From assembly GCF_023273855.1 (NCBI RefSeq), contig NZ_CP096884.1, positions 2,480,001-2,544,000 on the forward strand: DNA of 64,000 nt, given 5' to 3'. This document shows, in pieces, positions 1 to 64,000 of the stretch. Below the pieces are notes generated by a model. That model had not been told where the DNA came from. It searched no databases and saw only the letters and a list, made by a program, of their open reading frames with translations. This DNA is from Seonamhaeicola sp. ML3. GTDB taxonomy: Bacteria; Bacteroidota; Bacteroidia; Flavobacteriales; Flavobacteriaceae. Position 1 is the first letter of the stretch. Every line of letters starts with the position of its first letter. The position numbers and the translations under genes were made by a program.

Positions 1-1631
1 AAGACGTGATTTTAAAAGTAGCCGAAATTCTTACCGTTAAAGGAGGAACAGGTGCTATAGTTGAATATTTTGGCCCAGGCGCTTTGGCCATGTCCTGTAC
101 AGGAAAAGGCACCATTTGTAATATGGGCGCAGAGATTGGTGCAACCACATCTACCTTTGGCTACGATGAGTCTATGGACCGTTATTTAAGAGCTACCGAT
201 AGGGAAGGCGTAGCCGATGCTGCCAACGAAGTAGCTGCTTATTTAACGGCTGATGCTGAGGTTTATGAAAACCCAGAGCAGTATTTCGACCAAGTGATTG
301 AAATTAACTTATCTGAGTTAGGCCCCTTATTAAACGGACCATTTACGCCTGATTTATCGACTGAAGTAGGCACCGATATGACAAAAAGAGCCACCGAAAA
401 TGAGTGGCCATTAAAAGTAGAGTGGGGGCTTATTGGGTCTTGTACAAACTCGTCTTATGAAGATTTATCAAGAGCGTCATCGATTGCACAACAAGCCTTA
501 GATAAAAACTTAAAAACCAAAGCGGAATTCGGAATCAATCCAGGTTCTGAGCAAGTACGTTATACCGCAGAACGTGACGGCATTTTAGAAGTATTTGAAA
601 AATTAGATGCGACTATTTTTACTAACGCCTGCGGACCATGTATAGGGCAATGGGCACGATATTCAGACCCGAAAAATGCACCAAAAAACAGTATTGTGCA
701 CTCGTTCAATAGAAACTTTGCCAAACGTGCTGATGGTAACCCTAATACGCACGCCTTTGTAGCGTCTCCCGAATTAACAGCGGCCATTGCCATTGCAGGA
801 CGATTAGACTTTAATCCGTTAAAAGATAAGTTAATCAATGAAGACGGTGAAGAAGTGATGTTAGACGAACCAACAGGATGGGAATTACCTCCAAAAGGCT
901 TCGATGTAAAAGATAATGGATATTTAGAACCAGTAGCAGACGGAAGCGGTGTAAACGTGGTTGTAAATGAGACTTCCGAACGTTTACAGTTATTAACGCC
1001 TTTCGTTCCTATAGGAGATACCATTACTGGTGCTAAATTATTAATCAAAGCCTTTGGGAAATGTACAACCGACCATATTTCTATGGCGGGACCTTGGTTA
1101 CGTTTTAGAGGACATTTAGATAACATTGCCAACAACACCTTGATTGGTGCGGTGAATGCCTTTAACCAAAAAACGAACTTCGTTAAGAACCAATTAACTG
1201 GAGATTACGGTGGTGTACCTGATGTACAACGTGCTTATAAAGCAGCAGGCATAAAAACTGTAGTTGTGGGAGACCATAATTATGGTGAAGGGTCTTCTAG
1301 AGAGCATGCCGCCATGCAACCACGTCATTTAGGTGTAGCTGCGGTAATTGTAAAGTCTTTTGCGCGTATCCATGAAACAAACCTTAAAAAACAAGGGATG
1401 TTAGGTTTGACTTTTGACAATGAGGCCGATTACGATTTGATCCAAGAGGATGATACCTTCAACTTCGTAGATTTAAACGAATTTGCACCAGGTAAACAAT
1501 TAACTGTTGAGGTGGTTCATGCCGATGGCAGTACAGATACCATTAAGTTAAACCACACCTACAACGATTCCCAAATCGAGTGGTTTAAAGAAGGTTCAGC
1601 CTTGAATTTGATTAAGAAACAAAATGCATAA
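1..1631 (+). CDS. Aconitate hydratase, C-terminal part (5' truncated by window)
   Basis: Cytosolic TCA-cycle enzyme interconverting citrate and isocitrate through a 4Fe-4S cluster. The reading frame is open from the first bases (codons GAC GTG ATT at position 3), so the gene begins before the window. About 543 residues are present of the roughly 755 usual for the mitochondrial-type aconitase of Bacteroidota. The three cluster cysteines are visible: one in GSCTNSS (codon at 441) and two in NACGPC (codons at 630 and 639). The swivel domain carries [15 protein letters not shown] and [16 protein letters not shown] strong hairpin terminator follows 24 bp after the stop, so this is the end of a transcript. 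The family assignment is secure; acnA and acnB naming is not applied because the mitochondrial-type enzyme is a separate branch. Confidence 0.96.
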
Positions 1632-1654
1632 TTTGGATATAATTGAAAAGAATT

Positions 1655-1684
1655 CCCCAATACTTAAGTGTTGGGGTTTTTTAT
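1655..1684 (+). terminator. Rho-independent terminator of the aconitase gene
   Basis: CCCCAATACTT pairs with AAGTGTTGGGG (11 bp including one T-G pair), followed directly by a run of T. Confidence 0.9.
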
Positions 1685-1788
1685 TGATATCGTACCTGTA
1701 GGTTGTTGAAATTATCGAATAGAAAACAGGAATCTAAATAACATCTATTTTCAGATTTTAGCACTAAATCAAAAAGCACTTAAACTTT

Positions 1789-2604
1789 ATGTCAAAACTT
1801 ATACAAGATATTTCTATTGTAGGTTTGGGATGGTTAGGTTTGCCTTTGTATACAGAGTTAACTCAACTAGGGTATTCATGTATTGGTACAACGACCTCAA
1901 AGGCAAAGCAAACTGCACTTGAAAAAGACCATATTTCTGCATTTTACCTTGAATTATTGGAGGACGAAACTTTAGGAGAAATTCAAGAATCATTGAATTC
2001 AAAACTTTTAATCTTAAATAAACCACCAGGCCTTCGTAAGAACCCACAGAGTAATTACATAAGTAAAATTGAGAATTTTATTTCTCATATAGAACAATCT
2101 GCTATAGAGAAAATGCTCTTTATAAGTTCAACGTCTGTGTTTAAAGATGAAGATACTTTTCCAGAGGTTTTTAATCATACAACGCCTAATTCTGAAACTA
2201 ATGCAGGTCTACAAATCAGTAATGTTGAAAAGTTATTACAAGAGAACACGAAATTCAAAACGACAATTTTACGATTTTCGGGGTTGGTGAATAGCGAAAG
2301 ACATCCTGCCAGAATGATGTCTAAAAGACTTCAGGTAAAAAATCCTAATGCTCCTGTAAATTTAATTCATCAAAAAGATTGTATAGGTCTTATTTCAAAG
2401 TTGATAACACGAAATATTTGGGGAGAAACTTACAATGCTTCATTTCCTAGTCATATTAGTAAAAAAGAATATTATGATTCTGTCTGCCATCAATTCAACA
2501 TCTCCAAGCCCAATTTTGATATGGATAGTCCTAGTAGAGGAAAGCGAATTAATGGTGTAGAAACTTCAAAAGTGTTAAATTACAAGTATGAGTATCCAAT
2601 TTAA
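1789..2604 (+). CDS. NAD(P)-dependent epimerase/dehydratase-like protein (YeeZ-type)
   Basis: A 271-residue protein with an N-terminal Rossmann fold. The dinucleotide-binding glycine motif GLGWLG lies at residues 12-17. An extended-SDR-like core follows, with FISSTSVFKDE near residue 110 corresponding to the strand that carries the catalytic Ser in epimerases. The classic YxxxK pair is not obvious, so enzymatic activity is uncertain. Overall it resembles the YeeZ-like branch of SDR proteins; the substrate is unknown. The gene stands alone, after the aconitase terminator and converging on the minus-strand YtxH gene. There is no signal peptide, so it should be cytosolic. The family call is fairly sure; the function is not. 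Confidence 0.75.
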   Translation: MSKLIQDISIVGLGWLGLPLYTELTQLGYSCIGTTTSKAKQTALEKDHISAFYLELLEDETLGEIQESLNSKLLILNKPPGLRKNPQSNYISKIENFISHIEQSAIEKMLFISSTSVFKDEDTFPEVFNHTTPNSETNAGLQISNVEKLLQENTKFKTTILRFSGLVNSERHPARMMSKRLQVKNPNAPVNLIHQKDCIGLISKLITRNIWGETYNASFPSHISKKEYYDSVCHQFNISKPNFDMDSPSRGKRINGVETSKVLNYKYEYPI

Positions 2605-2711
2605 TTTCTGAGTACTTTTTATAAAGAGTATAAAAAAAAGTAATAAAGTGCTTTGTGAATTTTCGCAAAATAATTAACCCTGGGTTTATGTAAATTAGGT
2701 TAGTTAACTGT

Positions 2712-3032
2712 TTAACCTTGCTGATACGTTTTATTCTTCTCCTTTAGAATAGCCAATTGCTTTTCTAAAAACGTAATGGCCTGCTCGGTTTTATGACTGG
2801 CTTTAGACCTGAAATCTTTAAAATCCTCCTTAAATTTTTCTTTACCAGATTGGGCGGCTTTAGAAACGTCGTCTTTTACCTCTTTAAAATCTTCGGTGAT
2901 TTGGTCTTTTATGTTCTTACTTTCCTTTTTAATCTTAGCTCTGGTTACTTTCCCTTTTTCGGGTGCTAACAACACACCCAAGCTGGCACCGATTAATGCG
3001 CCTACAATTAGTGTTCCTTTGTGAATTATCAT
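2712..3032 (-). CDS. YtxH domain-containing protein
   Basis: A 106-residue protein with a short hydrophobic glycine-rich N-terminal segment (GTLIVGALIGASLGVLLAPE, residues 6-25). After it comes a long, highly charged K/E/D-rich helix, probably coiled coil, extending to the C terminus. This is the layout of YtxH (general stress, gas-vesicle-like) proteins: a membrane-anchored helical protein of unknown biochemical role, often stress-induced in Bacteroidota. The LAPEKGK signature after the membrane segment is typical. It is transcribed alone on the minus strand. The upstream intergenic region holds palindromic repeats rather than a clear promoter. Confidence 0.85.
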   Translation of the reverse strand: MIIHKGTLIVGALIGASLGVLLAPEKGKVTRAKIKKESKNIKDQITEDFKEVKDDVSKAAQSGKEKFKEDFKDFRSKASHKTEQAITFLEKQLAILKEKNKTYQQG

Positions 3033-3522
3033 GTCTTTTCTTTTTAGTTAAACCTGTTTTAGTATATAAGTAGCTAAACTTACTAATTTGTTACAAACAA
3101 ATTCACTGCCAGGTAATTAGATTTATAAAATTACATTTGCCATGCTGAACTCGTTTCAGCATCTCAATTTTATTAGTTGGGTGGATTTGAAGTTTATACT
3201 AAGCGAAGCCAAAGAGCTAAATCTTTATAAAACATCATTGCGAAGTAAATTTCTAATTTACTGTGGCAATCCCTAACGCACTTGTTTACTAGATAAAGTT
3301 TTTAATCTAAAACTATTTTGTTTTTGGAATGGTTCGTTTAACGGTTTAACGGATATGCGACGTTTTAATGTCTCATATCCAGCGTTAAACGAAGGTAGTT
3401 GAAAAATATTACAAAATCAAGTAAACATAAAGGACGTCTTCAGTTTATAAGTAAGTTATATTTAGAATAAATTAATTCCAATTCTAGAGTGCCAAAATTG
3501 TATTTTTACAAAAACTTCAAAA
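3033..3522. other. 490-bp gene-free region with palindromic repeats
   Basis: No credible gene. It holds a repeat of the form CATGCTGAACTCGTTTCAGC (3141-3160), a second imperfect palindrome around AAATTTCTAATTT (3235-3275), and a 59-bp hairpin with attC-like arms (3334-3392). The start of mazG is preceded by TATTTTTA at 3501-3508, a near match to the Bacteroidota -7 box. Confidence 0.7.
3334..3392 (+). repeat. 59-bp imperfect palindrome resembling an integron attC site
   Basis: Outer arms TCGTTTAACG (3334-3343) and CGTTAAACGA (3383-3392) are perfectly complementary. Inner arms GGATATG and CATATCC pair around a short loop. GTTTAAC (3336-3342, repeated at 3344-3350) fits RYYYAAC and GTTAAAC (3384-3390) fits GTTRRRY, in the order found in attC sites. 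No integrase lies in the window, so this is a structural resemblance only. Confidence 0.45.
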
Positions 3523-4296
3523 ATGAACTCCAGACAAGACCAGTTGAATGCTTTTGATAGATTGTTAACCATTATGGATGAGTTGCGTGAGCAATGTCCG
3601 TGGGATAAAAAACAAACCATGGAAACCCTGCGCCACCTTACTATTGAAGAAACCTATGAGTTAGGTGATGCCATTCTGGACAACGATTTAGAAGAGGTTA
3701 AAAAGGAGTTGGGAGACGTGTTGCTTCATATTGTATTCTACTCTAAAATTGGCAGTGAAACCAAGGATTTTGATATCGCCGATGTCTGTAATGAAATCTG
3801 CGAAAAACTTATTAGTAGACATCCGCATATTTACGGCGACGTAGAAGTAAATAATGAAGACGACGTAAAACGTAACTGGGAAAATCTAAAACTTAAAGAG
3901 GGCAAAAAAAGTGTGCTGGAAGGGGTTCCAAGAAGTTTACCAGCTTTGGTAAAAGCCAACAGAATACAAGAAAAAGTGGCTGGTGTAGGTTTCGATTGGG
4001 AACAACCAGAACAGGTTTGGGAAAAGGTTCAGGAAGAACTTTCTGAATTTCAAGATGAAATTAAAGCAGGCAATCAAGAAGCCATGGAAAGCGAATTTGG
4101 AGATGTAATGTTTTCTATGGTAAACTATGCCCGTTTCCTAAATATTAATCCAGAAAATGCCTTAGAACGCACTAATAAGAAATTCACAAAGCGTTTTCAA
4201 TATCTAGAAGAAAAAGCCAAGTCTTTAAACAAAAACCTAAAAGATATGACCCTTGCCGAAATGGATGTCTTTTGGGATGAGGCTAAACAACTATAA
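3523..4296 (+). CDS. mazG: Nucleoside triphosphate pyrophosphohydrolase MazG
   Basis: House-cleaning enzyme that hydrolyses (d)NTPs to NMP and pyrophosphate in the cytosol. At 257 residues it has the length of the tandem-domain MazG. Both MazG domains are visible. The first has the metal-binding EExxE at residues 42-46 (IEETYEL) and ELGD at 62-65. The second repeats the pattern with QEELSEFQDEI and SEFGDVMFSMVNYAR. The linker between them includes GVPRSLPALVKANRIQEK, a hallmark of MazG. The gene is monocistronic and is followed by repeat-rich DNA. MazG has been linked to lowering (p)ppGpp in E. coli; the relA/spoT gene here is 12 kb away, so no operon link is implied. Confidence 0.95.
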   Translation: MNSRQDQLNAFDRLLTIMDELREQCPWDKKQTMETLRHLTIEETYELGDAILDNDLEEVKKELGDVLLHIVFYSKIGSETKDFDIADVCNEICEKLISRHPHIYGDVEVNNEDDVKRNWENLKLKEGKKSVLEGVPRSLPALVKANRIQEKVAGVGFDWEQPEQVWEKVQEELSEFQDEIKAGNQEAMESEFGDVMFSMVNYARFLNINPENALERTNKKFTKRFQYLEEKAKSLNKNLKDMTLAEMDVFWDEAKQL

Positions 4297-4297
4297 A

Positions 4298-4573
4298 GTC
4301 ATTCTGAGCGAGGTACGAGCGTAAGAACCTATTTAATGAATAGACAGTTTTTTGGATGGTTCCTGAGACGAAGAGATTGTTACGTCACTAAGTTCCTCAC
4401 AATGACGGTCTATTTGTTGTGTTTCGTCATTATGAACTCGTTTCAGGGTCTCATCATATCCGTTGTGAGATGCTGAAACAAGTTCAGCATGACAATTCAA
4501 AGTTTTAATCTTAAGCAGTGTATCAAAGACAAAATGAAGGTTAAGAGAAATCTTCGCTGCGCTCTGAATGACG
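4298..4573. repeat. Cluster of intergenic REP-like palindromes
   Basis: Four elements lie back to back between mazG and the DUF349 gene: GTCATTCTGAGCGAGG (about 4298-4329); an element ending CTCACAATGACGG (4372-4407); a roughly 70-bp imperfect hairpin (4426-4495) whose arms begin GTCATTATGAACTCGTTTC and end AAGTTCAGCATGAC; and CTTCGCTGCGCTCTGAATGAC (4551-4573). Similar motifs recur at 3140, 28722, 28809, 28869 and 55543. Confidence 0.75.
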
Positions 4574-4602
4574 CAAAAAAAAAGAGCTTAATAAAGCTCT
4601 TT
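4572..4602 (-). terminator. Terminator of the DUF349 gene
   Basis: On the minus strand AAAGAGCTT and AAGCTCTTT form a hairpin followed by a T tract (the A run at 4575-4583 on the plus strand). The stem overlaps the stop codon of the DUF349 gene at 4588-4590. Confidence 0.75.
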
Positions 4603-6624
4603 AATTTTTTGAAGTTTACTTTTCCAGAGTTGTAACGACTCTTCGTGAGTCTTTATGTTTTTGCGAACATCTTTTACTAAAGGATTACTTTCATCTACAT
4701 TGGTAAAGAACTGTAAATTGTTCTCCAACTGATTGATTTTGCTTTTTACTTCGTCAATCTTCTTGCGGATAAAGTTGCGTTCGTTATCCAAGTTTCTAGT
4801 ATCTTCAGGATTGTTTAAGGTATCCAGTTTATTTTCAAACTTAATCATCTCCACCTCATTTTTATCCATGTTGAGGCTGGAAAGTAATTCATCTACGGCC
4901 TTTTCAAATTTCCCTTCAATATATCGTTTATCATTAGGAACTCTACCAATAGATTTCCATTGGGTAATTTGGTCCTTAACAGTTTTGATGTTTTCTTCTT
5001 TGCTTCCCTTTAGTTCTAAACTTTTTAAGGCGCTTAAAAGGTCGTTCTTTTTACTGAAGGCTTCTAGAGTTTCTTTGCTAGCTGCATTCCTATTGGCATG
5101 TAATCTATCAAAATAATAATTACAAGCTGTTTTAAACTGTTTCCATATTTTATCGCTGTCCTTTCTGGGAACGTGACCGATTTTTTTCCAATCACTCTGG
5201 ATTTTTTTCATCAAAGGCGTTACCGTATCGTAATCCTCACTGTCTTTGTTGTCTTCTGCAATTTTTATTAAATCCAATTTCTTTTGAAGATTGGTGTATT
5301 GTTCTTTTTTTAGGTCTTTATAGAAGGCATTTTTCTTTCTGTTAAATGTTCTAACAGACTCCTTAAATTTAGCCCAAGTACTTTCATTTACTTTGATGGG
5401 TACCTTACCGGCATTAAAGAAATCGTTTCTTAAACTTTCAATTTCTTTTATTTTCTTTTGCCAAGCATTATGAGTATTTGCACTTTGTTGCGATGTTATG
5501 GAATCAATATTTGCAATAATTTCGAGCTTTTTTTCGAGGTTCTTTTCGTAAACCTTATCTATTTCTTTAAAGTATAACTGACGCTTATCGTTTATGGTTT
5601 TTGTAGCAGCCTTGAACTTTTCCCAAATCTCTTCACGATGTTCTTTACCAACTGGGCCTAACTCTTCTTTCCACATTTTATGGAGCTCTTGTAATTCCCT
5701 AAACGCTCGCATAACGTTATCGTCTTTAGCCAATTCTTCGGCACGCTCGATAATTTTTAACTTCTTTTCTAGATTATGCTTGAAATCTAAATCGCGTAAG
5801 TCCCTATTTAAATGCAAAAAGTCATAGAACATCTCTACATGGTGATGGTAGCTGTTCCATGCATTGTTGTATTTATCTCTTGGAATAGGGCCAATACTTC
5901 TCCAGCGTTCTTGAAGTTCCTTAAAGTGCTTGTAAGTGGTGTTGATATTTTCCTCTACATTAATTAAACCTTTTAGTTCTTCGATAATATCTAGCTTTTG
6001 AGCTAAGTTATCTTTCAGATTTTTTTCAATGTTTTGATAATGGTCGTTAAGTGTCTTCCTGTAGTCTCTATAGGCGGCTTTGTATCTTTTTTGTACGGGC
6101 GAGGAGTAGTAAAAATCTATTTCATGACCACCATCGTTGATGAACTCTTCTTTCTTCTCATCGATAAGAGCCTGAAACTTCGTCTTAAATACATTGTTGA
6201 TTTTGTCTACATGAGATCTTATAGCCTGAACTTTTTCTTTATTTACAAGTTTTTCAAGTTCGATGGCTAAGGCTTCCAACGACATGGTATCATAGTCCTT
6301 AACCGCTATAGTGTGCCTTTCTTTGTTACCTTCATCTTCAGCATCTTCGGCATTAGATTCTTCTATTTCATTAATCACTTCATCATCGACTTCTGCAGGC
6401 TCAGATGCTCCTTCTGCCTCTTCTTTTGATTCTGAAGTAGTAACTACTGCTTCCTGAACGTTCTCGTTTTCTATCGAGGGATTTTCAGAAGACTCATCAG
6501 TGTCTTGCACAGCTTCATTTTCTGAAGATTTTTTTGCAGATAAATCGGTGTCGTCTTGGGGTGAATGGCTTAAATTATTTTCTTCGGCTCCCGCTGCATC
6601 ATGCAGTTTATTATTGTCAGACAT
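4588..6624 (-). CDS. DUF349 domain-containing protein
   Basis: A 678-residue cytosolic protein. The first ~110 residues are acidic and low in complexity (E, S, D, N). The rest is a highly charged helical array. Five DUF349 repeats are recognisable by the W-x-x-(I/L)-G-x-(V/I)-(P/G) core followed by a second tryptophan: ERWRSIGPIPRDKYNNAW, KMWKEELGPVGKEHREEIW, a degenerate NDFFNAGKVPIKVNESTW, SDWKKIGHVPRKDSDKIW and TQWKSIGRVPNDKR. DUF349 proteins are widespread in Bacteroidota and their biochemical role is not established. The gene has its own hairpin terminator and stands upstream of no obvious partner; the aroE/DUF368 cluster lies behind it on the same strand, 109 bp away. Confidence 0.9.
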   Translation of the reverse strand: MSDNNKLHDAAGAEENNLSHSPQDDTDLSAKKSSENEAVQDTDESSENPSIENENVQEAVVTTSESKEEAEGASEPAEVDDEVINEIEESNAEDAEDEGNKERHTIAVKDYDTMSLEALAIELEKLVNKEKVQAIRSHVDKINNVFKTKFQALIDEKKEEFINDGGHEIDFYYSSPVQKRYKAAYRDYRKTLNDHYQNIEKNLKDNLAQKLDIIEELKGLINVEENINTTYKHFKELQERWRSIGPIPRDKYNNAWNSYHHHVEMFYDFLHLNRDLRDLDFKHNLEKKLKIIERAEELAKDDNVMRAFRELQELHKMWKEELGPVGKEHREEIWEKFKAATKTINDKRQLYFKEIDKVYEKNLEKKLEIIANIDSITSQQSANTHNAWQKKIKEIESLRNDFFNAGKVPIKVNESTWAKFKESVRTFNRKKNAFYKDLKKEQYTNLQKKLDLIKIAEDNKDSEDYDTVTPLMKKIQSDWKKIGHVPRKDSDKIWKQFKTACNYYFDRLHANRNAASKETLEAFSKKNDLLSALKSLELKGSKEENIKTVKDQITQWKSIGRVPNDKRYIEGKFEKAVDELLSSLNMDKNEVEMIKFENKLDTLNNPEDTRNLDNERNFIRKKIDEVKSKINQLENNLQFFTNVDESNPLVKDVRKNIKTHEESLQLWKSKLQKIKELY

Positions 6625-6732
6625 TCTAAAAAATGTTAAAGTTCAAAATCAGTTTAGAGATTAAAGATACTAACAACTAAAGTGATTTACAAAGAATAGG
6701 CAGCGGATTTAACGTTTATTTGGGCTTGCGTA

Positions 6733-7470
6733 CTATAAATCCCAAATAGACCAAGCCTTTTCTGCTTGGAGTTGTAGCATTTTAAGTCCGTTGATTATAA
6801 CCGCCCCGTTCGATTTTCCTTTTTTTAAGAAAGTGGTTTCCTCAGGATTGTAAATGAGATCGAACAATATATGTTTGTTCGTTATGCCGTTGTAGGGGAT
6901 ATTGGGGTGGTTTTCTATGTTGGGGAAAGTACCCAGAGGCGTACAGTTTATAATGATAGGATTTTCTTTAATAACGTCTTCTGTTAAAGTATCATAGGTG
7001 AAACTTATACCATCAGTCATGTTTCTTGAGACATACTTAAAGGTAATGTCGAGTTCTTTAAGAGCATAGGCAATCGCTTTACTTGCACCACCTGTGCCTA
7101 AAATAAGCGCTTTCTTGTGGTGTGATTTTAAATAAGGTTTTAGAGATTTTTTAAAGCCATAGCAATCTGTATTATAACCTATCAACTTACCTTTTTTGGT
7201 TATCTTGATGGTGTTTACAGCACCAATTTCTTTAGCTTTTTTATTGAGTTTGTCTAAATAAGGAATAACATCTTGTTTGTAGGGAATCGTGACATTCATA
7301 CCTTTTAAACCTTCAGTATTTTTTAAGATGGAAGGGAAGAGGTCTATAGATTCTATATCGAAATTAACATAGGTTGTATTCGTAATGCCTTCTTTTTCAA
7401 ATTTTTCTTTGAAGTACGACCTAGAAAATGAATATGATATATTTTTTCCTAGCAGTCCTAATTTGTTCAT
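6733..7470 (-). CDS. aroE: Shikimate dehydrogenase
   Basis: Reduces 3-dehydroshikimate to shikimate with NADPH in aromatic amino-acid biosynthesis. The start is set at 7470 (245 aa) because its ATG overlaps the TGA of the upstream DUF368 gene in an ATGA arrangement, which implies translational coupling. The frame could be extended 10 codons upstream but that would sit inside the neighbour. Substrate-binding serines lie in SYSFS (Ser14, Ser16). The catalytic Lys is in NVTIPYKQD, the Asp in GYNTDCYGF, and the NADP-binding loop is GTGGASKAI. The C-terminal GLKMLQLQAEKAW is typical of AroE. It is the last gene of a DUF368-DUF368-aroE operon. Confidence 0.95.
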   Translation of the reverse strand: MNKLGLLGKNISYSFSRSYFKEKFEKEGITNTTYVNFDIESIDLFPSILKNTEGLKGMNVTIPYKQDVIPYLDKLNKKAKEIGAVNTIKITKKGKLIGYNTDCYGFKKSLKPYLKSHHKKALILGTGGASKAIAYALKELDITFKYVSRNMTDGISFTYDTLTEDVIKENPIIINCTPLGTFPNIENHPNIPYNGITNKHILFDLIYNPEETTFLKKGKSNGAVIINGLKMLQLQAEKAWSIWDL

Positions 7471-8483
7471 CTTATCTTTCTTGTTTTTTGTCCATACCAT
7501 TCTAGGCCCAATACTATTAAAATTCCGAAAACAATGAAAGCAATAGCTACAAAAGTTTCTTGATTTGCTGAAGGCCAGTAGCGTTGGTAGTTTTCTATGA
7601 TTTTTTCTCCAGTAGAGTCTGTTACTAAATTACCAATATGGTCTGTTTTAAACATTGTTTTTTTCCAGGGCCAAACAACACCAAGTGAGCCTATAATAAA
7701 ACCCATTAACAACGAAAGTGTTGTGTTTCTATATCGTTTTAATACATAGTTTAGAATATGCGAGAATGAGACTAGGCCAACCAAAGATCCAATTGTAAAC
7801 ACCGCAAGAACCTTAAGCATACGTATACGTTCTGGATTGTCTAGGAAAGAAAAATCTGCTGATAAAATACTAAAAATTGAATCGTATAGTGCATTTACAG
7901 AGTCTACTAATAGCAACACATAATTCCCGAGTAGGATTAGGATAAAAGAGCCTGAAAACCCAGGAAGTGTCATGCCAGAAACACTTATAATACCACAAAA
8001 GAAAACAAACAATAAGTTATCGTTTTCTTTGGCAGGGTCCAAAAAACTTATGCTTATACCAATTGCTATTCCAATAAAAAGTGAAAGAAATGCTTTTGTA
8101 CACCAGCCTTGAAAGTCTTTACTGATGTAATATATGGAGCCTATTATCATTCCAAAGAAAACACTCCACACGTATAATTCATAATGAACAATAAGATAAT
8201 CCAGTAGCTTCGAAACACTGAAATAACTCACTATCATTCCAAAAAACAGTAGACTTATAAACCTACCATTTACGTATTTAAAAAAACTATTAAATCGTCC
8301 ATTGATTAAAAGTTTAAATGCCTTGGTGTTAAACTTTTGAAGAGAATAAATAAACTCTTCGTAGAAACCAGCAACAAAGGCTACTACACCACCAGATACA
8401 CCAGGGACTTTGTTGGCAGCTCCCATGGCTAGTCCTTTCAAGACCAAAAAAAAACTATCTGAAAGTGTTCGTTTACTTTGCAT
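7467..8483 (-). CDS. DUF368 membrane protein, second of a tandem pair (PopT-type polyprenyl-phosphate translocase)
   Basis: A 338-residue polytopic membrane protein. DUF368 proteins have been identified as undecaprenyl-phosphate translocases that return the lipid carrier across the cytoplasmic membrane for cell-wall and glycan synthesis. The two internally repeated family signatures are present: GLAMGAANKVPGVSGGVVAFVAG near residue 15 and the related SGMTLPGFSGSFILILLGNY near residue 168. About eight hydrophobic segments follow. It overlaps the upstream paralogue by 1 nt (TAATG) and aroE downstream by 4 nt, so all three are likely cotranslated. Compared with its neighbour it has PGVSGG preceded by NK instead of DV, so the two copies have clearly diverged. 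Confidence 0.88.
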   Translation of the reverse strand: MQSKRTLSDSFFLVLKGLAMGAANKVPGVSGGVVAFVAGFYEEFIYSLQKFNTKAFKLLINGRFNSFFKYVNGRFISLLFFGMIVSYFSVSKLLDYLIVHYELYVWSVFFGMIIGSIYYISKDFQGWCTKAFLSLFIGIAIGISISFLDPAKENDNLLFVFFCGIISVSGMTLPGFSGSFILILLGNYVLLLVDSVNALYDSIFSILSADFSFLDNPERIRMLKVLAVFTIGSLVGLVSFSHILNYVLKRYRNTTLSLLMGFIIGSLGVVWPWKKTMFKTDHIGNLVTDSTGEKIIENYQRYWPSANQETFVAIAFIVFGILIVLGLEWYGQKTRKIR

Positions 8484-9406
8484 TATTGTTTTTTAGAGCC
8501 TAACTTTTCTAATATGAAAATAGTAGCGAATCCAATGATTATTAAAATAATAGCTAAAATAAGCTGATTGTCCCCTTCAAAACTAAAAGGAGAAATACTT
8601 TGCTCTAAGAAAGGCACTTCTTCGCCTTTAGAGTTTGTTCTAAAAGATAGAACTTTTTTCCAAGGCCAAATCTTGTTTAGAGAACCCAATATAAAACCTG
8701 TAAGTACCGCTAGGGTAACATTGCGATAGTTGTTAAATAGCCATTTTAAAAGTTTGGAAAATGATAATAAACCTACTATGGCACCTAGGCCAACTACTAA
8801 AATTGTTTTTAAGTCTTTGTTATTTAACGCATCGAGAACTGGTTGGTAGGCTCCTAACAATACAAGAATAAACGCTCCTGAAATTCCCGGTAAAATCATT
8901 GCGCAAATGGCTAACGCTCCAGAGAGGAATAAAAACCATGTACTTGAATTAGAAGTGCCTAAAGACGGAATTGTAGTAATATAATATGCAACTACTGCTC
9001 CAATTAAGCCTCCTAAAATTACGGCAAGGCTCCATTTATTAATTTGTTTTCCTATAAAAATGATACTTGCCAAGACTAAACCAAAAAAGAAAGACCAAAG
9101 TAATATAGGATGGTTTTCTAGAAGCCAAGACAACCCTTTTGCTAGAGAAAGTACACTAATACCTATGCCTATTAAAAGTGCTGATAAAAAATTGCCATTT
9201 AATTGATTCCAAGCTGACTTTAAGCCGTTTTGTTTTAAAGTTTTAAACAACGAAAAGTTGATGTTATTTAAGGAACTTATTAACTCTTCGTAAATACCGG
9301 ATATGAACGCAATGGTACCACCAGATACTCCGGGAACTACATCGGCTGCTCCCATAGCCATGCCTTTAAAAGATAGTATAAGATAATCTTTAAAACGTCT
9401 TTGCAT
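8483..9406 (-). CDS. DUF368 membrane protein, first of a tandem pair (PopT-type polyprenyl-phosphate translocase)
   Basis: A 307-residue integral membrane protein of the same family as the next gene. Signatures are GMAMGAADVVPGVSGGTIAF near residue 15 and ICAMILPGISGAFILVLLGAY near residue 167, which form the inverted-repeat core of the family. The two paralogues share the motif NYRNVTLAVLTGFILGSLNKIWPWKK (NYRNTTLSLLMGFIIGSLGVVWPWKK in the other; only parts are quoted as key residues NYRN, GF-GSL and WPWKK). The family role is recycling of undecaprenyl or polyprenyl phosphate. It probably starts the operon. No clear -33/-7 pair was seen upstream. Tandem retention suggests different substrates or conditions, which is inference. 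Confidence 0.88.
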   Translation of the reverse strand: MQRRFKDYLILSFKGMAMGAADVVPGVSGGTIAFISGIYEELISSLNNINFSLFKTLKQNGLKSAWNQLNGNFLSALLIGIGISVLSLAKGLSWLLENHPILLWSFFFGLVLASIIFIGKQINKWSLAVILGGLIGAVVAYYITTIPSLGTSNSSTWFLFLSGALAICAMILPGISGAFILVLLGAYQPVLDALNNKDLKTILVVGLGAIVGLLSFSKLLKWLFNNYRNVTLAVLTGFILGSLNKIWPWKKVLSFRTNSKGEEVPFLEQSISPFSFEGDNQLILAIILIIIGFATIFILEKLGSKKQ

Positions 9407-9460
9407 CGAATCGATTTTTTATGAAAATCAAAGGTATGCAAATAAAATAAAGGATTTAAG

Positions 9461-10849
9461 CTATAAGTTTTGTTTTAATAAGTTTTTCACAAGCACTTTA
9501 TTGGCTACCTTAGGAAATAGCTCTTCAAGAATAAAGGCGTAATCTTCATTATATTTGAGGCCATTTTTTAAATGAAATGTTCCTTTTTGGTTTTCGTTAA
9601 TGAAAAAGCATAAGCCAGCCATCCGGAATTCTATCTCTGCATTTTCAGGATAAAATTCTGAGGCCTCCTCTAGGCTTAGAATAGCCGCTTTGGGATCGCC
9701 AAGCCTAATTAGTACATCACATATAGATAACCATGTACTTAATTCGTAGTTACCTAGTTCTAGGGTTTTTTTAAAGCCTTGTTCAGCTTCTAAATACAAA
9801 TTCAATCGAAGGTTTATCTGAGAATATAATTTCCAATAAGCTACATTTTCAGAATCTATATTTAATGCTTTGTTAATGTAGTATAATGCCTTTTGGTAGT
9901 TTTTATTTTTATTGTAAAATTTAGTTATCGCAATCCATCCCTTATCCAATAACGGGTCTTCGTGTACTGTTTTGTAATAATATTGTACCGCTAATTCATC
10001 ATTATCTAATTTTTCATAACACGATCCAATTCTAAGTAGTGCGAAAGATGTTGGTTCATCTAACTTTAATGTAATGCTGTAACTTTCTATAGCGTCGTTA
10101 TAACGTTTTAGTTTTTCAAGCACCTTTCCCTTTTCTATGTATGCCCCGACAAACGTATCATCAGAAATAATAGCGAACTCGTAAGCTGCCAGGGCTTTTT
10201 CATACTTTTTTAAAACCATATATTGCTTACCGAGTTGATGCCAAGCAACTTCGCAATAGGGGTTTTTATCCAAGAATACATTTAGATACGAAATGGCATC
10301 TTCATTTTGGTTAAGGAATTCAAAGCAGTATATCACATTATAAAGAGAGGCATAGTCTTGTAAGTCTGCTTCTAGACATTTCATGAAGTAAACTTTTGCC
10401 TCTTCATATTCGTCTAGAAATAGGTATTCCATGCCTATGAGAGAAAAAATATCAATGACATCATCAGTAAGCTCTAAGGCTTTTTTGAGAACATCAATAG
10501 CTTTTTGGTGTTTATCCTGTTTCGATAATAAGTTAGCTTTCTGGATGTAGATTTCTTCATTTGTTGGGTCTAGGACATGGAGTTCGTTTATTAGACTATC
10601 TGCTTCAAGCAACTTATCCTCAAAAACATAAACCTCGACCTTGAAAAGTTTAAGATTGATTGATGTAGGGTGTTGATCTAGCCCCAGTTTAATTGCTTTC
10701 TTTGCAAGAGCAATTTTCCCTTGGTTTAGATAGTGGTGAATGATGTTTTCAAATTCTTCAGAATCAAAAAATAAAACATGATTTGTTTTTAACATTGATT
10801 CAAATTTGGATAGAGGTAAGTTTTGGTTGTCGTTAGGACTAAACTCCAT
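9461..10849 (-). CDS. Tetratricopeptide repeat protein
   Basis: A 462-residue cytosolic protein made almost entirely of TPR helices, roughly 12 units of 34 residues. Examples are YASLYNVIYCFEFLNQNEDA, WHQLGKQYMVLKKYEKAL and AYIEKGKVLEKLKRYNDAI. The ATG at 10849 is preferred over an in-frame GTG two codons upstream. There is no signal peptide or enzymatic domain, so it should act as a scaffold or adaptor; its partner is unknown. It stands between the DUF368 operon and the aminotransferase on the same strand with about 55 bp and 150 bp spacing, so it is probably its own unit. Orthologues of similar length are common in Flavobacteriaceae. Confidence 0.9.
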   Translation of the reverse strand: MEFSPNDNQNLPLSKFESMLKTNHVLFFDSEEFENIIHHYLNQGKIALAKKAIKLGLDQHPTSINLKLFKVEVYVFEDKLLEADSLINELHVLDPTNEEIYIQKANLLSKQDKHQKAIDVLKKALELTDDVIDIFSLIGMEYLFLDEYEEAKVYFMKCLEADLQDYASLYNVIYCFEFLNQNEDAISYLNVFLDKNPYCEVAWHQLGKQYMVLKKYEKALAAYEFAIISDDTFVGAYIEKGKVLEKLKRYNDAIESYSITLKLDEPTSFALLRIGSCYEKLDNDELAVQYYYKTVHEDPLLDKGWIAITKFYNKNKNYQKALYYINKALNIDSENVAYWKLYSQINLRLNLYLEAEQGFKKTLELGNYELSTWLSICDVLIRLGDPKAAILSLEEASEFYPENAEIEFRMAGLCFFINENQKGTFHLKNGLKYNEDYAFILEELFPKVANKVLVKNLLKQNL

Positions 10850-11000
10850 AGGCACTGCTGTAAGGTTCTACCTCAATAAATTTAAACTTCTAATAGGTTC
10901 AATTTGCTAGAAACGATAAATGTTTTTAACAAAGTAATGAACAGATAAAGGTGTTTTAAAGATTTGTGATAAGTATTCTGAAATTGAGAGTGTTAAGGTT

Positions 11001-12188
11001 CTAGAGTCTTTGTTGAATTTCATCAAGGACCTCGATTATGATAGAGCACCCTTTGCTTATTTCTTCTTTTGAGATTGTTAAAGGAGGGGTGATTCGTATG
11101 GCACGAGGTTCGAAAAGTAACCAAAAAAGTATTAAACCTCTATCTTGGGATTTTAAAATTAGTTGATTTGTTATTTCTGCAGAATCGGTTAAAATGGCTA
11201 GCATTAAGCCTTTACCTCTTACCTCTTTTATAAGTGGATGAACTAATAGTTTTCTGAAGAGTTTTTCTTTTTCTAATGTATCAGATATTAAACTACTTGT
11301 GGTAATTTCTTTTAGTGTAGCTAATGCAGAGGCAGCAATGACAGGGTGTCCGCCAAACGTCGTTATGTGACCAAGCTTTGGGTTGTCTTTTAATAGGTCC
11401 ATGAGTTGACCAGATGCAGTGAACGCTCCAATTGGCATGCCGCCTCCTAGAGCTTTTCCAGTAACCAAAATGTCTGGAATACAATTATAGTTTTCAAATC
11501 CAAATAGTTTGCCTGTACGACCGATTCCTGGCTGGATTTCATCCAGAATTAAAAGCGCTCCTACTTTGTCGCATCTTGACCTTACCTTCTGTAAATAATC
11601 GTCTTTTGGTTCAATAAAACCGGCACCACCCTGAATGGTTTCTAAAATAATACAGGCTGTTTTTGTGGTGATTTGTTCTAAATCTTTTTCGTAATTAAAG
11701 CTAATGAATCTAATATCTGGTAATAATGGTCTAAACGCTTGCTTTCGTTCTTCGTAACCCATAACGCTCATAGACCCCATAGTGTTACCATGATAAGCAC
11801 TATGAGCAGCAATGATTTCGCTGCGCCCGGTTGCACGTTTTGCTAGTTTAAGAGCACCTTCAATAGCCTCTGTTCCAGAGTTGGTTAGATATGTTTTTTC
11901 GAGTGGTTTGGGTAGGTTTTCAGCAAGTAACTTTGTAAGTTCCACTGCTGGTTTTTGAATATACTCCCCATAAACCATAACGTGCATGTATTTATCAAGT
12001 TGTTCCTTGATGGCGTTAATGACTTCATGGTGGTTGTGACCAAGAGGACAGGCCGATACTCCTGCAACAAAATCTAAATACGCTTTTTCATCACTATCGA
12101 AAATAAAAGAACCTTTCGCATGCGAAATTTGCATCGCTAGTGGGTGCGGTGTGGTTTGAGCTTGGTATTTGAGGAAGTCAGTTAACAC
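11001..12188 (-). CDS. Class III PLP-dependent aminotransferase (acetylornithine/ornithine aminotransferase family)
   Basis: A 395-residue fold-type I aminotransferase. The cofactor-binding LILDEIQPGIGRTGKLF and the Schiff-base lysine in VTGKALGGGMPIGAF are both present. So are the phosphate-binding TNSGTEAIEGALKLAKRATG and the HSAYHGNT segment. The family covers acetylornithine, succinylornithine, ornithine and 4-aminobutyrate transaminases; the substrate cannot be fixed here because no arginine or other amino-acid biosynthesis genes adjoin it. The frame starts with GTG (12186-12188); no in-frame ATG fits better. It lies 38 bp downstream of the OstA-like gene on the same strand, which suggests cotranscription, although the functions are not obviously linked. 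Confidence 0.88.
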   Translation of the reverse strand: MLTDFLKYQAQTTPHPLAMQISHAKGSFIFDSDEKAYLDFVAGVSACPLGHNHHEVINAIKEQLDKYMHVMVYGEYIQKPAVELTKLLAENLPKPLEKTYLTNSGTEAIEGALKLAKRATGRSEIIAAHSAYHGNTMGSMSVMGYEERKQAFRPLLPDIRFISFNYEKDLEQITTKTACIILETIQGGAGFIEPKDDYLQKVRSRCDKVGALLILDEIQPGIGRTGKLFGFENYNCIPDILVTGKALGGGMPIGAFTASGQLMDLLKDNPKLGHITTFGGHPVIAASALATLKEITTSSLISDTLEKEKLFRKLLVHPLIKEVRGKGLMLAILTDSAEITNQLILKSQDRGLILFWLLFEPRAIRITPPLTISKEEISKGCSIIIEVLDEIQQRL

Positions 12189-12226
12189 GTTTAAAAATAC
12201 TATCTACCTTTCTTTTAATATATAAA

Positions 12227-14443
12227 TTAGTGATTTAATTTTTTTAATAATTCGTTAAGATTTTGATTAGAGATGAAAAATGGGTCATAAGTCAACTTAC
12301 TATTCTTATTTAAAGTTTGAAGTTTGAATTCTGTTAATTTTGGATTAAAATTTATATACTCGTTAGATTTAAAATAATTAGGAATCAAATTTTCAGGAAT
12401 CAATAATTCTTTGTTATTGAAACTCATAGTCACAGAGGTGATTTTAATGGTGTTTTGTTCTCTATTATTCCCAAAATCAATTCTTAATCCAGTAGGTAGT
12501 TTCTTTTTAGGTATTACAAATTCAATATTTTGATATCTATTGTTATTAGGGACTTTTTTTCTTAATGATTGCTCTTCGGAGAAAGAATTATTTTCTGAAG
12601 TAAGGTAAAACAACTGAAATTCATCATTTTTTTTAACCAGTGCGTTAATTTTAATTGTAAATGAATCGCTAGATTTTTGATTATTTGGTTTATATCTAAC
12701 TCTAGCTATTTTTGGATTTCCTTTTGGTAAGACGTTATTGATAACAATATTTTTGGAAGCATGAGTACCTGCTTGCTTAATACGTTCAATTAGGTCTTCA
12801 TCAAAAAAGTTTTCAGGAGGAACATAGTCCTCAAGACCTTTAATGGTTGGTAGCTCTAATGGCGGGTCATCTTTAAATAAATCCTCAACACTTCTAAGCT
12901 GTTCCTCTTCACGCCAGTCGAAACCTCTCAAACGTTTATCACGCTCTTCAAATTTCGATTCAGGGGGTAATACACCATCTACTTGGTTTAATCTGGTATA
13001 TTCTTCAATTTGGCCTTCTTCATCAAAAAGAATAGATATACTGCCCGATTTAGCCTTGTCTATACCTATTAGTTCTTGTTTGTCGTTTCTAACGTAAAAA
13101 ATGGATTCAGCATTTTTGATTATGTCTACTTGTTTAAGTTCATTCTCATCGTTAAACAAACCTTTTAAACGTATACCATAAATCTGATTAAAACCATTAT
13201 CGCTTACAGTGTCCTTACTGATTACAAATGCGTTTTCAAATACCAGTAAGGAGTCTATTTTTTCTGAATCAGGATTAGAAATAAGATGAATGGTATCGCC
13301 CGTCATTTGATTTTCCAAATTCCACATAATCGGTTTTCTCGCAGCAGAGAACCGGTCTGAAGTTCCGAATTTATCTAAATTTATTAATTGGGTAAGCCCC
13401 GTTTTTTGGTTAGAGTGTATGGAGTCTGATTTTCCGCTTAAATCAGATTTATAGATTTTGGCGTTGTAGTACGCTCTAACGATTCTATCTTCGGGTTTAC
13501 CAGTAACCATAATTTTATCTGCATGCATATACACAGAATCTTTTTCTTGAACTGTAATCGCAAGTGCTCTTTTGGTTATGAAGACCGAATCTTTTTCTGC
13601 ACCTTTAAACACTTCGGCATAATGCCCCTTGATGATACTATGGTTTAAAGTATCTGTTACTTTGATATTATTTGTGGCAGAGGCAAAACTTTTGTTGTTG
13701 TCAAAGTAAAGACTATCGCCTTCAATTATTCTATTATCATAATCGATACGTGCTTTTTTTAAAGCATAGCCTATATCATTTTCGGTGTCATAAAAGCCTT
13801 TTTCACAATACGTTTTGCTCTCTGGAGTCGTAATAGTAGAGGGGCCAAATAGGTAGGCATGTCCAGTTTCGGTATAATAATCAAAGTAATTGGACTTAAC
13901 GGTAGAGCTATCATTGATTAATACTACATCTTCAACAAACTTAAATTTGTTTTCTTGCATGTAGTTTATGCCAATTTTACTGGTAATGGTTGTTGTAGAA
14001 TCTTTTACTACAGTACCATTGCTTCTGTAAAAAGCCTTTTGTTTCAATCTGTCGAAATAAATAGTATCAGACAAAATCGTTGTTTGGGGGTCTTTCAAAG
14101 CTACATTTCCACTAGCAAAGGCGAGTTGGGTGATACCGCTGTACTCAATATAATTTGAAGTCATATTAATCGTATCAGCTTGTATCATTTTTACGTTACC
14201 GTAGGCCTCAATAAAATTTTCTGTTCTGTAATGGATGGCCCTATCGCACCACATGTCTATATTCTCATGCGATATGTGCACCTGTTGAGCATCGTCTCTG
14301 GTTAAAATATTGGCCCCAGGATATTTTTCATCTCTATTCAAGAAACCAGAATATTCAATTTCTATTTTCTTTTTCTCTTGTGCGTTTGAGATTGAAATGA
14401 AACCAAATATAAGGATCAAGAATATTAGAAGTGATCTGTTCAA
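12227..14443 (-). CDS. OstA-like (LptA-fold) envelope protein
   Basis: A 738-residue secreted protein with signal peptide MNRSLLIFLILIFGFISISN ending in AQ. The mature N-terminal half is a long beta-strand array of the OstA/LptA type with repeated short turns: YGNVKMIQADTINMTSNYIEYSG, ASGNVALKDPQTTILSDTIYF and similar (key pattern G-V-x-x-D-x-x-T-x-x-(S/D)-x-x-x-Y). OstA folds bridge the periplasm and carry lipopolysaccharide to the outer membrane in the Lpt system. This long flavobacterial variant (OstA_2-like) probably acts in the same compartment, but a direct role in LPS export is inference. A -7 box (TATTTTTG, 14461-14468) lies just upstream of the ATG, downstream of the purA terminator, so it has its own promoter. 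Confidence 0.85.
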   Translation of the reverse strand: MNRSLLIFLILIFGFISISNAQEKKKIEIEYSGFLNRDEKYPGANILTRDDAQQVHISHENIDMWCDRAIHYRTENFIEAYGNVKMIQADTINMTSNYIEYSGITQLAFASGNVALKDPQTTILSDTIYFDRLKQKAFYRSNGTVVKDSTTTITSKIGINYMQENKFKFVEDVVLINDSSTVKSNYFDYYTETGHAYLFGPSTITTPESKTYCEKGFYDTENDIGYALKKARIDYDNRIIEGDSLYFDNNKSFASATNNIKVTDTLNHSIIKGHYAEVFKGAEKDSVFITKRALAITVQEKDSVYMHADKIMVTGKPEDRIVRAYYNAKIYKSDLSGKSDSIHSNQKTGLTQLINLDKFGTSDRFSAARKPIMWNLENQMTGDTIHLISNPDSEKIDSLLVFENAFVISKDTVSDNGFNQIYGIRLKGLFNDENELKQVDIIKNAESIFYVRNDKQELIGIDKAKSGSISILFDEEGQIEEYTRLNQVDGVLPPESKFEERDKRLRGFDWREEEQLRSVEDLFKDDPPLELPTIKGLEDYVPPENFFDEDLIERIKQAGTHASKNIVINNVLPKGNPKIARVRYKPNNQKSSDSFTIKINALVKKNDEFQLFYLTSENNSFSEEQSLRKKVPNNNRYQNIEFVIPKKKLPTGLRIDFGNNREQNTIKITSVTMSFNNKELLIPENLIPNYFKSNEYINFNPKLTEFKLQTLNKNSKLTYDPFFISNQNLNELLKKLNH

Positions 14444-14460
14444 AGTGAAAATGTTTGTGG

Positions 14461-14468
14461 CAAAAATA
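14461..14468 (-). promoter_or_regulatory. -7 box upstream of the OstA-like gene
   Basis: Minus-strand TATTTTTG matches TAnnTTTG and sits 18 bp before the ATG. No good TTTG -33 element was found at N19, so this is a partial promoter call. Confidence 0.5.
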
Positions 14469-14503
14469 ATGATATGTGCTAAATAATGTACGAGTTATAA
14501 ACG

Positions 14504-14535
14504 AAAAACGCTCCAAATTATTTTGAAGCGTTTTT
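14504..14535 (-). terminator. Terminator of the rdgB-relA-fur-purA operon
   Basis: Stem AAAAACGCTTC / GGAGCGTTTTT with a short A/T loop followed by T residues on the minus strand, 22 bp after the purA stop. It is nearly symmetrical and could work in both directions. Confidence 0.85.
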
Positions 14536-14556
14536 GTAAATACTTGAGTATTTATT

Positions 14557-15831
14557 TTATTTTCTGAAAATAGTCTGTTTTCTATCAGGTCCTACAGAAA
14601 CTATGGTAATAGGGATTTCTAGAGCTTTTTCCAAAAAGTCGATATAGTCATTTAATTCCTTTGGGAATTGAGAAGCATCGCTCATTTCTGTTAAATCGGC
14701 TTCCCATCCATTAATTTCGGTATAAATAGGTTCGATATTCTCTGGTTCTATGTTATATGGTAAGTGGTCAATGACCTCTCCTTTGTATTTGTAGGCAGTA
14801 CATACTTTTAAGGTTTTAAAACCAGAAAGTACATCTGCTTTCATCATATTTAATTGGGTAACACCATTTACTTGACAGGCATATTTAAGAGCGATAAGGT
14901 CTAACCAACCACAACGTCTTTTACGTCCTGTTGTTGCACCAAATTCATGTCCCACGCGTCCCATAGTTTCACCATCTTCATCGAATAGTTCAGTTGGAAA
15001 TGGACCAGAACCTACTCGGGTAGTATAGGCTTTAAAAATACCAAACACTTCGCCAATTTGATTTGGAGCAACACCCAAACCTGTACAAGCCCCTGCAGCT
15101 GTAGTATTACTGGATGTTACAAAAGGATATGTTCCAAAATCAATATCTAGAAGTGACCCTTGAGCACCTTCGGCTAAAATGGTTTTTCCTGTTTTTTGTG
15201 CTTGATAAACGTATTCTTCAGAATCAATAAAAGTCAAAGATTTTAAAACTTCAATAGCTTTAAAGAATTCAGTTTCTAATGCTTCTAAATCGTATTCTAA
15301 GTCAACGCCATAGAATGCAATCATGGATTCGTGCTTGTCTGCAAGTGTTCTGTAGCGTGTTTTCCAATCAGACAACTCTAAATCACCAACTCTAATACCA
15401 TTTCTACCGGTTTTATCCATATAAGTTGGGCCAATCCCTTTTAATGTAGAACCGATTTTAGCTTTACCCTTAGATGCTTCGCTAGCTGCATCTAATAATC
15501 TGTGTGTAGGTAGGATAATATGTGCTTTGCGCGAAATAAGTAAGGACTTTCTATAATCCACGTCCTGTTCAGCAAGCTTATCTAACTCGCCTTTAAAAAT
15601 AACAGGATCTATTACTACGCCATTACCAACTAGGTTGGTAGCATCATCATGGAATATACCAGAGGGAATAGTATGTAAAACATGTTTTTTACCATTAAAA
15701 ACCAGGGTGTGTCCTGCATTTGGTCCACCTTGGAATCGAGCTATAATATTGTAGTTGTTAGTGAGTACGTCAACGATTTTACCTTTGCCCTCGTCTCCCC
15801 ATTGTAGTCCTAGTAGTAAATCTACTGCCAT
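14557..15831 (-). CDS. purA: Adenylosuccinate synthetase
   Basis: First committed step from IMP to AMP: IMP + aspartate + GTP to adenylosuccinate. At 424 residues it has normal length. The GTP-binding loop GLQWGDEGKGK lies at residues 8-18. GPNAGHTL, the IMP-binding GSTLKGIGPTYMDK and the C-terminal GPDRKQT are all present. It is the last gene of the operon, 15 bp after fur, and is followed by a good terminator. Its company with rdgB (ITP/XTP hydrolysis) and a (p)ppGpp synthetase fits purine-nucleotide control; PurA is inhibited by ppGpp in other bacteria. Confidence 0.98.
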   Translation of the reverse strand: MAVDLLLGLQWGDEGKGKIVDVLTNNYNIIARFQGGPNAGHTLVFNGKKHVLHTIPSGIFHDDATNLVGNGVVIDPVIFKGELDKLAEQDVDYRKSLLISRKAHIILPTHRLLDAASEASKGKAKIGSTLKGIGPTYMDKTGRNGIRVGDLELSDWKTRYRTLADKHESMIAFYGVDLEYDLEALETEFFKAIEVLKSLTFIDSEEYVYQAQKTGKTILAEGAQGSLLDIDFGTYPFVTSSNTTAAGACTGLGVAPNQIGEVFGIFKAYTTRVGSGPFPTELFDEDGETMGRVGHEFGATTGRKRRCGWLDLIALKYACQVNGVTQLNMMKADVLSGFKTLKVCTAYKYKGEVIDHLPYNIEPENIEPIYTEINGWEADLTEMSDASQFPKELNDYIDFLEKALEIPITIVSVGPDRKQTIFRK

Positions 15832-15846
15832 TGTAAAAAATAATAA

Positions 15847-16299
15847 TTATTTGGTTGATTTTCTGTTTCCGTAAAAATAAAGTGAGTGATTATTGATTTC
15901 TATATCGAAAACTTCTTCTATGGTCTTTTTGATTGATTGAATTCTAGGGTCGCAAAACTCTATAACTTCACCTGTATCGGTTAAAATTACATGATCGTGT
16001 TGCTTATCGAAATAAGACTTTTCGTAATGTGCTTGGTTTTGTCCGAATTGATGTTTTCTTACCAAGCCACATTCTAAAAGTAATTCTATTGTATTGTAAA
16101 GTGTAGCACGAGAAACTCTATACTTTTTGTTTTTCATGTTTAGATATAGGGATTCTATATCAAAATGATCATTATTGTTGTATATCTCTTGAAGTATAGC
16201 GTAGCGCTCTGGTGTTTTCCTGTGACCTTTGGTCTCTAAAAAACTGGTAAAAACGTTTTTTACTATTTCTTGGTTTTTATTTTCTGTGCTCGAACTCAT
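15847..16299 (-). CDS. Fur-family transcriptional regulator (Fur/PerR type)
   Basis: A 150-residue winged-helix repressor. The DNA-binding domain includes [20 protein letters not shown] and the recognition helix [21 protein letters not shown]. The dimer domain carries the metal-binding [16 protein letters not shown] with His and Asp ligands and a C-terminal [12 protein letters not shown]. The usual CxxC structural zinc pairs of Fur and PerR are absent: only isolated Cys residues at ECGL and FCDP remain, as in many Bacteroidota members. It may sense iron or peroxide; the effector is not determinable. It lies 27 bp after relA/spoT and 15 bp before purA, so it is certainly cotranscribed. Confidence 0.92.
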
Positions 16300-16325
16300 A
16301 AATGCGTCGCAAATTTACACTTTTT

Positions 16326-18548
16326 TTACAGTCTAGTAACCTTATCTATACCATTAATTTTTTTTAGCTTTTCAATTAACTTTTTGATTATGGTATTGTT
16401 CTTAACCACAAGGTTGATTTTTCCTGAGAAAAGACCATCATGACTCTCAAAATTAAGGCTCTTCATATTAACATGCATATTGGAAGAAATAATTTGGGTT
16501 ATTTCATTTACTAAACCAATGTGGTCTATACCAGAAACAGTAATCTTAGCCAAGAACTCTGTTTGCGATGAGTCAACCCATTTGGCTGTCATGATTCTGT
16601 AAGCATAATTTGATTTTAGGCTTACTGCATTAGGACAGCTTTTTTTATGAACCTTGATGCCATCTGAAACGGTTAAAAAACCAAATACAGAATCTCCAGG
16701 AATTGGATTACAACAATTTGATAATTTATAGTCTAACTTTTCTTCTTCTTTACCAAAAACAATGGAATCGTAGTTTGCGGTAACCTCTTCTTTTTCAATT
16801 TCCTCTTGGTTAACATTAGCCTTTCTTTTGATTTTACTTTTGATAAAACTCATTAAGGCATTACTTCTTGAGGCAGCAAAGTTTTTCAGCATGGTATTGT
16901 CAATAGTGCCAATACCAACACGATAAAACAAATCTAAACTTGTTTTTAGTTTGAAATAATTTACAAGCTCGTTTACAGAGGCTTCATTTAGCGTAATTTT
17001 TAATTGCTTGAGTTTTCTTCTTAAGATTTCTTTGCCTTCTTCACCAATTTGTTTTTTGTCTTCACGTAAAGACGATTTTATCTTGCTACGAGCTCTAGCT
17101 GTTGTTGTGTAATCTAACCAGTTAGGATTAGGCTTAGCAGTTTCAGAAGTTAAGATATCAACCTGATCCCCACTTTTAAGCTCATGACTTAACGGTACTA
17201 ATTTGCCATTAACTTTAGCTCCTCGGGTTTTCATACCAACCTCTGTATGAATGCTAAAAGCAAAATCTAATGCTGTGGCACCTTTTGGTAATGATTTTAA
17301 ATCTCCTTTTGGAGTAAACACAAATATTTCTTGAGAGTATAGGTTTAGTTTGAATTGCTCAACAAAATCTACTGCATTGGTCTCAGGGTTTTCAAGAGCC
17401 TCTTGAAGTCTGTTAATCCAAGCGTCTAGATTATCCTCTTTTTCGCTTCCTTGTTTGTATTTGTAGTGCGCGGCATAGCCTTTTTCGGCTATTTCATTCA
17501 TGCGCTCACTTCGTATTTGAACTTCTACCCATCTGCCTTTGGGACCCATTACCGTAATGTGAAGCGCTTCGTAACCTGTAGATTTTGGAGATGAAATCCA
17601 ATCGCGTAATCTTATTGGATTTGGTCTAAAATGATCGGTAACTATTGAGTAAATTTTCCAAGCGAAAAATTTTTCATTTTCAACATCACTTTTGTAAATA
17701 ATCCTGATTGCAAATTTGTCATAAACCTCATCGAAAGAAACACCTTGGTTTCTCATTTTCTTTCGTATCGAAAAAATAGATTTCGGTCTTCCTTTTATAG
17801 TGTAATCGAAAAGCTCTTTATCCAGCGACTTTTTAATTACACTACTAAATTGTTCTATGTATTTGTCTTGTTCTTCTTTACTCTCTTTAATTTTGCTTAA
17901 AATATCAGAGTACTCTTCGGGTTCAATATATTTTAATCCTAAATCCTCGAGTTCTGTTTTAATATTGTAAAGACCAATTCGGTGTGCTAGTGGTGCATAG
18001 ATGTATAGGGTCTCTGAAGCAATTTTTTCTTGCTTATCTGGACGCATGGCATCCATGGTTTGCATATTGTGAAGTCTGTCAGCAATTTTAATGATGATTA
18101 CCCGAACGTCGTCGTTTAGGGTGAGCAACATTTTACGAAAGTTCTCGGCCTGTAAAGACACATCCATGTCTTTTTCCTTACTTAAGGATGATATTTTTGT
18201 GAGTCCATCAACTATTGTGGCAACGGTTTTGCCGAAGCGCTCTTCTATATCTTCAATTTCATAGTCTGGACTATCTTCAACAACATCATGTAACAGTGCA
18301 GCGGCAATCGAGGTACCGTCTAAACCTATTTCTTGAGCTACGATTTTAGCAACGGCAAGAGGATGAAAAATATAGGCTTCGCCAGATTTTCTGCGTTGAT
18401 CTTTGTGCCCATCCATAGCCACTTCAAAAGCGCTTCTTATTAGCTTTTTATCGTCTTCTGTTAAGGTGGTATAGCTTACCTTTAAAAGTTCTTTGTAGGC
18501 TTTTGTAATTGCTGCATTTTCTATTTCAATTTCCTGGGCTGTCATCAT
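16326..18548 (-). CDS. Bifunctional (p)ppGpp synthetase/hydrolase (RelA/SpoT)
   Basis: A long RSH enzyme of 740 residues that makes and degrades (p)ppGpp. The domains are in the usual order. An HD hydrolase comes first, with AAALLHDVVEDSPDY and IIKIADRLHNMQTM intact, so hydrolase activity is expected. The synthetase domain has YDKFAIRIIY, STGYEALHITVMGPKGRWVEVQIRS and EKGYAAHYKYK. A TGS domain (IFVFTPKGDLKSLPKG), the zinc-finger/conserved-cysteine segment (SNCCNPIPGDSVFGFLT) and a C-terminal ACT domain follow. Two adjacent ATG codons compete for the start. In species with one such enzyme it acts as a combined Rel. It is 46 bp downstream of rdgB. Confidence 0.97.
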   Translation of the reverse strand: MMTAQEIEIENAAITKAYKELLKVSYTTLTEDDKKLIRSAFEVAMDGHKDQRRKSGEAYIFHPLAVAKIVAQEIGLDGTSIAAALLHDVVEDSPDYEIEDIEERFGKTVATIVDGLTKISSLSKEKDMDVSLQAENFRKMLLTLNDDVRVIIIKIADRLHNMQTMDAMRPDKQEKIASETLYIYAPLAHRIGLYNIKTELEDLGLKYIEPEEYSDILSKIKESKEEQDKYIEQFSSVIKKSLDKELFDYTIKGRPKSIFSIRKKMRNQGVSFDEVYDKFAIRIIYKSDVENEKFFAWKIYSIVTDHFRPNPIRLRDWISSPKSTGYEALHITVMGPKGRWVEVQIRSERMNEIAEKGYAAHYKYKQGSEKEDNLDAWINRLQEALENPETNAVDFVEQFKLNLYSQEIFVFTPKGDLKSLPKGATALDFAFSIHTEVGMKTRGAKVNGKLVPLSHELKSGDQVDILTSETAKPNPNWLDYTTTARARSKIKSSLREDKKQIGEEGKEILRRKLKQLKITLNEASVNELVNYFKLKTSLDLFYRVGIGTIDNTMLKNFAASRSNALMSFIKSKIKRKANVNQEEIEKEEVTANYDSIVFGKEEEKLDYKLSNCCNPIPGDSVFGFLTVSDGIKVHKKSCPNAVSLKSNYAYRIMTAKWVDSSQTEFLAKITVSGIDHIGLVNEITQIISSNMHVNMKSLNFESHDGLFSGKINLVVKNNTIIKKLIEKLKKINGIDKVTRL

Positions 18549-18593
18549 AGATTAAAGGTAAGATAAACAATGTAAATAGCCAACACGTAAGGT

Positions 18594-19169
18594 CTAATTA
18601 CTAAAAAAATCAATTAATTGAGCTGTAGCTTTTCCTCGGTGCCCAATTTCATTTTTTAGGCTTAAGTCCATTTGGGCAAAAGTTTGGTCATATCCATTAG
18701 GTTTAAAAATAGGATCGTAACCAAACCCTTTGTTACCAAATTTTTCATGGGTAATTATCCCTGGGCATAAACCAGTAAAAAAATGAATTTCTGAACCGAT
18801 ACTAAGCGCAATAACTGTTTTAAATTGAGCGTTTCGTCTGTTTTTATCTGACAATTCTTCTAGAAGTTTAGCCATATTGTCTTCGGCACTACGTTGAGGT
18901 CCTGCATACCTCGCAGAATAAACGCCCGGAGCTCCTTGCAAAGCTTCAACTTCTAACCCTGTATCATCAGCAAAACAATCGTACCCGTAATTTGTCTTAA
19001 TATATTCTGCCTTTTGTTTGGCGTTACCTTCTATGGTTTCTTGTGTTTCGGGGATGTCCTCAAAACAGTCAATATCCTTTAAACTCAAAAGTTTAATGTG
19101 TTCTGGCATTAATGCTTGTACTTCCTTGAGCTTATTTTCGTTATTAGTTGCGAATACGAGTTTGTGCAT
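18594..19169 (-). CDS. rdgB: Non-canonical purine NTP pyrophosphatase
   Basis: Removes ITP, dITP and XTP from the nucleotide pool by hydrolysis to the monophosphate. The 191-residue HAM1/RdgB fold is complete. It has substrate loop FATNNENKLKEVQ at the N terminus, the metal and catalytic FADDTGLEVEALQGAPGVYSARYAG, then GFGYDPIFKP and the C-terminal SHRG-like IGHRGKATAQL. It appears to be the first gene of the rdgB-relA-fur-purA operon and diverges from the small secreted protein gene at 19248 across a 78-bp gap. Confidence 0.97.
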   Translation of the reverse strand: MHKLVFATNNENKLKEVQALMPEHIKLLSLKDIDCFEDIPETQETIEGNAKQKAEYIKTNYGYDCFADDTGLEVEALQGAPGVYSARYAGPQRSAEDNMAKLLEELSDKNRRNAQFKTVIALSIGSEIHFFTGLCPGIITHEKFGNKGFGYDPIFKPNGYDQTFAQMDLSLKNEIGHRGKATAQLIDFFSN

Positions 19170-19247
19170 TGTAGCGGGAGTGGGTAATAGTGTTAATATT
19201 TTTAGTTAGCTTTATAAGATACAAAGCAATAACAAAATTTACATAAA

Positions 19248-19637
19248 ATGAAAAAAATATTAATGATTACTACTATACTAGTTTTTAGTGTTTGTAGTTT
19301 ACAAGGGCAGAACATACGACAGGCGCCTTTAAAATCTAAATTTGATAATTTTTATTACAAAACTCCAAATGAAAAGAAAAAGGTGTTTGTGGTAGAGCGT
19401 ATTACCTATGGCGCAAATTATTTTGGGAAAGATTCTAAACATTTATACCAAGTTTCGGTTTACGGGAGCGTTGGTGGTAAAAAGTATCAGGTACACCATA
19501 ATGTTTCCTCAACTGGGGAATTAGAGTATTTTAGAAACGCTTTTACGAGAGCTTACAAAGAGGTGTTGCTTTTTGAGAATACACACAAGGTACAGGGAAA
19601 GACCTATCGTAACACCTCAATAGTAATTGAATATTAG
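19248..19637 (+). CDS. Small secreted protein of unknown function
   Basis: A 129-residue protein with a clear Sec signal peptide (MKKILMITTILVFSVCSLQG, then QN). The mature part of about 108 residues is basic and rich in Tyr, Lys and Val. Likely beta strands include KKVFVVERITYGANYFG and HLYQVSVYGSVGGKKYQVHH. There are no cysteines in the mature part and no recognised motif. It is expected to be periplasmic or exported. It starts a plus-strand unit and is followed after 99 bp by raiA, which has its own putative -7 box. I do not recognise the family. Confidence 0.75.
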   Translation: MKKILMITTILVFSVCSLQGQNIRQAPLKSKFDNFYYKTPNEKKKVFVVERITYGANYFGKDSKHLYQVSVYGSVGGKKYQVHHNVSSTGELEYFRNAFTRAYKEVLLFENTHKVQGKTYRNTSIVIEY

Positions 19638-19736
19638 GTGTCGCTTTTTTTTGTTTTTTTTATGATATTCATCACAATATAATAACAGCTATTATCGTAT
19701 ATTACCATTGGATTTAATTTTAAAAATAAAATCATT

Positions 19737-20036
19737 ATGACCGTAAATTTTCAGTATGTAGATGTAGATGTTAGTGAAACACTATCAGATTTCACTAAAG
19801 ACAAGTTAGACAAATTGTTTGGCAGATATGAATTTTTAATCAGTGCATCGGTTTATTTTAAACAAGATGGTAAAGATTACGAGGCCGGTAAAATATGTAA
19901 TATTGAGCTGAGCTTGCCTGGACCAAGAATTTATGCAACCTCTAATGAGCACAACTTTGAGGTAGCTGTAAGGGAAACCATTAAGGATCTTGAACGCCAG
20001 TTAAAAAAACGTAAACAAGTTTTTACTACGCATTAA
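19737..20036 (+). CDS. raiA: Ribosome hibernation promoting factor / RaiA
   Basis: A 99-residue protein of the short HPF/YfiA family, which binds the 30S subunit at the tRNA and mRNA channel and protects inactive ribosomes in slow growth. The beta-alpha-beta-beta-beta-alpha layout is visible. VSETLSDFTKDKLDKLFGRYEFLISASVYF is helix 1 plus strand (key residues K-D-K-L...LF). YEAGKICNIELSLPGPRIYATSNEHNFEVAVRETIKDLERQLKKRK covers the later strands and basic helix 2. There is no long C-terminal dimerisation domain. A strong terminator follows, so it is transcribed alone or with the preceding gene. Confidence 0.93.
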   Translation: MTVNFQYVDVDVSETLSDFTKDKLDKLFGRYEFLISASVYFKQDGKDYEAGKICNIELSLPGPRIYATSNEHNFEVAVRETIKDLERQLKKRKQVFTTH

Positions 20037-20060
20037 ATAAAAAGTTACAAGGATTATAGA

Positions 20061-20092
20061 GCAGGCTAGAATTTTTTAGCCTGCTTTTTTTG
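20061..20092 (+). terminator. Terminator after raiA
   Basis: GCAGGCTA pairs with TAGCCTGC and is followed by at least seven T. It lies between the convergent raiA and rlmH genes. Confidence 0.9.
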
Positions 20093-20110
20093 TTGAAAAA
20101 AGTTAATTAA

Positions 20111-20584
20111 TTATCGATGGTGGTAGGGTTCGTTTTTAAGGATAGTAAAACCTCTGTAAAGTTGCTCGATAAAAAAAAGTCTAATCATTTGATGGGAAAA
20201 TGTCATTTTGGATAAGGATAACTTTCCATTTGCTCTTTTGTAAACCTCATCAGAAAAGCCATAGGGACCACCAATTATAAATGTTAACTGTTTTATACCA
20301 GAGTTCATGTGTTTTTGTAGGTAAGTTGAAAATTCCATAGAGCTTATTAACTTTCCTTTTTCATCTAAAAGGACAATCGTGTCAGAACTATTGGTCTTAC
20401 TTAAGATTAATTCTCCTTCTTTGTACTTTTGCTGTTCTTCTGTTAGGTTTTTGGACTTTTTTAGATCTGGAATGATATCAATTGAAAACTTGATATAAAA
20501 CCCTAACCGTTTGATATAGTTGTTTATAAGTGTTTGTAATTCATTATTATCGGTTTTACCAATTGCTATAAGTTTTATCGTCAT
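20111..20584 (-). CDS. rlmH: 23S rRNA pseudouridine-1915 N3-methyltransferase RlmH
   Basis: SPOUT methyltransferase that modifies helix 69 of 23S rRNA in the 70S ribosome. It has 157 residues, the normal length. The signature FIIGGPYGFSDEV holds the SAM-binding knot. The C-terminal HQMIRLFFIEQLYRGFTIL followed by KNEPYHHR is the family hallmark, with the catalytic and RNA-binding His-Arg end. It is a single gene on the minus strand, converging on raiA and diverging from nadC. Confidence 0.97.
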   Translation of the reverse strand: MTIKLIAIGKTDNNELQTLINNYIKRLGFYIKFSIDIIPDLKKSKNLTEEQQKYKEGELILSKTNSSDTIVLLDEKGKLISSMEFSTYLQKHMNSGIKQLTFIIGGPYGFSDEVYKRANGKLSLSKMTFSHQMIRLFFIEQLYRGFTILKNEPYHHR

Positions 20585-20684
20585 AAAATCAAAAATAAGA
20601 TTTGTTGATCATGGAATATGCATAAAAAATCAAAAAAAATAAAAATTTCGCAAAACTAAAATTTAAAAAAGTAAATCTATTTAT

Positions 20685-20692
20685 TATTTTTG
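20685..20692 (+). promoter_or_regulatory. -7 box of nadC
   Basis: TATTTTTG matches TAnnTTTG, 20 bp before the ATG. A -33 element is not convincing. Confidence 0.5.
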
Positions 20693-20712
20693 TTGCCAAA
20701 CCAGCAAAAAAT

Positions 20713-21573
20713 ATGATAACACAGGAGCAGTTTGATCAAGAAGTTAGAACTATAATTGCTAATGCCATAAGGGAAGATGTTGGAGATGGTGACCATAGCT
20801 CATTGGCATGTATTCCAGAGAATGCTAGAGGTAAGGCAAAGATTTTAGTTAAAGATAAAGGTGTTATTGGGGGTGTGAATTTCGCAAAGAAAATTTTTGC
20901 TTATGTTGATAAGAATTTAAGGCTAGATGTTCGTATTGAAGATGGAACTGAAGTAAAATTTGGAGATGTGGTCATGTACATAGAAGGCCCATCACAATCA
21001 ATTCTTAAGGCTGAAAGAGCTGTGCTCAACTCCATGCAACGTATGAGTGCCATTGCTACAAAAACAAGGCATTTTGTAAATCTTATTAAAGGAACTAATA
21101 CTCAAATTTTAGACACACGAAAAACCACTCCTGGTATTAGAGTGCTCGAAAAGTGGGCTGTAAAAATAGGTGGTGGTGAAAATCACAGGTTTGCTTTATA
21201 TGACATGATCATGCTAAAAGATAATCATATAGATTTTGCAGGCGGAATTACCAAAGCTATAGAGACTACTAAGTTGTATTTAAAAGAGACTGGAAAGGAT
21301 TTGAAAATAATGGTTGAGGCCAGAGATTTAAGTGAAGTAGAAGAGATTTTAAGAAACGATGGTGTTTACCGTATACTACTTGATAATTTTGATTACGAAG
21401 ACACCAGAAAAGCAGTGGCAATGATCGGGGATAAATGTCTTACGGAATCTTCTGGTAACATTAACGAAGCTACGATAAGACATTACGCCGAATGTGGTGT
21501 AGATTATATTTCTTGTGGAGCATTGACGCATTCTGTACATAATATGGACCTTAGTTTAAAGGCTGTAAAATAG
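20713..21573 (+). CDS. nadC: Nicotinate-nucleotide pyrophosphorylase (quinolinate phosphoribosyltransferase)
   Basis: Converts quinolinate and PRPP to nicotinate mononucleotide in de novo NAD synthesis. The 286 residues cover the whole enzyme. REDVGDGDHSSLACIP near the start, ERAVLNSMQRMSAIAT, TRKTTPGIRVLEKWAVKIGG (the quinolinate-binding Arg/Lys cluster), NHRFALYDMIMLKDNH and the C-terminal ESSGNINEATIRHYAECGVDYISCG barrel strands are present. No nadA or nadB lies nearby. The next gene has its own promoter. Confidence 0.97.
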   Translation: MITQEQFDQEVRTIIANAIREDVGDGDHSSLACIPENARGKAKILVKDKGVIGGVNFAKKIFAYVDKNLRLDVRIEDGTEVKFGDVVMYIEGPSQSILKAERAVLNSMQRMSAIATKTRHFVNLIKGTNTQILDTRKTTPGIRVLEKWAVKIGGGENHRFALYDMIMLKDNHIDFAGGITKAIETTKLYLKETGKDLKIMVEARDLSEVEEILRNDGVYRILLDNFDYEDTRKAVAMIGDKCLTESSGNINEATIRHYAECGVDYISCGALTHSVHNMDLSLKAVK

Positions 21574-21586
21574 TTTGGTTATCCTA

Positions 21587-21618
21587 TTGTATTCTAAAGT
21601 CATATTTTAATAACTTTG
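21587..21618 (+). promoter_or_regulatory. Promoter of the brkB-like/priA unit
   Basis: TTG at 21587-21589 and TAACTTTG at 21611-21618 (TAnnTTTG) are separated by 21 bp, 26 bp upstream of the ATG. Confidence 0.6.
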
Positions 21619-21643
21619 TGTTTATCCTAAACACAGATTATTC

Positions 21644-22570
21644 ATGACCAAACCTATTGAAGACAAACTATATAAAATTCCTGTTATAAATGTCTTGGTG
21701 CGGTTCTTTAAAAAAATTAAGCTACCTGGTTTAGAAGGGCTTTCCCTATACGATTTGTTGGAACTTTATATAATTGGTATAGCCAAAGGGGCTTTAACCA
21801 CAAGAGCGAGTGCTATAGCTTTTAGCTTTTTTATGGCAATTTTTCCTTTTCTGTTGTTTGTGTTGATAATTATACCTTACATACCTATTGCCGATTTTAA
21901 AACAGACTTTTTACTTTTTTTGGATTCGTTTTTACCTCCTAATACATCCGATTTTTTTAATCAAAATATTTTTGAAAATATAGATAACTCACAGCGTGGA
22001 GGATTGTTATCTTCTGTTTTCGTGCTGTCTGTTGCGTTAATGGCTAATGGCGTAAATGCTGTCTTTTCGGGGTTTGAAAACTCATATCACGAACAGCTTA
22101 CACGAAATGTTTTTAAGCAATATATGTATGCTTTGGGCATTGCGTTAATACTTGCCTTTTTGTTAATTGTAACTATTGCCTTTCTGGGATATTTTCAAAT
22201 ATACATAGTACAGGAACTTCTAGAAGTTTTAGATTTTGATTCTCAAAATGTATTTTGGGCCAACTTTGCTCAGTATTTCTTTTTTATTGTGATGGTATAT
22301 TTGGCAACAGCTACATTGTACTATTTTGGTACTCATGAGGGGAAACATTCTAAATTCTTTTCCGTAGGGGCACTGTTTACCACGTTACTAATAATGCTGT
22401 CTTCATATTTATTCGGAATTTATATCGAGAACTTTGGACAATACAATAAGCTATACGGTTCTATTGGGGCGTTATTGATTCTGCTCTTTTATTTATGGTT
22501 AAATGCAAATATTCTATTATTAGGTTACGAGCTTAACGCATCTTTAAATAAACTAAGAAAACAATGTTAG
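21644..22570 (+). CDS. YihY/BrkB family inner-membrane protein
   Basis: A 308-residue integral membrane protein with about six transmembrane segments. Characteristic pieces of the BrkB/YihY family are ASAIAFSFFMAIFPFLLFVL, RGGLLSSVFVLSVALMANGVNAV, the long central helices and a C-terminal GSIGALLILLFYLWLNANILLLGYELNA, which is the best-known family signature. The family was once annotated as RNase BN in error; its function remains unsettled. The priA start lies 3 bp after its stop, so the two are translationally close and cotranscribed. Confidence 0.93.
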   Translation: MTKPIEDKLYKIPVINVLVRFFKKIKLPGLEGLSLYDLLELYIIGIAKGALTTRASAIAFSFFMAIFPFLLFVLIIIPYIPIADFKTDFLLFLDSFLPPNTSDFFNQNIFENIDNSQRGGLLSSVFVLSVALMANGVNAVFSGFENSYHEQLTRNVFKQYMYALGIALILAFLLIVTIAFLGYFQIYIVQELLEVLDFDSQNVFWANFAQYFFFIVMVYLATATLYYFGTHEGKHSKFFSVGALFTTLLIMLSSYLFGIYIENFGQYNKLYGSIGALLILLFYLWLNANILLLGYELNASLNKLRKQC

Positions 22571-22573
22571 GCT

Positions 22574-25027
22574 ATGCGGTTTTTTATTGATGTTATTCTC
22601 CCTATACCGCTTCAAAAGCTGTTTACATATGCCATAACACAAGGCGAATCGGAGTTTTTAAAACCAGGTATGCGAGTTGCTGTTCCTTTTGGAAAAACAA
22701 AAATTTATACGGCTTTGGTTTTTAGGGTACATAACGATGCTCCAACAGCTTACGACGCTAAAGAGATTCATCAAATTTTAGATGAGTTTCCCATAGTAAA
22801 TGGTTTTCAATTAGAGCTATGGCAGTGGATTTCCAGCTACTACATGTGTACATTAGGTGATGTAATGCGGGCAGCGCTGCCAAGTGCGTTTATTTTAGAA
22901 AGTGAAACTGTTATTTCAAAAAATGGAAAGGATGAAATAGACGAGTCTAATTTAAAAGACGATGAATTTTTAATTTACGAAGCTTTACACCATCAATCGT
23001 CGCTTAAAATTCATGATATCTCTAACATTCTGGATCGTAAAAATGTATTGCCTGTAATCAAAAGGTTAATTGAAAAAGAGGCAATTACTGTTGAAGAAGA
23101 GGTCTATGAAAAATATAAACCAAAATTAGTTAGATATGTTAGGTTACATGCTAATTTTTCTTCGGAAGAAGCATTACAGCGTTTACTCGATGATTTAAGT
23201 AGGGCTCCAAAACAGCGAGAGGTTGTTATGACACTTTTTTCAATATCGGCAAGCACAAAGAAACCGGTTAAGGTTTCGGTCTTAGTCACAGAAAGTGGAG
23301 TCTCATCTCAAATCATCAAAGCTCTAATCGACAAGGGTGTTTTAGAAGAATATCATATTCAAGCAGATAGAGTACAATATGAAGGTGGGGATAATGAAAG
23401 GTCAAAAGAATTAAATGAACACCAAGAAACAGCACTACAGCAAATAAAAACATCTTTCAGTTCCAATAGTGTTACGCTTTTACATGGTGTAACATCTTCG
23501 GGTAAGACAGAAATCTATGTTAAACTAATTGAGGAAACTATAGCCAAAGGTAAACAGGTGCTGTATTTGTTGCCAGAAATAGCGCTTACCACCCAATTAG
23601 TAGATAGGCTTCAAAACTATTTTGGAGAACAAGTTGCTATTTTTCACTCCAAATATTCAACTCATGAAAGGGTTGAGGTTTGGAATAATGTGCTACACAG
23701 TGCATCAAAAGCTAAAATAGTTTTAGGGGCTAGGTCGTCAATTTTTTTACCATTTAGTAGTTTGGGTCTTATAATAGTTGATGAAGAACATGAACAGTCT
23801 TTTAAACAATTTGATCCCGCACCAAGATATCATGCTAGAGATACGGCCATTGTATTGGCGGCATTGCATAAATCTAAAGTGCTGTTAGGCTCTGCAACAC
23901 CAAGTTTAGAGAGCTATTTTAATGCTAAACAGGATAAGTATGGATTTGTAGCATTGACTCACAGGTTTAACAATGTGTTAATGCCAGATATAGAATTGGT
24001 AGATATTAAAGATAAGCACAAGCGAAAGCTCATGCAGGGGCATTTTAGTGACCGGTTAATAGAAGAGATTACCGAGACTCTGGAAGAAGGTAAACAGATT
24101 ATTCTTTTTCAAAATAGGAGAGGGTTTTCGCCAATTGTTGAGTGTAATACTTGCGGGCATTCTCCGCAGTGCCCTAGTTGTGATGTAAGTTTAACGTACC
24201 ATCAATATAGAAATCAATTACGATGTCATTACTGCGGGTATGTTACGCCTATGGTAAAAGAGTGTATGGCCTGCGGAAGTACCGATTTAAATAGTAAAGG
24301 TTTTGGTACAGAGCAAATAGAAGAAGAAGCTAAGTTGCTTTTCCCAAAAGCTAAAGTTGCTAGAATGGATTTAGATACTACCCGTGGCAAGTATGGTTAC
24401 GAAAAAATTATCACGGCTTTAGAGCAACAGGAAATCGATATTCTTGTGGGTACCCAGATGCTAACCAAAGGTTTGGATTTTAGAAATGTAAAATTAGTTG
24501 GTATTATGAATGCAGACAATATGTTGAATTTCCCCGATTTTAGAGCACACGAACGTAGTTTTCAGCTTATGGTTCAGGTATCCGGTAGGGCAGGCCGAAC
24601 TGAAGAAAGAGGGAAGGTGTTAATCCAAACCTATAATCCGTTCCATAACATATTACAGCAAGTGTCTAACAATAATTACATTGATATGTTTAAGGAGCAA
24701 ATGAACGACAGATACAACTTTAAATACCCGCCTATTTATAAGCAGATAAAAATCACATTAAAGCACAGGGATTACAATAGGGTAGAAACGGCTTCTATTT
24801 GGTTTGCTAAATCCTTGAGGCAATTTTTTGGTGAGCTCGTTTTAGGGCCAGAGGCGCCACCAATAGCCAGGATAAGAAACCAGTTTCATAAAAATATATT
24901 AGTAAAAATACCAAAGAAACAGTCTTTAGCAAAAACAAAAGAAGCTATCATTAAAATAAATAATAGCTTCTCAAGTATAAAAGATTTTCGGTCGGTTAAA
25001 GTAATTTTAAACGTCGACAATTATTAG
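22574..25027 (+). CDS. priA: Primosomal protein N' (replication restart helicase PriA)
   Basis: 3'-5' superfamily 2 helicase that restarts stalled forks. At 817 residues it is full length. The N-terminal 3'BD and winged-helix regions are followed by Walker A (LLHGVTSSGKTEIY), Walker B/DEEH (LIIVDEEHEQSF) and the GSATPSLES motif. The zinc module has eight cysteines: CNTCGHSPQCPSC, then CHYCGYV and CMACGS. Then come LVGTQMLTKGLDFRNV and VSGRAGR. It lies 3 bp after the BrkB-type gene. Confidence 0.98.
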   Translation: MRFFIDVILPIPLQKLFTYAITQGESEFLKPGMRVAVPFGKTKIYTALVFRVHNDAPTAYDAKEIHQILDEFPIVNGFQLELWQWISSYYMCTLGDVMRAALPSAFILESETVISKNGKDEIDESNLKDDEFLIYEALHHQSSLKIHDISNILDRKNVLPVIKRLIEKEAITVEEEVYEKYKPKLVRYVRLHANFSSEEALQRLLDDLSRAPKQREVVMTLFSISASTKKPVKVSVLVTESGVSSQIIKALIDKGVLEEYHIQADRVQYEGGDNERSKELNEHQETALQQIKTSFSSNSVTLLHGVTSSGKTEIYVKLIEETIAKGKQVLYLLPEIALTTQLVDRLQNYFGEQVAIFHSKYSTHERVEVWNNVLHSASKAKIVLGARSSIFLPFSSLGLIIVDEEHEQSFKQFDPAPRYHARDTAIVLAALHKSKVLLGSATPSLESYFNAKQDKYGFVALTHRFNNVLMPDIELVDIKDKHKRKLMQGHFSDRLIEEITETLEEGKQIILFQNRRGFSPIVECNTCGHSPQCPSCDVSLTYHQYRNQLRCHYCGYVTPMVKECMACGSTDLNSKGFGTEQIEEEAKLLFPKAKVARMDLDTTRGKYGYEKIITALEQQEIDILVGTQMLTKGLDFRNVKLVGIMNADNMLNFPDFRAHERSFQLMVQVSGRAGRTEERGKVLIQTYNPFHNILQQVSNNNYIDMFKEQMNDRYNFKYPPIYKQIKITLKHRDYNRVETASIWFAKSLRQFFGELVLGPEAPPIARIRNQFHKNILVKIPKKQSLAKTKEAIIKINNSFSSIKDFRSVKVILNVDNY

Positions 25028-25180
25028 TAAAGCGATTTCATTTAAAAAATTTTTGCTCAAATGAGCGCTTTACAAAAGTCGCGTTAAATGTTTGCTGCTT
25101 TTTGGTTTATTACTTAAAACGGAAATAAAACTTTTAATCTGCTAAGTGAGACGTTGATTGGTTCCACCAAGCATTAAGTT

Positions 25181-25876
25181 TTAAATGTTATTTAAGGCAT
25201 CAACCAATTGTGTTTTTTTGTTTCGGCTTAAAGGAATTTCATAAGCACCAACCTCAACATTTTTACTGTTGAATCTGTCAATCTTATCAAGATTTACAAT
25301 ATACGATTTATGAATTCTTAAGAATTTACCTTCTGGTAATTCAGCCTCGAAAGCTTTCATTGTAGATAATACAACCAAGCTGGTTTCTTCTGTAACTAAT
25401 TTTACGTAATCACCAAGAGCTTCAATCCATTTAATATCTTTAATGTAAACCTTACGTTTTTTAAGATTACTCTTAACAAAGATGTGTTCACCTTCTTCTT
25501 CAGTTTGGTTCATTAATAAACGGTGCTGCTCTAATGCTTTCTCTACAGAAGCATTAAAACGTTCTCTTGTAATTGGTTTGTGTAAATAATCGGTAGCGTC
25601 GTAATTAAAAGCTTTGAAAGCATATTCGGTTTTACCGGTTACAAAAATAATTTGGGGTTTCTTGTTTAATACGTCTAAAAGTTCAAATCCGTTTAGTACT
25701 GGCATTTCAATATCTAAAAAGATAAGATCAACTTGATGCGTATTTAAACCATTTTTAGTCTCTAAAGCACTACTGTATTCTGCAATTAAATTTAATGATG
25801 GGTGGTTTTCCACCAACTTTACAATTGACAGGCGTTGTATTGCTGAATCGTCTACTACTACACAGTTTAAAGTCAT
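25181..25876 (-). CDS. LytTR-family response regulator
   Basis: A 231-residue two-component regulator. It has a receiver domain with acid pair D9-D10 and phosphoacceptor D55 in LIFLDIEMPVLNG, the Thr and Lys in FVTGKTEYAFKAF, and a C-terminal LytTR DNA-binding domain (KKRKVYIKDIKWIEALGDYVKL, FLRIHKSYIVNLDKID). The frame extends 23 codons further, but a promoter at 25908-25939 overlaps that extension, so the ATG at 25876 is preferred. No histidine kinase adjoins it. In Bacteroidota, LytTR regulators are often paired with 7TM or LytS-type kinases elsewhere. Targets are unknown. Confidence 0.95.
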   Translation of the reverse strand: MTLNCVVVDDSAIQRLSIVKLVENHPSLNLIAEYSSALETKNGLNTHQVDLIFLDIEMPVLNGFELLDVLNKKPQIIFVTGKTEYAFKAFNYDATDYLHKPITRERFNASVEKALEQHRLLMNQTEEEGEHIFVKSNLKKRKVYIKDIKWIEALGDYVKLVTEETSLVVLSTMKAFEAELPEGKFLRIHKSYIVNLDKIDRFNSKNVEVGAYEIPLSRNKKTQLVDALNNI

Positions 25877-25907
25877 AACATTTGTATTATTTCGGTTAAG
25901 ATATCGA

Positions 25908-25939
25908 CAATAGTACAAAAAATTCCGCCAAAAACCAAA
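25908..25939 (-). promoter_or_regulatory. Promoter of the LytTR regulator gene
   Basis: Minus-strand TTTG (25936-25939), 20-bp spacer and TACTATTG (25908-25915, one mismatch to TAnnTTTG). This supports translation from 25876. Confidence 0.55.
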
Positions 25940-26014
25940 AATCATCGATAAACAACACGATTTAACAAAATTTTAACATTTGTTACAGGGTTTACAATAT
26001 AGCAATATTAATTG

Positions 26015-26045
26015 TTGTTTTATATGTAGATAATGATTATTTTTG
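26015..26045 (+). promoter_or_regulatory. Promoter of the rpsF-rpsR-rplI operon
   Basis: TTG at 26015-26017, 20-bp spacer, TATTTTTG at 26038-26045. The start codon is 31 bp downstream, leaving a short leader in which I see no S6:S18 binding hairpin. Confidence 0.65.
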
Positions 26046-26076
26046 CACCCAATTTTTAACAATTAAATAGATTTTT

Positions 26077-26415
26077 ATGAATCATTATGAAACTGTTTTC
26101 ATCTTAAATCCCGTTTTATCTGATGACCAGATAAAGGAAACAGTAAAGAAGTACGAAGATTTTCTTGTTTCTAAGGGCGCTAAGATGGTATCTAAAGAAG
26201 ATTGGGGGCTGAAGAAGTTGGCTTACCCAATTCAAAACAAGAAAAGTGGATTTTACCACTTATTTGAGTACACCGTTGCTGGTGAAGTAATTAATGACCT
26301 AGAGTTAGAGTTTAGACGCGACGAGCGTTTTATGCGTTATTTAACTGTAAAGTTAGATAAGCATGCAGTGGCTTGGGCGGAAAGAAGAAGAGATAAACTT
26401 AAACAAAAAGCTTAA
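26077..26415 (+). CDS. rpsF: 30S ribosomal protein S6
   Basis: A 112-residue S6 of the small subunit platform, which pairs with S18. The N-terminal [18 protein letters not shown] and the central [24 protein letters not shown] are diagnostic. First gene of the rpsF-rpsR-rplI operon, 2 bp before rpsR. Confidence 0.98.
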
Positions 26416-26417
26416 TT

Positions 26418-26714
26418 ATGGCATCAATTGATCAACAAGCAAAAGGAAAAAAAGACGGAGAAATTAGATATTTAACTCCATTAAACATAGAAACAAACAA
26501 ACAAAAGAAGTACTGTCGTTTTAAAAAGTCTGGTATCAAGTATATCGACTATAAAGACCCAGATTTCTTATTAAAGTTTGTGAACGAACAAGGTAAGATA
26601 TTACCAAGACGTTTAACAGGTACATCATTAAAGTATCAAAGAAAGGTGTCTGTAGCTGTTAAAAGAGCACGCCACTTGGCTTTAATGCCTTACGTAGCCG
26701 ATTTATTAAAGTAA
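26418..26714 (+). CDS. rpsR: 30S ribosomal protein S18
   Basis: A 98-residue S18. The core [48 protein letters not shown] is family-typical (key residues [17 protein letters not shown]). [11 protein letters not shown] closes the protein. It binds next to S6 on the 30S platform. The gene sits between rpsF and rplI with gaps of 2 and 13 bp. Confidence 0.98.
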
Positions 26715-26727
26715 AATACCGATAACA

Positions 26728-27180
26728 ATGGAACTTATATTAAAACAAGACGTTGAGAATTTAGGATTTAAAGACGATGTTGTAACAGTTAAGAACGGTT
26801 ACGGTAGAAACTTCTTAATTCCTACAGGACAAGCTATATTGGCTACTGCCTCTGCTAAAAAGGTATTGGCTGAAAATTTAAAGCAAAGAGCTTTTAAAGA
26901 AAAGAAAATAGTTGACGATGCTAAAGCTGTTGCTGAAGCATTAAAAGCTTTAGAAATTAAAATCGCTTCTAAAGTTGGAGCTGGAGATAAATTATTTGGA
27001 TCTGTAAATAATATCGATGTTGCTGCTGCTTTAGAAAAAGAAGGTCAGGAAATAGACAAAAAATTCATCAATGTAATTGGTGGTAATGTAAAACGTTTAG
27101 GTAAATACAATGCCATTATTCGTTTACATAGAGAAGTGTCTGTTGAATTACCATTTGAGGTTATTGCACAAGCAAAATAA
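26728..27180 (+). CDS. rplI: 50S ribosomal protein L9
   Basis: A 150-residue two-domain protein at the base of the L1 stalk. The N-terminal domain has ILKQDVENLGFKDDVVTVKNGYGRNFLIP (the L9 signature) and a long connecting helix. The C-terminal domain contains VGAGDKLFGSVNNIDVAAAL. Last gene of the operon, closed by a strong hairpin terminator. Confidence 0.98.
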   Translation: MELILKQDVENLGFKDDVVTVKNGYGRNFLIPTGQAILATASAKKVLAENLKQRAFKEKKIVDDAKAVAEALKALEIKIASKVGAGDKLFGSVNNIDVAAALEKEGQEIDKKFINVIGGNVKRLGKYNAIIRLHREVSVELPFEVIAQAK

Positions 27181-27217
27181 TATTAACAACAAAGTTAGTA
27201 TTGCAATATATAAAACG

Positions 27218-27245
27218 AAGCTGCTCAAAAGAGCAGCTTTTTTTA
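27218..27245 (+). terminator. Terminator of the rpsF-rpsR-rplI operon
   Basis: AAGCTGCTC and GAGCAGCTT pair around AAAA and are followed by a T run. Confidence 0.93.
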
Positions 27246-27305
27246 TTTATGAATGCATTACTCAAACCATGTAATACATACCTTAACAAACAGTAATAAT
27301 ATTAT

Positions 27306-27313
27306 TAAATTTG
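27306..27313 (+). promoter_or_regulatory. -7 box of the GDPD gene
   Basis: TAAATTTG matches TAnnTTTG, 32 bp before the ATG; the -33 region is weak. Confidence 0.5.
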
Positions 27314-27345
27314 CGCACCTATATATTTAGGTATAATTCAAGAGC

Positions 27346-28215
27346 ATGAAGAATTTTTTAATTTTACTCTTACTTTTTGGATGCTTTTCTTGCAAGCAAA
27401 CTACTCAAGAGGCTGAAAAAAAGCAATCTTCTAAATTATTGGAAACCTTTGCTTATAAAGCAGGTGCACCAACAATGATAAGCGCACATCGGGGAGGTAA
27501 AGGAATAAAACACTACCCAGAGAATTGTTTGGAAACATTACAATATTTAAGCGAGCGTATAGACAACATTATTTTTGAAATAGATGTTGCTAAAACTAAA
27601 GATAACGTTCTGGTCCTAATGCATGATAATACATTAGACAGAACGACTACTGGAAAAGGTAAAATAACATCACTTACTTACAGACAACTGCAGGCCTTTA
27701 ACTTAAAGGATGATTTTGGGAGTGTGACATCTTACAGAATACCAAAATTCAAAGATGTTCTAAAATGGGCAAAATCCAATAACGTTATTTTAACAGTAGA
27801 CATAAAAAGAAGTGTCGCTGTAGAAAATGTGGTTGAACTTATAAATGAGGTTGGTGCACAAGATATCGCAATTATAATAACTTATGATATGAAACAGGCC
27901 GAAAGAGCTCATAAAGTGGCTCCTGGACTGCTCTTGTCAGTATCTGCTAGAAATGAACAAGAATTAGACTGGTTGATTCATTCTGGTATTCCAACTCAAA
28001 ACATGATAGCCTTTACAGGAACGCGTCTGTCCTCAGAATCGTTATACGATAAGATTCACTCTTACGGTATAAAAACCATTTTGGGAACTTTAGGCAATTT
28101 AGATAACCAAGCAAAAAGAAGAGGGGATTCATCTTATAAATACTGGTCTAAAAAAGGTATAGATGTATTGGCAACAGATAGGCCTTTTCAAGTGTATAAA
28201 GCCTTAAATCAATAG
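27346..28215 (+). CDS. Glycerophosphodiester phosphodiesterase family lipoprotein
   Basis: A 289-residue GDPD-fold enzyme that cleaves glycerophosphodiesters to glycerol-3-phosphate and an alcohol. The N-terminal hydrophobic segment ends in LFGC at Cys13 (or FSC at Cys16), a lipobox, so it is a membrane-anchored lipoprotein. Catalytic elements are SAHRGGKGIKHYPENCLETL (HR and the E/N metal ligands), FEIDVAKTKDNVLVLMHD (ExD and catalytic His) and LDRTTTGKG. The C-terminal KGIDVLATDRPF matches the last barrel strand. The following gene starts 22 bp downstream, so they are probably cotranscribed. Confidence 0.93.
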   Translation: MKNFLILLLLFGCFSCKQTTQEAEKKQSSKLLETFAYKAGAPTMISAHRGGKGIKHYPENCLETLQYLSERIDNIIFEIDVAKTKDNVLVLMHDNTLDRTTTGKGKITSLTYRQLQAFNLKDDFGSVTSYRIPKFKDVLKWAKSNNVILTVDIKRSVAVENVVELINEVGAQDIAIIITYDMKQAERAHKVAPGLLLSVSARNEQELDWLIHSGIPTQNMIAFTGTRLSSESLYDKIHSYGIKTILGTLGNLDNQAKRRGDSSYKYWSKKGIDVLATDRPFQVYKALNQ

Positions 28216-28237
28216 TTTTTCATTTTAAAATCAAACA

Positions 28238-28705
28238 ATGAAATATTCAAGACTTACAAAAGAACAATTTGAAGAATTACATGAAGAGTTTATTAATTTT
28301 TTAGCCACTCAGCAAATAACTGCTGAAGAGTGGTCGAATTTGAAAGAGAACAAGCCGGAATTAGCTGAAACCGAATTAGACGTTTTTAGTGATTTAATTT
28401 GGGAAGGCGTATTAAATAAAGCAGAGTATTTAGAACATATTTCGGCTCAGCACATGTATTTGTTTAGATTAGGAGAAGAGAATATGCAAGCTATTGTACT
28501 AAATGTTAAAAATGATGTAGACATCACAACTACCGAAGGTTACGATTGGTTACGAAACAATTTAATGGATGAAAATGTAGAGTTCTTGCAAGCTAACAAG
28601 GATTATAGTGATGATAAAAATTTGGATAAATTTCAAATGATTGAACAAGGCGCTGTGATTACTAAAGGTGATTTGTTCAAGTATTTTGATCAGTTGATAA
28701 ATTAA
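28238..28705 (+). CDS. Conserved flavobacterial protein of unknown function (probably DUF6495 type)
   Basis: A 155-residue acidic, mostly helical cytosolic protein with no signal peptide. Distinct sequence elements are MKYSRLTKEQFEELHEEF at the start, QQITAEEWSNLKENKP, ETELDVFSDLIWEGVL and FLQANKDYSDDKNLDKF. From memory this looks like the flavobacterial family DUF6495, but I cannot verify the number. No enzymatic motif is seen. It lies 22 bp behind the GDPD gene and 230 bp before hisS; the latter gap is filled by REP-like repeats. Confidence 0.75.
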   Translation: MKYSRLTKEQFEELHEEFINFLATQQITAEEWSNLKENKPELAETELDVFSDLIWEGVLNKAEYLEHISAQHMYLFRLGEENMQAIVLNVKNDVDITTTEGYDWLRNNLMDENVEFLQANKDYSDDKNLDKFQMIEQGAVITKGDLFKYFDQLIN

Positions 28706-28935
28706 AACGGTCTTGAGTTTTGTCATTCCTACTGAAGCAGGAATCCACTGTGTAGGAAAATAGCAGAGGTAATCCTTTAAAATAGAGTTTTCTTAATTTA
28801 ACCTAAGAGATTGTCACGCTTTTTTCTTTTTAAAAAAGCTCACAATGACGTTTTCATTATATATTTTTGTCATTCCTGCGCAGGCAGGAATCCATTTATT
28901 TAATAAAAAACAGAGATGCCTGAGTTTACAGGTAA
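28706..28935. repeat. Intergenic REP-like repeats between the DUF6495-type gene and hisS
   Basis: Two copies of the palindrome GTCATTCCT...AGGAATCCA (28722-28748 and 28869-28895) flank a hairpin element with TTGTCACGCTTTTTTC and AAAAAAGCTCACAATGACG (28809-28851). They separate the two genes; no promoter was recognised. Confidence 0.8.
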
Positions 28936-28941
28936 TTGAAT

Positions 28942-30315
28942 ATGGCTCAAAAACCAAGTATACCAAAGGGAACAAGAGATTTTAATCCAGAGCAAGTAGC
29001 CAAACGAAATTATATTTTCAATACCATCCGTGGTGCTTTTGAGACGTTTGGATTTCAACCTATAGAAACGCCAAGTTTCGAAAACTCAAGCACCTTAATG
29101 GGTAAATACGGTGAAGAAGGTGACCGTTTGATTTTTAAGATTCTGAATTCTGGTGATTATTTGAATAAAGCCAATTCTGAAGCTTATCATAATAAAGATT
29201 CAAATAAGTTAACCTCAAGTATTTCAGAAAAAGCCCTTAGATATGATTTAACCGTACCTTTTGCGCGTTATGTGGTACAACATAGAAATGATATTGAACT
29301 TCCGTTTAAACGTTATCAAATACAACCTGTTTGGCGCGCAGATAGACCTCAAAAAGGTCGTTTTAGAGAGTTCTACCAATGTGATGCCGATGTTGTTGGT
29401 AGTAAAAGCCTTTGGCAAGATGTAGAGTTTATCCAGTTGTACGATACCGTTTTTTCTAAATTGAATTTAGAAGGTGTTACCATTAAAATTAATAACCGTA
29501 AGATATTATCTGGAATAGCAGAGGTTATTGGAGCTTCAGATAAATTAATAGATTTTACAGTTGCGCTTGATAAACTGGATAAAATAGGCGAGGAGAAGGT
29601 AAAAGAAGAAATGCTTGGAAAAGGTATTTCAAAAGATGGAATAGATAAATTGCAACCTTTATTTTCGTTGTCTGGAGATTTTGAATCTCAAGTCGCGAGT
29701 TTAAAAGATATATTGTCTACTTCAGAAGAGGGATTAAAAGGTGTTGAGGAATTAACCTTTATTAATAAGGCTGTTTCAGAGTTAGGTCTAACAACAGCAG
29801 CGCTTCAATTGGATGTAACCCTAGCAAGAGGCTTGAATTATTATACGGGTGCTATTTTTGAGGTAGCAGCTCCTAAAGAAGTTAAGATAGGTTCTATCGG
29901 GGGTGGAGGCCGTTACGATGACCTTACCGGAATTTTTGGTTTAAAGGATGTTAGTGGTGTTGGTATTAGTTTTGGTCTCGATAGAATTTATTTGGTATTA
30001 GAGGAACTTAATTTATTCCCAGATACGGTCAATAAAAATGTTGAGGTTTTATTTATCAATTTTGGAGATAAAGAAGCGCTTTTTAGTTTGAATGCTATAA
30101 AGGAGTTAAGACAAGCGGGTGTTAGAGCAGAACTTTACCCCGATGCAGCTAAAATGAAGAAACAGATGACCCATGCCAACAGACGTAATATTCCTTTTAC
30201 AGTATTGGTTGGTCAGGATGAAATTGAAAATAATCAATATACCTTAAAGGATATGGTCTCTGGAGAACAGGTTAAAGTTTCTCTCGAAGATTTAATCTCT
30301 AAAATTAAAAATTAG
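28942..30315 (+). CDS. hisS: Histidyl-tRNA synthetase
   Basis: Class II aminoacyl-tRNA synthetase charging tRNA-His. From ATG at 28942 it has 457 residues (a TTG two codons upstream is less likely). Motif 1 begins [14 protein letters not shown]; motif 2 contains [27 protein letters not shown]; the histidine-specific [15 protein letters not shown] and motif 3 [12 protein letters not shown] follow. The C-terminal anticodon-binding domain ends the protein. A hairpin terminator follows directly. Confidence 0.98.
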
Positions 30316-30340
30316 AAAAGAGCCTAAAAGGCTCTTTTCT
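30316..30340 (+). terminator. Terminator of hisS
   Basis: AAAAGAGCC pairs with GGCTCTTTT around TAAAA, directly after the stop. There is only a short T run, but the stem is perfect. Confidence 0.85.
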
Positions 30341-30414
30341 GTTAAGTTAGAGTAGATTTGGGATTTACACTAACTTTAAAACTAACTCAACTAACTAAAT
30401 AAACAATATCTTAA

Positions 30415-33400
30415 TTATTTTTTCACGAGTACTTTCTTCGATATTTTAGAGTATTCTGTTTCAATATTAATTACATAATTACCCGTTGCAATCTGGCCGG
30501 CTTTATATTTTATGTAATTCTGTTTTGTATTATTGGTATTAAACTTAAACAGCGATTGTCCTAAAAGATTTAACATCTCAATAGATTTAATGAATCTTGA
30601 TTCTGGATTAAGGATGATTATACTATTTATTTTGTTTGAATAGTAGACTTGAATAGGTATATGCTCCGCTTCGTTAGTGCCTAGAGTTTGAAAGTTACTA
30701 AAAGTAATCTCGAACCTGTTAAGATATTCGCCCGAGGTTAAGAACACATCGTAATTGCTCTCTTTTAAATCATGATAATAATCTAGCTCTTTATCATGTA
30801 AGTAAACCTCTAAGTTGGAAGGTGCGTTTTCTAAACTATCAATTGTTATACTATTTATGCCATTATCCTTTGTGTGTATGCCTATGGGTAATACTGTAGT
30901 TTCATCTATGTTGTCTATTCCCTGAATCATATATTTATCATCATTAATAAGCCAATACATATCATCTATTTGACTGTCGTTGTAGGGAGCATCATAGCCC
31001 CAATCATAGCCTAAAGAACTGTTTTCGTCTACGGTTGTGAGTAGCTGCCTTCTAATGGTGTTGGATGAATAAAATCCAAGTCTTAATTGTAATCTGGAAT
31101 CTCCACTTGAAGTAGATTTACTCGTTAAACCAGAATTCTTTTTTCCGGGTTTTAAGAAGAGTGAGCTTGAGCCATCTTCAACTTGAAATACACGCTGACT
31201 GTTCCTAAACTTAATGATTCCTGTGTTTTCAGCTTTTACAAAAAAGCCTTGTCCTACAGGAATATAGCGTCCCGGTGTTTTTGTTGGTGTACCACCTGTT
31301 CCTACATCAGGATGGTTAGAACCTTGAGATGCAGCAGGGACACCTCCTGAGAGTGTGTAGGTGGCATAACCACCTTGGTATTCTCGTAAGATATGCGATC
31401 CACCGCCCCAGTGTTCCCAAAAATAAAGTGTTCCGGTAGTAGATCCTGTACCTTGTATGGTGTTACCATTGTCCAAAATAAATTCATGAGCGTCTAAAGC
31501 AGAAGGATAGGGATTACCTACAAGATACTCATTTCCAGAGTTTATGGTCAGGTCAATATCTCCATTATTGGGTTTACCCTCCAAAACATAGTTTTGTTCA
31601 TCTGTGATTAAACCACTACCGGGACCTTTCATTGTAAAACCTTCTCCAATCTGAAGGGTTCCAGTACTTCTTACGTGTTGCCATGCCGAATAATCACCTA
31701 AAGTGAAGTTTGCAAACTTAAATATCCAGTAATCTGCTATGGTTAAAGGTGACTCAGTACCATCATAACCTGAACTGGAAAACGTAACATTGGTGAATAT
31801 ATCCGTGACTTTGTATGCATTATTATTTGTGGAACTGTTTGATACACCAACAGGAGAAGACCAGTAATTATAGGTGTATGTGTCTGAGGTTCCTTGTTGG
31901 TCTCTTTCTAAAGTGCCTTCGCTGGTAGGTTCCAATACACTTTCTGCTCCTTGAACTAATTGCGACTCTCCGCCTAAGTCTATTTTACCATCTAGTTCTA
32001 AATACCAACTTACATTTAATTCCGAATCGTTAGTAACGTTTAATTGACTCCCACTGGTCATAATAAGACCGGTAAGATTGTGATGCGTACTTGTTTCCAA
32101 GGTTCCATTAACTTCAATTATAGCACAGTTAGAGTCTGTATTGGTTATATCCCATGAGCTTCCGTGTTCCCAATTGTTGGTGTCGGTCCATAATCCACTG
32201 CAAGAATTTGTAGTAGCGAAAGGTAAAGGTGCCGTTTGTGATTCAATGAGCTTTGAGTTATAAATTTTTGCCCCAGTTTCGGTATCTACAGACGCTGTAG
32301 TCAGGTCATCTATAATATCATCTTTATAGGTGTCTAGTCTATAATAACGCTCAAGATTAGACCAGTTAAGAGGTGTTGAGGTTTCAGATACAGTGTCAAA
32401 ATCATCAATATCTACAGGTATAATACTACCTCTAACTATACCTCCGTTATCTTCTATTTCTTGATATACCATTTTATGGATTTCGTTTGCAGTTAGAGCC
32501 TTGCTAAATACTCTAACTTCATCTATGTAACCATGAAAGTATTTGCTGTCTGTGTCTGGTTGTTTACCAATAGTGAACGAAGATGTATCTGTGTTAAAAC
32601 CACCAGAACTGGGTGTTGAGGTTTCCTCTAAATTACCATTTACGTATAAATTGAAATTACCAGAAAGACAATCGCATTTAAACGTAGCAGCAAGATGAAT
32701 CCATTTGCTATCGGTTAACGGAGTTGTGTAGTTTAATGTATTCCCATCTGCATAAACGGTGATGGTTTTGTCTGAATTTAATTGGATGTAGAATTCATCC
32801 TGACCCAGAATAACTTGATCTCCCGAAGCGCTAGGGTCAATTTTTATCCAAGCCATTATCGAGGCTTCATCCCAAGTATCACTAATTACCGTAGTCTCTT
32901 CGGCATAATCGTTTCTTCCGTCGAAGAATAATTGAAGTTTGGTATTTAAATCTCTTGGAGAACCAAAAAGGGCATCATCTGTATCGAATAAATCAACGAT
33001 ACCATCTTCATCCGAATCGGAAGTGTCGTCTATTATACCATCGGCGTCTCCATCTAAGCTGGAATATAAGGTGTTTGTTATGTCGAAATTCGTACCGTCT
33101 GAAGTAACATCCAGATAATCTGGGGTGCCATCGTTGTCTGTATCGGCAACATAATATTCCCAACCAGTTCCGGTAGAACCTTGATTGCTGTTGCCATAGG
33201 CTGTTGCCATAGTTCCTCCTTCAAAGAAATCATATAAATCTAAAATGCCATCGGTGAAATATTCAACGGTGCCATCGGAATCAACATCTGTTTCTCTTAC
33301 AGTGTCTGTGTCTGCGCCGTCTCCAACGCCATCACCGGTAATATCGCCATCACCATTTTGATAATTTGCATCTCCCGAATTAGTTGCTCCCGACTCATCA

Positions 33401-35337
33401 ACATCGAATATAGTATCATTATCACTATCTAAATCCAAATAGTTAGGAGTACCATCACCATCGGAATCTGGAACAGTATTACTTTCAGTAGCGTCATGCA
33501 TTCCATTAGAGTTGGTGTCTGCCCAAGAAGCAACGCCGGTTAGAGTAGCTTTGCCTTCACTGTAGTTTCCTAATCCTGCTTCTACAACATCTGGAATGCC
33601 ATCGTTATCGCTATCTAAATCAAATACATCGGCTACACCATCGTTATCAGAATCACAAAGCGTCTGTGAAATCGTGATGTCATCAATGGCAACATCATTT
33701 CCTAAACCACCCACTTCGTTATTGATAAAGTAAACATAAAATTCACTAACATTTAAGGTTAGGTTTGCAGTAAATTGGTGCCAACTACCATCTGGGTCTC
33801 CGTTAATTGAAGGCGGAATATCTCCCGTGGTTATTGATGCCAGTACAGTGCCGTTTACATCTCTAAATTCTACAAGAATATCTGGTCTTAGTCTGCTGCC
33901 AATACCGGGAGCTGTTGTTGTATCTAGATTTAATACCCAAAAACTATAGGTTATGGGTATATTAGGAAGTGCTCCTATTATCGTTGCGGTATAAAATGTT
34001 CCTGGGTCATATGAAGCATTGAACATAGCAAACCTACCATTAGTATCTCCTGCTGTATGGTCTTCACCTGTATACCAATAGGCATCTGCCCACGATGCTA
34101 CTTCACCGTTTGGGGTATCGTTAGTACCGTCGCCGTCTGCAGCTTGGTAGTATACCACATACTGTCCATCACTAAGATTTATATTGCTTTGTGAGGCACA
34201 GTCTGATCCAATTGTGGTTCCGTCTTCATAACAATACGTGGTCTCAGCGTCGTATGTAGTATTAATTGTTGCTCTTGAGGTTCCTGTGCCAAAGGTTTCA
34301 TTTAAAAATTTATAGTTCACTGCATTCGCTATACTTGAATTCTGGCACGAAAGCTCTTCTTCTGAGTCTAGAATACCGTCGTTGTCATCGTCTATATCTA
34401 TATTGTCGTAAACGCCATCGTTATCACTATCAAAAAAGTTTTGTTGGGCACTAGCTTCTATTCTAAAGGTGTAGGTGCCCTCGTTGGAGTCGTCGTTATT
34501 AACGGTAATGTCACAGGTTTTTGTTCCAATACTCACAGAGTTAAATGTTACCGTAAACGTAGTGCTCCCAGATGCAGATACTGGAGTGGAATAAGGTGTT
34601 CCTGTTATAGAGAAATCGGTAGTGTTAGAAAGTGAAATACTAGAGATATTGAGGTCTACAGTACCACTATTATTAATTGTAAAGGTTCGTGTTATTAATG
34701 TACCAATGTTTGCTGTACCGTAATCTGTGTCATCTGTGATTGAGGGAGAAGTATCACCATTTACTATTTCGGTGCTATTACCTTGAATTTCTATTTCAGG
34801 ACTGGCGGGGTATCCAGTAATTACTACGTTATCTATAAAAATATCATCTCCATTGCCTGATGCATCACATTGAATTCTAAAACGCGAATTACTTGCAAAA
34901 GTATACGTTCCTGAGTCTATGGTTTCTGAAACCGATTCCGGACTATTGTTGTTAAAATCTGTTCCACTAACGAAAGTTGCTATTGTTGTCCATGAACTAC
35001 CACCATCATCGGAGTAACGAATCCAGAAATCTTCACCAGACTCCATACTATCGGCTTCATAATCGAAAGCAATTTCCACACTACCATAGCTTGTAATATC
35101 TATGTTATCTGTGGTCATCGAAGAATGTTCGTCTGAATCATCTTGAAGATTGATCATGTAGGTACCATTGGGAGTTGAAGTGTTTGTCCTCTCACAATCG
35201 TCTCCGCCATCATTCCAAATACCCCAGCCAGACTCAAAATTTTCATTGTCTATTTCGGTCTGAGAGTACGTATTAAAGTTTAAGTAAAACAATAACACGA
35301 CTAATGCTATTCCATATTTTGGAATATTCTTCTTCAT
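30415..35337 (-). CDS. T9SS-secreted LamG/TSP3 adhesin-like protein (1640 aa)
   Basis: Surface protein predicted to leave the cell through the type IX system. Order of elements: signal peptide (residues 1-25, ending TYSQ); a jelly-roll domain; one choice-of-anchor D (ASH-like) domain at about 178-298; calcium-binding thrombospondin type-3 repeats (DSDNDGVYDNIDIDDDNDG and several more to about 780); a LamG/concanavalin domain at about 805-960; the conserved module shared with two neighbours (TYNYWSSPV, DYWIFKFANF, WQHVRSTGTLQIGEGFTMKGPG, EYLVGNPYPSALDAHEFILDN); and a type A sorting domain ending YSKISKKVLVKK. Function is probably attachment or glycan binding; the ligand is unknown. Separated from the next upstream adhesin gene by 237 bp. 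Confidence 0.9.
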   Translation of the reverse strand: MKKNIPKYGIALVVLLFYLNFNTYSQTEIDNENFESGWGIWNDGGDDCERTNTSTPNGTYMINLQDDSDEHSSMTTDNIDITSYGSVEIAFDYEADSMESGEDFWIRYSDDGGSSWTTIATFVSGTDFNNNSPESVSETIDSGTYTFASNSRFRIQCDASGNGDDIFIDNVVITGYPASPEIEIQGNSTEIVNGDTSPSITDDTDYGTANIGTLITRTFTINNSGTVDLNISSISLSNTTDFSITGTPYSTPVSASGSTTFTVTFNSVSIGTKTCDITVNNDDSNEGTYTFRIEASAQQNFFDSDNDGVYDNIDIDDDNDGILDSEEELSCQNSSIANAVNYKFLNETFGTGTSRATINTTYDAETTYCYEDGTTIGSDCASQSNINLSDGQYVVYYQAADGDGTNDTPNGEVASWADAYWYTGEDHTAGDTNGRFAMFNASYDPGTFYTATIIGALPNIPITYSFWVLNLDTTTAPGIGSRLRPDILVEFRDVNGTVLASITTGDIPPSINGDPDGSWHQFTANLTLNVSEFYVYFINNEVGGLGNDVAIDDITISQTLCDSDNDGVADVFDLDSDNDGIPDVVEAGLGNYSEGKATLTGVASWADTNSNGMHDATESNTVPDSDGDGTPNYLDLDSDNDTIFDVDESGATNSGDANYQNGDGDITGDGVGDGADTDTVRETDVDSDGTVEYFTDGILDLYDFFEGGTMATAYGNSNQGSTGTGWEYYVADTDNDGTPDYLDVTSDGTNFDITNTLYSSLDGDADGIIDDTSDSDEDGIVDLFDTDDALFGSPRDLNTKLQLFFDGRNDYAEETTVISDTWDEASIMAWIKIDPSASGDQVILGQDEFYIQLNSDKTITVYADGNTLNYTTPLTDSKWIHLAATFKCDCLSGNFNLYVNGNLEETSTPSSGGFNTDTSSFTIGKQPDTDSKYFHGYIDEVRVFSKALTANEIHKMVYQEIEDNGGIVRGSIIPVDIDDFDTVSETSTPLNWSNLERYYRLDTYKDDIIDDLTTASVDTETGAKIYNSKLIESQTAPLPFATTNSCSGLWTDTNNWEHGSSWDITNTDSNCAIIEVNGTLETSTHHNLTGLIMTSGSQLNVTNDSELNVSWYLELDGKIDLGGESQLVQGAESVLEPTSEGTLERDQQGTSDTYTYNYWSSPVGVSNSSTNNNAYKVTDIFTNVTFSSSGYDGTESPLTIADYWIFKFANFTLGDYSAWQHVRSTGTLQIGEGFTMKGPGSGLITDEQNYVLEGKPNNGDIDLTINSGNEYLVGNPYPSALDAHEFILDNGNTIQGTGSTTGTLYFWEHWGGGSHILREYQGGYATYTLSGGVPAASQGSNHPDVGTGGTPTKTPGRYIPVGQGFFVKAENTGIIKFRNSQRVFQVEDGSSSLFLKPGKKNSGLTSKSTSSGDSRLQLRLGFYSSNTIRRQLLTTVDENSSLGYDWGYDAPYNDSQIDDMYWLINDDKYMIQGIDNIDETTVLPIGIHTKDNGINSITIDSLENAPSNLEVYLHDKELDYYHDLKESNYDVFLTSGEYLNRFEITFSNFQTLGTNEAEHIPIQVYYSNKINSIIILNPESRFIKSIEMLNLLGQSLFKFNTNNTKQNYIKYKAGQIATGNYVINIETEYSKISKKVLVKK

Positions 35338-35350
35338 AAGTAGGTGTCTA

Positions 35351-35369
35351 TTTAGTTTGGGGAACTAAA
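35351..35369 (-). promoter_or_regulatory. Leader hairpin before the 1640-aa adhesin gene
   Basis: TTTAGTT (35351-35357) and AACTAAA (35363-35369) form a perfect 7-bp stem. The minus-strand loop is CCCCA. It ends 13 nt before the ATG. Confidence 0.6.
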
Positions 35370-35449
35370 TATTATTTCTCGTTATAAATCAACACTTCAG
35401 CGCTATTAAGTTTGGATGTAATAGCTTGAATTATACTAACATAGCGCTC

Positions 35450-35457
35450 CAAAGATA
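35450..35457 (-). promoter_or_regulatory. -7 box of the 1640-aa adhesin gene
   Basis: Minus-strand TATCTTTG (TAnnTTTG) implies a leader of about 105 nt. The -33 element is poor. Confidence 0.45.
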
Positions 35458-35573
35458 TGAAATAAAATGTTTTTATCGTTAAAATGAATAAAAATTCGAC
35501 GAAATACAAACACCTTAAGCCCCAATTATGTATTGGAGCCTAGATAAATTTTAATTTTTGTTTGTTTAAAGTC

Positions 35574-38500
35574 TTATTTAACCAAGACTTTTTTAGTCAT
35601 AGTTTTTCCTTCTGATATTAGATTGATAATATAGGTTCCGTCGTTAATCCTCGACGTTTCAAATGCTCTATATTTAGATGTGCTGTCTTCAATTTTAAAT
35701 GATTTAATTAACTGTCCAATAACATTATACAATTTAATAGTTTCTATTTTAACCAACTCAGGATTGATAAGTACAATACTTTCTAATTCATTATCGTAAT
35801 ACACTTGAATATTTCCTGTCTCGAATTCTTGATCAGTAAGCGTTCCGCTGTTTGAATTGAAAGTTAATTCAAATCGATCTTCGTTTGTACTCGTTGTAAC
35901 ATAGGCTAGGTAATCACCGTCTTTTAGATTATGGTAGGTGTCAAGTAGTTTATCATAGATGAAGATATCAAAGTTTTCATCTAAATTTTCTACAGAATCT
36001 ATTTTGAAAATAGCTTCTCCATCTTTATTGACTTTTATCCCTAGTGGTAATCTTTGGTTAGTTTCAAAGTTTGCAATTCCCTGAATTACGAATTTATTAT
36101 CATCAAAGATCCAGTATAAGTCCTCCTTGTTATCTTCAATGAGTGGAGCATCAAAACCTAAATCGAAGTTATTGGTAGCTCTACTATCTGAACCAACAAG
36201 TAGCTGTCTGTAGTAGCCCTCTGGAGAATGGAAAAGTAATCTTATTCTTGGGTTGCCATGGTTAGTGGTTTTGGCAGAAATTGAAGATGTTCCTTTAGTC
36301 TTGGATTTTAAGAATATAGAGCCTGTATTCGATCCGGATACATTTTCTTTAACAAAAGTACGTTGACTATTTTTAAATTCTAATGGACCGCCAACCACAG
36401 GTTGTGATAATCCTACCAGGGTTGGGTCTGCAGTTGCAGATACAAAGAAACCTTGGCCAACAGGAACATATCTTTCAGGTAGCTTAGTTCCAGAGGCCCC
36501 ACTAGCATTAATCCTTGTGTCGTTGGAAATGGCGACTGTACCACCAATTAAAGTATAACTCGCATAACCTCCTTGATAATCTCTAAGATTATGGGAGTTT
36601 ATTGCAAAGTGATCCCAAAAGTAAAGTGCACCGTTGATTATATTACCACTAGTATTTCTTCCGCCATCAGCTGTGCCAATATTGTCTAAAATAAATTCAT
36701 CGGCATCAAGGGCGGAAGGGTAAGGATTTCCAACTAGGTAATCATTTCCTGCTGTAATGGTTAAGTTTATATCCCCATTATTAGGTTGCCCATTAAAAAC
36801 ATAATTTTGATTAGCTGTAGTTGACCCTGTTCCTTTCATAGTAAATCCTTCTCCAGGAGCTAAACTTCCTGTACTCCTAACGTGCTGCCATTGCGAGTAT
36901 GTATTAGATACTCTATTGGAGTATTTCCAGATCCAATAATCTGCAATAGCTACCGGAGAAGACGTACCATTATAGCCCGTGGTTATAAAATTTAATCCCG
37001 AGAATACATCGGCTATGGTATAATTGGCATTACTTGTTGGTGCTACGGGAGACGACCAGTAATTATAAACATAAGTGTTTGGAGTGCCTTGTTGATCACG
37101 TTCTACATCACCTGTACTCGAGCTATCGAAATCACTATCGGTAGTTTGTATTAATTGCGATTCCCCTTCTAAATCAATTAGACCATCTATTTTTAAATAG
37201 TGTGTTACAGTAAGACCGTTTCCTGTATTAGAAGCGGTGCTTCCGCTTATTTCTAATGTGCTTCCAGCATCAACACTTAATCCCTGAACGACCACTTCGC
37301 GTCCTAAACTTGTGTATGTACTCACCGTTACATCGTCATGAATTTCAACAATATTCCATTCTATGGGTGTGCCACCTACTAAACACGTTGCATTAGGTAG
37401 GGTTTGTACACTATTGTTTAGCCATGTAGACGCTGTAGTCCAACTCCCTGATCCCTGAGTTTCATAAGGTAATGGTGCTGTTTGGTAATCTACTGTATCT
37501 AAATTCTTTAGGGCTCCTTGATTATTGTGCCCAGACATATCATTTGTGTTAGTATAGGTATAAATTGACATTGGATAATACCCTTCAAGATCAGACCACG
37601 GTATAGAACCAACTTCATTTTTTGTAATAGATTGTGGTATAACAGTTCCGCTTACAAAAGTGGTATCTTCCTCAACTTCTTGGTTCATTATAAATCGTAA
37701 TTGGTCTACAGATAAGGCGATATTCCATACTCTAACCTCGTCTATATTTCCAGCAAATAAGGCTGTTGGGCTATTTCCGTCTGCAGCAGCTATACAAAAT
37801 GATTGCGATGTGGCTACAGGATTAGGAACCGAAGAAGAACTGGTATCTTGTACACCATCGATGTAAAGTGATAAATTACCATTATCGAAGATTACTGCAG
37901 CTTGATGCCATTCGTTCTCTGGGATTACCACAGAGGATGTAAGTGTTGAGGCGCCTCCATTAATTGTAAACTCTAAGTATCCTGAAGCGTTGATTTTAAA
38001 ATCATAACCCTCTGTATTCGATGCATCTCTTTTCGATAAAATAGAAGCATTGGTAGTGCCAGAATCTCTTTTTATCCAAGCCGAAATTGTAAATTCTGAA
38101 GTATTAAGGTCCAGCACATCTCCCATTTCAATATAGTCTGAAGCACCATCAAAGTAAATGGAACGTTCAACGATAACTTGGGGTGCGTAACCAAAAGTGA
38201 TATACTTTGTACCATCAAAATCATAATCGGTTTCCAGATTACCACTTCCATCAGATATCATTACACGATAATCTGCTGTAGGGTCGAATACCGGAGTATC
38301 CGATATAAACATCAAGTAACTTCCTGGAGGTGAAATATTTCTAATGGCATTTTGAGGAATGCTAATTTTACATGAAGGAACATCTCCACCCGTTTCCACA
38401 AATTTCCAGATACGTTGCATACCAGTAAAAGTAACCGGTGTGCTTAGACCTGAAATTCCTGCACTCATATCTACACTTATCACAGATGCTGCTAAGTCAA

Positions 38501-41500
38501 GGTCAGCTCCGTTATTTCCCCACATCAAAAATTCTTTGTCGTTAAACGTTGTGGGATTACTTGAAATATTTTCACTATTGGTGTTGTAAATATCTGTTAG
38601 TCCAATGGTCAATATACCTTCAATAGGACCATCAACATCGGTTTCATCATTTATACTACTAGATTGTTTTTGGTTTAATTCAGAAGCATCATCACGTCCA
38701 ATACCTGCTATATCATGATTATATCCGCTTGCAGATTGATTCCAGATAACAGAACCATCAGAATCAACGTAATCTACAGTAGTGCCATTGGAGTCTGGGC
38801 TTAGTGTGATACCATATTTTATGGCTAAATACGATTGAATTCTGTTTCTTAAATCTGAGTCATTTGTATCGCTGTTAGTTGATGAATAAGTAATGATTTC
38901 TGCTATACGACCATTAAAACTACCTCCCCAATATTGACTTCTACCAATAAAATACCTTGAGTTATTTACTGCGGAAAAATCTGCCGCGTCATTTTCTACA
39001 TCATCAATTCTTGTGGCATTTAAATGGATTTCCTGTGAAGTGTTTCCTGAGTTGTGCCTAAAGTTTAAAATACCTATTTTATTAAAATTTGTGTCTGCAC
39101 TCGTATCTCCAGAACCATATCCAGGGTAGGGTGATGTTCCAGATGTACCACCTATACAGTAGGCAAGATATTCATTAGATAAACGTGCTGTATACCTACC
39201 ATATCCAAAGCCAGTAACATCCTCAGAATATGATGCCGTAGAAGCATCTGGGTCATCACCGGTAAAGGTATCCATAGGAAGCATAGTATTGGTGACTGTA
39301 ATGTCAGGTATGATTACCACGAACATATCGTTACTGTTAAAACCTCCTGTTCCCTTAAGAACATCCCTGTCCGTTAACAGGTAGGTCATGTCTCCTGGAG
39401 CTGTACTATTGTTGTTGTCAAAATGCAATACTGGATTAAAGTTGAAGTTATCCGTTGCATTATTTCGATAAGCTGGTGCTTGTTCCGGAATTGTGGTTTC
39501 TGCATGGTTTCCATTTCCATTATCAAACCACTGGTTTACAGCTGCTCCGTCCGTACCAAAGTTGGCCCCATCTACTTGGTCAGCCTTTAACCACAGATCT
39601 AAGTTTGTAGTTACACCACCAGGCGCTGTAGTAGACGCACAATATCGCGTTCCTGTAATTGTAAAATTATCTAGATATATTAAGTCGTTAGTCTCGTTAG
39701 CGCCACAACGAATTCTAAATTGCGAAGTTGAACCAGCTGAAAATGAAAAATCAGAATCTAAAATTGTAGCCGTTCTTCCGTAATAAATAATCGAATCTCC
39801 ATAAAGGAAATCACCGTCTTTACCAAATGTAGATGTATTTCCACAGTGATAAGTATTAACCGTAGTCCATGAGCTACCACTATCATTACTGTATTCAATA
39901 AAAAATTCTTCGTTGGCTTCTACATTATGTGAGGTAAAGAAAAACTTGAAGTCAATCTTATCATACCCAAGAAAATCGAACAACGGTGAGATTACTGATG
40001 CGTTATTTCCAACAGCGTCTTGGTTTCTTATCTCTAAACTATATTCGTTAGAATAGGATCTTGAAGCATAAAATATTCTTTGTGCATTTGTTCCGCCATC
40101 AGTCCAGCCATCCATACCTGTTTCAAAATCGGCAGTGTGTAATACGGTTGTTCCACATGGTGGTGGCGTGTAACCGTTTCCTTGAATATTGAATGTATAA
40201 GAGCTTTCATCTACATCATTATTTGCTATTGTGATAGTAGCTTCTCTTAATCCATCGCTACTTGGTGCAAATGTGATAATAAAGTTAGTATTGCTACTTG
40301 CAGAAATTGAGTTGTTTGGAATAGTAGTTACCGAAAAATCTGCTGCATGTGTTCCAGAAATCGCAACATAAGGAGAACTACCAGTAAGGTTTAAGGTGTT
40401 TACTAGTCCTAAATTTTCTATAACAAACGTGTTCGCATTAGTTCCAGATCCAGTTGCAGCATATCCAAAGTCTGTATTGTCTGTAGTTGAGGGCGAAACA
40501 TCTCCAGAAGCAATGGTATTACCTAAGCCTGTAATATTTATTTCTTGCGCATCGGTTGTTCCTGTTCCTTGTATATTAAATGTATATGTGCTTTCGTCTG
40601 TGTCATTATTGGCAATAGATATTGTGGCTGTTCTAAGTCCAATATCACTTGGATTGAAAGTAATTTCAAAAGTAGTTGTTAAGTTAGCACCAATAGTAGA
40701 CCCAGGTATTGCAGTTACGGTAAAATCTGAGGCATGAGTTCCAGTTATGCTAACATAGGGGGAGCTGCCCGTTAGGTTTAAAGTTCCACTTCCAATATTT
40801 CTAATCGTAAAAGTATGTGCAACAGTTCCTGAAGCTATATCGGCATCACCAAAGTCAGTATCATCAACAGCAGAAGGTGAGGTGTCTCCACTTACAATAC
40901 TTGTGGAATTCCCTTGAATGTCTATTTCTGGTGGTGGTGCAAAAGAAGATCCTTGTACAACAAACGTATACGGGTTTTCATCAGAGTCGTCATTGGCGAT
41001 AGATATCGTAGCCTGTACATTGGTGACATCAACAGTAGGAGCAAAGCGGACTACGAAAGTAAGATCGCCTCCACCGCTTACAATAGCACTAGCACTAGGT
41101 TGCGTAAGAATACTAAAGGTGGCATCACCAGTAATGGTAACATCTGGTGTACCTGTTAAGTTTAATGTTGCAGTTCCCGTATTTTGAATAGTAAAAGTAT
41201 GGTCTAAGGTCGTGTTGTTCTCAATAGAGCCAAATTCGGTATCGTCTGTTACCACGGGAGTTATATCTCCATCGGCTATATCGTTTCCATTTCCTTGAAT
41301 GTTTATTTCTGGAGCTGGCGTGTATGAAGAACCTTGGACAACAAATGTATATGGATTTTCATCTGAATCATCATTGGCGATAGATATCGTAGCCTGTACA
41401 TTGGTGACATCTACAGTAGGAGCAAAGCGAACCACGAAAGTAAGATCGCCTCCACCACTTACAATAGCACTAGCACTGGGTTGTGTAAGAATACTAAAAG

Positions 41501-42167
41501 CGGCGTTACCTGTAATGGCTACATCGGGTGTTCCTGTTAAATTTAGGGTTTCACTTCCTGTATTTTGAATGGTAAAGGTATGGTCTAAAGTTGTATTGTT
41601 TTCTATAGAACCAAATTCAGTATCGTCTGTAACCACAGGAGTTGTGTCTCCATTAGCTATATTGTTACCATTTCCTTGAATATTTATTTCTGGTGCGGAG
41701 ACACATGCTGCTCCACCATTAGCAACTTCAAAGTAAAGTGTTTGGGTTTCTTCTCCAGAACCAAAATTATATAAATCATTAGTTGAGGGCTCTGCATTTT
41801 CATCGTAAAAAAGTACTGTTACCCCTCCAGATGTAATTGTTAGCGTACCGCCGCTATTCCAACCATCACCATAACTATCGTAAACTATGGCATAGTAGCC
41901 AGTTCCTGACGGTGAGTTGTTGTCATCTGTGAGACATCCTAAATTAGATGTTGTTGAATATGAGCCAAAACTACCATCATAACCATCGTCAATAGTGGCA
42001 ATTAATGTACCATCTGGTTGATAAATTTCTACTCTATTATCTCCAGACCAAGATGGCCAGTTAACAGATACTTCAACTTCTGATGTTTGAGAAAAAGAGA
42101 TGAGAGATAGGAATGATAAAGCAATAGCGAGAGCCATTGACTTTATCGATAAAGCAATGTTTTCCAT
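35574..42167 (-). CDS. T9SS-secreted adhesin-like protein with choice-of-anchor D repeats and LamG (2197 aa)
   Basis: The largest protein in the window. Signal peptide (residues 1-26, ending SFSQ), then a Gly/Tyr/Ser-rich beta domain (DSYGDGWNSGGTLTI). Four choice-of-anchor D domains of about 127 residues each follow (starts APEINIQGNGNN, APEINIQGNGND, PPEIDIQGNSTS, AQEINITGLGNT). A jelly-roll domain contains EFFIEYSNDSGSSW. A concanavalin-like segment starts LDLWLKADQVDG near residue 840; a second LamG domain is at about 1345-1510 (YFDGASDYIEMGD, AWIKRDSG). The shared adhesin module (YNYWSSPVAP, QWQHVRSTGSLAPGEGFTMK) and a type A sorting domain (ending TMTKKVLVK) complete it. The first two anchor-D copies are nearly identical, indicating recent duplication. 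Expected location is the cell surface. Confidence 0.9.
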   Translation of the reverse strand: MENIALSIKSMALAIALSFLSLISFSQTSEVEVSVNWPSWSGDNRVEIYQPDGTLIATIDDGYDGSFGSYSTTSNLGCLTDDNNSPSGTGYYAIVYDSYGDGWNSGGTLTITSGGVTVLFYDENAEPSTNDLYNFGSGEETQTLYFEVANGGAACVSAPEINIQGNGNNIANGDTTPVVTDDTEFGSIENNTTLDHTFTIQNTGSETLNLTGTPDVAITGNAAFSILTQPSASAIVSGGGDLTFVVRFAPTVDVTNVQATISIANDDSDENPYTFVVQGSSYTPAPEINIQGNGNDIADGDITPVVTDDTEFGSIENNTTLDHTFTIQNTGTATLNLTGTPDVTITGDATFSILTQPSASAIVSGGGDLTFVVRFAPTVDVTNVQATISIANDDSDENPYTFVVQGSSFAPPPEIDIQGNSTSIVSGDTSPSAVDDTDFGDADIASGTVAHTFTIRNIGSGTLNLTGSSPYVSITGTHASDFTVTAIPGSTIGANLTTTFEITFNPSDIGLRTATISIANNDTDESTYTFNIQGTGTTDAQEINITGLGNTIASGDVSPSTTDNTDFGYAATGSGTNANTFVIENLGLVNTLNLTGSSPYVAISGTHAADFSVTTIPNNSISASSNTNFIITFAPSSDGLREATITIANNDVDESSYTFNIQGNGYTPPPCGTTVLHTADFETGMDGWTDGGTNAQRIFYASRSYSNEYSLEIRNQDAVGNNASVISPLFDFLGYDKIDFKFFFTSHNVEANEEFFIEYSNDSGSSWTTVNTYHCGNTSTFGKDGDFLYGDSIIYYGRTATILDSDFSFSAGSTSQFRIRCGANETNDLIYLDNFTITGTRYCASTTAPGGVTTNLDLWLKADQVDGANFGTDGAAVNQWFDNGNGNHAETTIPEQAPAYRNNATDNFNFNPVLHFDNNNSTAPGDMTYLLTDRDVLKGTGGFNSNDMFVVIIPDITVTNTMLPMDTFTGDDPDASTASYSEDVTGFGYGRYTARLSNEYLAYCIGGTSGTSPYPGYGSGDTSADTNFNKIGILNFRHNSGNTSQEIHLNATRIDDVENDAADFSAVNNSRYFIGRSQYWGGSFNGRIAEIITYSSTNSDTNDSDLRNRIQSYLAIKYGITLSPDSNGTTVDYVDSDGSVIWNQSASGYNHDIAGIGRDDASELNQKQSSSINDETDVDGPIEGILTIGLTDIYNTNSENISSNPTTFNDKEFLMWGNNGADLDLAASVISVDMSAGISGLSTPVTFTGMQRIWKFVETGGDVPSCKISIPQNAIRNISPPGSYLMFISDTPVFDPTADYRVMISDGSGNLETDYDFDGTKYITFGYAPQVIVERSIYFDGASDYIEMGDVLDLNTSEFTISAWIKRDSGTTNASILSKRDASNTEGYDFKINASGYLEFTINGGASTLTSSVVIPENEWHQAAVIFDNGNLSLYIDGVQDTSSSSVPNPVATSQSFCIAAADGNSPTALFAGNIDEVRVWNIALSVDQLRFIMNQEVEEDTTFVSGTVIPQSITKNEVGSIPWSDLEGYYPMSIYTYTNTNDMSGHNNQGALKNLDTVDYQTAPLPYETQGSGSWTTASTWLNNSVQTLPNATCLVGGTPIEWNIVEIHDDVTVSTYTSLGREVVVQGLSVDAGSTLEISGSTASNTGNGLTVTHYLKIDGLIDLEGESQLIQTTDSDFDSSSTGDVERDQQGTPNTYVYNYWSSPVAPTSNANYTIADVFSGLNFITTGYNGTSSPVAIADYWIWKYSNRVSNTYSQWQHVRSTGSLAPGEGFTMKGTGSTTANQNYVFNGQPNNGDINLTITAGNDYLVGNPYPSALDADEFILDNIGTADGGRNTSGNIINGALYFWDHFAINSHNLRDYQGGYASYTLIGGTVAISNDTRINASGASGTKLPERYVPVGQGFFVSATADPTLVGLSQPVVGGPLEFKNSQRTFVKENVSGSNTGSIFLKSKTKGTSSISAKTTNHGNPRIRLLFHSPEGYYRQLLVGSDSRATNNFDLGFDAPLIEDNKEDLYWIFDDNKFVIQGIANFETNQRLPLGIKVNKDGEAIFKIDSVENLDENFDIFIYDKLLDTYHNLKDGDYLAYVTTSTNEDRFELTFNSNSGTLTDQEFETGNIQVYYDNELESIVLINPELVKIETIKLYNVIGQLIKSFKIEDSTSKYRAFETSRINDGTYIINLISEGKTMTKKVLVK

Positions 42168-42185
42168 AGTGTGAGAGACTAAGTT

Positions 42186-42200
42186 TGATTTGAGGAATCA
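42186..42200 (-). promoter_or_regulatory. Leader hairpin before the 2197-aa adhesin gene
   Basis: TGATT (42186-42190) and AATCA (42196-42200) pair around a minus-strand CCTCA loop, 18 nt before the ATG. A GTCTCTCACACT block precedes the ATG and is shared with the M14 gene. Confidence 0.5.
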
Positions 42201-42219
42201 TATTTTTTAAATAGCAATG

Positions 42220-42250
42220 CAAATATAAGTATAAACCCTTAAAAAGCAAA
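42220..42250 (-). promoter_or_regulatory. Promoter of the 2197-aa adhesin gene
   Basis: Minus-strand TTTG (42247-42250), a 19-bp spacer and TATATTTG (42220-42227) form a perfect Bacteroidota promoter. The transcript should start near 42213. Confidence 0.8.
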
Positions 42251-42354
42251 AAAAATCGACGAAATACAATTTTTGTTAAGATTTAGTCTAGAATTTTGAT
42301 TAATAAGTACGATTTACACTTTATAAGGTTTGTCTTTTGAAACACATTTTTTAA

Positions 42355-42392
42355 TAAAAAAAAGGGTAAACTAACTAGTTTACCCTTTTTCG
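42355..42392 (-). terminator. Terminator of the M14 carboxypeptidase gene
   Basis: AAAAAGGGTAAAC and GTTTACCCTTTTT pair perfectly around TAACTA, just after the gene's stop codon. The M14 gene and the 2197-aa gene are therefore separate transcripts. Confidence 0.9.
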
Positions 42393-42406
42393 CCTATTCT
42401 AATATT

Positions 42407-45400
42407 TTAATTTGACTTTTTTATTAATTTTTTAGTTGATACGTAACCCGATTTGGTGTCAGTGATACTGATAAAGTAACTTCCCATGTCTAAGTATGGT
42501 ATATTTAGAGAGACACTTAATTTTCCGTTAACAGGTGTATAGGTTTTATTGAGTATGAGGCGTCCTCTTATATCTGTTAGTATCAGTCTAAAAGTACTTA
42601 CAGAATTTGAGGGAAGCTCTATGTTTACTTCATCAATAAAAGGATTAGGACTGATCTTTAAATTTTTAATTTGAAAATCGGTATCAGTATTTAAAGTACC
42701 GTCCAAAGTTAACGGATTACAATCATCATCTATACCATTACCTAAGATTTCAGAGTTTCCAGGATTAATATCATAATTTCTATCGTCACAGTCATTAGAA
42801 TTACTTACGAATCCGATTGGTGGTGAACAGGCAATTATCGTTGTCTGAAAATCTCCAAAACCATCGTTATCAGCATCAGCATAGAAAGTTTGAGGCGTTT
42901 CAGTTGTTGAAACCTCCCAACTACACGTCCCAGTGTTGAATATCGCGGTTTCCCAACAAGCAGTTGAAGGTTCAGTAGGTTGCGTTCCGGTTACGTCCCA
43001 GCTACACGTAGCGGTGTTAAAGGTCGCGGTTTCCCAACAGACTGTTGTAGGTTCAGCAGGTTGTGTCCCGGTTACGTCCCAACTACAGGTTCCGGTGTTA
43101 AAGGTCGCGGTTTCCCAACAGGCCGTTGTAGGCTCGGCAGGTTGCGTTCCGGTTACGTCCCAGCTACAGGTTCCAGTGTTGAATGTTGCGGTTTCCCAAC
43201 ATGCCGTAGTAGGTTCGGCAGGTTGTGTTCCCGTAACGTCCCAACTACACGTACCAGTGTTAAAGGTTGCGGTTTCCCAACAAGCTGTAGTAGGTTCGGC
43301 AGGTTGCGTTCCGGTAACGTTCCAGCTACACGTCCCGGTGTTGAATGTCGCTGTTTCCCAACAGGCCGTTGTAGGTTCATCAGGTTGCGTTCCGGTTACG
43401 TTCCAGCTACAGGTTCCAGTGTTGAATGTTGCGGTTTCCCAACAGGCCGTTGTAGGTTCAGTGGGTTGCGTTCCGGTTACGTCCCAACTACAAGTTCCAG
43501 TGTTAAAGGTTGCGGTTTCCCAACATTCGGTTGTAGGTTCAGTGGGTTGCGTTCCGGTTACGTCCCAGCTACACGTAGCGGTGTTAAAGGTCGCTATTTC
43601 CCAACATGCTGTAGTAGGTTCAGCAGGTTGAGTTCCTGTAACCTCCCAACTACACGTTCCAGTGTTAAAGGTCGCAGTTTCCCAACAGGCCGTAGTAGGT
43701 TCGGCAGGTTGTGTTCCCGTAACGTCCCAGCTACACGTTCCAGTGTTAAAGGTCGCGGTTTCCCAACATGCTGTAGTAGGTTCGGCAGGTTGCGTTCCGG
43801 TTACGTCCCAGCTACACGTCCCGGTGTTGAATGTTGCGGTTTCCCAACATGCTGTAGTTGGCTCGGCAGGTTGAGTTCCTGTAACCTCCCAACTACACGT
43901 TCCAGTGTTGAATGTTGCGGTTTCCCAACAGGCCGTAGTAGGTTCGGCAGGTTGAGTTCCCGTAACGTCCCAACTACACGTACCAGTGTTAAAGGTTGCG
44001 GTTTCCCAACAAGCTGTAGTAGGTTCAGCGGGTTGCGTTCCGGTTACGTCCCAGCTACACGTCCCAGTGTTAAAGGTTGCGGTTTCCCAACAGGCCGTAG
44101 TAGGTTCAGTAGGTTGTGTCCCGGTTACGTCCCAACTACACGTCCCGGTGTTGAATGTTGCGGTTTCCCAACATGCCGTTGTAGGTTCAGCAGGTTGTGT
44201 CCCGGTTACGTCCCAGCTACACGTCCCCGTGTTGAATGTTGCGGTTTCCCAACAGGCCGTAGTAGGCTCGGCAGGTTGCGTTCCGGTTACGTCCCAGCTA
44301 CAGGTTCCAGTGTTAAAGGTTGCGGTTTCCCAACAGGCCGTTGTAGGTTCAGTGGGTTGCGTTCCGGTTACGTCCCAGCTACACGTAGCGGTGTTAAAGG
44401 TCGCTATTTCCCAACATGCTGTAGTAGGTTCAGCAGGTTGAGTTCCTGTAACCTCCCAACTACACGTTCCAGTGTTAAAGGTCGCGGTTTCCCAACAGGC
44501 CGTTGTAGGTTCGGCAGGTTGCGTTCCGGTTACGTCCCAACTACACGTTCCAGTATTAAAGGTCGCTGTTTCCCAACATGCCGTAGTAGGTTCATCAGGT
44601 GGGGTACAAGCACTATTTATGATTATAGTATAGTCCTCTACCTCACCATCATAATTGGTGGCACAAGGACCCGTAGGATCAGTATTATATCTTGTAGCAA
44701 TTCTTAATCTTGTTTCTCCAGTAGGGAAATTGGCTCCACTACTAAAGGTAATGGTTGGTGTAATACTTGTTTGGGTATTATCTCCAGTATTGGCAAATCC
44801 TAAATCGAATTCCTCACCGTCATCATCAAAATCACCATCAATATTTAAATCTATCCAAGCAAAAGCATGACCAGTACCTCCATCTCTATCTACATTTACA
44901 TATAACACATGAGATGAGCCCTGTTGAACGGTTGTTGACATTGCTGTAAAATCCTGGTAACCACTATTTTCTCTGTTGTTGGTATGTGAATTAGATAGCG
45001 TATTAAATGTTACCTGTGTAATGCCAGTATCGTAAGTGCCACTTCCATTGGAGTTGCAATATGAAATTGCAGTTGTTGTGAAATTTGTTGATCCGGTATA
45101 ATTAGATTTTGAACTGGAACAAGCACTTTTAATTTGAACTTCGTAGTTTGTGGAAGGGCTTAAGGATGAAAAGTTATATGAGGTTGCTAAAACATCATTC
45201 ACTTCAATCCAGGTCCCAGAACTCGTTTCTTTATATCTAAGGTCGTAGGTTGCAGAGGGAATGTTGTCCCAAGTCGCTGTAGCCGAAGTTGGAGCAACAT
45301 TTGACACTGAGAGATTTGTGGGAATAGAAATTGCACACGGTATTTGTACTTTAATGATTTTAAAATCATCTATAAAGAATCCTTCTCCACTCGCAGAGTA

Positions 45401-47761
45401 ACTTTCGAATCTATTATCACTGTCTGATCGAAACCTAAATCTAAATTGTGCATTGGTTGCACCATTTAGAAAGCTGTTATTAGAAGGGTCAATGACAACC
45501 TCTTCCATAACCCAGTTATCAAATCTGTCGCCATCATATACGCGGCCAGAACTGTTATTCGATTGGAACGAGTGACTTGTTCCGCTCTTATTGCCATGAC
45601 TACCATTGGAGCTATTTGTTGCATTCGGTTTATTATATTTTCCACATAATGATTGCCAGTTGCTTCCATCTGTCGACCCTAAAATTTCTACAAAATCGAA
45701 GTTTCTTTCCAAATCCCATTTCGTATAAAATTGTACGAGTACTTCGCTAGCACCTGATAAATCATACGTGTTTGTAGTAGTTAAAGTACTTGTGGAGTTA
45801 TTACCATAAGAGGAAATAGTATTATCACCAATTTTAATTCCTCTTGTACCAGAATAAGCAGCACCACTAGTGTTTGCCGCAGACCAAGTACCAGATGTGG
45901 TCCAGTTGGTTAATAAATCTGAATCAGGATTATCCGTAAAAGTAGTAGTAGGCTGATAGTATTTTTCAAAGTTTACATTATAAAATGTGTTTGTACCATC
46001 AGACAGTTGTACGTTATACTCAATTTTATCATTAGTTGCTATACCAGCGTCAAGTATTATTTGTGTAGTTACATTTCTCTGTTCCAATATGGTCATTCCA
46101 GTTTGCACAGGAATATTAGCAATAGATGTAATATTAGAAGATACAGGTGTAACTGTAAGGGTAAAATTACTTGTTGTTTGCCCGAGGCGCTCTATACCGA
46201 AAGTTAAATTTGAGGTCAACGAACTGATATCGGATTGTGTTAAGTCGTGTAATTTCGCATATTTACCAGCATAGTACGTAGAAGTTAAGAATAAACGCAT
46301 AGCACGTTTTGAAATGGGTACTATATCGGTTACTGGAGGCCAAAAACCAGAATCACCATGTTCTGGAGTAGTGGCTAAGATATTTTGTCCAGATCCAGTT
46401 GAGTTGTTACCGTCCGGATTTCCACCTACCATCCAGTCGTCTGCAATACCATTGGCGGCAGAAAAAATAGTGGCACCGGATATGTATCTATTATATCTAG
46501 TCATGTCTTCGTGCCATTTATGCATTTCATCTTCCCTACCAGAAGTATTAGAAGGGATTCCACCATAAGGATGTGGAATTGCATTACCCGTAGAATGGTT
46601 CATTAAACAGGTTTTAAAATTTCTAGCAAGAATGAAATCTCTTAAGATTTGTGTTTCGGGTTCTGAAAAAGCCGAAGGTCCTCTATAGGAATCATTAGAG
46701 GGTGTTCCAGAAGATCCAGAACCAGCCGATCCCCAGAAATAGTCGAAATTTCTATTTAAATCTACACCTCTAGTAGATGTTGTATTTGAAGTACTACCAG
46801 TATTAGGTCTACAGTTTTTTCTTTGCATACCGCCACCAGACGAGGAAAGATGTTCGTTCCACCTCAATCCATCAGGGTTTACAACAGGGATGAAATAGAG
46901 CTCGTTATTATCAATTAAATTTTTTATTGCTGGATTTGTATCATAGTTTTCTAACAAATACCACATAAAATAGATGTTACTCATTAAACTTCCTACTTCC
47001 CTAGAATGTATCATGGACGTGAATAAAGATTGAGGGCGTGTACCTTCTGGAACAGTCGATTCGTTTCCAGTAATTCTAACATAGTATATGGTTTGAGGAT
47101 TCCATCTAGTTGTTCCTTGCCCTTCATAAGTCAAACCATTATGAGTAATTGTTGAAGCAGGATTCCCCCAAGTGGTTTGTTGTGTAGGGGAGGCATCTGT
47201 TTTGGCAGAGATTAGGTTTGGGTATAATGACCTCATTTGGTCTAATTCAGCTTCTACTTCACTAATGGTTAAACAGCCTCCCATGCTTCCTAAGTTGAAG
47301 TTTGAAGGAGTCGCCCAATCTATTTCATCACACCCAACATATTCCAAGAAATTATCAAGTGTAGTACTTGCTATAGATTTGGCAGTAGTAGATGTTTTTG
47401 TTTTCTTGGAAGAAAGGTTTAACCTGTTATTCGCTTTCTCGGAGTTTAGATTTACAAGTGCGCTATTGTAGGTTTGGTTTATTCTATCCCTGTAGAATTT
47501 TGATAAGTCATTAATTTCGATACTGTAAACAATTCCTATATTGTCTAGTTTATCTAATTCAGATTCAGGAAGTTCTAATACTAGTTCATCATGGTCGTGA
47601 TCATGATTTACACCACAACTTAGGTCTATGCCTAAATTTTTTATGGCTTGTTCTAAACTTTCCGTGGGGTGGTTAATAGATATTCTTTTGAATAAATCCT
47701 GAGAGGTTGATAGTTGTGTAATAAACAATAGTATTACACCTACCAAAGTAGTTTTTTTCAT
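42407..47761 (-). CDS. T9SS-secreted M14 zinc carboxypeptidase with 21 tandem 27-residue repeats (1784 aa)
   Basis: Secreted peptidase or adhesin-peptidase hybrid. Signal peptide ends STSQ at residue 20-21. A propeptide-like region carries a His/Asp cluster (NHDHDHDE, residues 52-59). The M14 domain has zinc ligands H252 and E255 (IHSREVG), the substrate-binding NRN with R337, third ligand H389 (MNHSTG) and a probable catalytic E467 (TTPEHGD). A MAM/jelly-roll segment, a fibronectin type III domain (near IPTNLSVSNVAPTSATATWD) and a GEVED domain (AWIDLNIDGDFDDDGEE) follow. Then come 21 near-identical Cys-Trp repeats, a MopE-like metal-binding motif (DADNDGFGD, NDCDDRNYDINPG) and a type A sorting domain. 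Active-site completeness argues for real protease activity; substrate unknown. Confidence 0.92.
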   Translation of the reverse strand: MKKTTLVGVILLFITQLSTSQDLFKRISINHPTESLEQAIKNLGIDLSCGVNHDHDHDELVLELPESELDKLDNIGIVYSIEINDLSKFYRDRINQTYNSALVNLNSEKANNRLNLSSKKTKTSTTAKSIASTTLDNFLEYVGCDEIDWATPSNFNLGSMGGCLTISEVEAELDQMRSLYPNLISAKTDASPTQQTTWGNPASTITHNGLTYEGQGTTRWNPQTIYYVRITGNESTVPEGTRPQSLFTSMIHSREVGSLMSNIYFMWYLLENYDTNPAIKNLIDNNELYFIPVVNPDGLRWNEHLSSSGGGMQRKNCRPNTGSTSNTTSTRGVDLNRNFDYFWGSAGSGSSGTPSNDSYRGPSAFSEPETQILRDFILARNFKTCLMNHSTGNAIPHPYGGIPSNTSGREDEMHKWHEDMTRYNRYISGATIFSAANGIADDWMVGGNPDGNNSTGSGQNILATTPEHGDSGFWPPVTDIVPISKRAMRLFLTSTYYAGKYAKLHDLTQSDISSLTSNLTFGIERLGQTTSNFTLTVTPVSSNITSIANIPVQTGMTILEQRNVTTQIILDAGIATNDKIEYNVQLSDGTNTFYNVNFEKYYQPTTTFTDNPDSDLLTNWTTSGTWSAANTSGAAYSGTRGIKIGDNTISSYGNNSTSTLTTTNTYDLSGASEVLVQFYTKWDLERNFDFVEILGSTDGSNWQSLCGKYNKPNATNSSNGSHGNKSGTSHSFQSNNSSGRVYDGDRFDNWVMEEVVIDPSNNSFLNGATNAQFRFRFRSDSDNRFESYSASGEGFFIDDFKIIKVQIPCAISIPTNLSVSNVAPTSATATWDNIPSATYDLRYKETSSGTWIEVNDVLATSYNFSSLSPSTNYEVQIKSACSSSKSNYTGSTNFTTTAISYCNSNGSGTYDTGITQVTFNTLSNSHTNNRENSGYQDFTAMSTTVQQGSSHVLYVNVDRDGGTGHAFAWIDLNIDGDFDDDGEEFDLGFANTGDNTQTSITPTITFSSGANFPTGETRLRIATRYNTDPTGPCATNYDGEVEDYTIIINSACTPPDEPTTACWETATFNTGTCSWDVTGTQPAEPTTACWETATFNTGTCSWEVTGTQPAEPTTACWEIATFNTATCSWDVTGTQPTEPTTACWETATFNTGTCSWDVTGTQPAEPTTACWETATFNTGTCSWDVTGTQPAEPTTACWETATFNTGTCSWDVTGTQPTEPTTACWETATFNTGTCSWDVTGTQPAEPTTACWETATFNTGTCSWDVTGTQPAEPTTACWETATFNTGTCSWEVTGTQPAEPTTACWETATFNTGTCSWDVTGTQPAEPTTACWETATFNTGTCSWDVTGTQPAEPTTACWETATFNTGTCSWEVTGTQPAEPTTACWEIATFNTATCSWDVTGTQPTEPTTECWETATFNTGTCSWDVTGTQPTEPTTACWETATFNTGTCSWNVTGTQPDEPTTACWETATFNTGTCSWNVTGTQPAEPTTACWETATFNTGTCSWDVTGTQPAEPTTACWETATFNTGTCSWDVTGTQPAEPTTACWETATFNTGTCSWDVTGTQPAEPTTVCWETATFNTATCSWDVTGTQPTEPSTACWETAIFNTGTCSWEVSTTETPQTFYADADNDGFGDFQTTIIACSPPIGFVSNSNDCDDRNYDINPGNSEILGNGIDDDCNPLTLDGTLNTDTDFQIKNLKISPNPFIDEVNIELPSNSVSTFRLILTDIRGRLILNKTYTPVNGKLSVSLNIPYLDMGSYFISITDTKSGYVSTKKLIKKSN
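42897..44605 (-). repeat. Minisatellite: 21 units of 81 bp inside the M14 gene
   Basis: Each unit encodes 27 residues of the form P(A/T/D)EPTTACWETATFN, then TGTCSW(D/E/N)VTGTQ, with two cysteines. About 1.7 kb divided by 81 bp gives 21 copies. Variants (EIATFNTAT, TTEC, SWEV, SWNV) mark individual units. A block around 43531-43675 recurs at 44341-44485, exactly 810 bp (10 units) away, including synonymous sites. Confidence 0.95.
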
Positions 47762-47783
47762 GGTGTGAGAGACATTAATTTAA

Positions 47784-47794
47784 TAGCGAGGCTA
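47784..47794 (-). promoter_or_regulatory. Weak leader hairpin before the M14 gene
   Basis: TAGC and GCTA pair around a minus-strand CTC loop, 22 nt before the ATG. It is the weakest of the four adhesin leaders. GTCTCTCACACC directly before the ATG matches the 2197-aa gene. Confidence 0.3.
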
Positions 47795-47865
47795 ATGTAG
47801 GGTATAAATCTCTAAAAAATCCATGAAAAGCATATAAAATCGATGAAATACTATTTTTTTTAACA

Positions 47866-47899
47866 AAAAAAGAAGCTAGTACGTGTTTAGCTTCTTTTT
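47866..47899 (-). terminator. Terminator of the 993-aa adhesin gene
   Basis: GAAGCTA and TAGCTTC pair around a short loop, with T residues following on the minus strand, 27 bp after the stop. Confidence 0.85.
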
Positions 47900-47925
47900 A
47901 AAATTCAAAATTTATAGCAATAGGT

Positions 47926-50907
47926 TTATTTAATAAGCACCTTTTTGGTTATTATTTCATCTTTTGTGGTAAGTTGTAATATATAGTTTCCGGTATTGAG
48001 GTGTCGTGTTTTTAGTTCTAAAAACGACATATTATTGTTTAAGCTGAATTCATAAATAGTTTGCCCCAATATATTTACTAATCTTATATTGTCAATATAC
48101 TTCAGTCCAGGGTTCTCTATTATTACACTTGTTTTATTATTGGAATAATAGGTCTCTACTTTGTTTTCGGTATTGTCTTCACTGTTGTTATCTATATCCT
48201 CAGCGATAGTTTCATCATCTCTTGAATTATCTTCAGTGGTATCGTTATTGTCCTCTTCGTTTGTTGTATCGTTAGAGTCTTCGGGGTCATTATTACCTTC
48301 TTCTTCAGTGTTGTTATCATTATCAGATGTTTCGTCTGTGTTGTTCTCGGCTTCATCATTTTCAGTATTATCGTCAACAACTTCATCATCGCTATCTTCT
48401 GTTGTATCATTTTCTGAAGTGTCTTGGTTGTCACTTTCAGTTTCTTCATTTTCGAAGGGTTGAGAACTTATTTTAAAAGTTATTTCAAAACGATTTAAAT
48501 ATTCTCCTGGTGAAAGGTTTACGGTATAAAGCCCTTCTCTGAGACTATGATATTCTTTTAATTCTTTATCATGAATCAGTACATCAAGATTGTTGGGTAT
48601 GTTAGATAAATTATCAATTTTAAAAACTCCGTTACCCTGTTTTGAAATTTTTAGGCCTAAAGGTAAAATTTGGTTAGTGCTAAAATTGTTCACGGCTTGA
48701 ATTATCAATTTCTCGGAGTCCATTACCCAGAACGCATCCTCGTTATTGTCTTCGATAAGCACGCCGTCATAACCTATATCGAAGTTATTCGATGCTTTTT
48801 CATCTACACCTACCAACAGTTGTCTGTAATAACCATTAGGAGAATCGAAAATAAGCTTAATCTTTTCTCTATTATCTTCAATAGTACTGCTCAGACTTCG
48901 TTGATTGTTCTGAAAAAGAATTGCACCTCCAGAAACTTCTTGAGGTATTTTGGGGCTTAAAGTATTTTCATCGGTATCTTTTTTTAGCTTAGACGATACA
49001 AAAAAACCTTGGCCAATAGGGATAAATCTTCCCGGTGTTTTTAAGTTTGGCGACCCTTCAAAATTTATTCTGGTGTTTTTATTTATTGCTTGTGTACTAC
49101 CCATTAATGTGTACATACCATAACCTCCCTGGTATTCTCCAGGTAAGTGTGTGTTTAACATAAAATGGTCGAAAAAATATAGTGCACCATTAATGATGTT
49201 GCCATTGGTGTTGTTGCCACCTTCTGTAGTACTGAGGTTATCTTTTAAAAATGTATTGGCATCGATAACCGAAGGATAGGGATTGCCAATTAAATAGTCG
49301 TTATCTTTTGCAATGCTTAGGTTGATATCTCCATTATTGGGCTGTCCAGAAAACGTATAATCTTGATAAGGGTTAGATGTACCGGGGCCTTTCATTGTAA
49401 AACCTTCGCCAGGTTGAATGGGTCCTGTACTTCTAATATGCTGCCATTGCGATTGATTGTTTTTAGTATCATGAGCATATTTCCAAATCCAATAATCTGC
49501 ATTTTGTATAGGAGATGCTGTACCATTATATCCAGAAGTAATAAAACCTACGTTGGTTATAACGCTACTCGCTGTATGGCTGGAATTACTGGTAACAGAG
49601 ACAGGGGAAGACCAATAATTGTAGGTAAAAGTGTTACTGGTACCTTGTAAATTTATTTCCATGGCACTGTTACTAGTGCTTTCAAAATCGCTCTGAGCAC
49701 CTTGGACTAACTCCGATTTTCCCTTCAAGTTAATGATTCCATCAAGTTTTAAATAATGGGAAACATTTATTTTGGTATTGTTTGCACCTTCTGTGGTGTC
49801 TCCAATGTTTAAACGCCCTTTATTTATTATAAGGCCTAACACACTTTTATTGGTTTTTAGGTTAATATTGTTATTTATTTCCACAATATTAAAACCTATA
49901 GCATCCGTGCTTTCTGTATTCCATGACTTTCCCGGAAGACACTGTATATTACCGTTAAGCCAGGTATTGGGATTGTTCCAATCTCCATTTTCAATTGTCT
50001 TGTAGGGTAGTGGCGCCGTTTGGTTCTCTAAATGGTCAATATTTACCAAAGAAGCGTTATGACCATTATTAGATTCGTCTTTTACTTTTCCAAGAACCAA
50101 TGTGTTCATGGAGTAATAACTAATTAAATGTTCCCAAGATATGGAGGCTATTTCGTTTTTTGTTGTTTGAAAAGGCAATATTTTACCATTAACGACAGAC
50201 GAGCATGCCTCTATTTCTTGATTCATGATATATCGTATTTGCTCCGCTTTAAGGTCTAAGTTCCAAATTCTAACTTCATCGATACTTCCGTTAAAACAGT
50301 TTTTATTTTTTAAGTCATGGGATGCCCCAATCAGAAAATGGGCATTTGTTTCTACTAGTATTGGTTTTTGTATTTGGTCCTGTGCTTTTAGTTCACCGTT
50401 AATAAATAAGCTTAATGCGTTAGTATTTCTGTTAAAGGTTACAGCTACATGATGCCAAACGTTTTCAGAAATTTCAGAAGGTGCGATTAAGCTACTATAA
50501 CAGTCATCTCCTTTATTTCTCCATACAAAGTTCAGTTTGTTACTGTTACTTATTCGCAAGGCATAACCATAGTCGCCGTTATTTTTAGAAATTATATCTA
50601 ACTCATTATTATTTGTGTTTCTTTTAATCCAAGCGCTAATGGTATAACTGGTATTTATTAAACCGTTTACATTTCCAGCATCTAAATATTGGTTCTCACC
50701 GTTAAAGGATACCGCAAATTTTGTTTCTGTAATTGTAGCAGCTGATTCAAAAGTTTTATGTTTTGTGTCCTCTGAGCAGAAGCTTTTCTTGGAATTATTA
50801 ATCCATGTGTCATCAGAGTCTAATGCGTTTAGACCTAATAGGTTTGCATAAGTGAATATGAAAAGACACAGTAAGTGATACCTAGTAAGGGAACGTACCT
50901 TGTTCAT
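47926..50907 (-). CDS. T9SS-secreted LamG adhesin-like protein with acidic linker (993 aa)
   Basis: The first gene of the adhesin cluster in transcription order. Its N-terminal hydrophobic segment (LLCLFIFTYANLLGL) should act as the signal peptide. A LamG domain covers about residues 65-225 (SFNGENQYLDAGNVNG, YTISAWIKRNT, GSIDEVRIWNLDL). The shared adhesin module follows (FTYNYWSSPVSV, DYWIWKYAHDTKN, QWQHIRSTGPIQPGEGFTMK, DYLIGNPYPSVIDANTFLKDN). Then comes a roughly 105-residue linker of almost only D, E, N, T and S (coded at about 48150-48460), and a type A sorting domain ending IITKKVLIK. The linker probably extends the adhesive part from the surface or binds cations. Promoter and leader hairpin are clear. 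Confidence 0.9.
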   Translation of the reverse strand: MNKVRSLTRYHLLCLFIFTYANLLGLNALDSDDTWINNSKKSFCSEDTKHKTFESAATITETKFAVSFNGENQYLDAGNVNGLINTSYTISAWIKRNTNNNELDIISKNNGDYGYALRISNSNKLNFVWRNKGDDCYSSLIAPSEISENVWHHVAVTFNRNTNALSLFINGELKAQDQIQKPILVETNAHFLIGASHDLKNKNCFNGSIDEVRIWNLDLKAEQIRYIMNQEIEACSSVVNGKILPFQTTKNEIASISWEHLISYYSMNTLVLGKVKDESNNGHNASLVNIDHLENQTAPLPYKTIENGDWNNPNTWLNGNIQCLPGKSWNTESTDAIGFNIVEINNNINLKTNKSVLGLIINKGRLNIGDTTEGANNTKINVSHYLKLDGIINLKGKSELVQGAQSDFESTSNSAMEINLQGTSNTFTYNYWSSPVSVTSNSSHTASSVITNVGFITSGYNGTASPIQNADYWIWKYAHDTKNNQSQWQHIRSTGPIQPGEGFTMKGPGTSNPYQDYTFSGQPNNGDINLSIAKDNDYLIGNPYPSVIDANTFLKDNLSTTEGGNNTNGNIINGALYFFDHFMLNTHLPGEYQGGYGMYTLMGSTQAINKNTRINFEGSPNLKTPGRFIPIGQGFFVSSKLKKDTDENTLSPKIPQEVSGGAILFQNNQRSLSSTIEDNREKIKLIFDSPNGYYRQLLVGVDEKASNNFDIGYDGVLIEDNNEDAFWVMDSEKLIIQAVNNFSTNQILPLGLKISKQGNGVFKIDNLSNIPNNLDVLIHDKELKEYHSLREGLYTVNLSPGEYLNRFEITFKISSQPFENEETESDNQDTSENDTTEDSDDEVVDDNTENDEAENNTDETSDNDNNTEEEGNNDPEDSNDTTNEEDNNDTTEDNSRDDETIAEDIDNNSEDNTENKVETYYSNNKTSVIIENPGLKYIDNIRLVNILGQTIYEFSLNNNMSFLELKTRHLNTGNYILQLTTKDEIITKKVLIK

Positions 50908-50919
50908 AAGTGGTTAATT

Positions 50920-50935
50920 TTAGTTTGGGGACTAA
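50920..50935 (-). promoter_or_regulatory. Leader hairpin before the 993-aa adhesin gene
   Basis: TTAGT (50920-50924) and ACTAA (50931-50935) form a 5-bp stem with a minus-strand CCCCAA loop, ending 12 nt before the ATG. It should lie at or near the 5' end of the mRNA. The sequence from the loop to the ATG closely matches the 1640-aa gene. Confidence 0.6.
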
Positions 50936-50942
50936 TTACAAA

Positions 50943-50974
50943 CAAAAGTAGGTATATATTCTATGAAATGCAAA
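50943..50974 (-). promoter_or_regulatory. Promoter of the 993-aa adhesin gene
   Basis: Minus-strand TTTG (50971-50974), 20-bp spacer and TACTTTTG (50943-50950) fit the Bacteroidota consensus. Confidence 0.75.
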
Positions 50975-51383
50975 AAATATCGTTTAAATGTGTATTTATT
51001 GTGTTTAAGTAAGAAATAATTTCATTTTATTTTTAAAAATATTGAATGAAAAATTTAAGATTTACAAGGTTTCTTTTCGTTTGAAACAACCCTAAAGTAT
51101 GCGATGTTGAAGGTGGGATGATTTAATATATTCAACAGTTAAAGGATATGAAAACTTTGAAATAGGGAAGTTTTAATACTTAGTTTTTAATGAAAAGTTA
51201 TAAGTGAATTAGGGCAGATGGATTGGAGAATAGATTGTTATTTAAGTTGGGTTACAATTCAATTTATTCGAGAACAAAACAACTGTTAAACAGATTTTGA
51301 TATGAGAAGAAATGTGTAGCGCCCTGTTTGTTGTGTAAATCTATTTTAGAAGACTTGTTGATTTAATGCTTTGTTTCCTGTTG
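50975..51383. other. About 400-bp gene-free region
   Basis: A/T-rich DNA without a credible gene. It contains the element GATTTACAAGGTTTCTTTTC (51059-51078), which weakly resembles the sequence at 42310-42340 upstream of the 2197-aa gene. Nothing else is recognised. Confidence 0.6.
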
Positions 51384-51986
51384 TTATTTATAATTAAGTG
51401 ATTCCATATATCGGATTGGAAATATTTGTGTTATTTCTCGCCATTTCATTAGATCCTCCGGTTCGTCTGATTTTAGTAATTCCGTTAGACTTTTATTAAA
51501 TTTCAGTAGTGAGAATTCATTACGAACTTCATAGTAAGCTAAATAAAATTTGTTCCGAATGTTTTGATACTTTTCATAGCTTAATTCTCTGTTATATTTC
51601 GCGAGGATAGTAATATATTTTTGAGTAAGGACCTTTCCAGAATACTGAAAACTCTTCTCGGTCGTCATTGGCATTTTTTCGTCCGCTGTGTTTGGTATTA
51701 TATATTTTTTGAATTCAGATAGTATTAGGCTATCTGGAACAATATTGTTCTCAATTGTCGTTTCGCCATTTTTGTCAACATCAATTAAAACGATATTCCT
51801 CTGTTTAATTATTAATTGGTCGGATTTATCTCTAATATTTCTCATATAATCGTCAAATCCGTATTCTAAATCAATTACCTTATAGTCAGCTTCTAGTTCT
51901 AATAAAGTGTCCAATTCTTTTTTACAAGATGTTGAAGCTAGCATAATAATAGTAATAAGTAATATATTTAGCGAAGTTTTTGTCAT
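51384..51986 (-). CDS. Orphan ExbD/TolR-like periplasmic lipoprotein
   Basis: A 200-residue predicted lipoprotein (hydrophobic N terminus then LASTSC, acylated Cys21). The mature C-terminal half resembles the periplasmic domain of flavobacterial ExbD proteins: KYITILAKYNRELSYEKYQN, then IRNKFYLAYYEVRNEFSLLKF, and the end ITQIFPIRYMES, comparable to the ExbD ending P-x-R-I-S-E. It lacks the single transmembrane helix with the proton-carrying Asp of true ExbD, and no exbB or tonB adjoins. It may modulate a proton-driven complex from the membrane surface; this is inference. The IS3 element sits 2 bp upstream of its ATG, so its native promoter and leader are gone. Low GC suggests foreign origin. 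Confidence 0.6.
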   Translation of the reverse strand: MTKTSLNILLITIIMLASTSCKKELDTLLELEADYKVIDLEYGFDDYMRNIRDKSDQLIIKQRNIVLIDVDKNGETTIENNIVPDSLILSEFKKYIIPNTADEKMPMTTEKSFQYSGKVLTQKYITILAKYNRELSYEKYQNIRNKFYLAYYEVRNEFSLLKFNKSLTELLKSDEPEDLMKWREITQIFPIRYMESLNYK

Positions 51987-51988
51987 AA
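51986..51988. repeat. Target-site duplication of the IS element (left copy)
   Basis: TAA at 51986-51988 matches TAA at 53292-53294. A 3-bp duplication is normal for IS3-family elements. Confidence 0.6.
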
Positions 51989-52028
51989 TGTCACGTCCTG
52001 AAATATGGCTACAGGTTAATAATTGATT

Positions 52029-52907
52029 TTACGCTGCATTTGTATATACCATTTCAGGTGTTTTAAAATCTAAAGATAAATGTAATCTTATAGAGTTGTA
52101 TAAGTTGATAGCATTTTTTGCTGCACGCTTAGCGTGTTTCAGGCTGTCAAAGGTCTGGTCGAGATAGAACTCGTCTTTAAGGATGCCGTTTACACGTTCT
52201 GCAAGTGCGTTTTCGTAGCAATGATTGTCTTCGGTCATACTGATTTTGATGTTTTTATTTCTTAGAATGTTAGTGTAAAGGTTACTGCAATATTGGATTC
52301 CACGGTCAGAGTGGTGTACTTGAGGCGTACGCTTACCAGACTGTTTCAGGGCTTTTTGAAGAGCCCTTACACAGCCTGCCAGCTCAAGGCTGTCACTAAG
52401 GTCATATCCTACTATCTTACGGCTGTACATATCTGTAATGAGGGCAAGGTAGGAGAAGCCATTGATAGTTCTGATGTAGGTTATATCGCTTACCCAAACT
52501 TGGTTTGGTTCCTTTATTTCCAAATCCTTGATGATGTTCTTGTACTTGTAGAACCTGTGGAATGAGTTTGTGGTTTTATGATGTGCTTTCTTTCTGTGAA
52601 TCAGCATATTGTGTTTTCTTAAGATGTTAAACAAGGTGTCTCTACCGACATTTAAGCCAGCTTGCTTAAAGTTGTTATCTAGAGACTTAATAAGCTTTCT
52701 GGTGCCTTCTCTAGGCAGGGATTTACGTCTCTGCTTGACTATCTGAATGGTTTTCTGTTCAATCTGTAATCGCTTGTCTGCTCTACGTTTATACTTGTAG
52801 TATGCATCGCGTTTAAGACCGAAGAAGCTGCAAACAGTAGCTAAAGAAGCAAATCCCCTAGACTTTTCCCTGGCCTTTATCAGGGCTTGATATTTAGCTT
52901 TTTTTTT
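52029..52907 (-). CDS. IS3 transposase OrfB (DDE integrase part), expressed by -1 frameshift
   Basis: Catalytic part of the IS3 transposase. The frame is open from the A9 run at 52899-52907 to the stop at 52029, although the first conventional start is an internal TTG at 52634. It reads RAKKKAKYQALIKAREKS, then RGFASLATVCSFFGLKRDAY, QRRKSLPREGTRKLIKSL and the rve domain. The DDE triad is in WVSDITYI (D), HHSDRGIQYC (D) and NALAERVNGILKDEF (E). The full OrfAB fusion therefore spans 52029-53251. It strictly needs the frameshift since no start lies before the HTH-like upstream region. Confidence 0.93.
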   Translation of the reverse strand, partial: KKKAKYQALIKAREKSRGFASLATVCSFFGLKRDAYYKYKRRADKRLQIEQKTIQIVKQRRKSLPREGTRKLIKSLDNNFKQAGLNVGRDTLFNILRKHNMLIHRKKAHHKTTNSFHRFYKYKNIIKDLEIKEPNQVWVSDITYIRTINGFSYLALITDMYSRKIVGYDLSDSLELAGCVRALQKALKQSGKRTPQVHHSDRGIQYCSNLYTNILRNKNIKISMTEDNHCYENALAERVNGILKDEFYLDQTFDSLKHAKRAAKNAINLYNSIRLHLSLDFKTPEMVYTNAA

Positions 52908-53251
52908 AGCTCGAGGACAGATTTGTAGCCTAACTGTTCTGCGGCTACTTCAAGATAGGATTCATCTACAAGCGCATCCATATCCTTTTTCAATAAGAGT
53001 TTCTTGAGCTGTTCAATCTCTTTTTGAAGCTGTTTGATACGTGTTATCTCGTCTTTTGTTTTCACGGTTACTCGTGTGTTCATTAAGTCCTTACGGTTGT
53101 ACTTCTTGATCCATTCGTTAATGGTAGAAGAGTTGATGCCGTAAGCCTTGCCTAATTGATACTTGTTTAGTTTTCCGGTGGTAAGTTCGTCTAAAATTTT
53201 GAGTTTAAAAGATTCTGAATACCGTCTAATTACTTTGTCATTTTTGTACAT
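52880..53251 (-). CDS. IS3 transposase OrfA (helix-turn-helix)
   Basis: A 123-residue DNA-binding protein with an HTH domain near the N terminus (RYSESFKLKILDELTTGKLN, then KYQLGKAYGINSSTINEWIKKY). A leucine-zipper-like coiled coil follows (IKQLQKEIEQLKKLLLKKDM). This is the standard OrfA layout of the IS3 family. Its reading frame runs into the slippery A9 run and terminates just after it, which lets OrfAB form by frameshift. Confidence 0.93.
   Translation of the reverse strand: MYKNDKVIRRYSESFKLKILDELTTGKLNKYQLGKAYGINSSTINEWIKKYNRKDLMNTRVTVKTKDEITRIKQLQKEIEQLKKLLLKKDMDALVDESYLEVAAEQLGYKSVLELKKKLNIKP
52898..52907 (-). promoter_or_regulatory. Programmed -1 frameshift site of the IS element
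   Basis: Nine A followed by G on the minus strand. OrfA reads CTA AAA AAA AAG; slipping back one nucleotide gives AAA AAA AAA GCT of OrfB. OrfA alone stops 18 nt later (TGA at 52880). Confidence 0.8.
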
Positions 53252-53302
53252 AATTGTTTAAGATTATGTAGCCTTTATTCAGGACGGGTCATAATTAAAT
53301 AC

Positions 53303-53321
53303 AACGGTTAATGTAACCGTT
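53303..53321. repeat. Perfect 8-bp inverted repeat beside the IS element
   Basis: AACGGTTA (53303-53310) and TAACCGTT (53314-53321) with a 3-nt loop. Before the IS arrived it lay just upstream of the ExbD-like gene; it could be a weak terminator of the esterase gene or an operator. Confidence 0.4.
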
Positions 53322-53380
53322 TGTTAATTGTTAAAAGTTAATATATGTCTGTTTAGTACTGCGGTTAAAGTTTCTTACCG

Positions 53381-54259
53381 CTATTTCCCTTCAGTCAAAT
53401 TGTTTTTTAAGAACTCCAATGCATCTGGAATTGAATTATCGATACATGTTTTGTTATGCTTTCCATTGGTAACCCTAAATTCATGTTTAATATCCTTTTC
53501 ATGAAATAGTATATGCAATTCAGCATTAGGAAGTGAGTGGAAATCGTCATCGCAGGTTTGGATATACCACTTTTTGCTTTTAAGAATTTCTACATCTACC
53601 TTTTCGGCAATATACAGCGCGTTGTTATTGACATAAACTTCATTTGTTCTTTCTTCTGGGCTCAAGTTTTCTCCGTACAAATGCGCATGAAAGCGTTGAT
53701 AATATTTCTCTAAATCTTCAACCATTTGTTTTTTTGTGCTTATTGCTCCCATGAAGCTTACGCAAATTCTAAACTCTTCTGGGTTTATCATGGTAAATCG
53801 TAATGCTCCAAATCCTCCCATTGATGATCCCATCACAACGGTTTTCTGAGTGGATTTGGTCAATGCGTATCGTTTTTTCATTTCAGGAATAAATTCGGAA
53901 GTAAACATTGATGCGTATTTCTCCTTACCTGCATAGTCATCGATATACCAAGATTTTCCTGCATTTGGACAAACTATAATTGTTTCAGGAAAACGCCCCT
54001 TTGTAATTAAAGAATCAATGTCTTTGATAATGCCTTTGGAATGAGGACTATTATTATTACCACCAAATCCATGCAAGAAATAAATAGTAGGGTATGCTTT
54101 TACAGTATCATAATTGGGTGGTAAATATATATTGTATTTAACCTCTTTATTTAGAACTTCACTTTGAATGATTTGATTTTCAAGAACTTCTCCATTTTGT
54201 CCAAAAATTGAGATATTTATGAAAAGGGTTAAGGCTAATAAAAGGTGTTTTTGATTCAT
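53381..54259 (-). CDS. Secreted alpha/beta-hydrolase esterase
   Basis: A 292-residue esterase of the D/feruloyl-esterase-like type. Signal peptide is MNQKHLLLALTLFINISIFG, then Q. The oxyanion-hole strand is YFLHGFGGNNN, the nucleophile elbow GSSMGGFGALRF (Ser in GxSxG) and the catalytic His lies in GKHNKTCID. The acid residue is probably the Asp in TCDDDFHSL. Such enzymes hydrolyse acyl or carbohydrate esters; the natural substrate is unknown. Before insertion of the IS, the ExbD-like gene lay about 90 bp downstream in the same direction. Confidence 0.88.
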   Translation of the reverse strand: MNQKHLLLALTLFINISIFGQNGEVLENQIIQSEVLNKEVKYNIYLPPNYDTVKAYPTIYFLHGFGGNNNSPHSKGIIKDIDSLITKGRFPETIIVCPNAGKSWYIDDYAGKEKYASMFTSEFIPEMKKRYALTKSTQKTVVMGSSMGGFGALRFTMINPEEFRICVSFMGAISTKKQMVEDLEKYYQRFHAHLYGENLSPEERTNEVYVNNNALYIAEKVDVEILKSKKWYIQTCDDDFHSLPNAELHILFHEKDIKHEFRVTNGKHNKTCIDNSIPDALEFLKNNLTEGK

Positions 54260-54373
54260 ATCGTGATTGAATGATGCTTAATAGTTTTGTATGAGTATTA
54301 ATAAATATTTTTAGGTTAATGATGCTCGTAATTGTGAGTGGATTTGAATGTAGTCGAATCCCCGTAATTGCTG

Positions 54374-54733
54374 TTATACATTTTCACCCAACGTTTTTTT
54401 TATTCCTATTTTATTTTCAATCCAATCGTGAAAGTAAATTGCTATTCCGATTGCAGTATGAAAACCTATTAATATTTGTCCAAGTAATTCTGTCGAGCCT
54501 TTGGAATTCAGTCTGAAAATCCCAGAAATAATATGGTATCCAGCTAATAAAAATAGTCCAGTGTTAGATTTACTGGATAAAACCCAACTTATTAAAATCA
54601 ACTGTATAGTCAGTCTTCCAAGTTGTGAAGGAAGTCTTTCTTCTCCAACTTTATTATAAACTAAAATCATTAAAATTATTTCAATTATCAATGTCAAAAT
54701 TATTGCTGAAATCAAAATCGGACGTTCTTTCAT
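54374..54733 (-). CDS. Small integral membrane protein
   Basis: A 119-residue protein with four hydrophobic helices (ILISAIILTLIIEIILMILVY, then LTIQLILISWVLSS, LFLLAGYHIISGIFRL and LLGQILIGFHTAIGIAIYF). No catalytic motif is seen and I do not recognise the family. It overlaps the upstream 70-aa gene by 4 nt (ATGA), so they are translationally coupled. The pair is flanked by palindromic DNA and looks like a cassette. Confidence 0.7.
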   Translation of the reverse strand: MKERPILISAIILTLIIEIILMILVYNKVGEERLPSQLGRLTIQLILISWVLSSKSNTGLFLLAGYHIISGIFRLNSKGSTELLGQILIGFHTAIGIAIYFHDWIENKIGIKKTLGENV

Positions 54734-54942
54734 TCAGTTCGTTTTTTTAGGAAAATCAGACACGAAATGGCGGTTAAAATCAGAATTCCGATTGCTCCAA
54801 AAATTATCAAATTCAGCCACATTCCAACATTATGAATTCCCGAAGCAAATTTCTTTAGCAAAGGTTCAGCTGATAAAATCATAACTGTTGTTAAACAGAT
54901 GAAAATCAAAAAATGAATTCCTATTATTTTTCTTTTTCTCAA
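54730..54942 (-). CDS. Very small membrane protein
   Basis: A 70-residue protein that begins with TTG. It has two predicted transmembrane helices (IIGIHFLIFICLTTVMILSA and LNLIIFGAIGILILTAISCL) and a basic C-terminal tail KKRTE. The second gene starts within its stop codon. No motif suggests a function; the two proteins may form a small membrane complex. The TTG start and short length lower certainty. Confidence 0.6.
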   Translation of the reverse strand: MRKRKIIGIHFLIFICLTTVMILSAEPLLKKFASGIHNVGMWLNLIIFGAIGILILTAISCLIFLKKRTE

Positions 54943-54966
54943 TGTTGCTCTTAAATTTTGGGTAAC

Positions 54967-54998
54967 GTGTATATTAACACAATCGTGTTTATATACAC
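54967..54998. repeat. 32-bp palindrome bordering the small membrane cassette
   Basis: GTGTATATTAACAC and GTGTTTATATACAC are inverted with one mismatch around a 4-nt loop. It lies 25 bp upstream of the 70-aa gene, on the side of the divergent haemoglobin gene. Confidence 0.65.
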
Positions 54999-55083
54999 TA
55001 TATCTATTTGGTTAAAAATAGTTAATATTCTTACATATCCAATGGGCTTTTTATAGAATTAAAGGAATGAGTCATTGAAGTTT

Positions 55084-55091
55084 TATCTTTG
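55084..55091 (+). promoter_or_regulatory. -7 box of the truncated haemoglobin gene
   Basis: TATCTTTG fits TAnnTTTG 8 bp before the ATG, implying an almost leaderless transcript. The -33 element is unclear. Confidence 0.45.
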
Positions 55092-55099
55092 CATTTGTT

Positions 55100-55489
55100 A
55101 TGAGTAAACCAGATATACAAAATAGAGAAGATGTTTTTGTCTTGGTCTCTTCTTTTTACGATAAGGTTAAAAAGCATGAGTTTTTAGGACCATTTTTTAA
55201 ACAGGCTATTAATGATTGGGATGCCCATATCGAAAACTTAACCAATTTTTGGGAATCTAGTCTGTTTTTACAAACGCGGTATTACGGAGACCCTCTGAAG
55301 GTTCATGTTAAAGTCGATGAGGTTAACAATAATACAATAACCCAAGAGCATTTTGGACACTGGCTAAATTTATGGTTCGAAACCATAGATGAGCATTTTG
55401 AAGGTCAATATGCTATGAATGCTAAACGGCGCGCCCAGAAAATGGGAACGTTTCTTTTTTTAAAAATTTTTGAAGCAAGACAGGTTTAG
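55100..55489 (+). CDS. Group III truncated haemoglobin
   Basis: A 129-residue haem protein of the trHb P (group III) type, lacking the glycine motifs of groups I and II. Recognisable parts are VSSFYDKVKKHEFLGPFFKQAI, the CD/E region NLTNFWESSLFLQTRYYGDP and ITQEHFGHWLNLWFETIDEHFEG, which carries candidate haem-iron histidines (H69, H84, H87). Group III globins bind O2 and NO and are found near respiratory genes in several epsilonproteobacteria and Bacteroidota. Here it precedes ccsBA, which fits nitrosative or microaerobic respiration; this is inference. The gene has its own upstream box and is followed by a REP repeat. Confidence 0.88.
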   Translation: MSKPDIQNREDVFVLVSSFYDKVKKHEFLGPFFKQAINDWDAHIENLTNFWESSLFLQTRYYGDPLKVHVKVDEVNNNTITQEHFGHWLNLWFETIDEHFEGQYAMNAKRRAQKMGTFLFLKIFEARQV

Positions 55490-55818
55490 TCAGTCGTGTT
55501 CCACTTTATAGGAGTCACTCGAAGGTTTAGTTGTTGTCTCTTTGTCATTCCTACGGAGGTAGGAATCCATATTCTAAAGAACTACATTGCCATATCGCAC
55601 GTATGGGTTTCTCAAATAGCTTTGTTGTTTTTTGAGCCAAAAAGGAAAGCAATTAGATTGAGATTTGAAACCTCTACGTTTTTATGTCGTAGCGAGATAT
55701 GAAAGTTTGCATAGATGCTTCTATTTTAGTCACTGGTCGCCTGTCTTTATATAAACTTTAACATTATAAAATGAACTTAAATCCGTAAATTTGCACGACC
55801 TTAAAAAAGGTTTGTATT
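55490..55818. other. 329-bp gene-free region with a REP copy and the ccsBA promoter
   Basis: A repeat GTCATTCCTACGGAGGTAGG (55543-55562) continuing to AATCCAT belongs to the same family as 28722 and 28869. The remainder contains a TAAATTTG -7 box (55786-55793) for ccsBA, 26 bp before its ATG. An in-frame 68-codon stretch crossing the repeat is not considered a gene. Confidence 0.7.
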
Positions 55819-58800
55819 ATGCAAAAAACACTCGCCAAAATTCTCTTTTCTACACGTCTTACAGGTATTTTATTTATAGTTTTTGCTGCGGCAATGATTT
55901 GGGGCACTTTCGCCGATGCCAATGCAGATACCTCACCTACAGCATACACCAGAAATATAATTTATAATGCATGGTGGTTCGAAGCCATAATGGGGCTGTT
56001 TGTTGTTAATTTTTGTGGAAATATTTTTAGATACAGATTATACAAAAAGGAAAAATGGGCCACCTTGATATTGCACGTGGCTTTCATCTTTATTTTTATT
56101 GGGGCATTTGTAACACGGTACATTGGTTTTGAGGGGATGATGTCTATCCCAGAAGGGGGCACAGAAAACGTTTTTCTCTCCAGAAAAAACTACATAACGG
56201 CCTATGTAGATGGTGATTATCAAATTAACGGTGTTCAACAGCGTTTACCATTAGAATATGAAGTCGATTTTTCAAAGCGACTGGATAATACATTTAACGT
56301 TGAAACCAAATATGATACCCAACCCATTGCTATAGAACTAGAGAAATTTGTGGTTGGTGCCGAAGAGGATATTATTCCTAACGAGAACGGTGAGTCTTAC
56401 TTGAAAATTGTTGAATCTGGTGGCGGCAGTCCGCATAATCACTTTTTAAAAGTAGGTGAGCAAGCCAGTATCCATAATGTTATTTTTACATTAAATAACC
56501 CAGCTAAAGGTGCGGTTAATATATTGTTTCAAGGCGATTCGTTAGCTATCGATTCTCCATTTGAAGGCACTTACATGACTATGGCTACCCAAAAACAAGG
56601 CTTGCTAATAAAAGATAGTTTACAACCTTTAAAGTTACGATCGCTATACAGAATTGGAAATATGCAAATGGTATTTCCAAAGCCTGTAGTTAAAGGTGTT
56701 TTTGATGTGGTTCAGAAATCTCAAGTGCTAAAAAACGACGAAGATGGTATTGTACTCAAGGTTACTACAGGAGGAGAAACAAAGCGTGTTGGTATACTTG
56801 GCGGACAAGGTATGAACAAACCTTTCAAACAAATTAATATTGGCGGTCTGGACTTTGCCTTTAAATATGGCGCGAAGGTTTTAGAATTGCCGTTTAGCAT
56901 TAAACTCAACGATTTTCAAGCCGATAAATTTCCGGGGTCTGATATTAATTCAGCTTACGCCAGTGAGGTTACCGTGATAGATGAACAGGAAGGCAGTTTT
57001 GACTATAGGATTTTCATGAACAATATTTTAGATCATCGTGGATACCGATTTTTTCAATCTAGTTTTTTTCCAGACGAGAGCGGTACCATTTTATCTGTAA
57101 ACCATGATTATTGGGGAACTTTGATTACTTACATTGGGTATTTCATGCTTTACTTTGGCTTAATGGCAATTTTGCTTGTTAAAGGCACCAGATTTTCAGA
57201 TTTAAGAAAGCAACTTAAAAAAGTCAAGGAAAAGAAATCTAAGCTTCTAACAATACTGTTGCTTGGGATGTCGCTAACAGGATTTTCACAACAACATTCG
57301 CATAGCGATGGTCATAACCATGAAGCACACGCCACAGCGCCAGCAAAATTAACCAAAGCACAAATAGATTCTATTCTAACGGCCAATATTACGCCCAAAG
57401 ATCATGCTGAAAAGTTTGCGCATTTGGTAATACAGGACCTTGATGGCCGTATGAAACCAGTAAGTACCTACGCTTCAGAAATGCTTAGGAAATTGAGTAA
57501 ACACGATACTTATGAAGATTTCGATGCGCATCAGGTGTTTCTATCTATGCAGGAGAGTCCAAAACTTTGGTATAATGTTCCGGTTATTTATCTCGCTAAG
57601 AAAAAAGCCGATACAATCAGGAACATAATCAACACAAGTGTAGATGATAAGTATGTAACCTTGGCAGATTTTTTTACGGACCGTGGTAACTATAAGCTAC
57701 AACCTTATTTAGAAGATGCCTTTAGTACAAATACACCAAATGGTTACCAGAAAGAAATTCAGGAAGCGCACAAACGTGTTAATTTATTGTTCAACACCAT
57801 TGAGGGCACATCCTTAAAGTTGTTTCCGGTTCCTAATGATTCCAAGAATACTTGGATTTCATCTTACGATTACAGGATGGGGCAATATGAAATTCAAGAC
57901 TCACTTTACGGTAGCTTTATAAAAAATGGATTTACGGCCTATTTAGTGAAACTCAACGAGGCTAAACGTAACGGCGACTTTTCAGATGCAGAGAAGTTGT
58001 TGGCGGCTTTCAAGAAAACACAGCATAAGTATGGAAGCGAAGTTATGCTTACCGACGAAAAAATACATGCAGAGGTATTGTATAACAAGTACGATATTTT
58101 CAAGAAACTATTTAGCTGGTACATGTATGCAGGTAGTTTGATGTTTATATTATTAATAGTTCAAATCTTTAAAGACAAAAGCATGGTGCTCAGTAAAGTC
58201 ATTTCTGTTTTCAAATGGATTATTGTTGGTTTGTTCTTATTGCATTTAGGAGGTTTAATAATGCGTTGGTACGTTTCTGGGCATGCCCCGTGGAGTGATG
58301 CCTACGAGTCTATGATTTACGTAGCCTGGTCTACAATGTTATTCGGCTTAATTACCGGTATTAGTAAAAAGCAAAAAAAGGCAAGTTTAGATGATATAGT
58401 TCCTGCTGCAGCGAGTGTAGCCTCACCAATTTTTGGAATATTAAATCGACGAGGTTCAGATTTAACTGTGGCAGCGGCAGCTTTTGTAACGTCTATGCTG
58501 TTAATGATTGCGCACTGGCAATGGATGGATCCTTCAATTGGGAATTTACAACCCGTATTAAATAGTTATTGGCTTATGATTCACGTTGCTGTTATTGTTG
58601 CAAGTTACGGTCCCTTTACCCTAGGTATGGTTTTGGGTGTAGTATCATTGTTTCTTATGGCCGTAACAACATCAAAAAACCGAACCAAAATGGATTTGAA
58701 TATTAAAGAACTAACCATAATTAACGAAATGGCACTCACTGTTGGTTTGGTTATGCTTACCATAGGAAACTTTTTGGGAGGAATGTGGGCCAATGAAAGT

Positions 58801-59112
58801 TGGGGCCGCTATTGGGGTTGGGACCCAAAAGAAACCTGGGCGCTTATTAGTATTATGATATATGCGTTTGTCATCCATATGCGATTAATTCCAGGATTAC
58901 GTGGGCGTTGGTTATTTAACCTATGTTCTGTAATAGCCATATCGTTTATCATTTTCACTTATTTTGGGGTGAATTTCTATTTGTCTGGCTTACACTCCTA
59001 TCAATCGGGACAGCAACTAGATAGCTTTAAGAGTATTGCTATTGCAATAGGTTTTGTTGCCATATTAGGGTTCTTTAGTTATAGGGGCTATGTTAAGTAT
59101 TATAAAAAGTAG
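55819..59112 (+). CDS. ccsBA: Cytochrome c biogenesis protein CcsBA (ResB/ResC fusion)
   Basis: System II haem lyase of 1097 residues that moves haem across the membrane and attaches it to apocytochrome c at CxxCH sites. The N-terminal ResB/CcsB part has its first membrane helices by residue 100 and ends with DYWGTLITYIGYFMLYFG. The C-terminal CcsA part holds the tryptophan-rich WWD-type haem domain (ESWGRYWGWDPKETWALI) and flanking His-containing helices (HLGGLIMRWYVSGHAPWSDAYESM). Between them lies a periplasmic region that begins after an internal signal-peptide-like sequence (LLTILLLGMSLTGFSQ) and a His-rich run (HSHSDGHNHEAHA, about residue 491). Bacteroidota encode this as one fused gene. 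A TAAATTTG box lies just upstream. Confidence 0.95.
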   Translation: MQKTLAKILFSTRLTGILFIVFAAAMIWGTFADANADTSPTAYTRNIIYNAWWFEAIMGLFVVNFCGNIFRYRLYKKEKWATLILHVAFIFIFIGAFVTRYIGFEGMMSIPEGGTENVFLSRKNYITAYVDGDYQINGVQQRLPLEYEVDFSKRLDNTFNVETKYDTQPIAIELEKFVVGAEEDIIPNENGESYLKIVESGGGSPHNHFLKVGEQASIHNVIFTLNNPAKGAVNILFQGDSLAIDSPFEGTYMTMATQKQGLLIKDSLQPLKLRSLYRIGNMQMVFPKPVVKGVFDVVQKSQVLKNDEDGIVLKVTTGGETKRVGILGGQGMNKPFKQINIGGLDFAFKYGAKVLELPFSIKLNDFQADKFPGSDINSAYASEVTVIDEQEGSFDYRIFMNNILDHRGYRFFQSSFFPDESGTILSVNHDYWGTLITYIGYFMLYFGLMAILLVKGTRFSDLRKQLKKVKEKKSKLLTILLLGMSLTGFSQQHSHSDGHNHEAHATAPAKLTKAQIDSILTANITPKDHAEKFAHLVIQDLDGRMKPVSTYASEMLRKLSKHDTYEDFDAHQVFLSMQESPKLWYNVPVIYLAKKKADTIRNIINTSVDDKYVTLADFFTDRGNYKLQPYLEDAFSTNTPNGYQKEIQEAHKRVNLLFNTIEGTSLKLFPVPNDSKNTWISSYDYRMGQYEIQDSLYGSFIKNGFTAYLVKLNEAKRNGDFSDAEKLLAAFKKTQHKYGSEVMLTDEKIHAEVLYNKYDIFKKLFSWYMYAGSLMFILLIVQIFKDKSMVLSKVISVFKWIIVGLFLLHLGGLIMRWYVSGHAPWSDAYESMIYVAWSTMLFGLITGISKKQKKASLDDIVPAAASVASPIFGILNRRGSDLTVAAAAFVTSMLLMIAHWQWMDPSIGNLQPVLNSYWLMIHVAVIVASYGPFTLGMVLGVVSLFLMAVTTSKNRTKMDLNIKELTIINEMALTVGLVMLTIGNFLGGMWANESWGRYWGWDPKETWALISIMIYAFVIHMRLIPGLRGRWLFNLCSVIAISFIIFTYFGVNFYLSGLHSYQSGQQLDSFKSIAIAIGFVAILGFFSYRGYVKYYKK

Positions 59113-59149
59113 TTTGCGTAGTTTTTGAGTACTGGAAACTTCATGGTAA

Positions 59150-59182
59150 TTTGTCTTATTATGAAGAAAATTCGTAGGTTTG
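59150..59182 (+). promoter_or_regulatory. Promoter of the DUF2167 gene
   Basis: TTTG at 59150-59153, 21-bp spacer, TAGGTTTG at 59175-59182. It overlaps the in-frame upstream extension of the gene and so supports the ATG at 59231. Confidence 0.65.
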
Positions 59183-59230
59183 AGTGAGGCTTTTTTAACA
59201 TGTCTTACTAACCAACTAATTCAAACTTTT

Positions 59231-60121
59231 ATGCGAAATCTTTTCCTTTCCCTGTTTTTCTTTACTTCTATTTTTACCTATGCTCAAGAAGAACAAGACT
59301 CACTAGCTATTAATTTAGAATCCTATCAAAAAATGATGGATAGCTTAGACCATTCATTTACCTACAAAACAGGAACAATAGACATAGGAGATGGTTTAGC
59401 GACAATTGAGGTGCCAGAAGGTTTTAAGTTTTTAGATAGTGAACAAAGTAAAAAGGTATTGACCGATTTATGGGGGAATCCACCAAGCGAAACTATGGGT
59501 ATGCTGTTTCCTGAAGATATGACGCCTCTGCATGAAAATTTCACCTATTGTGTGGAGATTGAATATGCAGAAGAGGGGTATATTGATGATGAAGATGCCG
59601 AAGATTTAGACTATGACGATTTACTAGAAGAAATGCAAGAAGATACCAATGCAGCCAATGAAGAACGAATTAAATTAGGATATGAAACCGTAGAATTGGT
59701 TGGTTGGGCATCTTCGCCTTACTATGACCAAGAAAATAAAAAACTACACTGGGCCAAAGAGTTAAAATTCGAAAATACCGAAGTAAATACGCTTAACTAC
59801 AATATTAGGGTATTAGGCCGAAAAGGATATTTAAACCTAAACGCGATAGGCGATATTACGATGTTAGAGGCCTTTAATACAGACCGAGATAACATTCTGC
59901 AAAGTGTAGAATTTACCGCCGGAAATCGCTACTCAGATTTTAATCCAGACATCGATAAGGTAGCGGCCTATGGTATAGGAGGTCTTATTGCTGGTAAGAT
60001 TTTAGCTAAAGCCGGATTTTTTGCATTAATCTTAAAGTTTTGGAAATTTATTGCCGTTGGTGCCGTTGCTCTTTTTAGCGGTTTCAGAAAAAAAATATTT
60101 GGCGGTAAAAAGGAATCTTGA
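59231..60121 (+). CDS. DUF2167 domain-containing membrane protein
   Basis: A 296-residue secreted or membrane protein. Starting at the ATG at 59231, it has a signal peptide (MRNLFLSLFFFTSIFTYA, then Q), a large periplasmic domain and a C-terminal hydrophobic segment (AGFFALILKFWKFIAVGAVALFSG) with a basic tail. DUF2167 proteins have the sequence pattern seen here: GDGLATIEVPEGFKFLDSEQSK, LTDLWGNPPSETMGMLFPED, YVxxxY-like DYDDLLEEMQEDTNAANEERIKLGYETVELVGWASSPYYD (key residues W, SPYYD), and RKGYLNLNAIGDITML. The molecular role is unknown. Transcribed from its own promoter 42 bp upstream. Confidence 0.85.
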   Translation: MRNLFLSLFFFTSIFTYAQEEQDSLAINLESYQKMMDSLDHSFTYKTGTIDIGDGLATIEVPEGFKFLDSEQSKKVLTDLWGNPPSETMGMLFPEDMTPLHENFTYCVEIEYAEEGYIDDEDAEDLDYDDLLEEMQEDTNAANEERIKLGYETVELVGWASSPYYDQENKKLHWAKELKFENTEVNTLNYNIRVLGRKGYLNLNAIGDITMLEAFNTDRDNILQSVEFTAGNRYSDFNPDIDKVAAYGIGGLIAGKILAKAGFFALILKFWKFIAVGAVALFSGFRKKIFGGKKES

Positions 60122-60273
60122 TACAGTATTCGAAATCTAAAACAAGCGAGTATTGGTAAAGATTTGACTGCCTAAAAACCGGTTAAAGAAATATATCTTA
60201 ATGATTTTTTAAAATTAGTGACCTATCACAAAACGATGGGTCTTAATCAAAAACTAATAGCGATAAGCTAAAC

Positions 60274-60843
60274 TTGGAAACCCTAAAGAACATTAAAAAG
60301 CTTCCCGATGAAGATCTCGTGAAGGCAATCGTAAAGAATAACGATACGTTGCTTTTTGAGGTGCTGTATGATAGGTATGCTATGCTTGTTTACAATAAAT
60401 GTCTGGGGTTTGCCAAAGATACAGACGAGGCCAAAGATTTAGCACAGGATGTCTTTTTAAAGCTCTTTGTTAAATTGGCAAGTTTTAAGGCAAAATCGAA
60501 GTTTTCAACCTGGTTATATGCGTTTACCTATAATCATTGTGTAAATTATGTAACTAGGAATACTGCTAAAAAGTTTCAGAAAAAAGCAGTAGATTATAAA
60601 GATATTGAAAACCTTTCTGAAGATGAAGACGATAACAGTTTATTGTCAATGAAGGTAGATAAGCTTAAAGTAGCTTTAGAAAAGATTTCGCCAGATGAAA
60701 AAATGATTCTATTGCTTAAATATCAAGACCAACTATCTATTAAAGATTTGGAAAGTGTATTAGCAATAGGAGAGAGCGCTGTTAAAATGAGAATAAAGCG
60801 TGCAAAAGATAAATTAATAACCGTTTATAACAACCTTAAGTAA
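60274..60843 (+). CDS. ECF-type RNA polymerase sigma factor
   Basis: A 189-residue extracytoplasmic-function sigma factor. Region 2 includes LFEVLYDRYAMLVYNKCLGF and AQDVFLKLFVKLASFKAKSKFSTWLYAFTYNHCVNYV, and region 4 includes ALEKISPDEKMILLLKYQDQLSIKDLESVLAIGESAVKMRIKRAKDKL (HTH). The start codon is TTG; no in-frame ATG exists upstream before a stop. No transmembrane anti-sigma gene follows. Instead a 64-aa protein starts within its stop codon (TAATG), then an MscS-type channel. The regulon cannot be seen. Confidence 0.93.
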   Translation: METLKNIKKLPDEDLVKAIVKNNDTLLFEVLYDRYAMLVYNKCLGFAKDTDEAKDLAQDVFLKLFVKLASFKAKSKFSTWLYAFTYNHCVNYVTRNTAKKFQKKAVDYKDIENLSEDEDDNSLLSMKVDKLKVALEKISPDEKMILLLKYQDQLSIKDLESVLAIGESAVKMRIKRAKDKLITVYNNLK

Positions 60844-61037
60844 TGGATAATCCATTTGAATTTGTAAATAAGCCTCTTAAGGAAGTTCCTAAGGAACTAA
60901 AGTCCAAAGTGATGAGCGATATCGCTATGGCTAAGTTACTCATGGAGTTAGCGGCCCTTTTTTCATATAATATAGGCGATATCATAGAATCGGTTATTAA
61001 CCAAAGAGACCAAAAAAACAATAACGACCCTAACTAA
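60843..61037 (+). CDS. Small 64-aa protein coupled to the ECF sigma gene
   Basis: Starts at an ATG overlapping the sigma stop codon by 1 nt, so it is coupled to it. The sequence runs DNPFEFVNKPLKEVPKELKS then a hydrophobic helical core KVMSDIAMAKLLMELAALFSYNIGDII and a polar tail QKNNNDP. It is not long enough for an anchored anti-sigma factor but has an amphipathic helix that could bind a sigma factor or membrane. It may be a small anti-sigma or a structural partner of the channel; neither is shown. No family is recognised. Confidence 0.75.
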   Translation: MDNPFEFVNKPLKEVPKELKSKVMSDIAMAKLLMELAALFSYNIGDIIESVINQRDQKNNNDPN

Positions 61038-61048
61038 AAACAAATAAA

Positions 61049-61876
61049 ATGGAAAAAGCAACGGAATGGAAAAACATAGCTGTAGAGTCCCTACAGGCTA
61101 TGTGGATTGAAATAACCAAGGTGTTTCCAAGTATTATAGGCGCCTTAATTATACTTTTTGTAGGTTGGTTGATCACTAAACTATTAGTCCGTTTAATTAG
61201 TAAAGGATTAAAGCTCGCTAAAGCCAATAAACTTGATGATAAGCTCAATGAAATAGAGATTATTGAAGGAAAGAAACTAAACTTCGATACGATAAAAATT
61301 GTATCTAAGTTCGTTAAATGGGTGATGTATATCATGCTTATCATTATGGTTTCAGATATATTGGATTTAACAATTATTTCTGAACAGATAAGTAACCTAT
61401 TAGGGTATTTGCCCCAGTTGTTTGCAGCTTTAGTGATTTTTACAATAGGATTAATCATAGCTAACGCCATAAAGAAGGGCTTGAAGTCCTTTTTTGAATC
61501 TATGGATTTATCTGGTGCTAAAATTATTAGTCAGGTCGTATTCTTTATTATTTTCATTTTTACCACTATAACTGCGCTAAACGTTGCAGGTATAAATACA
61601 GATATTATAACAAGTAATATCACGATGATTTTAGCGGCATTTTTACTGGCTTTTGCCCTAGCATTTGGTTTAGGAGCCCAGAAGATTGTAGCAGAATTAT
61701 TAAAAACGTTTTACGCTAGAAAAGCATACGAAATAGGACAAGTGATAGAGTTTAACGATATACGAGGCGAAATAGAAGCAATTGATAATATGTGTTTAAC
61801 CTTAAAAACGAAAACAGGTAAATTGGTTGTTCCCATAAAAGATTTGGTTGAGAGTCGAGTAAGAATACAGGATTAA
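61049..61876 (+). CDS. Mechanosensitive ion channel (MscS) family protein
   Basis: A 275-residue inner-membrane channel. Hydrophobic helices include IIGALIILFVGWLITKLLVRL, FVKWVMYIMLIIMVSDILDL, LFAALVIFTIGLIIANAIKKGL, IISQVVFFIIFIFTTITALNVA and NITMILAAFLLAFALAFGLGAQKIVAELL, the last being a TM3-like pore helix with Ala-Gly-rich packing. A short beta domain (IGQVIEFNDIRGEIEAIDN) follows. It is shorter than E. coli MscS at the C terminus, as is common for this branch. It lies 11 bp after the 64-aa gene. Opening would release solutes on osmotic downshift. Confidence 0.9.
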   Translation: MEKATEWKNIAVESLQAMWIEITKVFPSIIGALIILFVGWLITKLLVRLISKGLKLAKANKLDDKLNEIEIIEGKKLNFDTIKIVSKFVKWVMYIMLIIMVSDILDLTIISEQISNLLGYLPQLFAALVIFTIGLIIANAIKKGLKSFFESMDLSGAKIISQVVFFIIFIFTTITALNVAGINTDIITSNITMILAAFLLAFALAFGLGAQKIVAELLKTFYARKAYEIGQVIEFNDIRGEIEAIDNMCLTLKTKTGKLVVPIKDLVESRVRIQD

Positions 61877-61934
61877 CTTTTAGTTAGGGTTAAAATTTGG
61901 TTGGTTACGTTCTGTAATTTTGAAACGCTCTTAA

Positions 61935-61972
61935 AGGTCCCTTTCATTTATTTGGAAGGGGCTTTTTTTTGT
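61935..61972 (+). terminator. Terminator of the sigma/64-aa/mscS unit
   Basis: Imperfect stem with CCCTTTC and GGAAGGG and an eight-T run afterwards. Confidence 0.75.
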
Positions 61973-61996
61973 GATAAATTCGGAAAAATATTTTTT

Positions 61997-62698
61997 ATGA
62001 AATTCATTTGTCTAATTGCTCTACTATTGGTTTTAAATTTAAATCTAAACGCTCAAGCCAAGATTCCGGAAGATTATAAGTTGGTTTATGCTCAAGATTT
62101 TGAACAACCCCAAGCAATAACAGATTTTGAGATGTCTGATGAAACCGCATGGAAAATCAATGAAGACAAAGGAAACAAATGTATTGAGCTTTTTGATAAA
62201 AGCGAATATGAGCCAATAGTGCGCTCTCCATTTAACATGGCGGTATTAAAAGGTGTTATTTTGAGTGATTTTGTTTTGGAAATCAAACTAAACCAAAACG
62301 GTAGGGAGTATGGACACAGGGATTTATGTTTAATGTTCGGAATAAACAATCCTTCCAATTTTTATTATACACATATAGCCTCTAAGTCTGATGCGTATGC
62401 TAATAGCATTTTTATTGTAAATGATGAACCTAGAGTAAGTATCGTTTCTCAACGAACCGATGGTACTAACTGGGGAGCTGTAGATTCATGGCATACCGTA
62501 AGGGTAGTTCGTAAAGTGGAAGAGGGGATTATAGAAATTTATTTTGACGACATGGTAAAACCTATCATGACAGCAGTAGATACACATTTTAAATCAGGTT
62601 ATATAGGTTTTGGTTCTTTTGATGATACCGGTAAATTCGATGCCATAAAAATTTGGGCGCCAAAAATTCTAGAGAAAAAGAGCAGATTTTTTAAATAA
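61997..62698 (+). CDS. Secreted LamG/DUF1080-like protein
   Basis: A 233-residue secreted protein starting at the ATG at 61997, after the preceding terminator. Signal peptide is MKFICLIALLLVLNLNLN, then AQ. The mature part is a single concanavalin-type beta sandwich: PEDYKLVYAQDFEQPQAITDF, SDFVLEIKLNQNGREYGHRDLC, SFDDTGKFDAIKIWAPKIL at the end. The pattern GIIEIYFDDMVKPIM followed by GYIGFGSFDDTGKFD is typical of DUF1080 / 3-keto-disaccharide hydrolase-like domains and LamG. It may bind or modify a glycan. Catalytic residues are not clear. Confidence 0.8.
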   Translation: MKFICLIALLLVLNLNLNAQAKIPEDYKLVYAQDFEQPQAITDFEMSDETAWKINEDKGNKCIELFDKSEYEPIVRSPFNMAVLKGVILSDFVLEIKLNQNGREYGHRDLCLMFGINNPSNFYYTHIASKSDAYANSIFIVNDEPRVSIVSQRTDGTNWGAVDSWHTVRVVRKVEEGIIEIYFDDMVKPIMTAVDTHFKSGYIGFGSFDDTGKFDAIKIWAPKILEKKSRFFK

Positions 62699-62729
62699 AA
62701 TCCCTTTCCCGATAAGAAAGGGATTTTTG
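62697..62729. terminator. Bidirectional terminator between the LamG/DUF1080 and DUF4349 genes
   Basis: AAAATCCCTTTC and GAAAGGGATTTTT pair around CCGATAA, so each strand ends in T residues. It separates two convergent genes. Confidence 0.9.
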
Positions 62730-62736
62730 CTAGTTA

Positions 62737-63606
62737 TTAACGTTTATGTCGTAGACGTTTTCTAATATAGATTATCAAAACAACTGCCAGTATAAACAAT
62801 GGCCAAACGTGAAGTAACCCTAGCAGCAAGTTTTCAATAAGTTCCCAACCATTAGAAAGTGCATTTTTGGTTTTAGACCAGAAAGTTTTGTTATATGCTA
62901 CTGGTTCTTCTTTGTAATCTACAGTTTCATATAAATCAATATGAATAGTGCTAAAGGCCACTTTGTTACTTAAATATTTTAAGCGACCCTGAGCTACTTC
63001 TATTTCCTCTTGTATAACTCTTAGTTTATCTTCGGTTGCCAATATATCTTCAACAGTTATGGCGTTTTTTCTCAAAATGGATTCAATACGTTGCTTTACT
63101 TCTATTTTGGTCTTAAGACGCGATTGAAGGTCTACATATTCTTCGGTAACATCTTGAGTTGTGACATTTTCATAATCTACAAATTCAGCAAAATTACCAA
63201 TAGAATCCATAGCAATATCAAAATACTTTTGAGGTATTTTAATGGTAAATCTATTTGATTTTTGATAGAGGTTGTTTTCAAAGCGCATATCGGATATATA
63301 AGCGCCGTATTGACTTATCACCTGTTTTATTTTATGAGTGGCAATTTGTACGTCCTTTACCTTGTATTTGGCTTTAGCCGTTTTTATGATTTTTAGATTC
63401 TTGGGTGTTTTGTTTGTAAAGGTTCCAACTTTTAAGGTCTGATAGGAATCATCACTTGAAACTGATTCATACTCTTCCTTGATGTCCACTTCTTCTAGAG
63501 CTACATTATCTTCAAACTTTGCTGAATTCTGACAAGCAAAAATGAAAATGAAAGTGAACAGTGTAAGTCCTATTTTAAATTTTGTTTTTAATGGTTTTGC
63601 GTTCAT
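62737..63606 (-). CDS. DUF4349 domain-containing lipoprotein
   Basis: A 289-residue envelope protein. The N-terminal signal segment (FKIGLTLFTFIFIFAC) has a lipobox Cys followed by QNSAKF. The middle part is helical: YKVKDVQIATHKIKQVISQYGAYI, FTIKIPQKYFDIAMDSIGNF, DLQSRLKTKIEVKQRIESIL and VEDILATEDKLRVIQEEIEVAQGRLKYL, a coiled-coil arrangement. A transmembrane helix (LLLGLLHVWPLFILAVVLIIYI) closes the protein with basic RKRLRHKR. This matches the DUF4349 family, putative membrane lipoproteins of unknown function. Being anchored at both ends, it may span the inner leaflet and periplasm. Confidence 0.88.
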   Translation of the reverse strand: MNAKPLKTKFKIGLTLFTFIFIFACQNSAKFEDNVALEEVDIKEEYESVSSDDSYQTLKVGTFTNKTPKNLKIIKTAKAKYKVKDVQIATHKIKQVISQYGAYISDMRFENNLYQKSNRFTIKIPQKYFDIAMDSIGNFAEFVDYENVTTQDVTEEYVDLQSRLKTKIEVKQRIESILRKNAITVEDILATEDKLRVIQEEIEVAQGRLKYLSNKVAFSTIHIDLYETVDYKEEPVAYNKTFWSKTKNALSNGWELIENLLLGLLHVWPLFILAVVLIIYIRKRLRHKR

Positions 63607-63737
63607 AATTTTATATTTTTAAGAATTATGTAACAAACCTAGATTATGAAGTTTAGTGTGAGTTGTAAAAGGTTTGTACAACGTTTGTAAATTAATTTAC
63701 AATATGTAAATAGACTGTTTTTCAGTGATATACGAAT

Positions 63738-64000
63738 TTGGATAAAAACGATACTTACTATTTTCTTAAATTAAAAAAGGCGGTTGCTTCTGCCTTTTTA
63801 GAAAGACACGGTGCACCAGAATCTATAAAAGATTGGAATGGTGAAACCATCGTTTTGTTTCAAGAAGACTTGTTCGAAAAGGTTAAGACTAAAGTGAGTG
63901 AGAAATGGTTTTACACTTATTTTAAAAACGAATCAGAAAAGCTACCCAGGATAGATATGCTCAACCTTTTGGCTAGCTATGTTGGATTCGAAAACTGGTA
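63738..64000 (+). CDS. Start of an unidentified gene (3' truncated by window)
   Basis: An open frame of at least 87 codons from TTG at 63738 (an in-frame stop lies at 63726). It reads LDKNDTYYFLKLKKAVASAF, LERHGAPESIKDWNGETIVL, FQEDLFEKVKTKVSEKWFYT, YFKNESEKLPRIDMLNLLAS and YVGFENW. The last part resembles a small N-terminal helical domain found at the start of flavobacterial proteins with a later membrane segment, but the rest is outside the window. It is divergent from the DUF4349 gene. Confidence 0.7.
   Translation, partial: MDKNDTYYFLKLKKAVASAFLERHGAPESIKDWNGETIVLFQEDLFEKVKTKVSEKWFYTYFKNESEKLPRIDMLNLLASYVGFENW

Follow-up and report, generated by a model that had tools for sequence, protein, structure and literature searches.

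In the genome of Seonamhaeicola sp. ML3, a gene for a predicted secreted peptidase carries a long run of short, cysteine-containing repeats, which raises the question of what such an array does for an enzyme and how its units change over time. We analysed a window of 64,000 nucleotides around the gene and compared the gene with its relatives. The gene and its parts, in window positions, are as follows.

42407..47761, minus strand: whole gene, encoding a predicted secreted M14 zinc carboxypeptidase of 1784 aa with a repeat array and a T9SS type A sorting domain (ORF, Pfam/NCBIfam)
46301..47095, minus strand: Peptidase_M14 domain, residues 223-487 (Pfam PF00246, E 9.7e-42)
45569..45814, minus strand: MAM-like domain, residues 650-731, a weak match under the curated cut-off (Pfam PF20773, E 6e-4)
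45104..45325, minus strand: Fibronectin type III domain, residues 813-886 (Pfam PF00041, E 1.4e-8)
44624..44860, minus strand: GEVED domain, residues 968-1046 (Pfam PF20009, E 2.5e-15)
42893..44593, minus strand: array of 21 contiguous 27-residue units, consensus EPTTACWETATFNTGTCSWDVTGTQPA, final unit degenerate (unit count, TRF, structure prediction)
42716..42793, minus strand: MopE-type putative metal-binding motif, residues 1657-1682 (Pfam PF11617, E 2.7e-6)
42416..42655, minus strand: T9SS type A C-terminal sorting domain, residues 1703-1782 (PF18962 and TIGR04183)

The domains run in the order signal peptide, M14, MAM-like, fn3, GEVED, array, MopE-type metal motif and T9SS sorting domain, where the N-terminus (MKKTTLVGVILLFITQLSTSQ) looks, by eye, like a signal peptide. 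Membership of the M14 zinc carboxypeptidases is indicated by the PF00246 match and by the motifs HSRE (residue 252), NHS (388) and TPEHG (465), with NRN at 336. We take HSRE, NHS and TPEHG to be the zinc-binding HxxE, the second His and the catalytic Glu of M14 enzymes, and the motifs are consistent with a predicted intact active site. The C-terminus scored above the cut-offs of both type A sorting models (PF18962, 32.1 bits, cut-off 27; TIGR04183, 26.9 bits, cut-off 23), as expected of a T9SS substrate. In Porphyromonas gingivalis, export removes the sorting domain and the new C-terminus is joined to A-LPS (PMC5053529). By analogy, the sorting domain of the M14 protein is probably cleaved during export, which would leave the array near the mature C-terminus and, if the same processing holds here, next to the membrane anchor. 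No Rfam match was found within 35000-55000. The window also contains a 381-bp repeat (40908-41693; 2.1 copies, 86%) in the neighbouring 2197-aa choice-of-anchor-D/LamG T9SS protein, and an integrase core (rve) ORF with an upstream frame (52029-53260), which together resemble an IS3-type insertion element, directly upstream of the T9SS gene cluster.

Each unit is predicted to be a self-standing two-Cys beta-hairpin. AlphaFold2 gave every unit one hairpin, with pLDDT 95.8 when five units were modelled together and 91.5 for one on its own; the strands fall at positions 12-16 and 21-25 of the model and recur 27 residues on. The pTM of the five-unit model was 0.60, which leaves the angle between units uncertain and a rod shape unsettled. 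The Trp, Cys and Phe positions are conserved in all units and across the proteins that carry them, and the conserved cysteines, two per unit and 42 across the array, suggest putative disulphides. The unit fell into no known repeat or domain family by the searches made: the best Pfam hit was DUF6237 (17.2 bits, under the cut-off of 25), NCBIfam had no match over the array, no PDB sequence matched the unit at E<=10, and a literature search did not find the unit sequence in print. Foldseek and VIA-align returned no significant structural match, which says nothing for a new fold. The top-ranked solved structure was the Entamoeba histolytica Gal/GalNAc lectin heavy chain (9gjf_H, 9gjb_H; E 0.19-0.63, TM 0.23-0.24, rmsd 19-28 Å); this is not significant and we claim no relationship.

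The first-pass annotation had described 21 near-identical units of 27 residues with two Cys each, at coordinates that proved correct to within a dozen bases. The number, length and cysteines of the units hold (TRF: period 81, 20.8 copies), each unit is exactly 27 codons and the reading frame is unbroken through all 21. Near-identity holds for the protein, with a mean of 94% between units, but not for the DNA, where the mean is 87%; units 1-20 comprise 8 distinct protein sequences and 19 distinct DNA sequences. Across the array, dS is 0.73 and dN is 0.027 (dN/dS about 0.04), and 19 of the 23 informative sites are third codon positions. High silent and low replacement divergence is also seen in most of the relatives' arrays. 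In unit trees the nearest neighbour of every unit sits in its own array (21/21), and this clustering by genome indicates that units are homogenised within lineages; the Seonamhaeicola sp. ML3 genome has no second such array.

Linkage between sites decays within ~6 nt, and four-gamete violations occur in 52 of 105 site pairs, part of which recurrent mutation at two-state sites may explain. The exact runs that neighbouring units have in common are short, at 11-29 nt, or 38 nt for the longest one, which spans a unit edge. The array is a patchwork from a small pool of silent variants, as is expected from short exchanges within the array combined with selection against amino-acid change. Local duplication of neighbours was considered and rejected, since adjacent units show no excess likeness over random pairs (lag 1, P 0.39); identity at lag 2 was low (P 0.008), which is not significant after 15 tests. 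Selection for silent divergence as a block to recombination is not needed, because codon heterozygosity (0.35) is below that of a free codon draw (0.57).

Two further properties of the array sequence were noted. Its GC content is about 53% compared with ~37% around it, and GC at fourfold sites is 0.43 compared with 0.25 elsewhere in the gene; a GC rise is also present in several relatives' arrays and absent from others, the units are not independent, and we claim no cause. A 575-aa open frame on the plus strand (42980-44707) runs antisense to the array. It was rejected as a gene, since stops mostly break the antisense frames of the relatives' arrays, and it is probably a by-product of a stop-free repeat.

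Two pairs of exact tracts stand out from the patchwork.

44340..44485, minus strand: 146-nt exact tract, first copy, units 2-4 (exact-repeat comparison)
43530..43675, minus strand: 146-nt exact tract, second copy, units 12-14, 810 bp off (exact-repeat comparison, null tests)
43956..44026, minus strand: 71-nt exact tract, first copy, unit 8 (exact-repeat comparison)
43227..43297, minus strand: 71-nt exact tract, second copy, unit 17, 9 units off (exact-repeat comparison)

The 146-nt tract is the longest exact internal repeat of the array and exceeds chance: in 300 trials with codons shuffled within columns no run exceeded 86 nt, and with unit order shuffled 146 nt was reached in 0.7% of trials. 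This bears out the earlier observation of a segment of ~145 nt occurring twice, exactly 810 bp apart and with silent sites included. The 10-unit internal duplication that had been read from it does not survive, as only ~1.8 units were copied. Among unit pairs at lag 10, units 2/12 and 3/13 are 97.5% and 100% identical, whereas the other eight pairs average 88.0%, compared with 87.1% for all pairs, so that a ten-unit block duplication would have needed overwriting everywhere else. One conversion event over about 146-165 nt is a simpler account and would not alter copy number. As an explanation of the 146-nt tract, short-tract gene conversion is at least as good as unequal exchange; the 71-nt tract shared by units 8 and 17 and the ending common to units 3, 13 and 20 fit the same picture. 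Of the unequal exchange inferred earlier, the exchange itself stands, on the 146-nt tract, the four-gamete violations and the decay of linkage; exchange that changes copy number is not supported.

We compared about 40 M14 relatives over the slot that follows the last globular domain and precedes the sorting domain. In some, the slot is filled by an array of 16-36 hairpin units (L050, 36; L078, 23; L083, 19; L088, 20; L089, 16; L109, 16), where the 36 of Mariniflexile maritimum (L050) includes one divergent last unit and copy numbers from draft genomes are minimum values, as draft contigs sometimes end within arrays. Elsewhere the slot holds 50-51-aa MopE-type, 73-aa or 81-93-aa Ig/fn3/HYR-like repeats, and nine classified relatives have no array. 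The closest relative, 81% identical over the M14 region, carries Ig/HYR-type repeats of 81 aa (G245), and its paralogue has MopE-type repeats. Across the M14 tree, a minimum of 6 changes is needed for the hairpin state and of 20 for all states combined; these counts are approximate because states were assigned from repeat period and motif. The replacement can be seen between twin paralogues. In one genome (G002; locus L080, G002:C5:299000-318000), a pair of M14 genes with a single 2125-aa gene between them match at 99.96% over 2291 bp of peptidase DNA, beyond which one carries fn3 repeats and the other MopE-type repeats; in another (G265; L141, G265:C12:113000-132000), 2363 bp are common at 98.9%, followed by a long fn3 stalk in one copy and a short end in the other. 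A T9SS-type gene of ~2.1 kaa is flanked by the tandem M14 paralogues at both loci and resembles the window's neighbour at 35574-42167. The array had been suggested to act as a stalk between protease and sorting domain, and the comparison supports this, with the relatives' slot varying in length and repeat type; the plainest reading would be one enzyme on exchangeable stalks.

Some relatives fill the same slot with repeats that are nearly perfect as DNA. A 3292-aa M14 homologue (L104, G065) has ~39 copies of a 51-aa MopE-type repeat at 99-100% DNA identity, and a 3728-aa homologue (L115, G181) has ~31 copies of a 73-aa repeat at about 100%; both are good candidates for strain-level length variation. 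A 28-aa hairpin array of at least 60 units at 100% DNA identity was found at L085/L092 (G160:C1:270000-288000), where a long open frame holds out-of-frame readings of its repeat, owing either to real frameshifts or to an assembly problem.

We consider it probable that the array serves as a stalk or tether, interchangeable with others and maintained by short-tract conversion and purifying selection, and not as a fast minisatellite. The 21 hairpins in a row would hold the M14 carboxypeptidase away from the T9SS-processed C-terminal end, which, by analogy with Porphyromonas, is probably anchored to the cell surface. Occasional short-tract gene conversion, with purifying selection on every unit, would shape the units, and units would be gained or lost on the time scale of species. 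Spacing is a role that we infer for the array. Against a stalk stand the nine relatives that lack an array, so that a long stalk is not essential, and the pTM of 0.60, which leaves a rod-like shape uncertain; against a pure spacer, dN/dS about 0.04 might mean that the unit binds something.

The last point leads to a second reading, in which each hairpin binds a polymer or surface for substrate targeting or adhesion and many copies provide avidity. It would account for the Trp, Cys and Phe conserved in all units and carriers, for the low dN/dS, and for the presence of the unit on various T9SS proteins with PKD, SprB and LTD/TIG partners. However, so small a fold needs conserved Cys, Trp and Phe anyway, and unrelated repeats fill the slot in close relatives and twin paralogues, which favours a spacer; we regard ligand binding as quite improbable. 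A rapidly varying stalk of the Periscope type, in which unequal exchange alters unit number between strains and tunes the reach of the peptidase, seems unlikely too. In its favour, the units are 94% identical as protein, an exact 146-nt tract recurs 810 bp away, unit number ranges from 16 to 36 between species, the same slot holds perfect DNA arrays in L104 and L115, and unit number varies from 35 to 88 between isolates in a flavobacterial gliding-motility protein (PMC8400371). What weighs against it is the DNA of the array itself, with 87% identity between units, exact sharing of at most 38 nt between adjacent units and no block duplication seen, whereas the Periscope survey ties length variation to the highest repeat identity (PMC8201768). 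That the assembler created or collapsed units, or the repeated tract, is very improbable. Breaks in arrays of this sort do occur in draft genomes, and the perfect units of G160 include out-of-frame stretches, but this array lies on one contig of a 99.91% complete assembly, 19 of 20 units have distinct DNA sequences, the longest exact repeat is 146 nt and the frame is intact over 21 units; collapse or expansion is unlikely on these sequence features.

In the Periscope survey, length varies most where repeats are most identical (PMC8201768). That level of DNA identity was found in the relatives' arrays at L104, L115 and G160 but is missing from the window's array (mean 87%, 19 of 20 units distinct, dS 0.73), and we expect its copy number to change slowly, an expectation based on one strain. 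Our comparisons use one genome per species, and the range of 16-36 units is one between species.

The unit itself matched in 47 of the 397 Flavobacteriaceae genomes searched, representing 39 of the 237 genera, with more examples in records labelled Chitinophaga, Saprospiraceae and Spirosoma; in a phylum-wide sample, 15 of 395 matched, mostly weakly. Among the carriers are M14 proteins, PKD and SprB proteins that end in type A tails, CHU_C (type B) proteins and proteins with LTD/TIG partners. Within single arrays at L081 (G006:C2:134000-141000) and L056, CWETATFN..TCSWDV-like and CWDDYQFN..SCSWQN-like sub-types alternate or mix. A bolder proposal, which we offer tentatively and hold to be doubtful as a whole, is that the 27/28-residue two-Cys hairpin may be an uncatalogued cassette, used across Bacteroidota as a swappable stalk on T9SS surface proteins. 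In flavobacteria, gene conversion would keep the catalytic halves of twin M14 genes identical while their stalks are swapped, giving the same enzyme a different reach, and silent divergence would lock length here, with perfect-DNA arrays in the slot elsewhere being variable in length. The unit has no family model, yet occurs in about one-eighth of the sampled Flavobacteriaceae genomes, and repeat stalks on Bacteroidota surface enzymes are common and little studied. The repeat, unmodelled so far, is ordinary in kind and most likely an exchangeable stalk; the interesting part is the swapping. The M14 family amounts to a natural experiment, with one enzyme, many stalks, and DNA-diverged and DNA-perfect arrays at the same position, through which the effect of stalk length and DNA identity on surface enzymes becomes testable.

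Three known systems share parts of this organisation. Periscope Proteins (SasG, Rib and Sgo_0707; PMC8201768, PMC9704523) likewise carry a tandem run of similar folded units, with a functional part on its N-terminal side and a signal for surface attachment at the C-terminal end, and the units are proposed to set reach. They differ in repeat length (the survey sought repeats of over 50 residues, compared with 27 aa here), in DNA identity (near 100% compared with 87%) and in their ends, combining an adhesin with sortase attachment where the gene studied here combines an enzyme with T9SS. SprB and other repeat surface proteins of Flavobacteriia are also long, repeat-rich and T9SS-exported; a Pfam scan found no SprB repeats in the M14 protein, and one relative (L086) combines the hairpin unit with SprB repeats. 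Polyubiquitin genes resemble the array in pattern of evolution, with head-to-tail units that are near-identical as protein, diverged at silent sites and closer within than between species, a state attributed to purifying selection with slow concerted evolution (PMC10457151). Ubiquitin is unrelated in sequence and function, and its units are cut apart, whereas those of the array stay joined.
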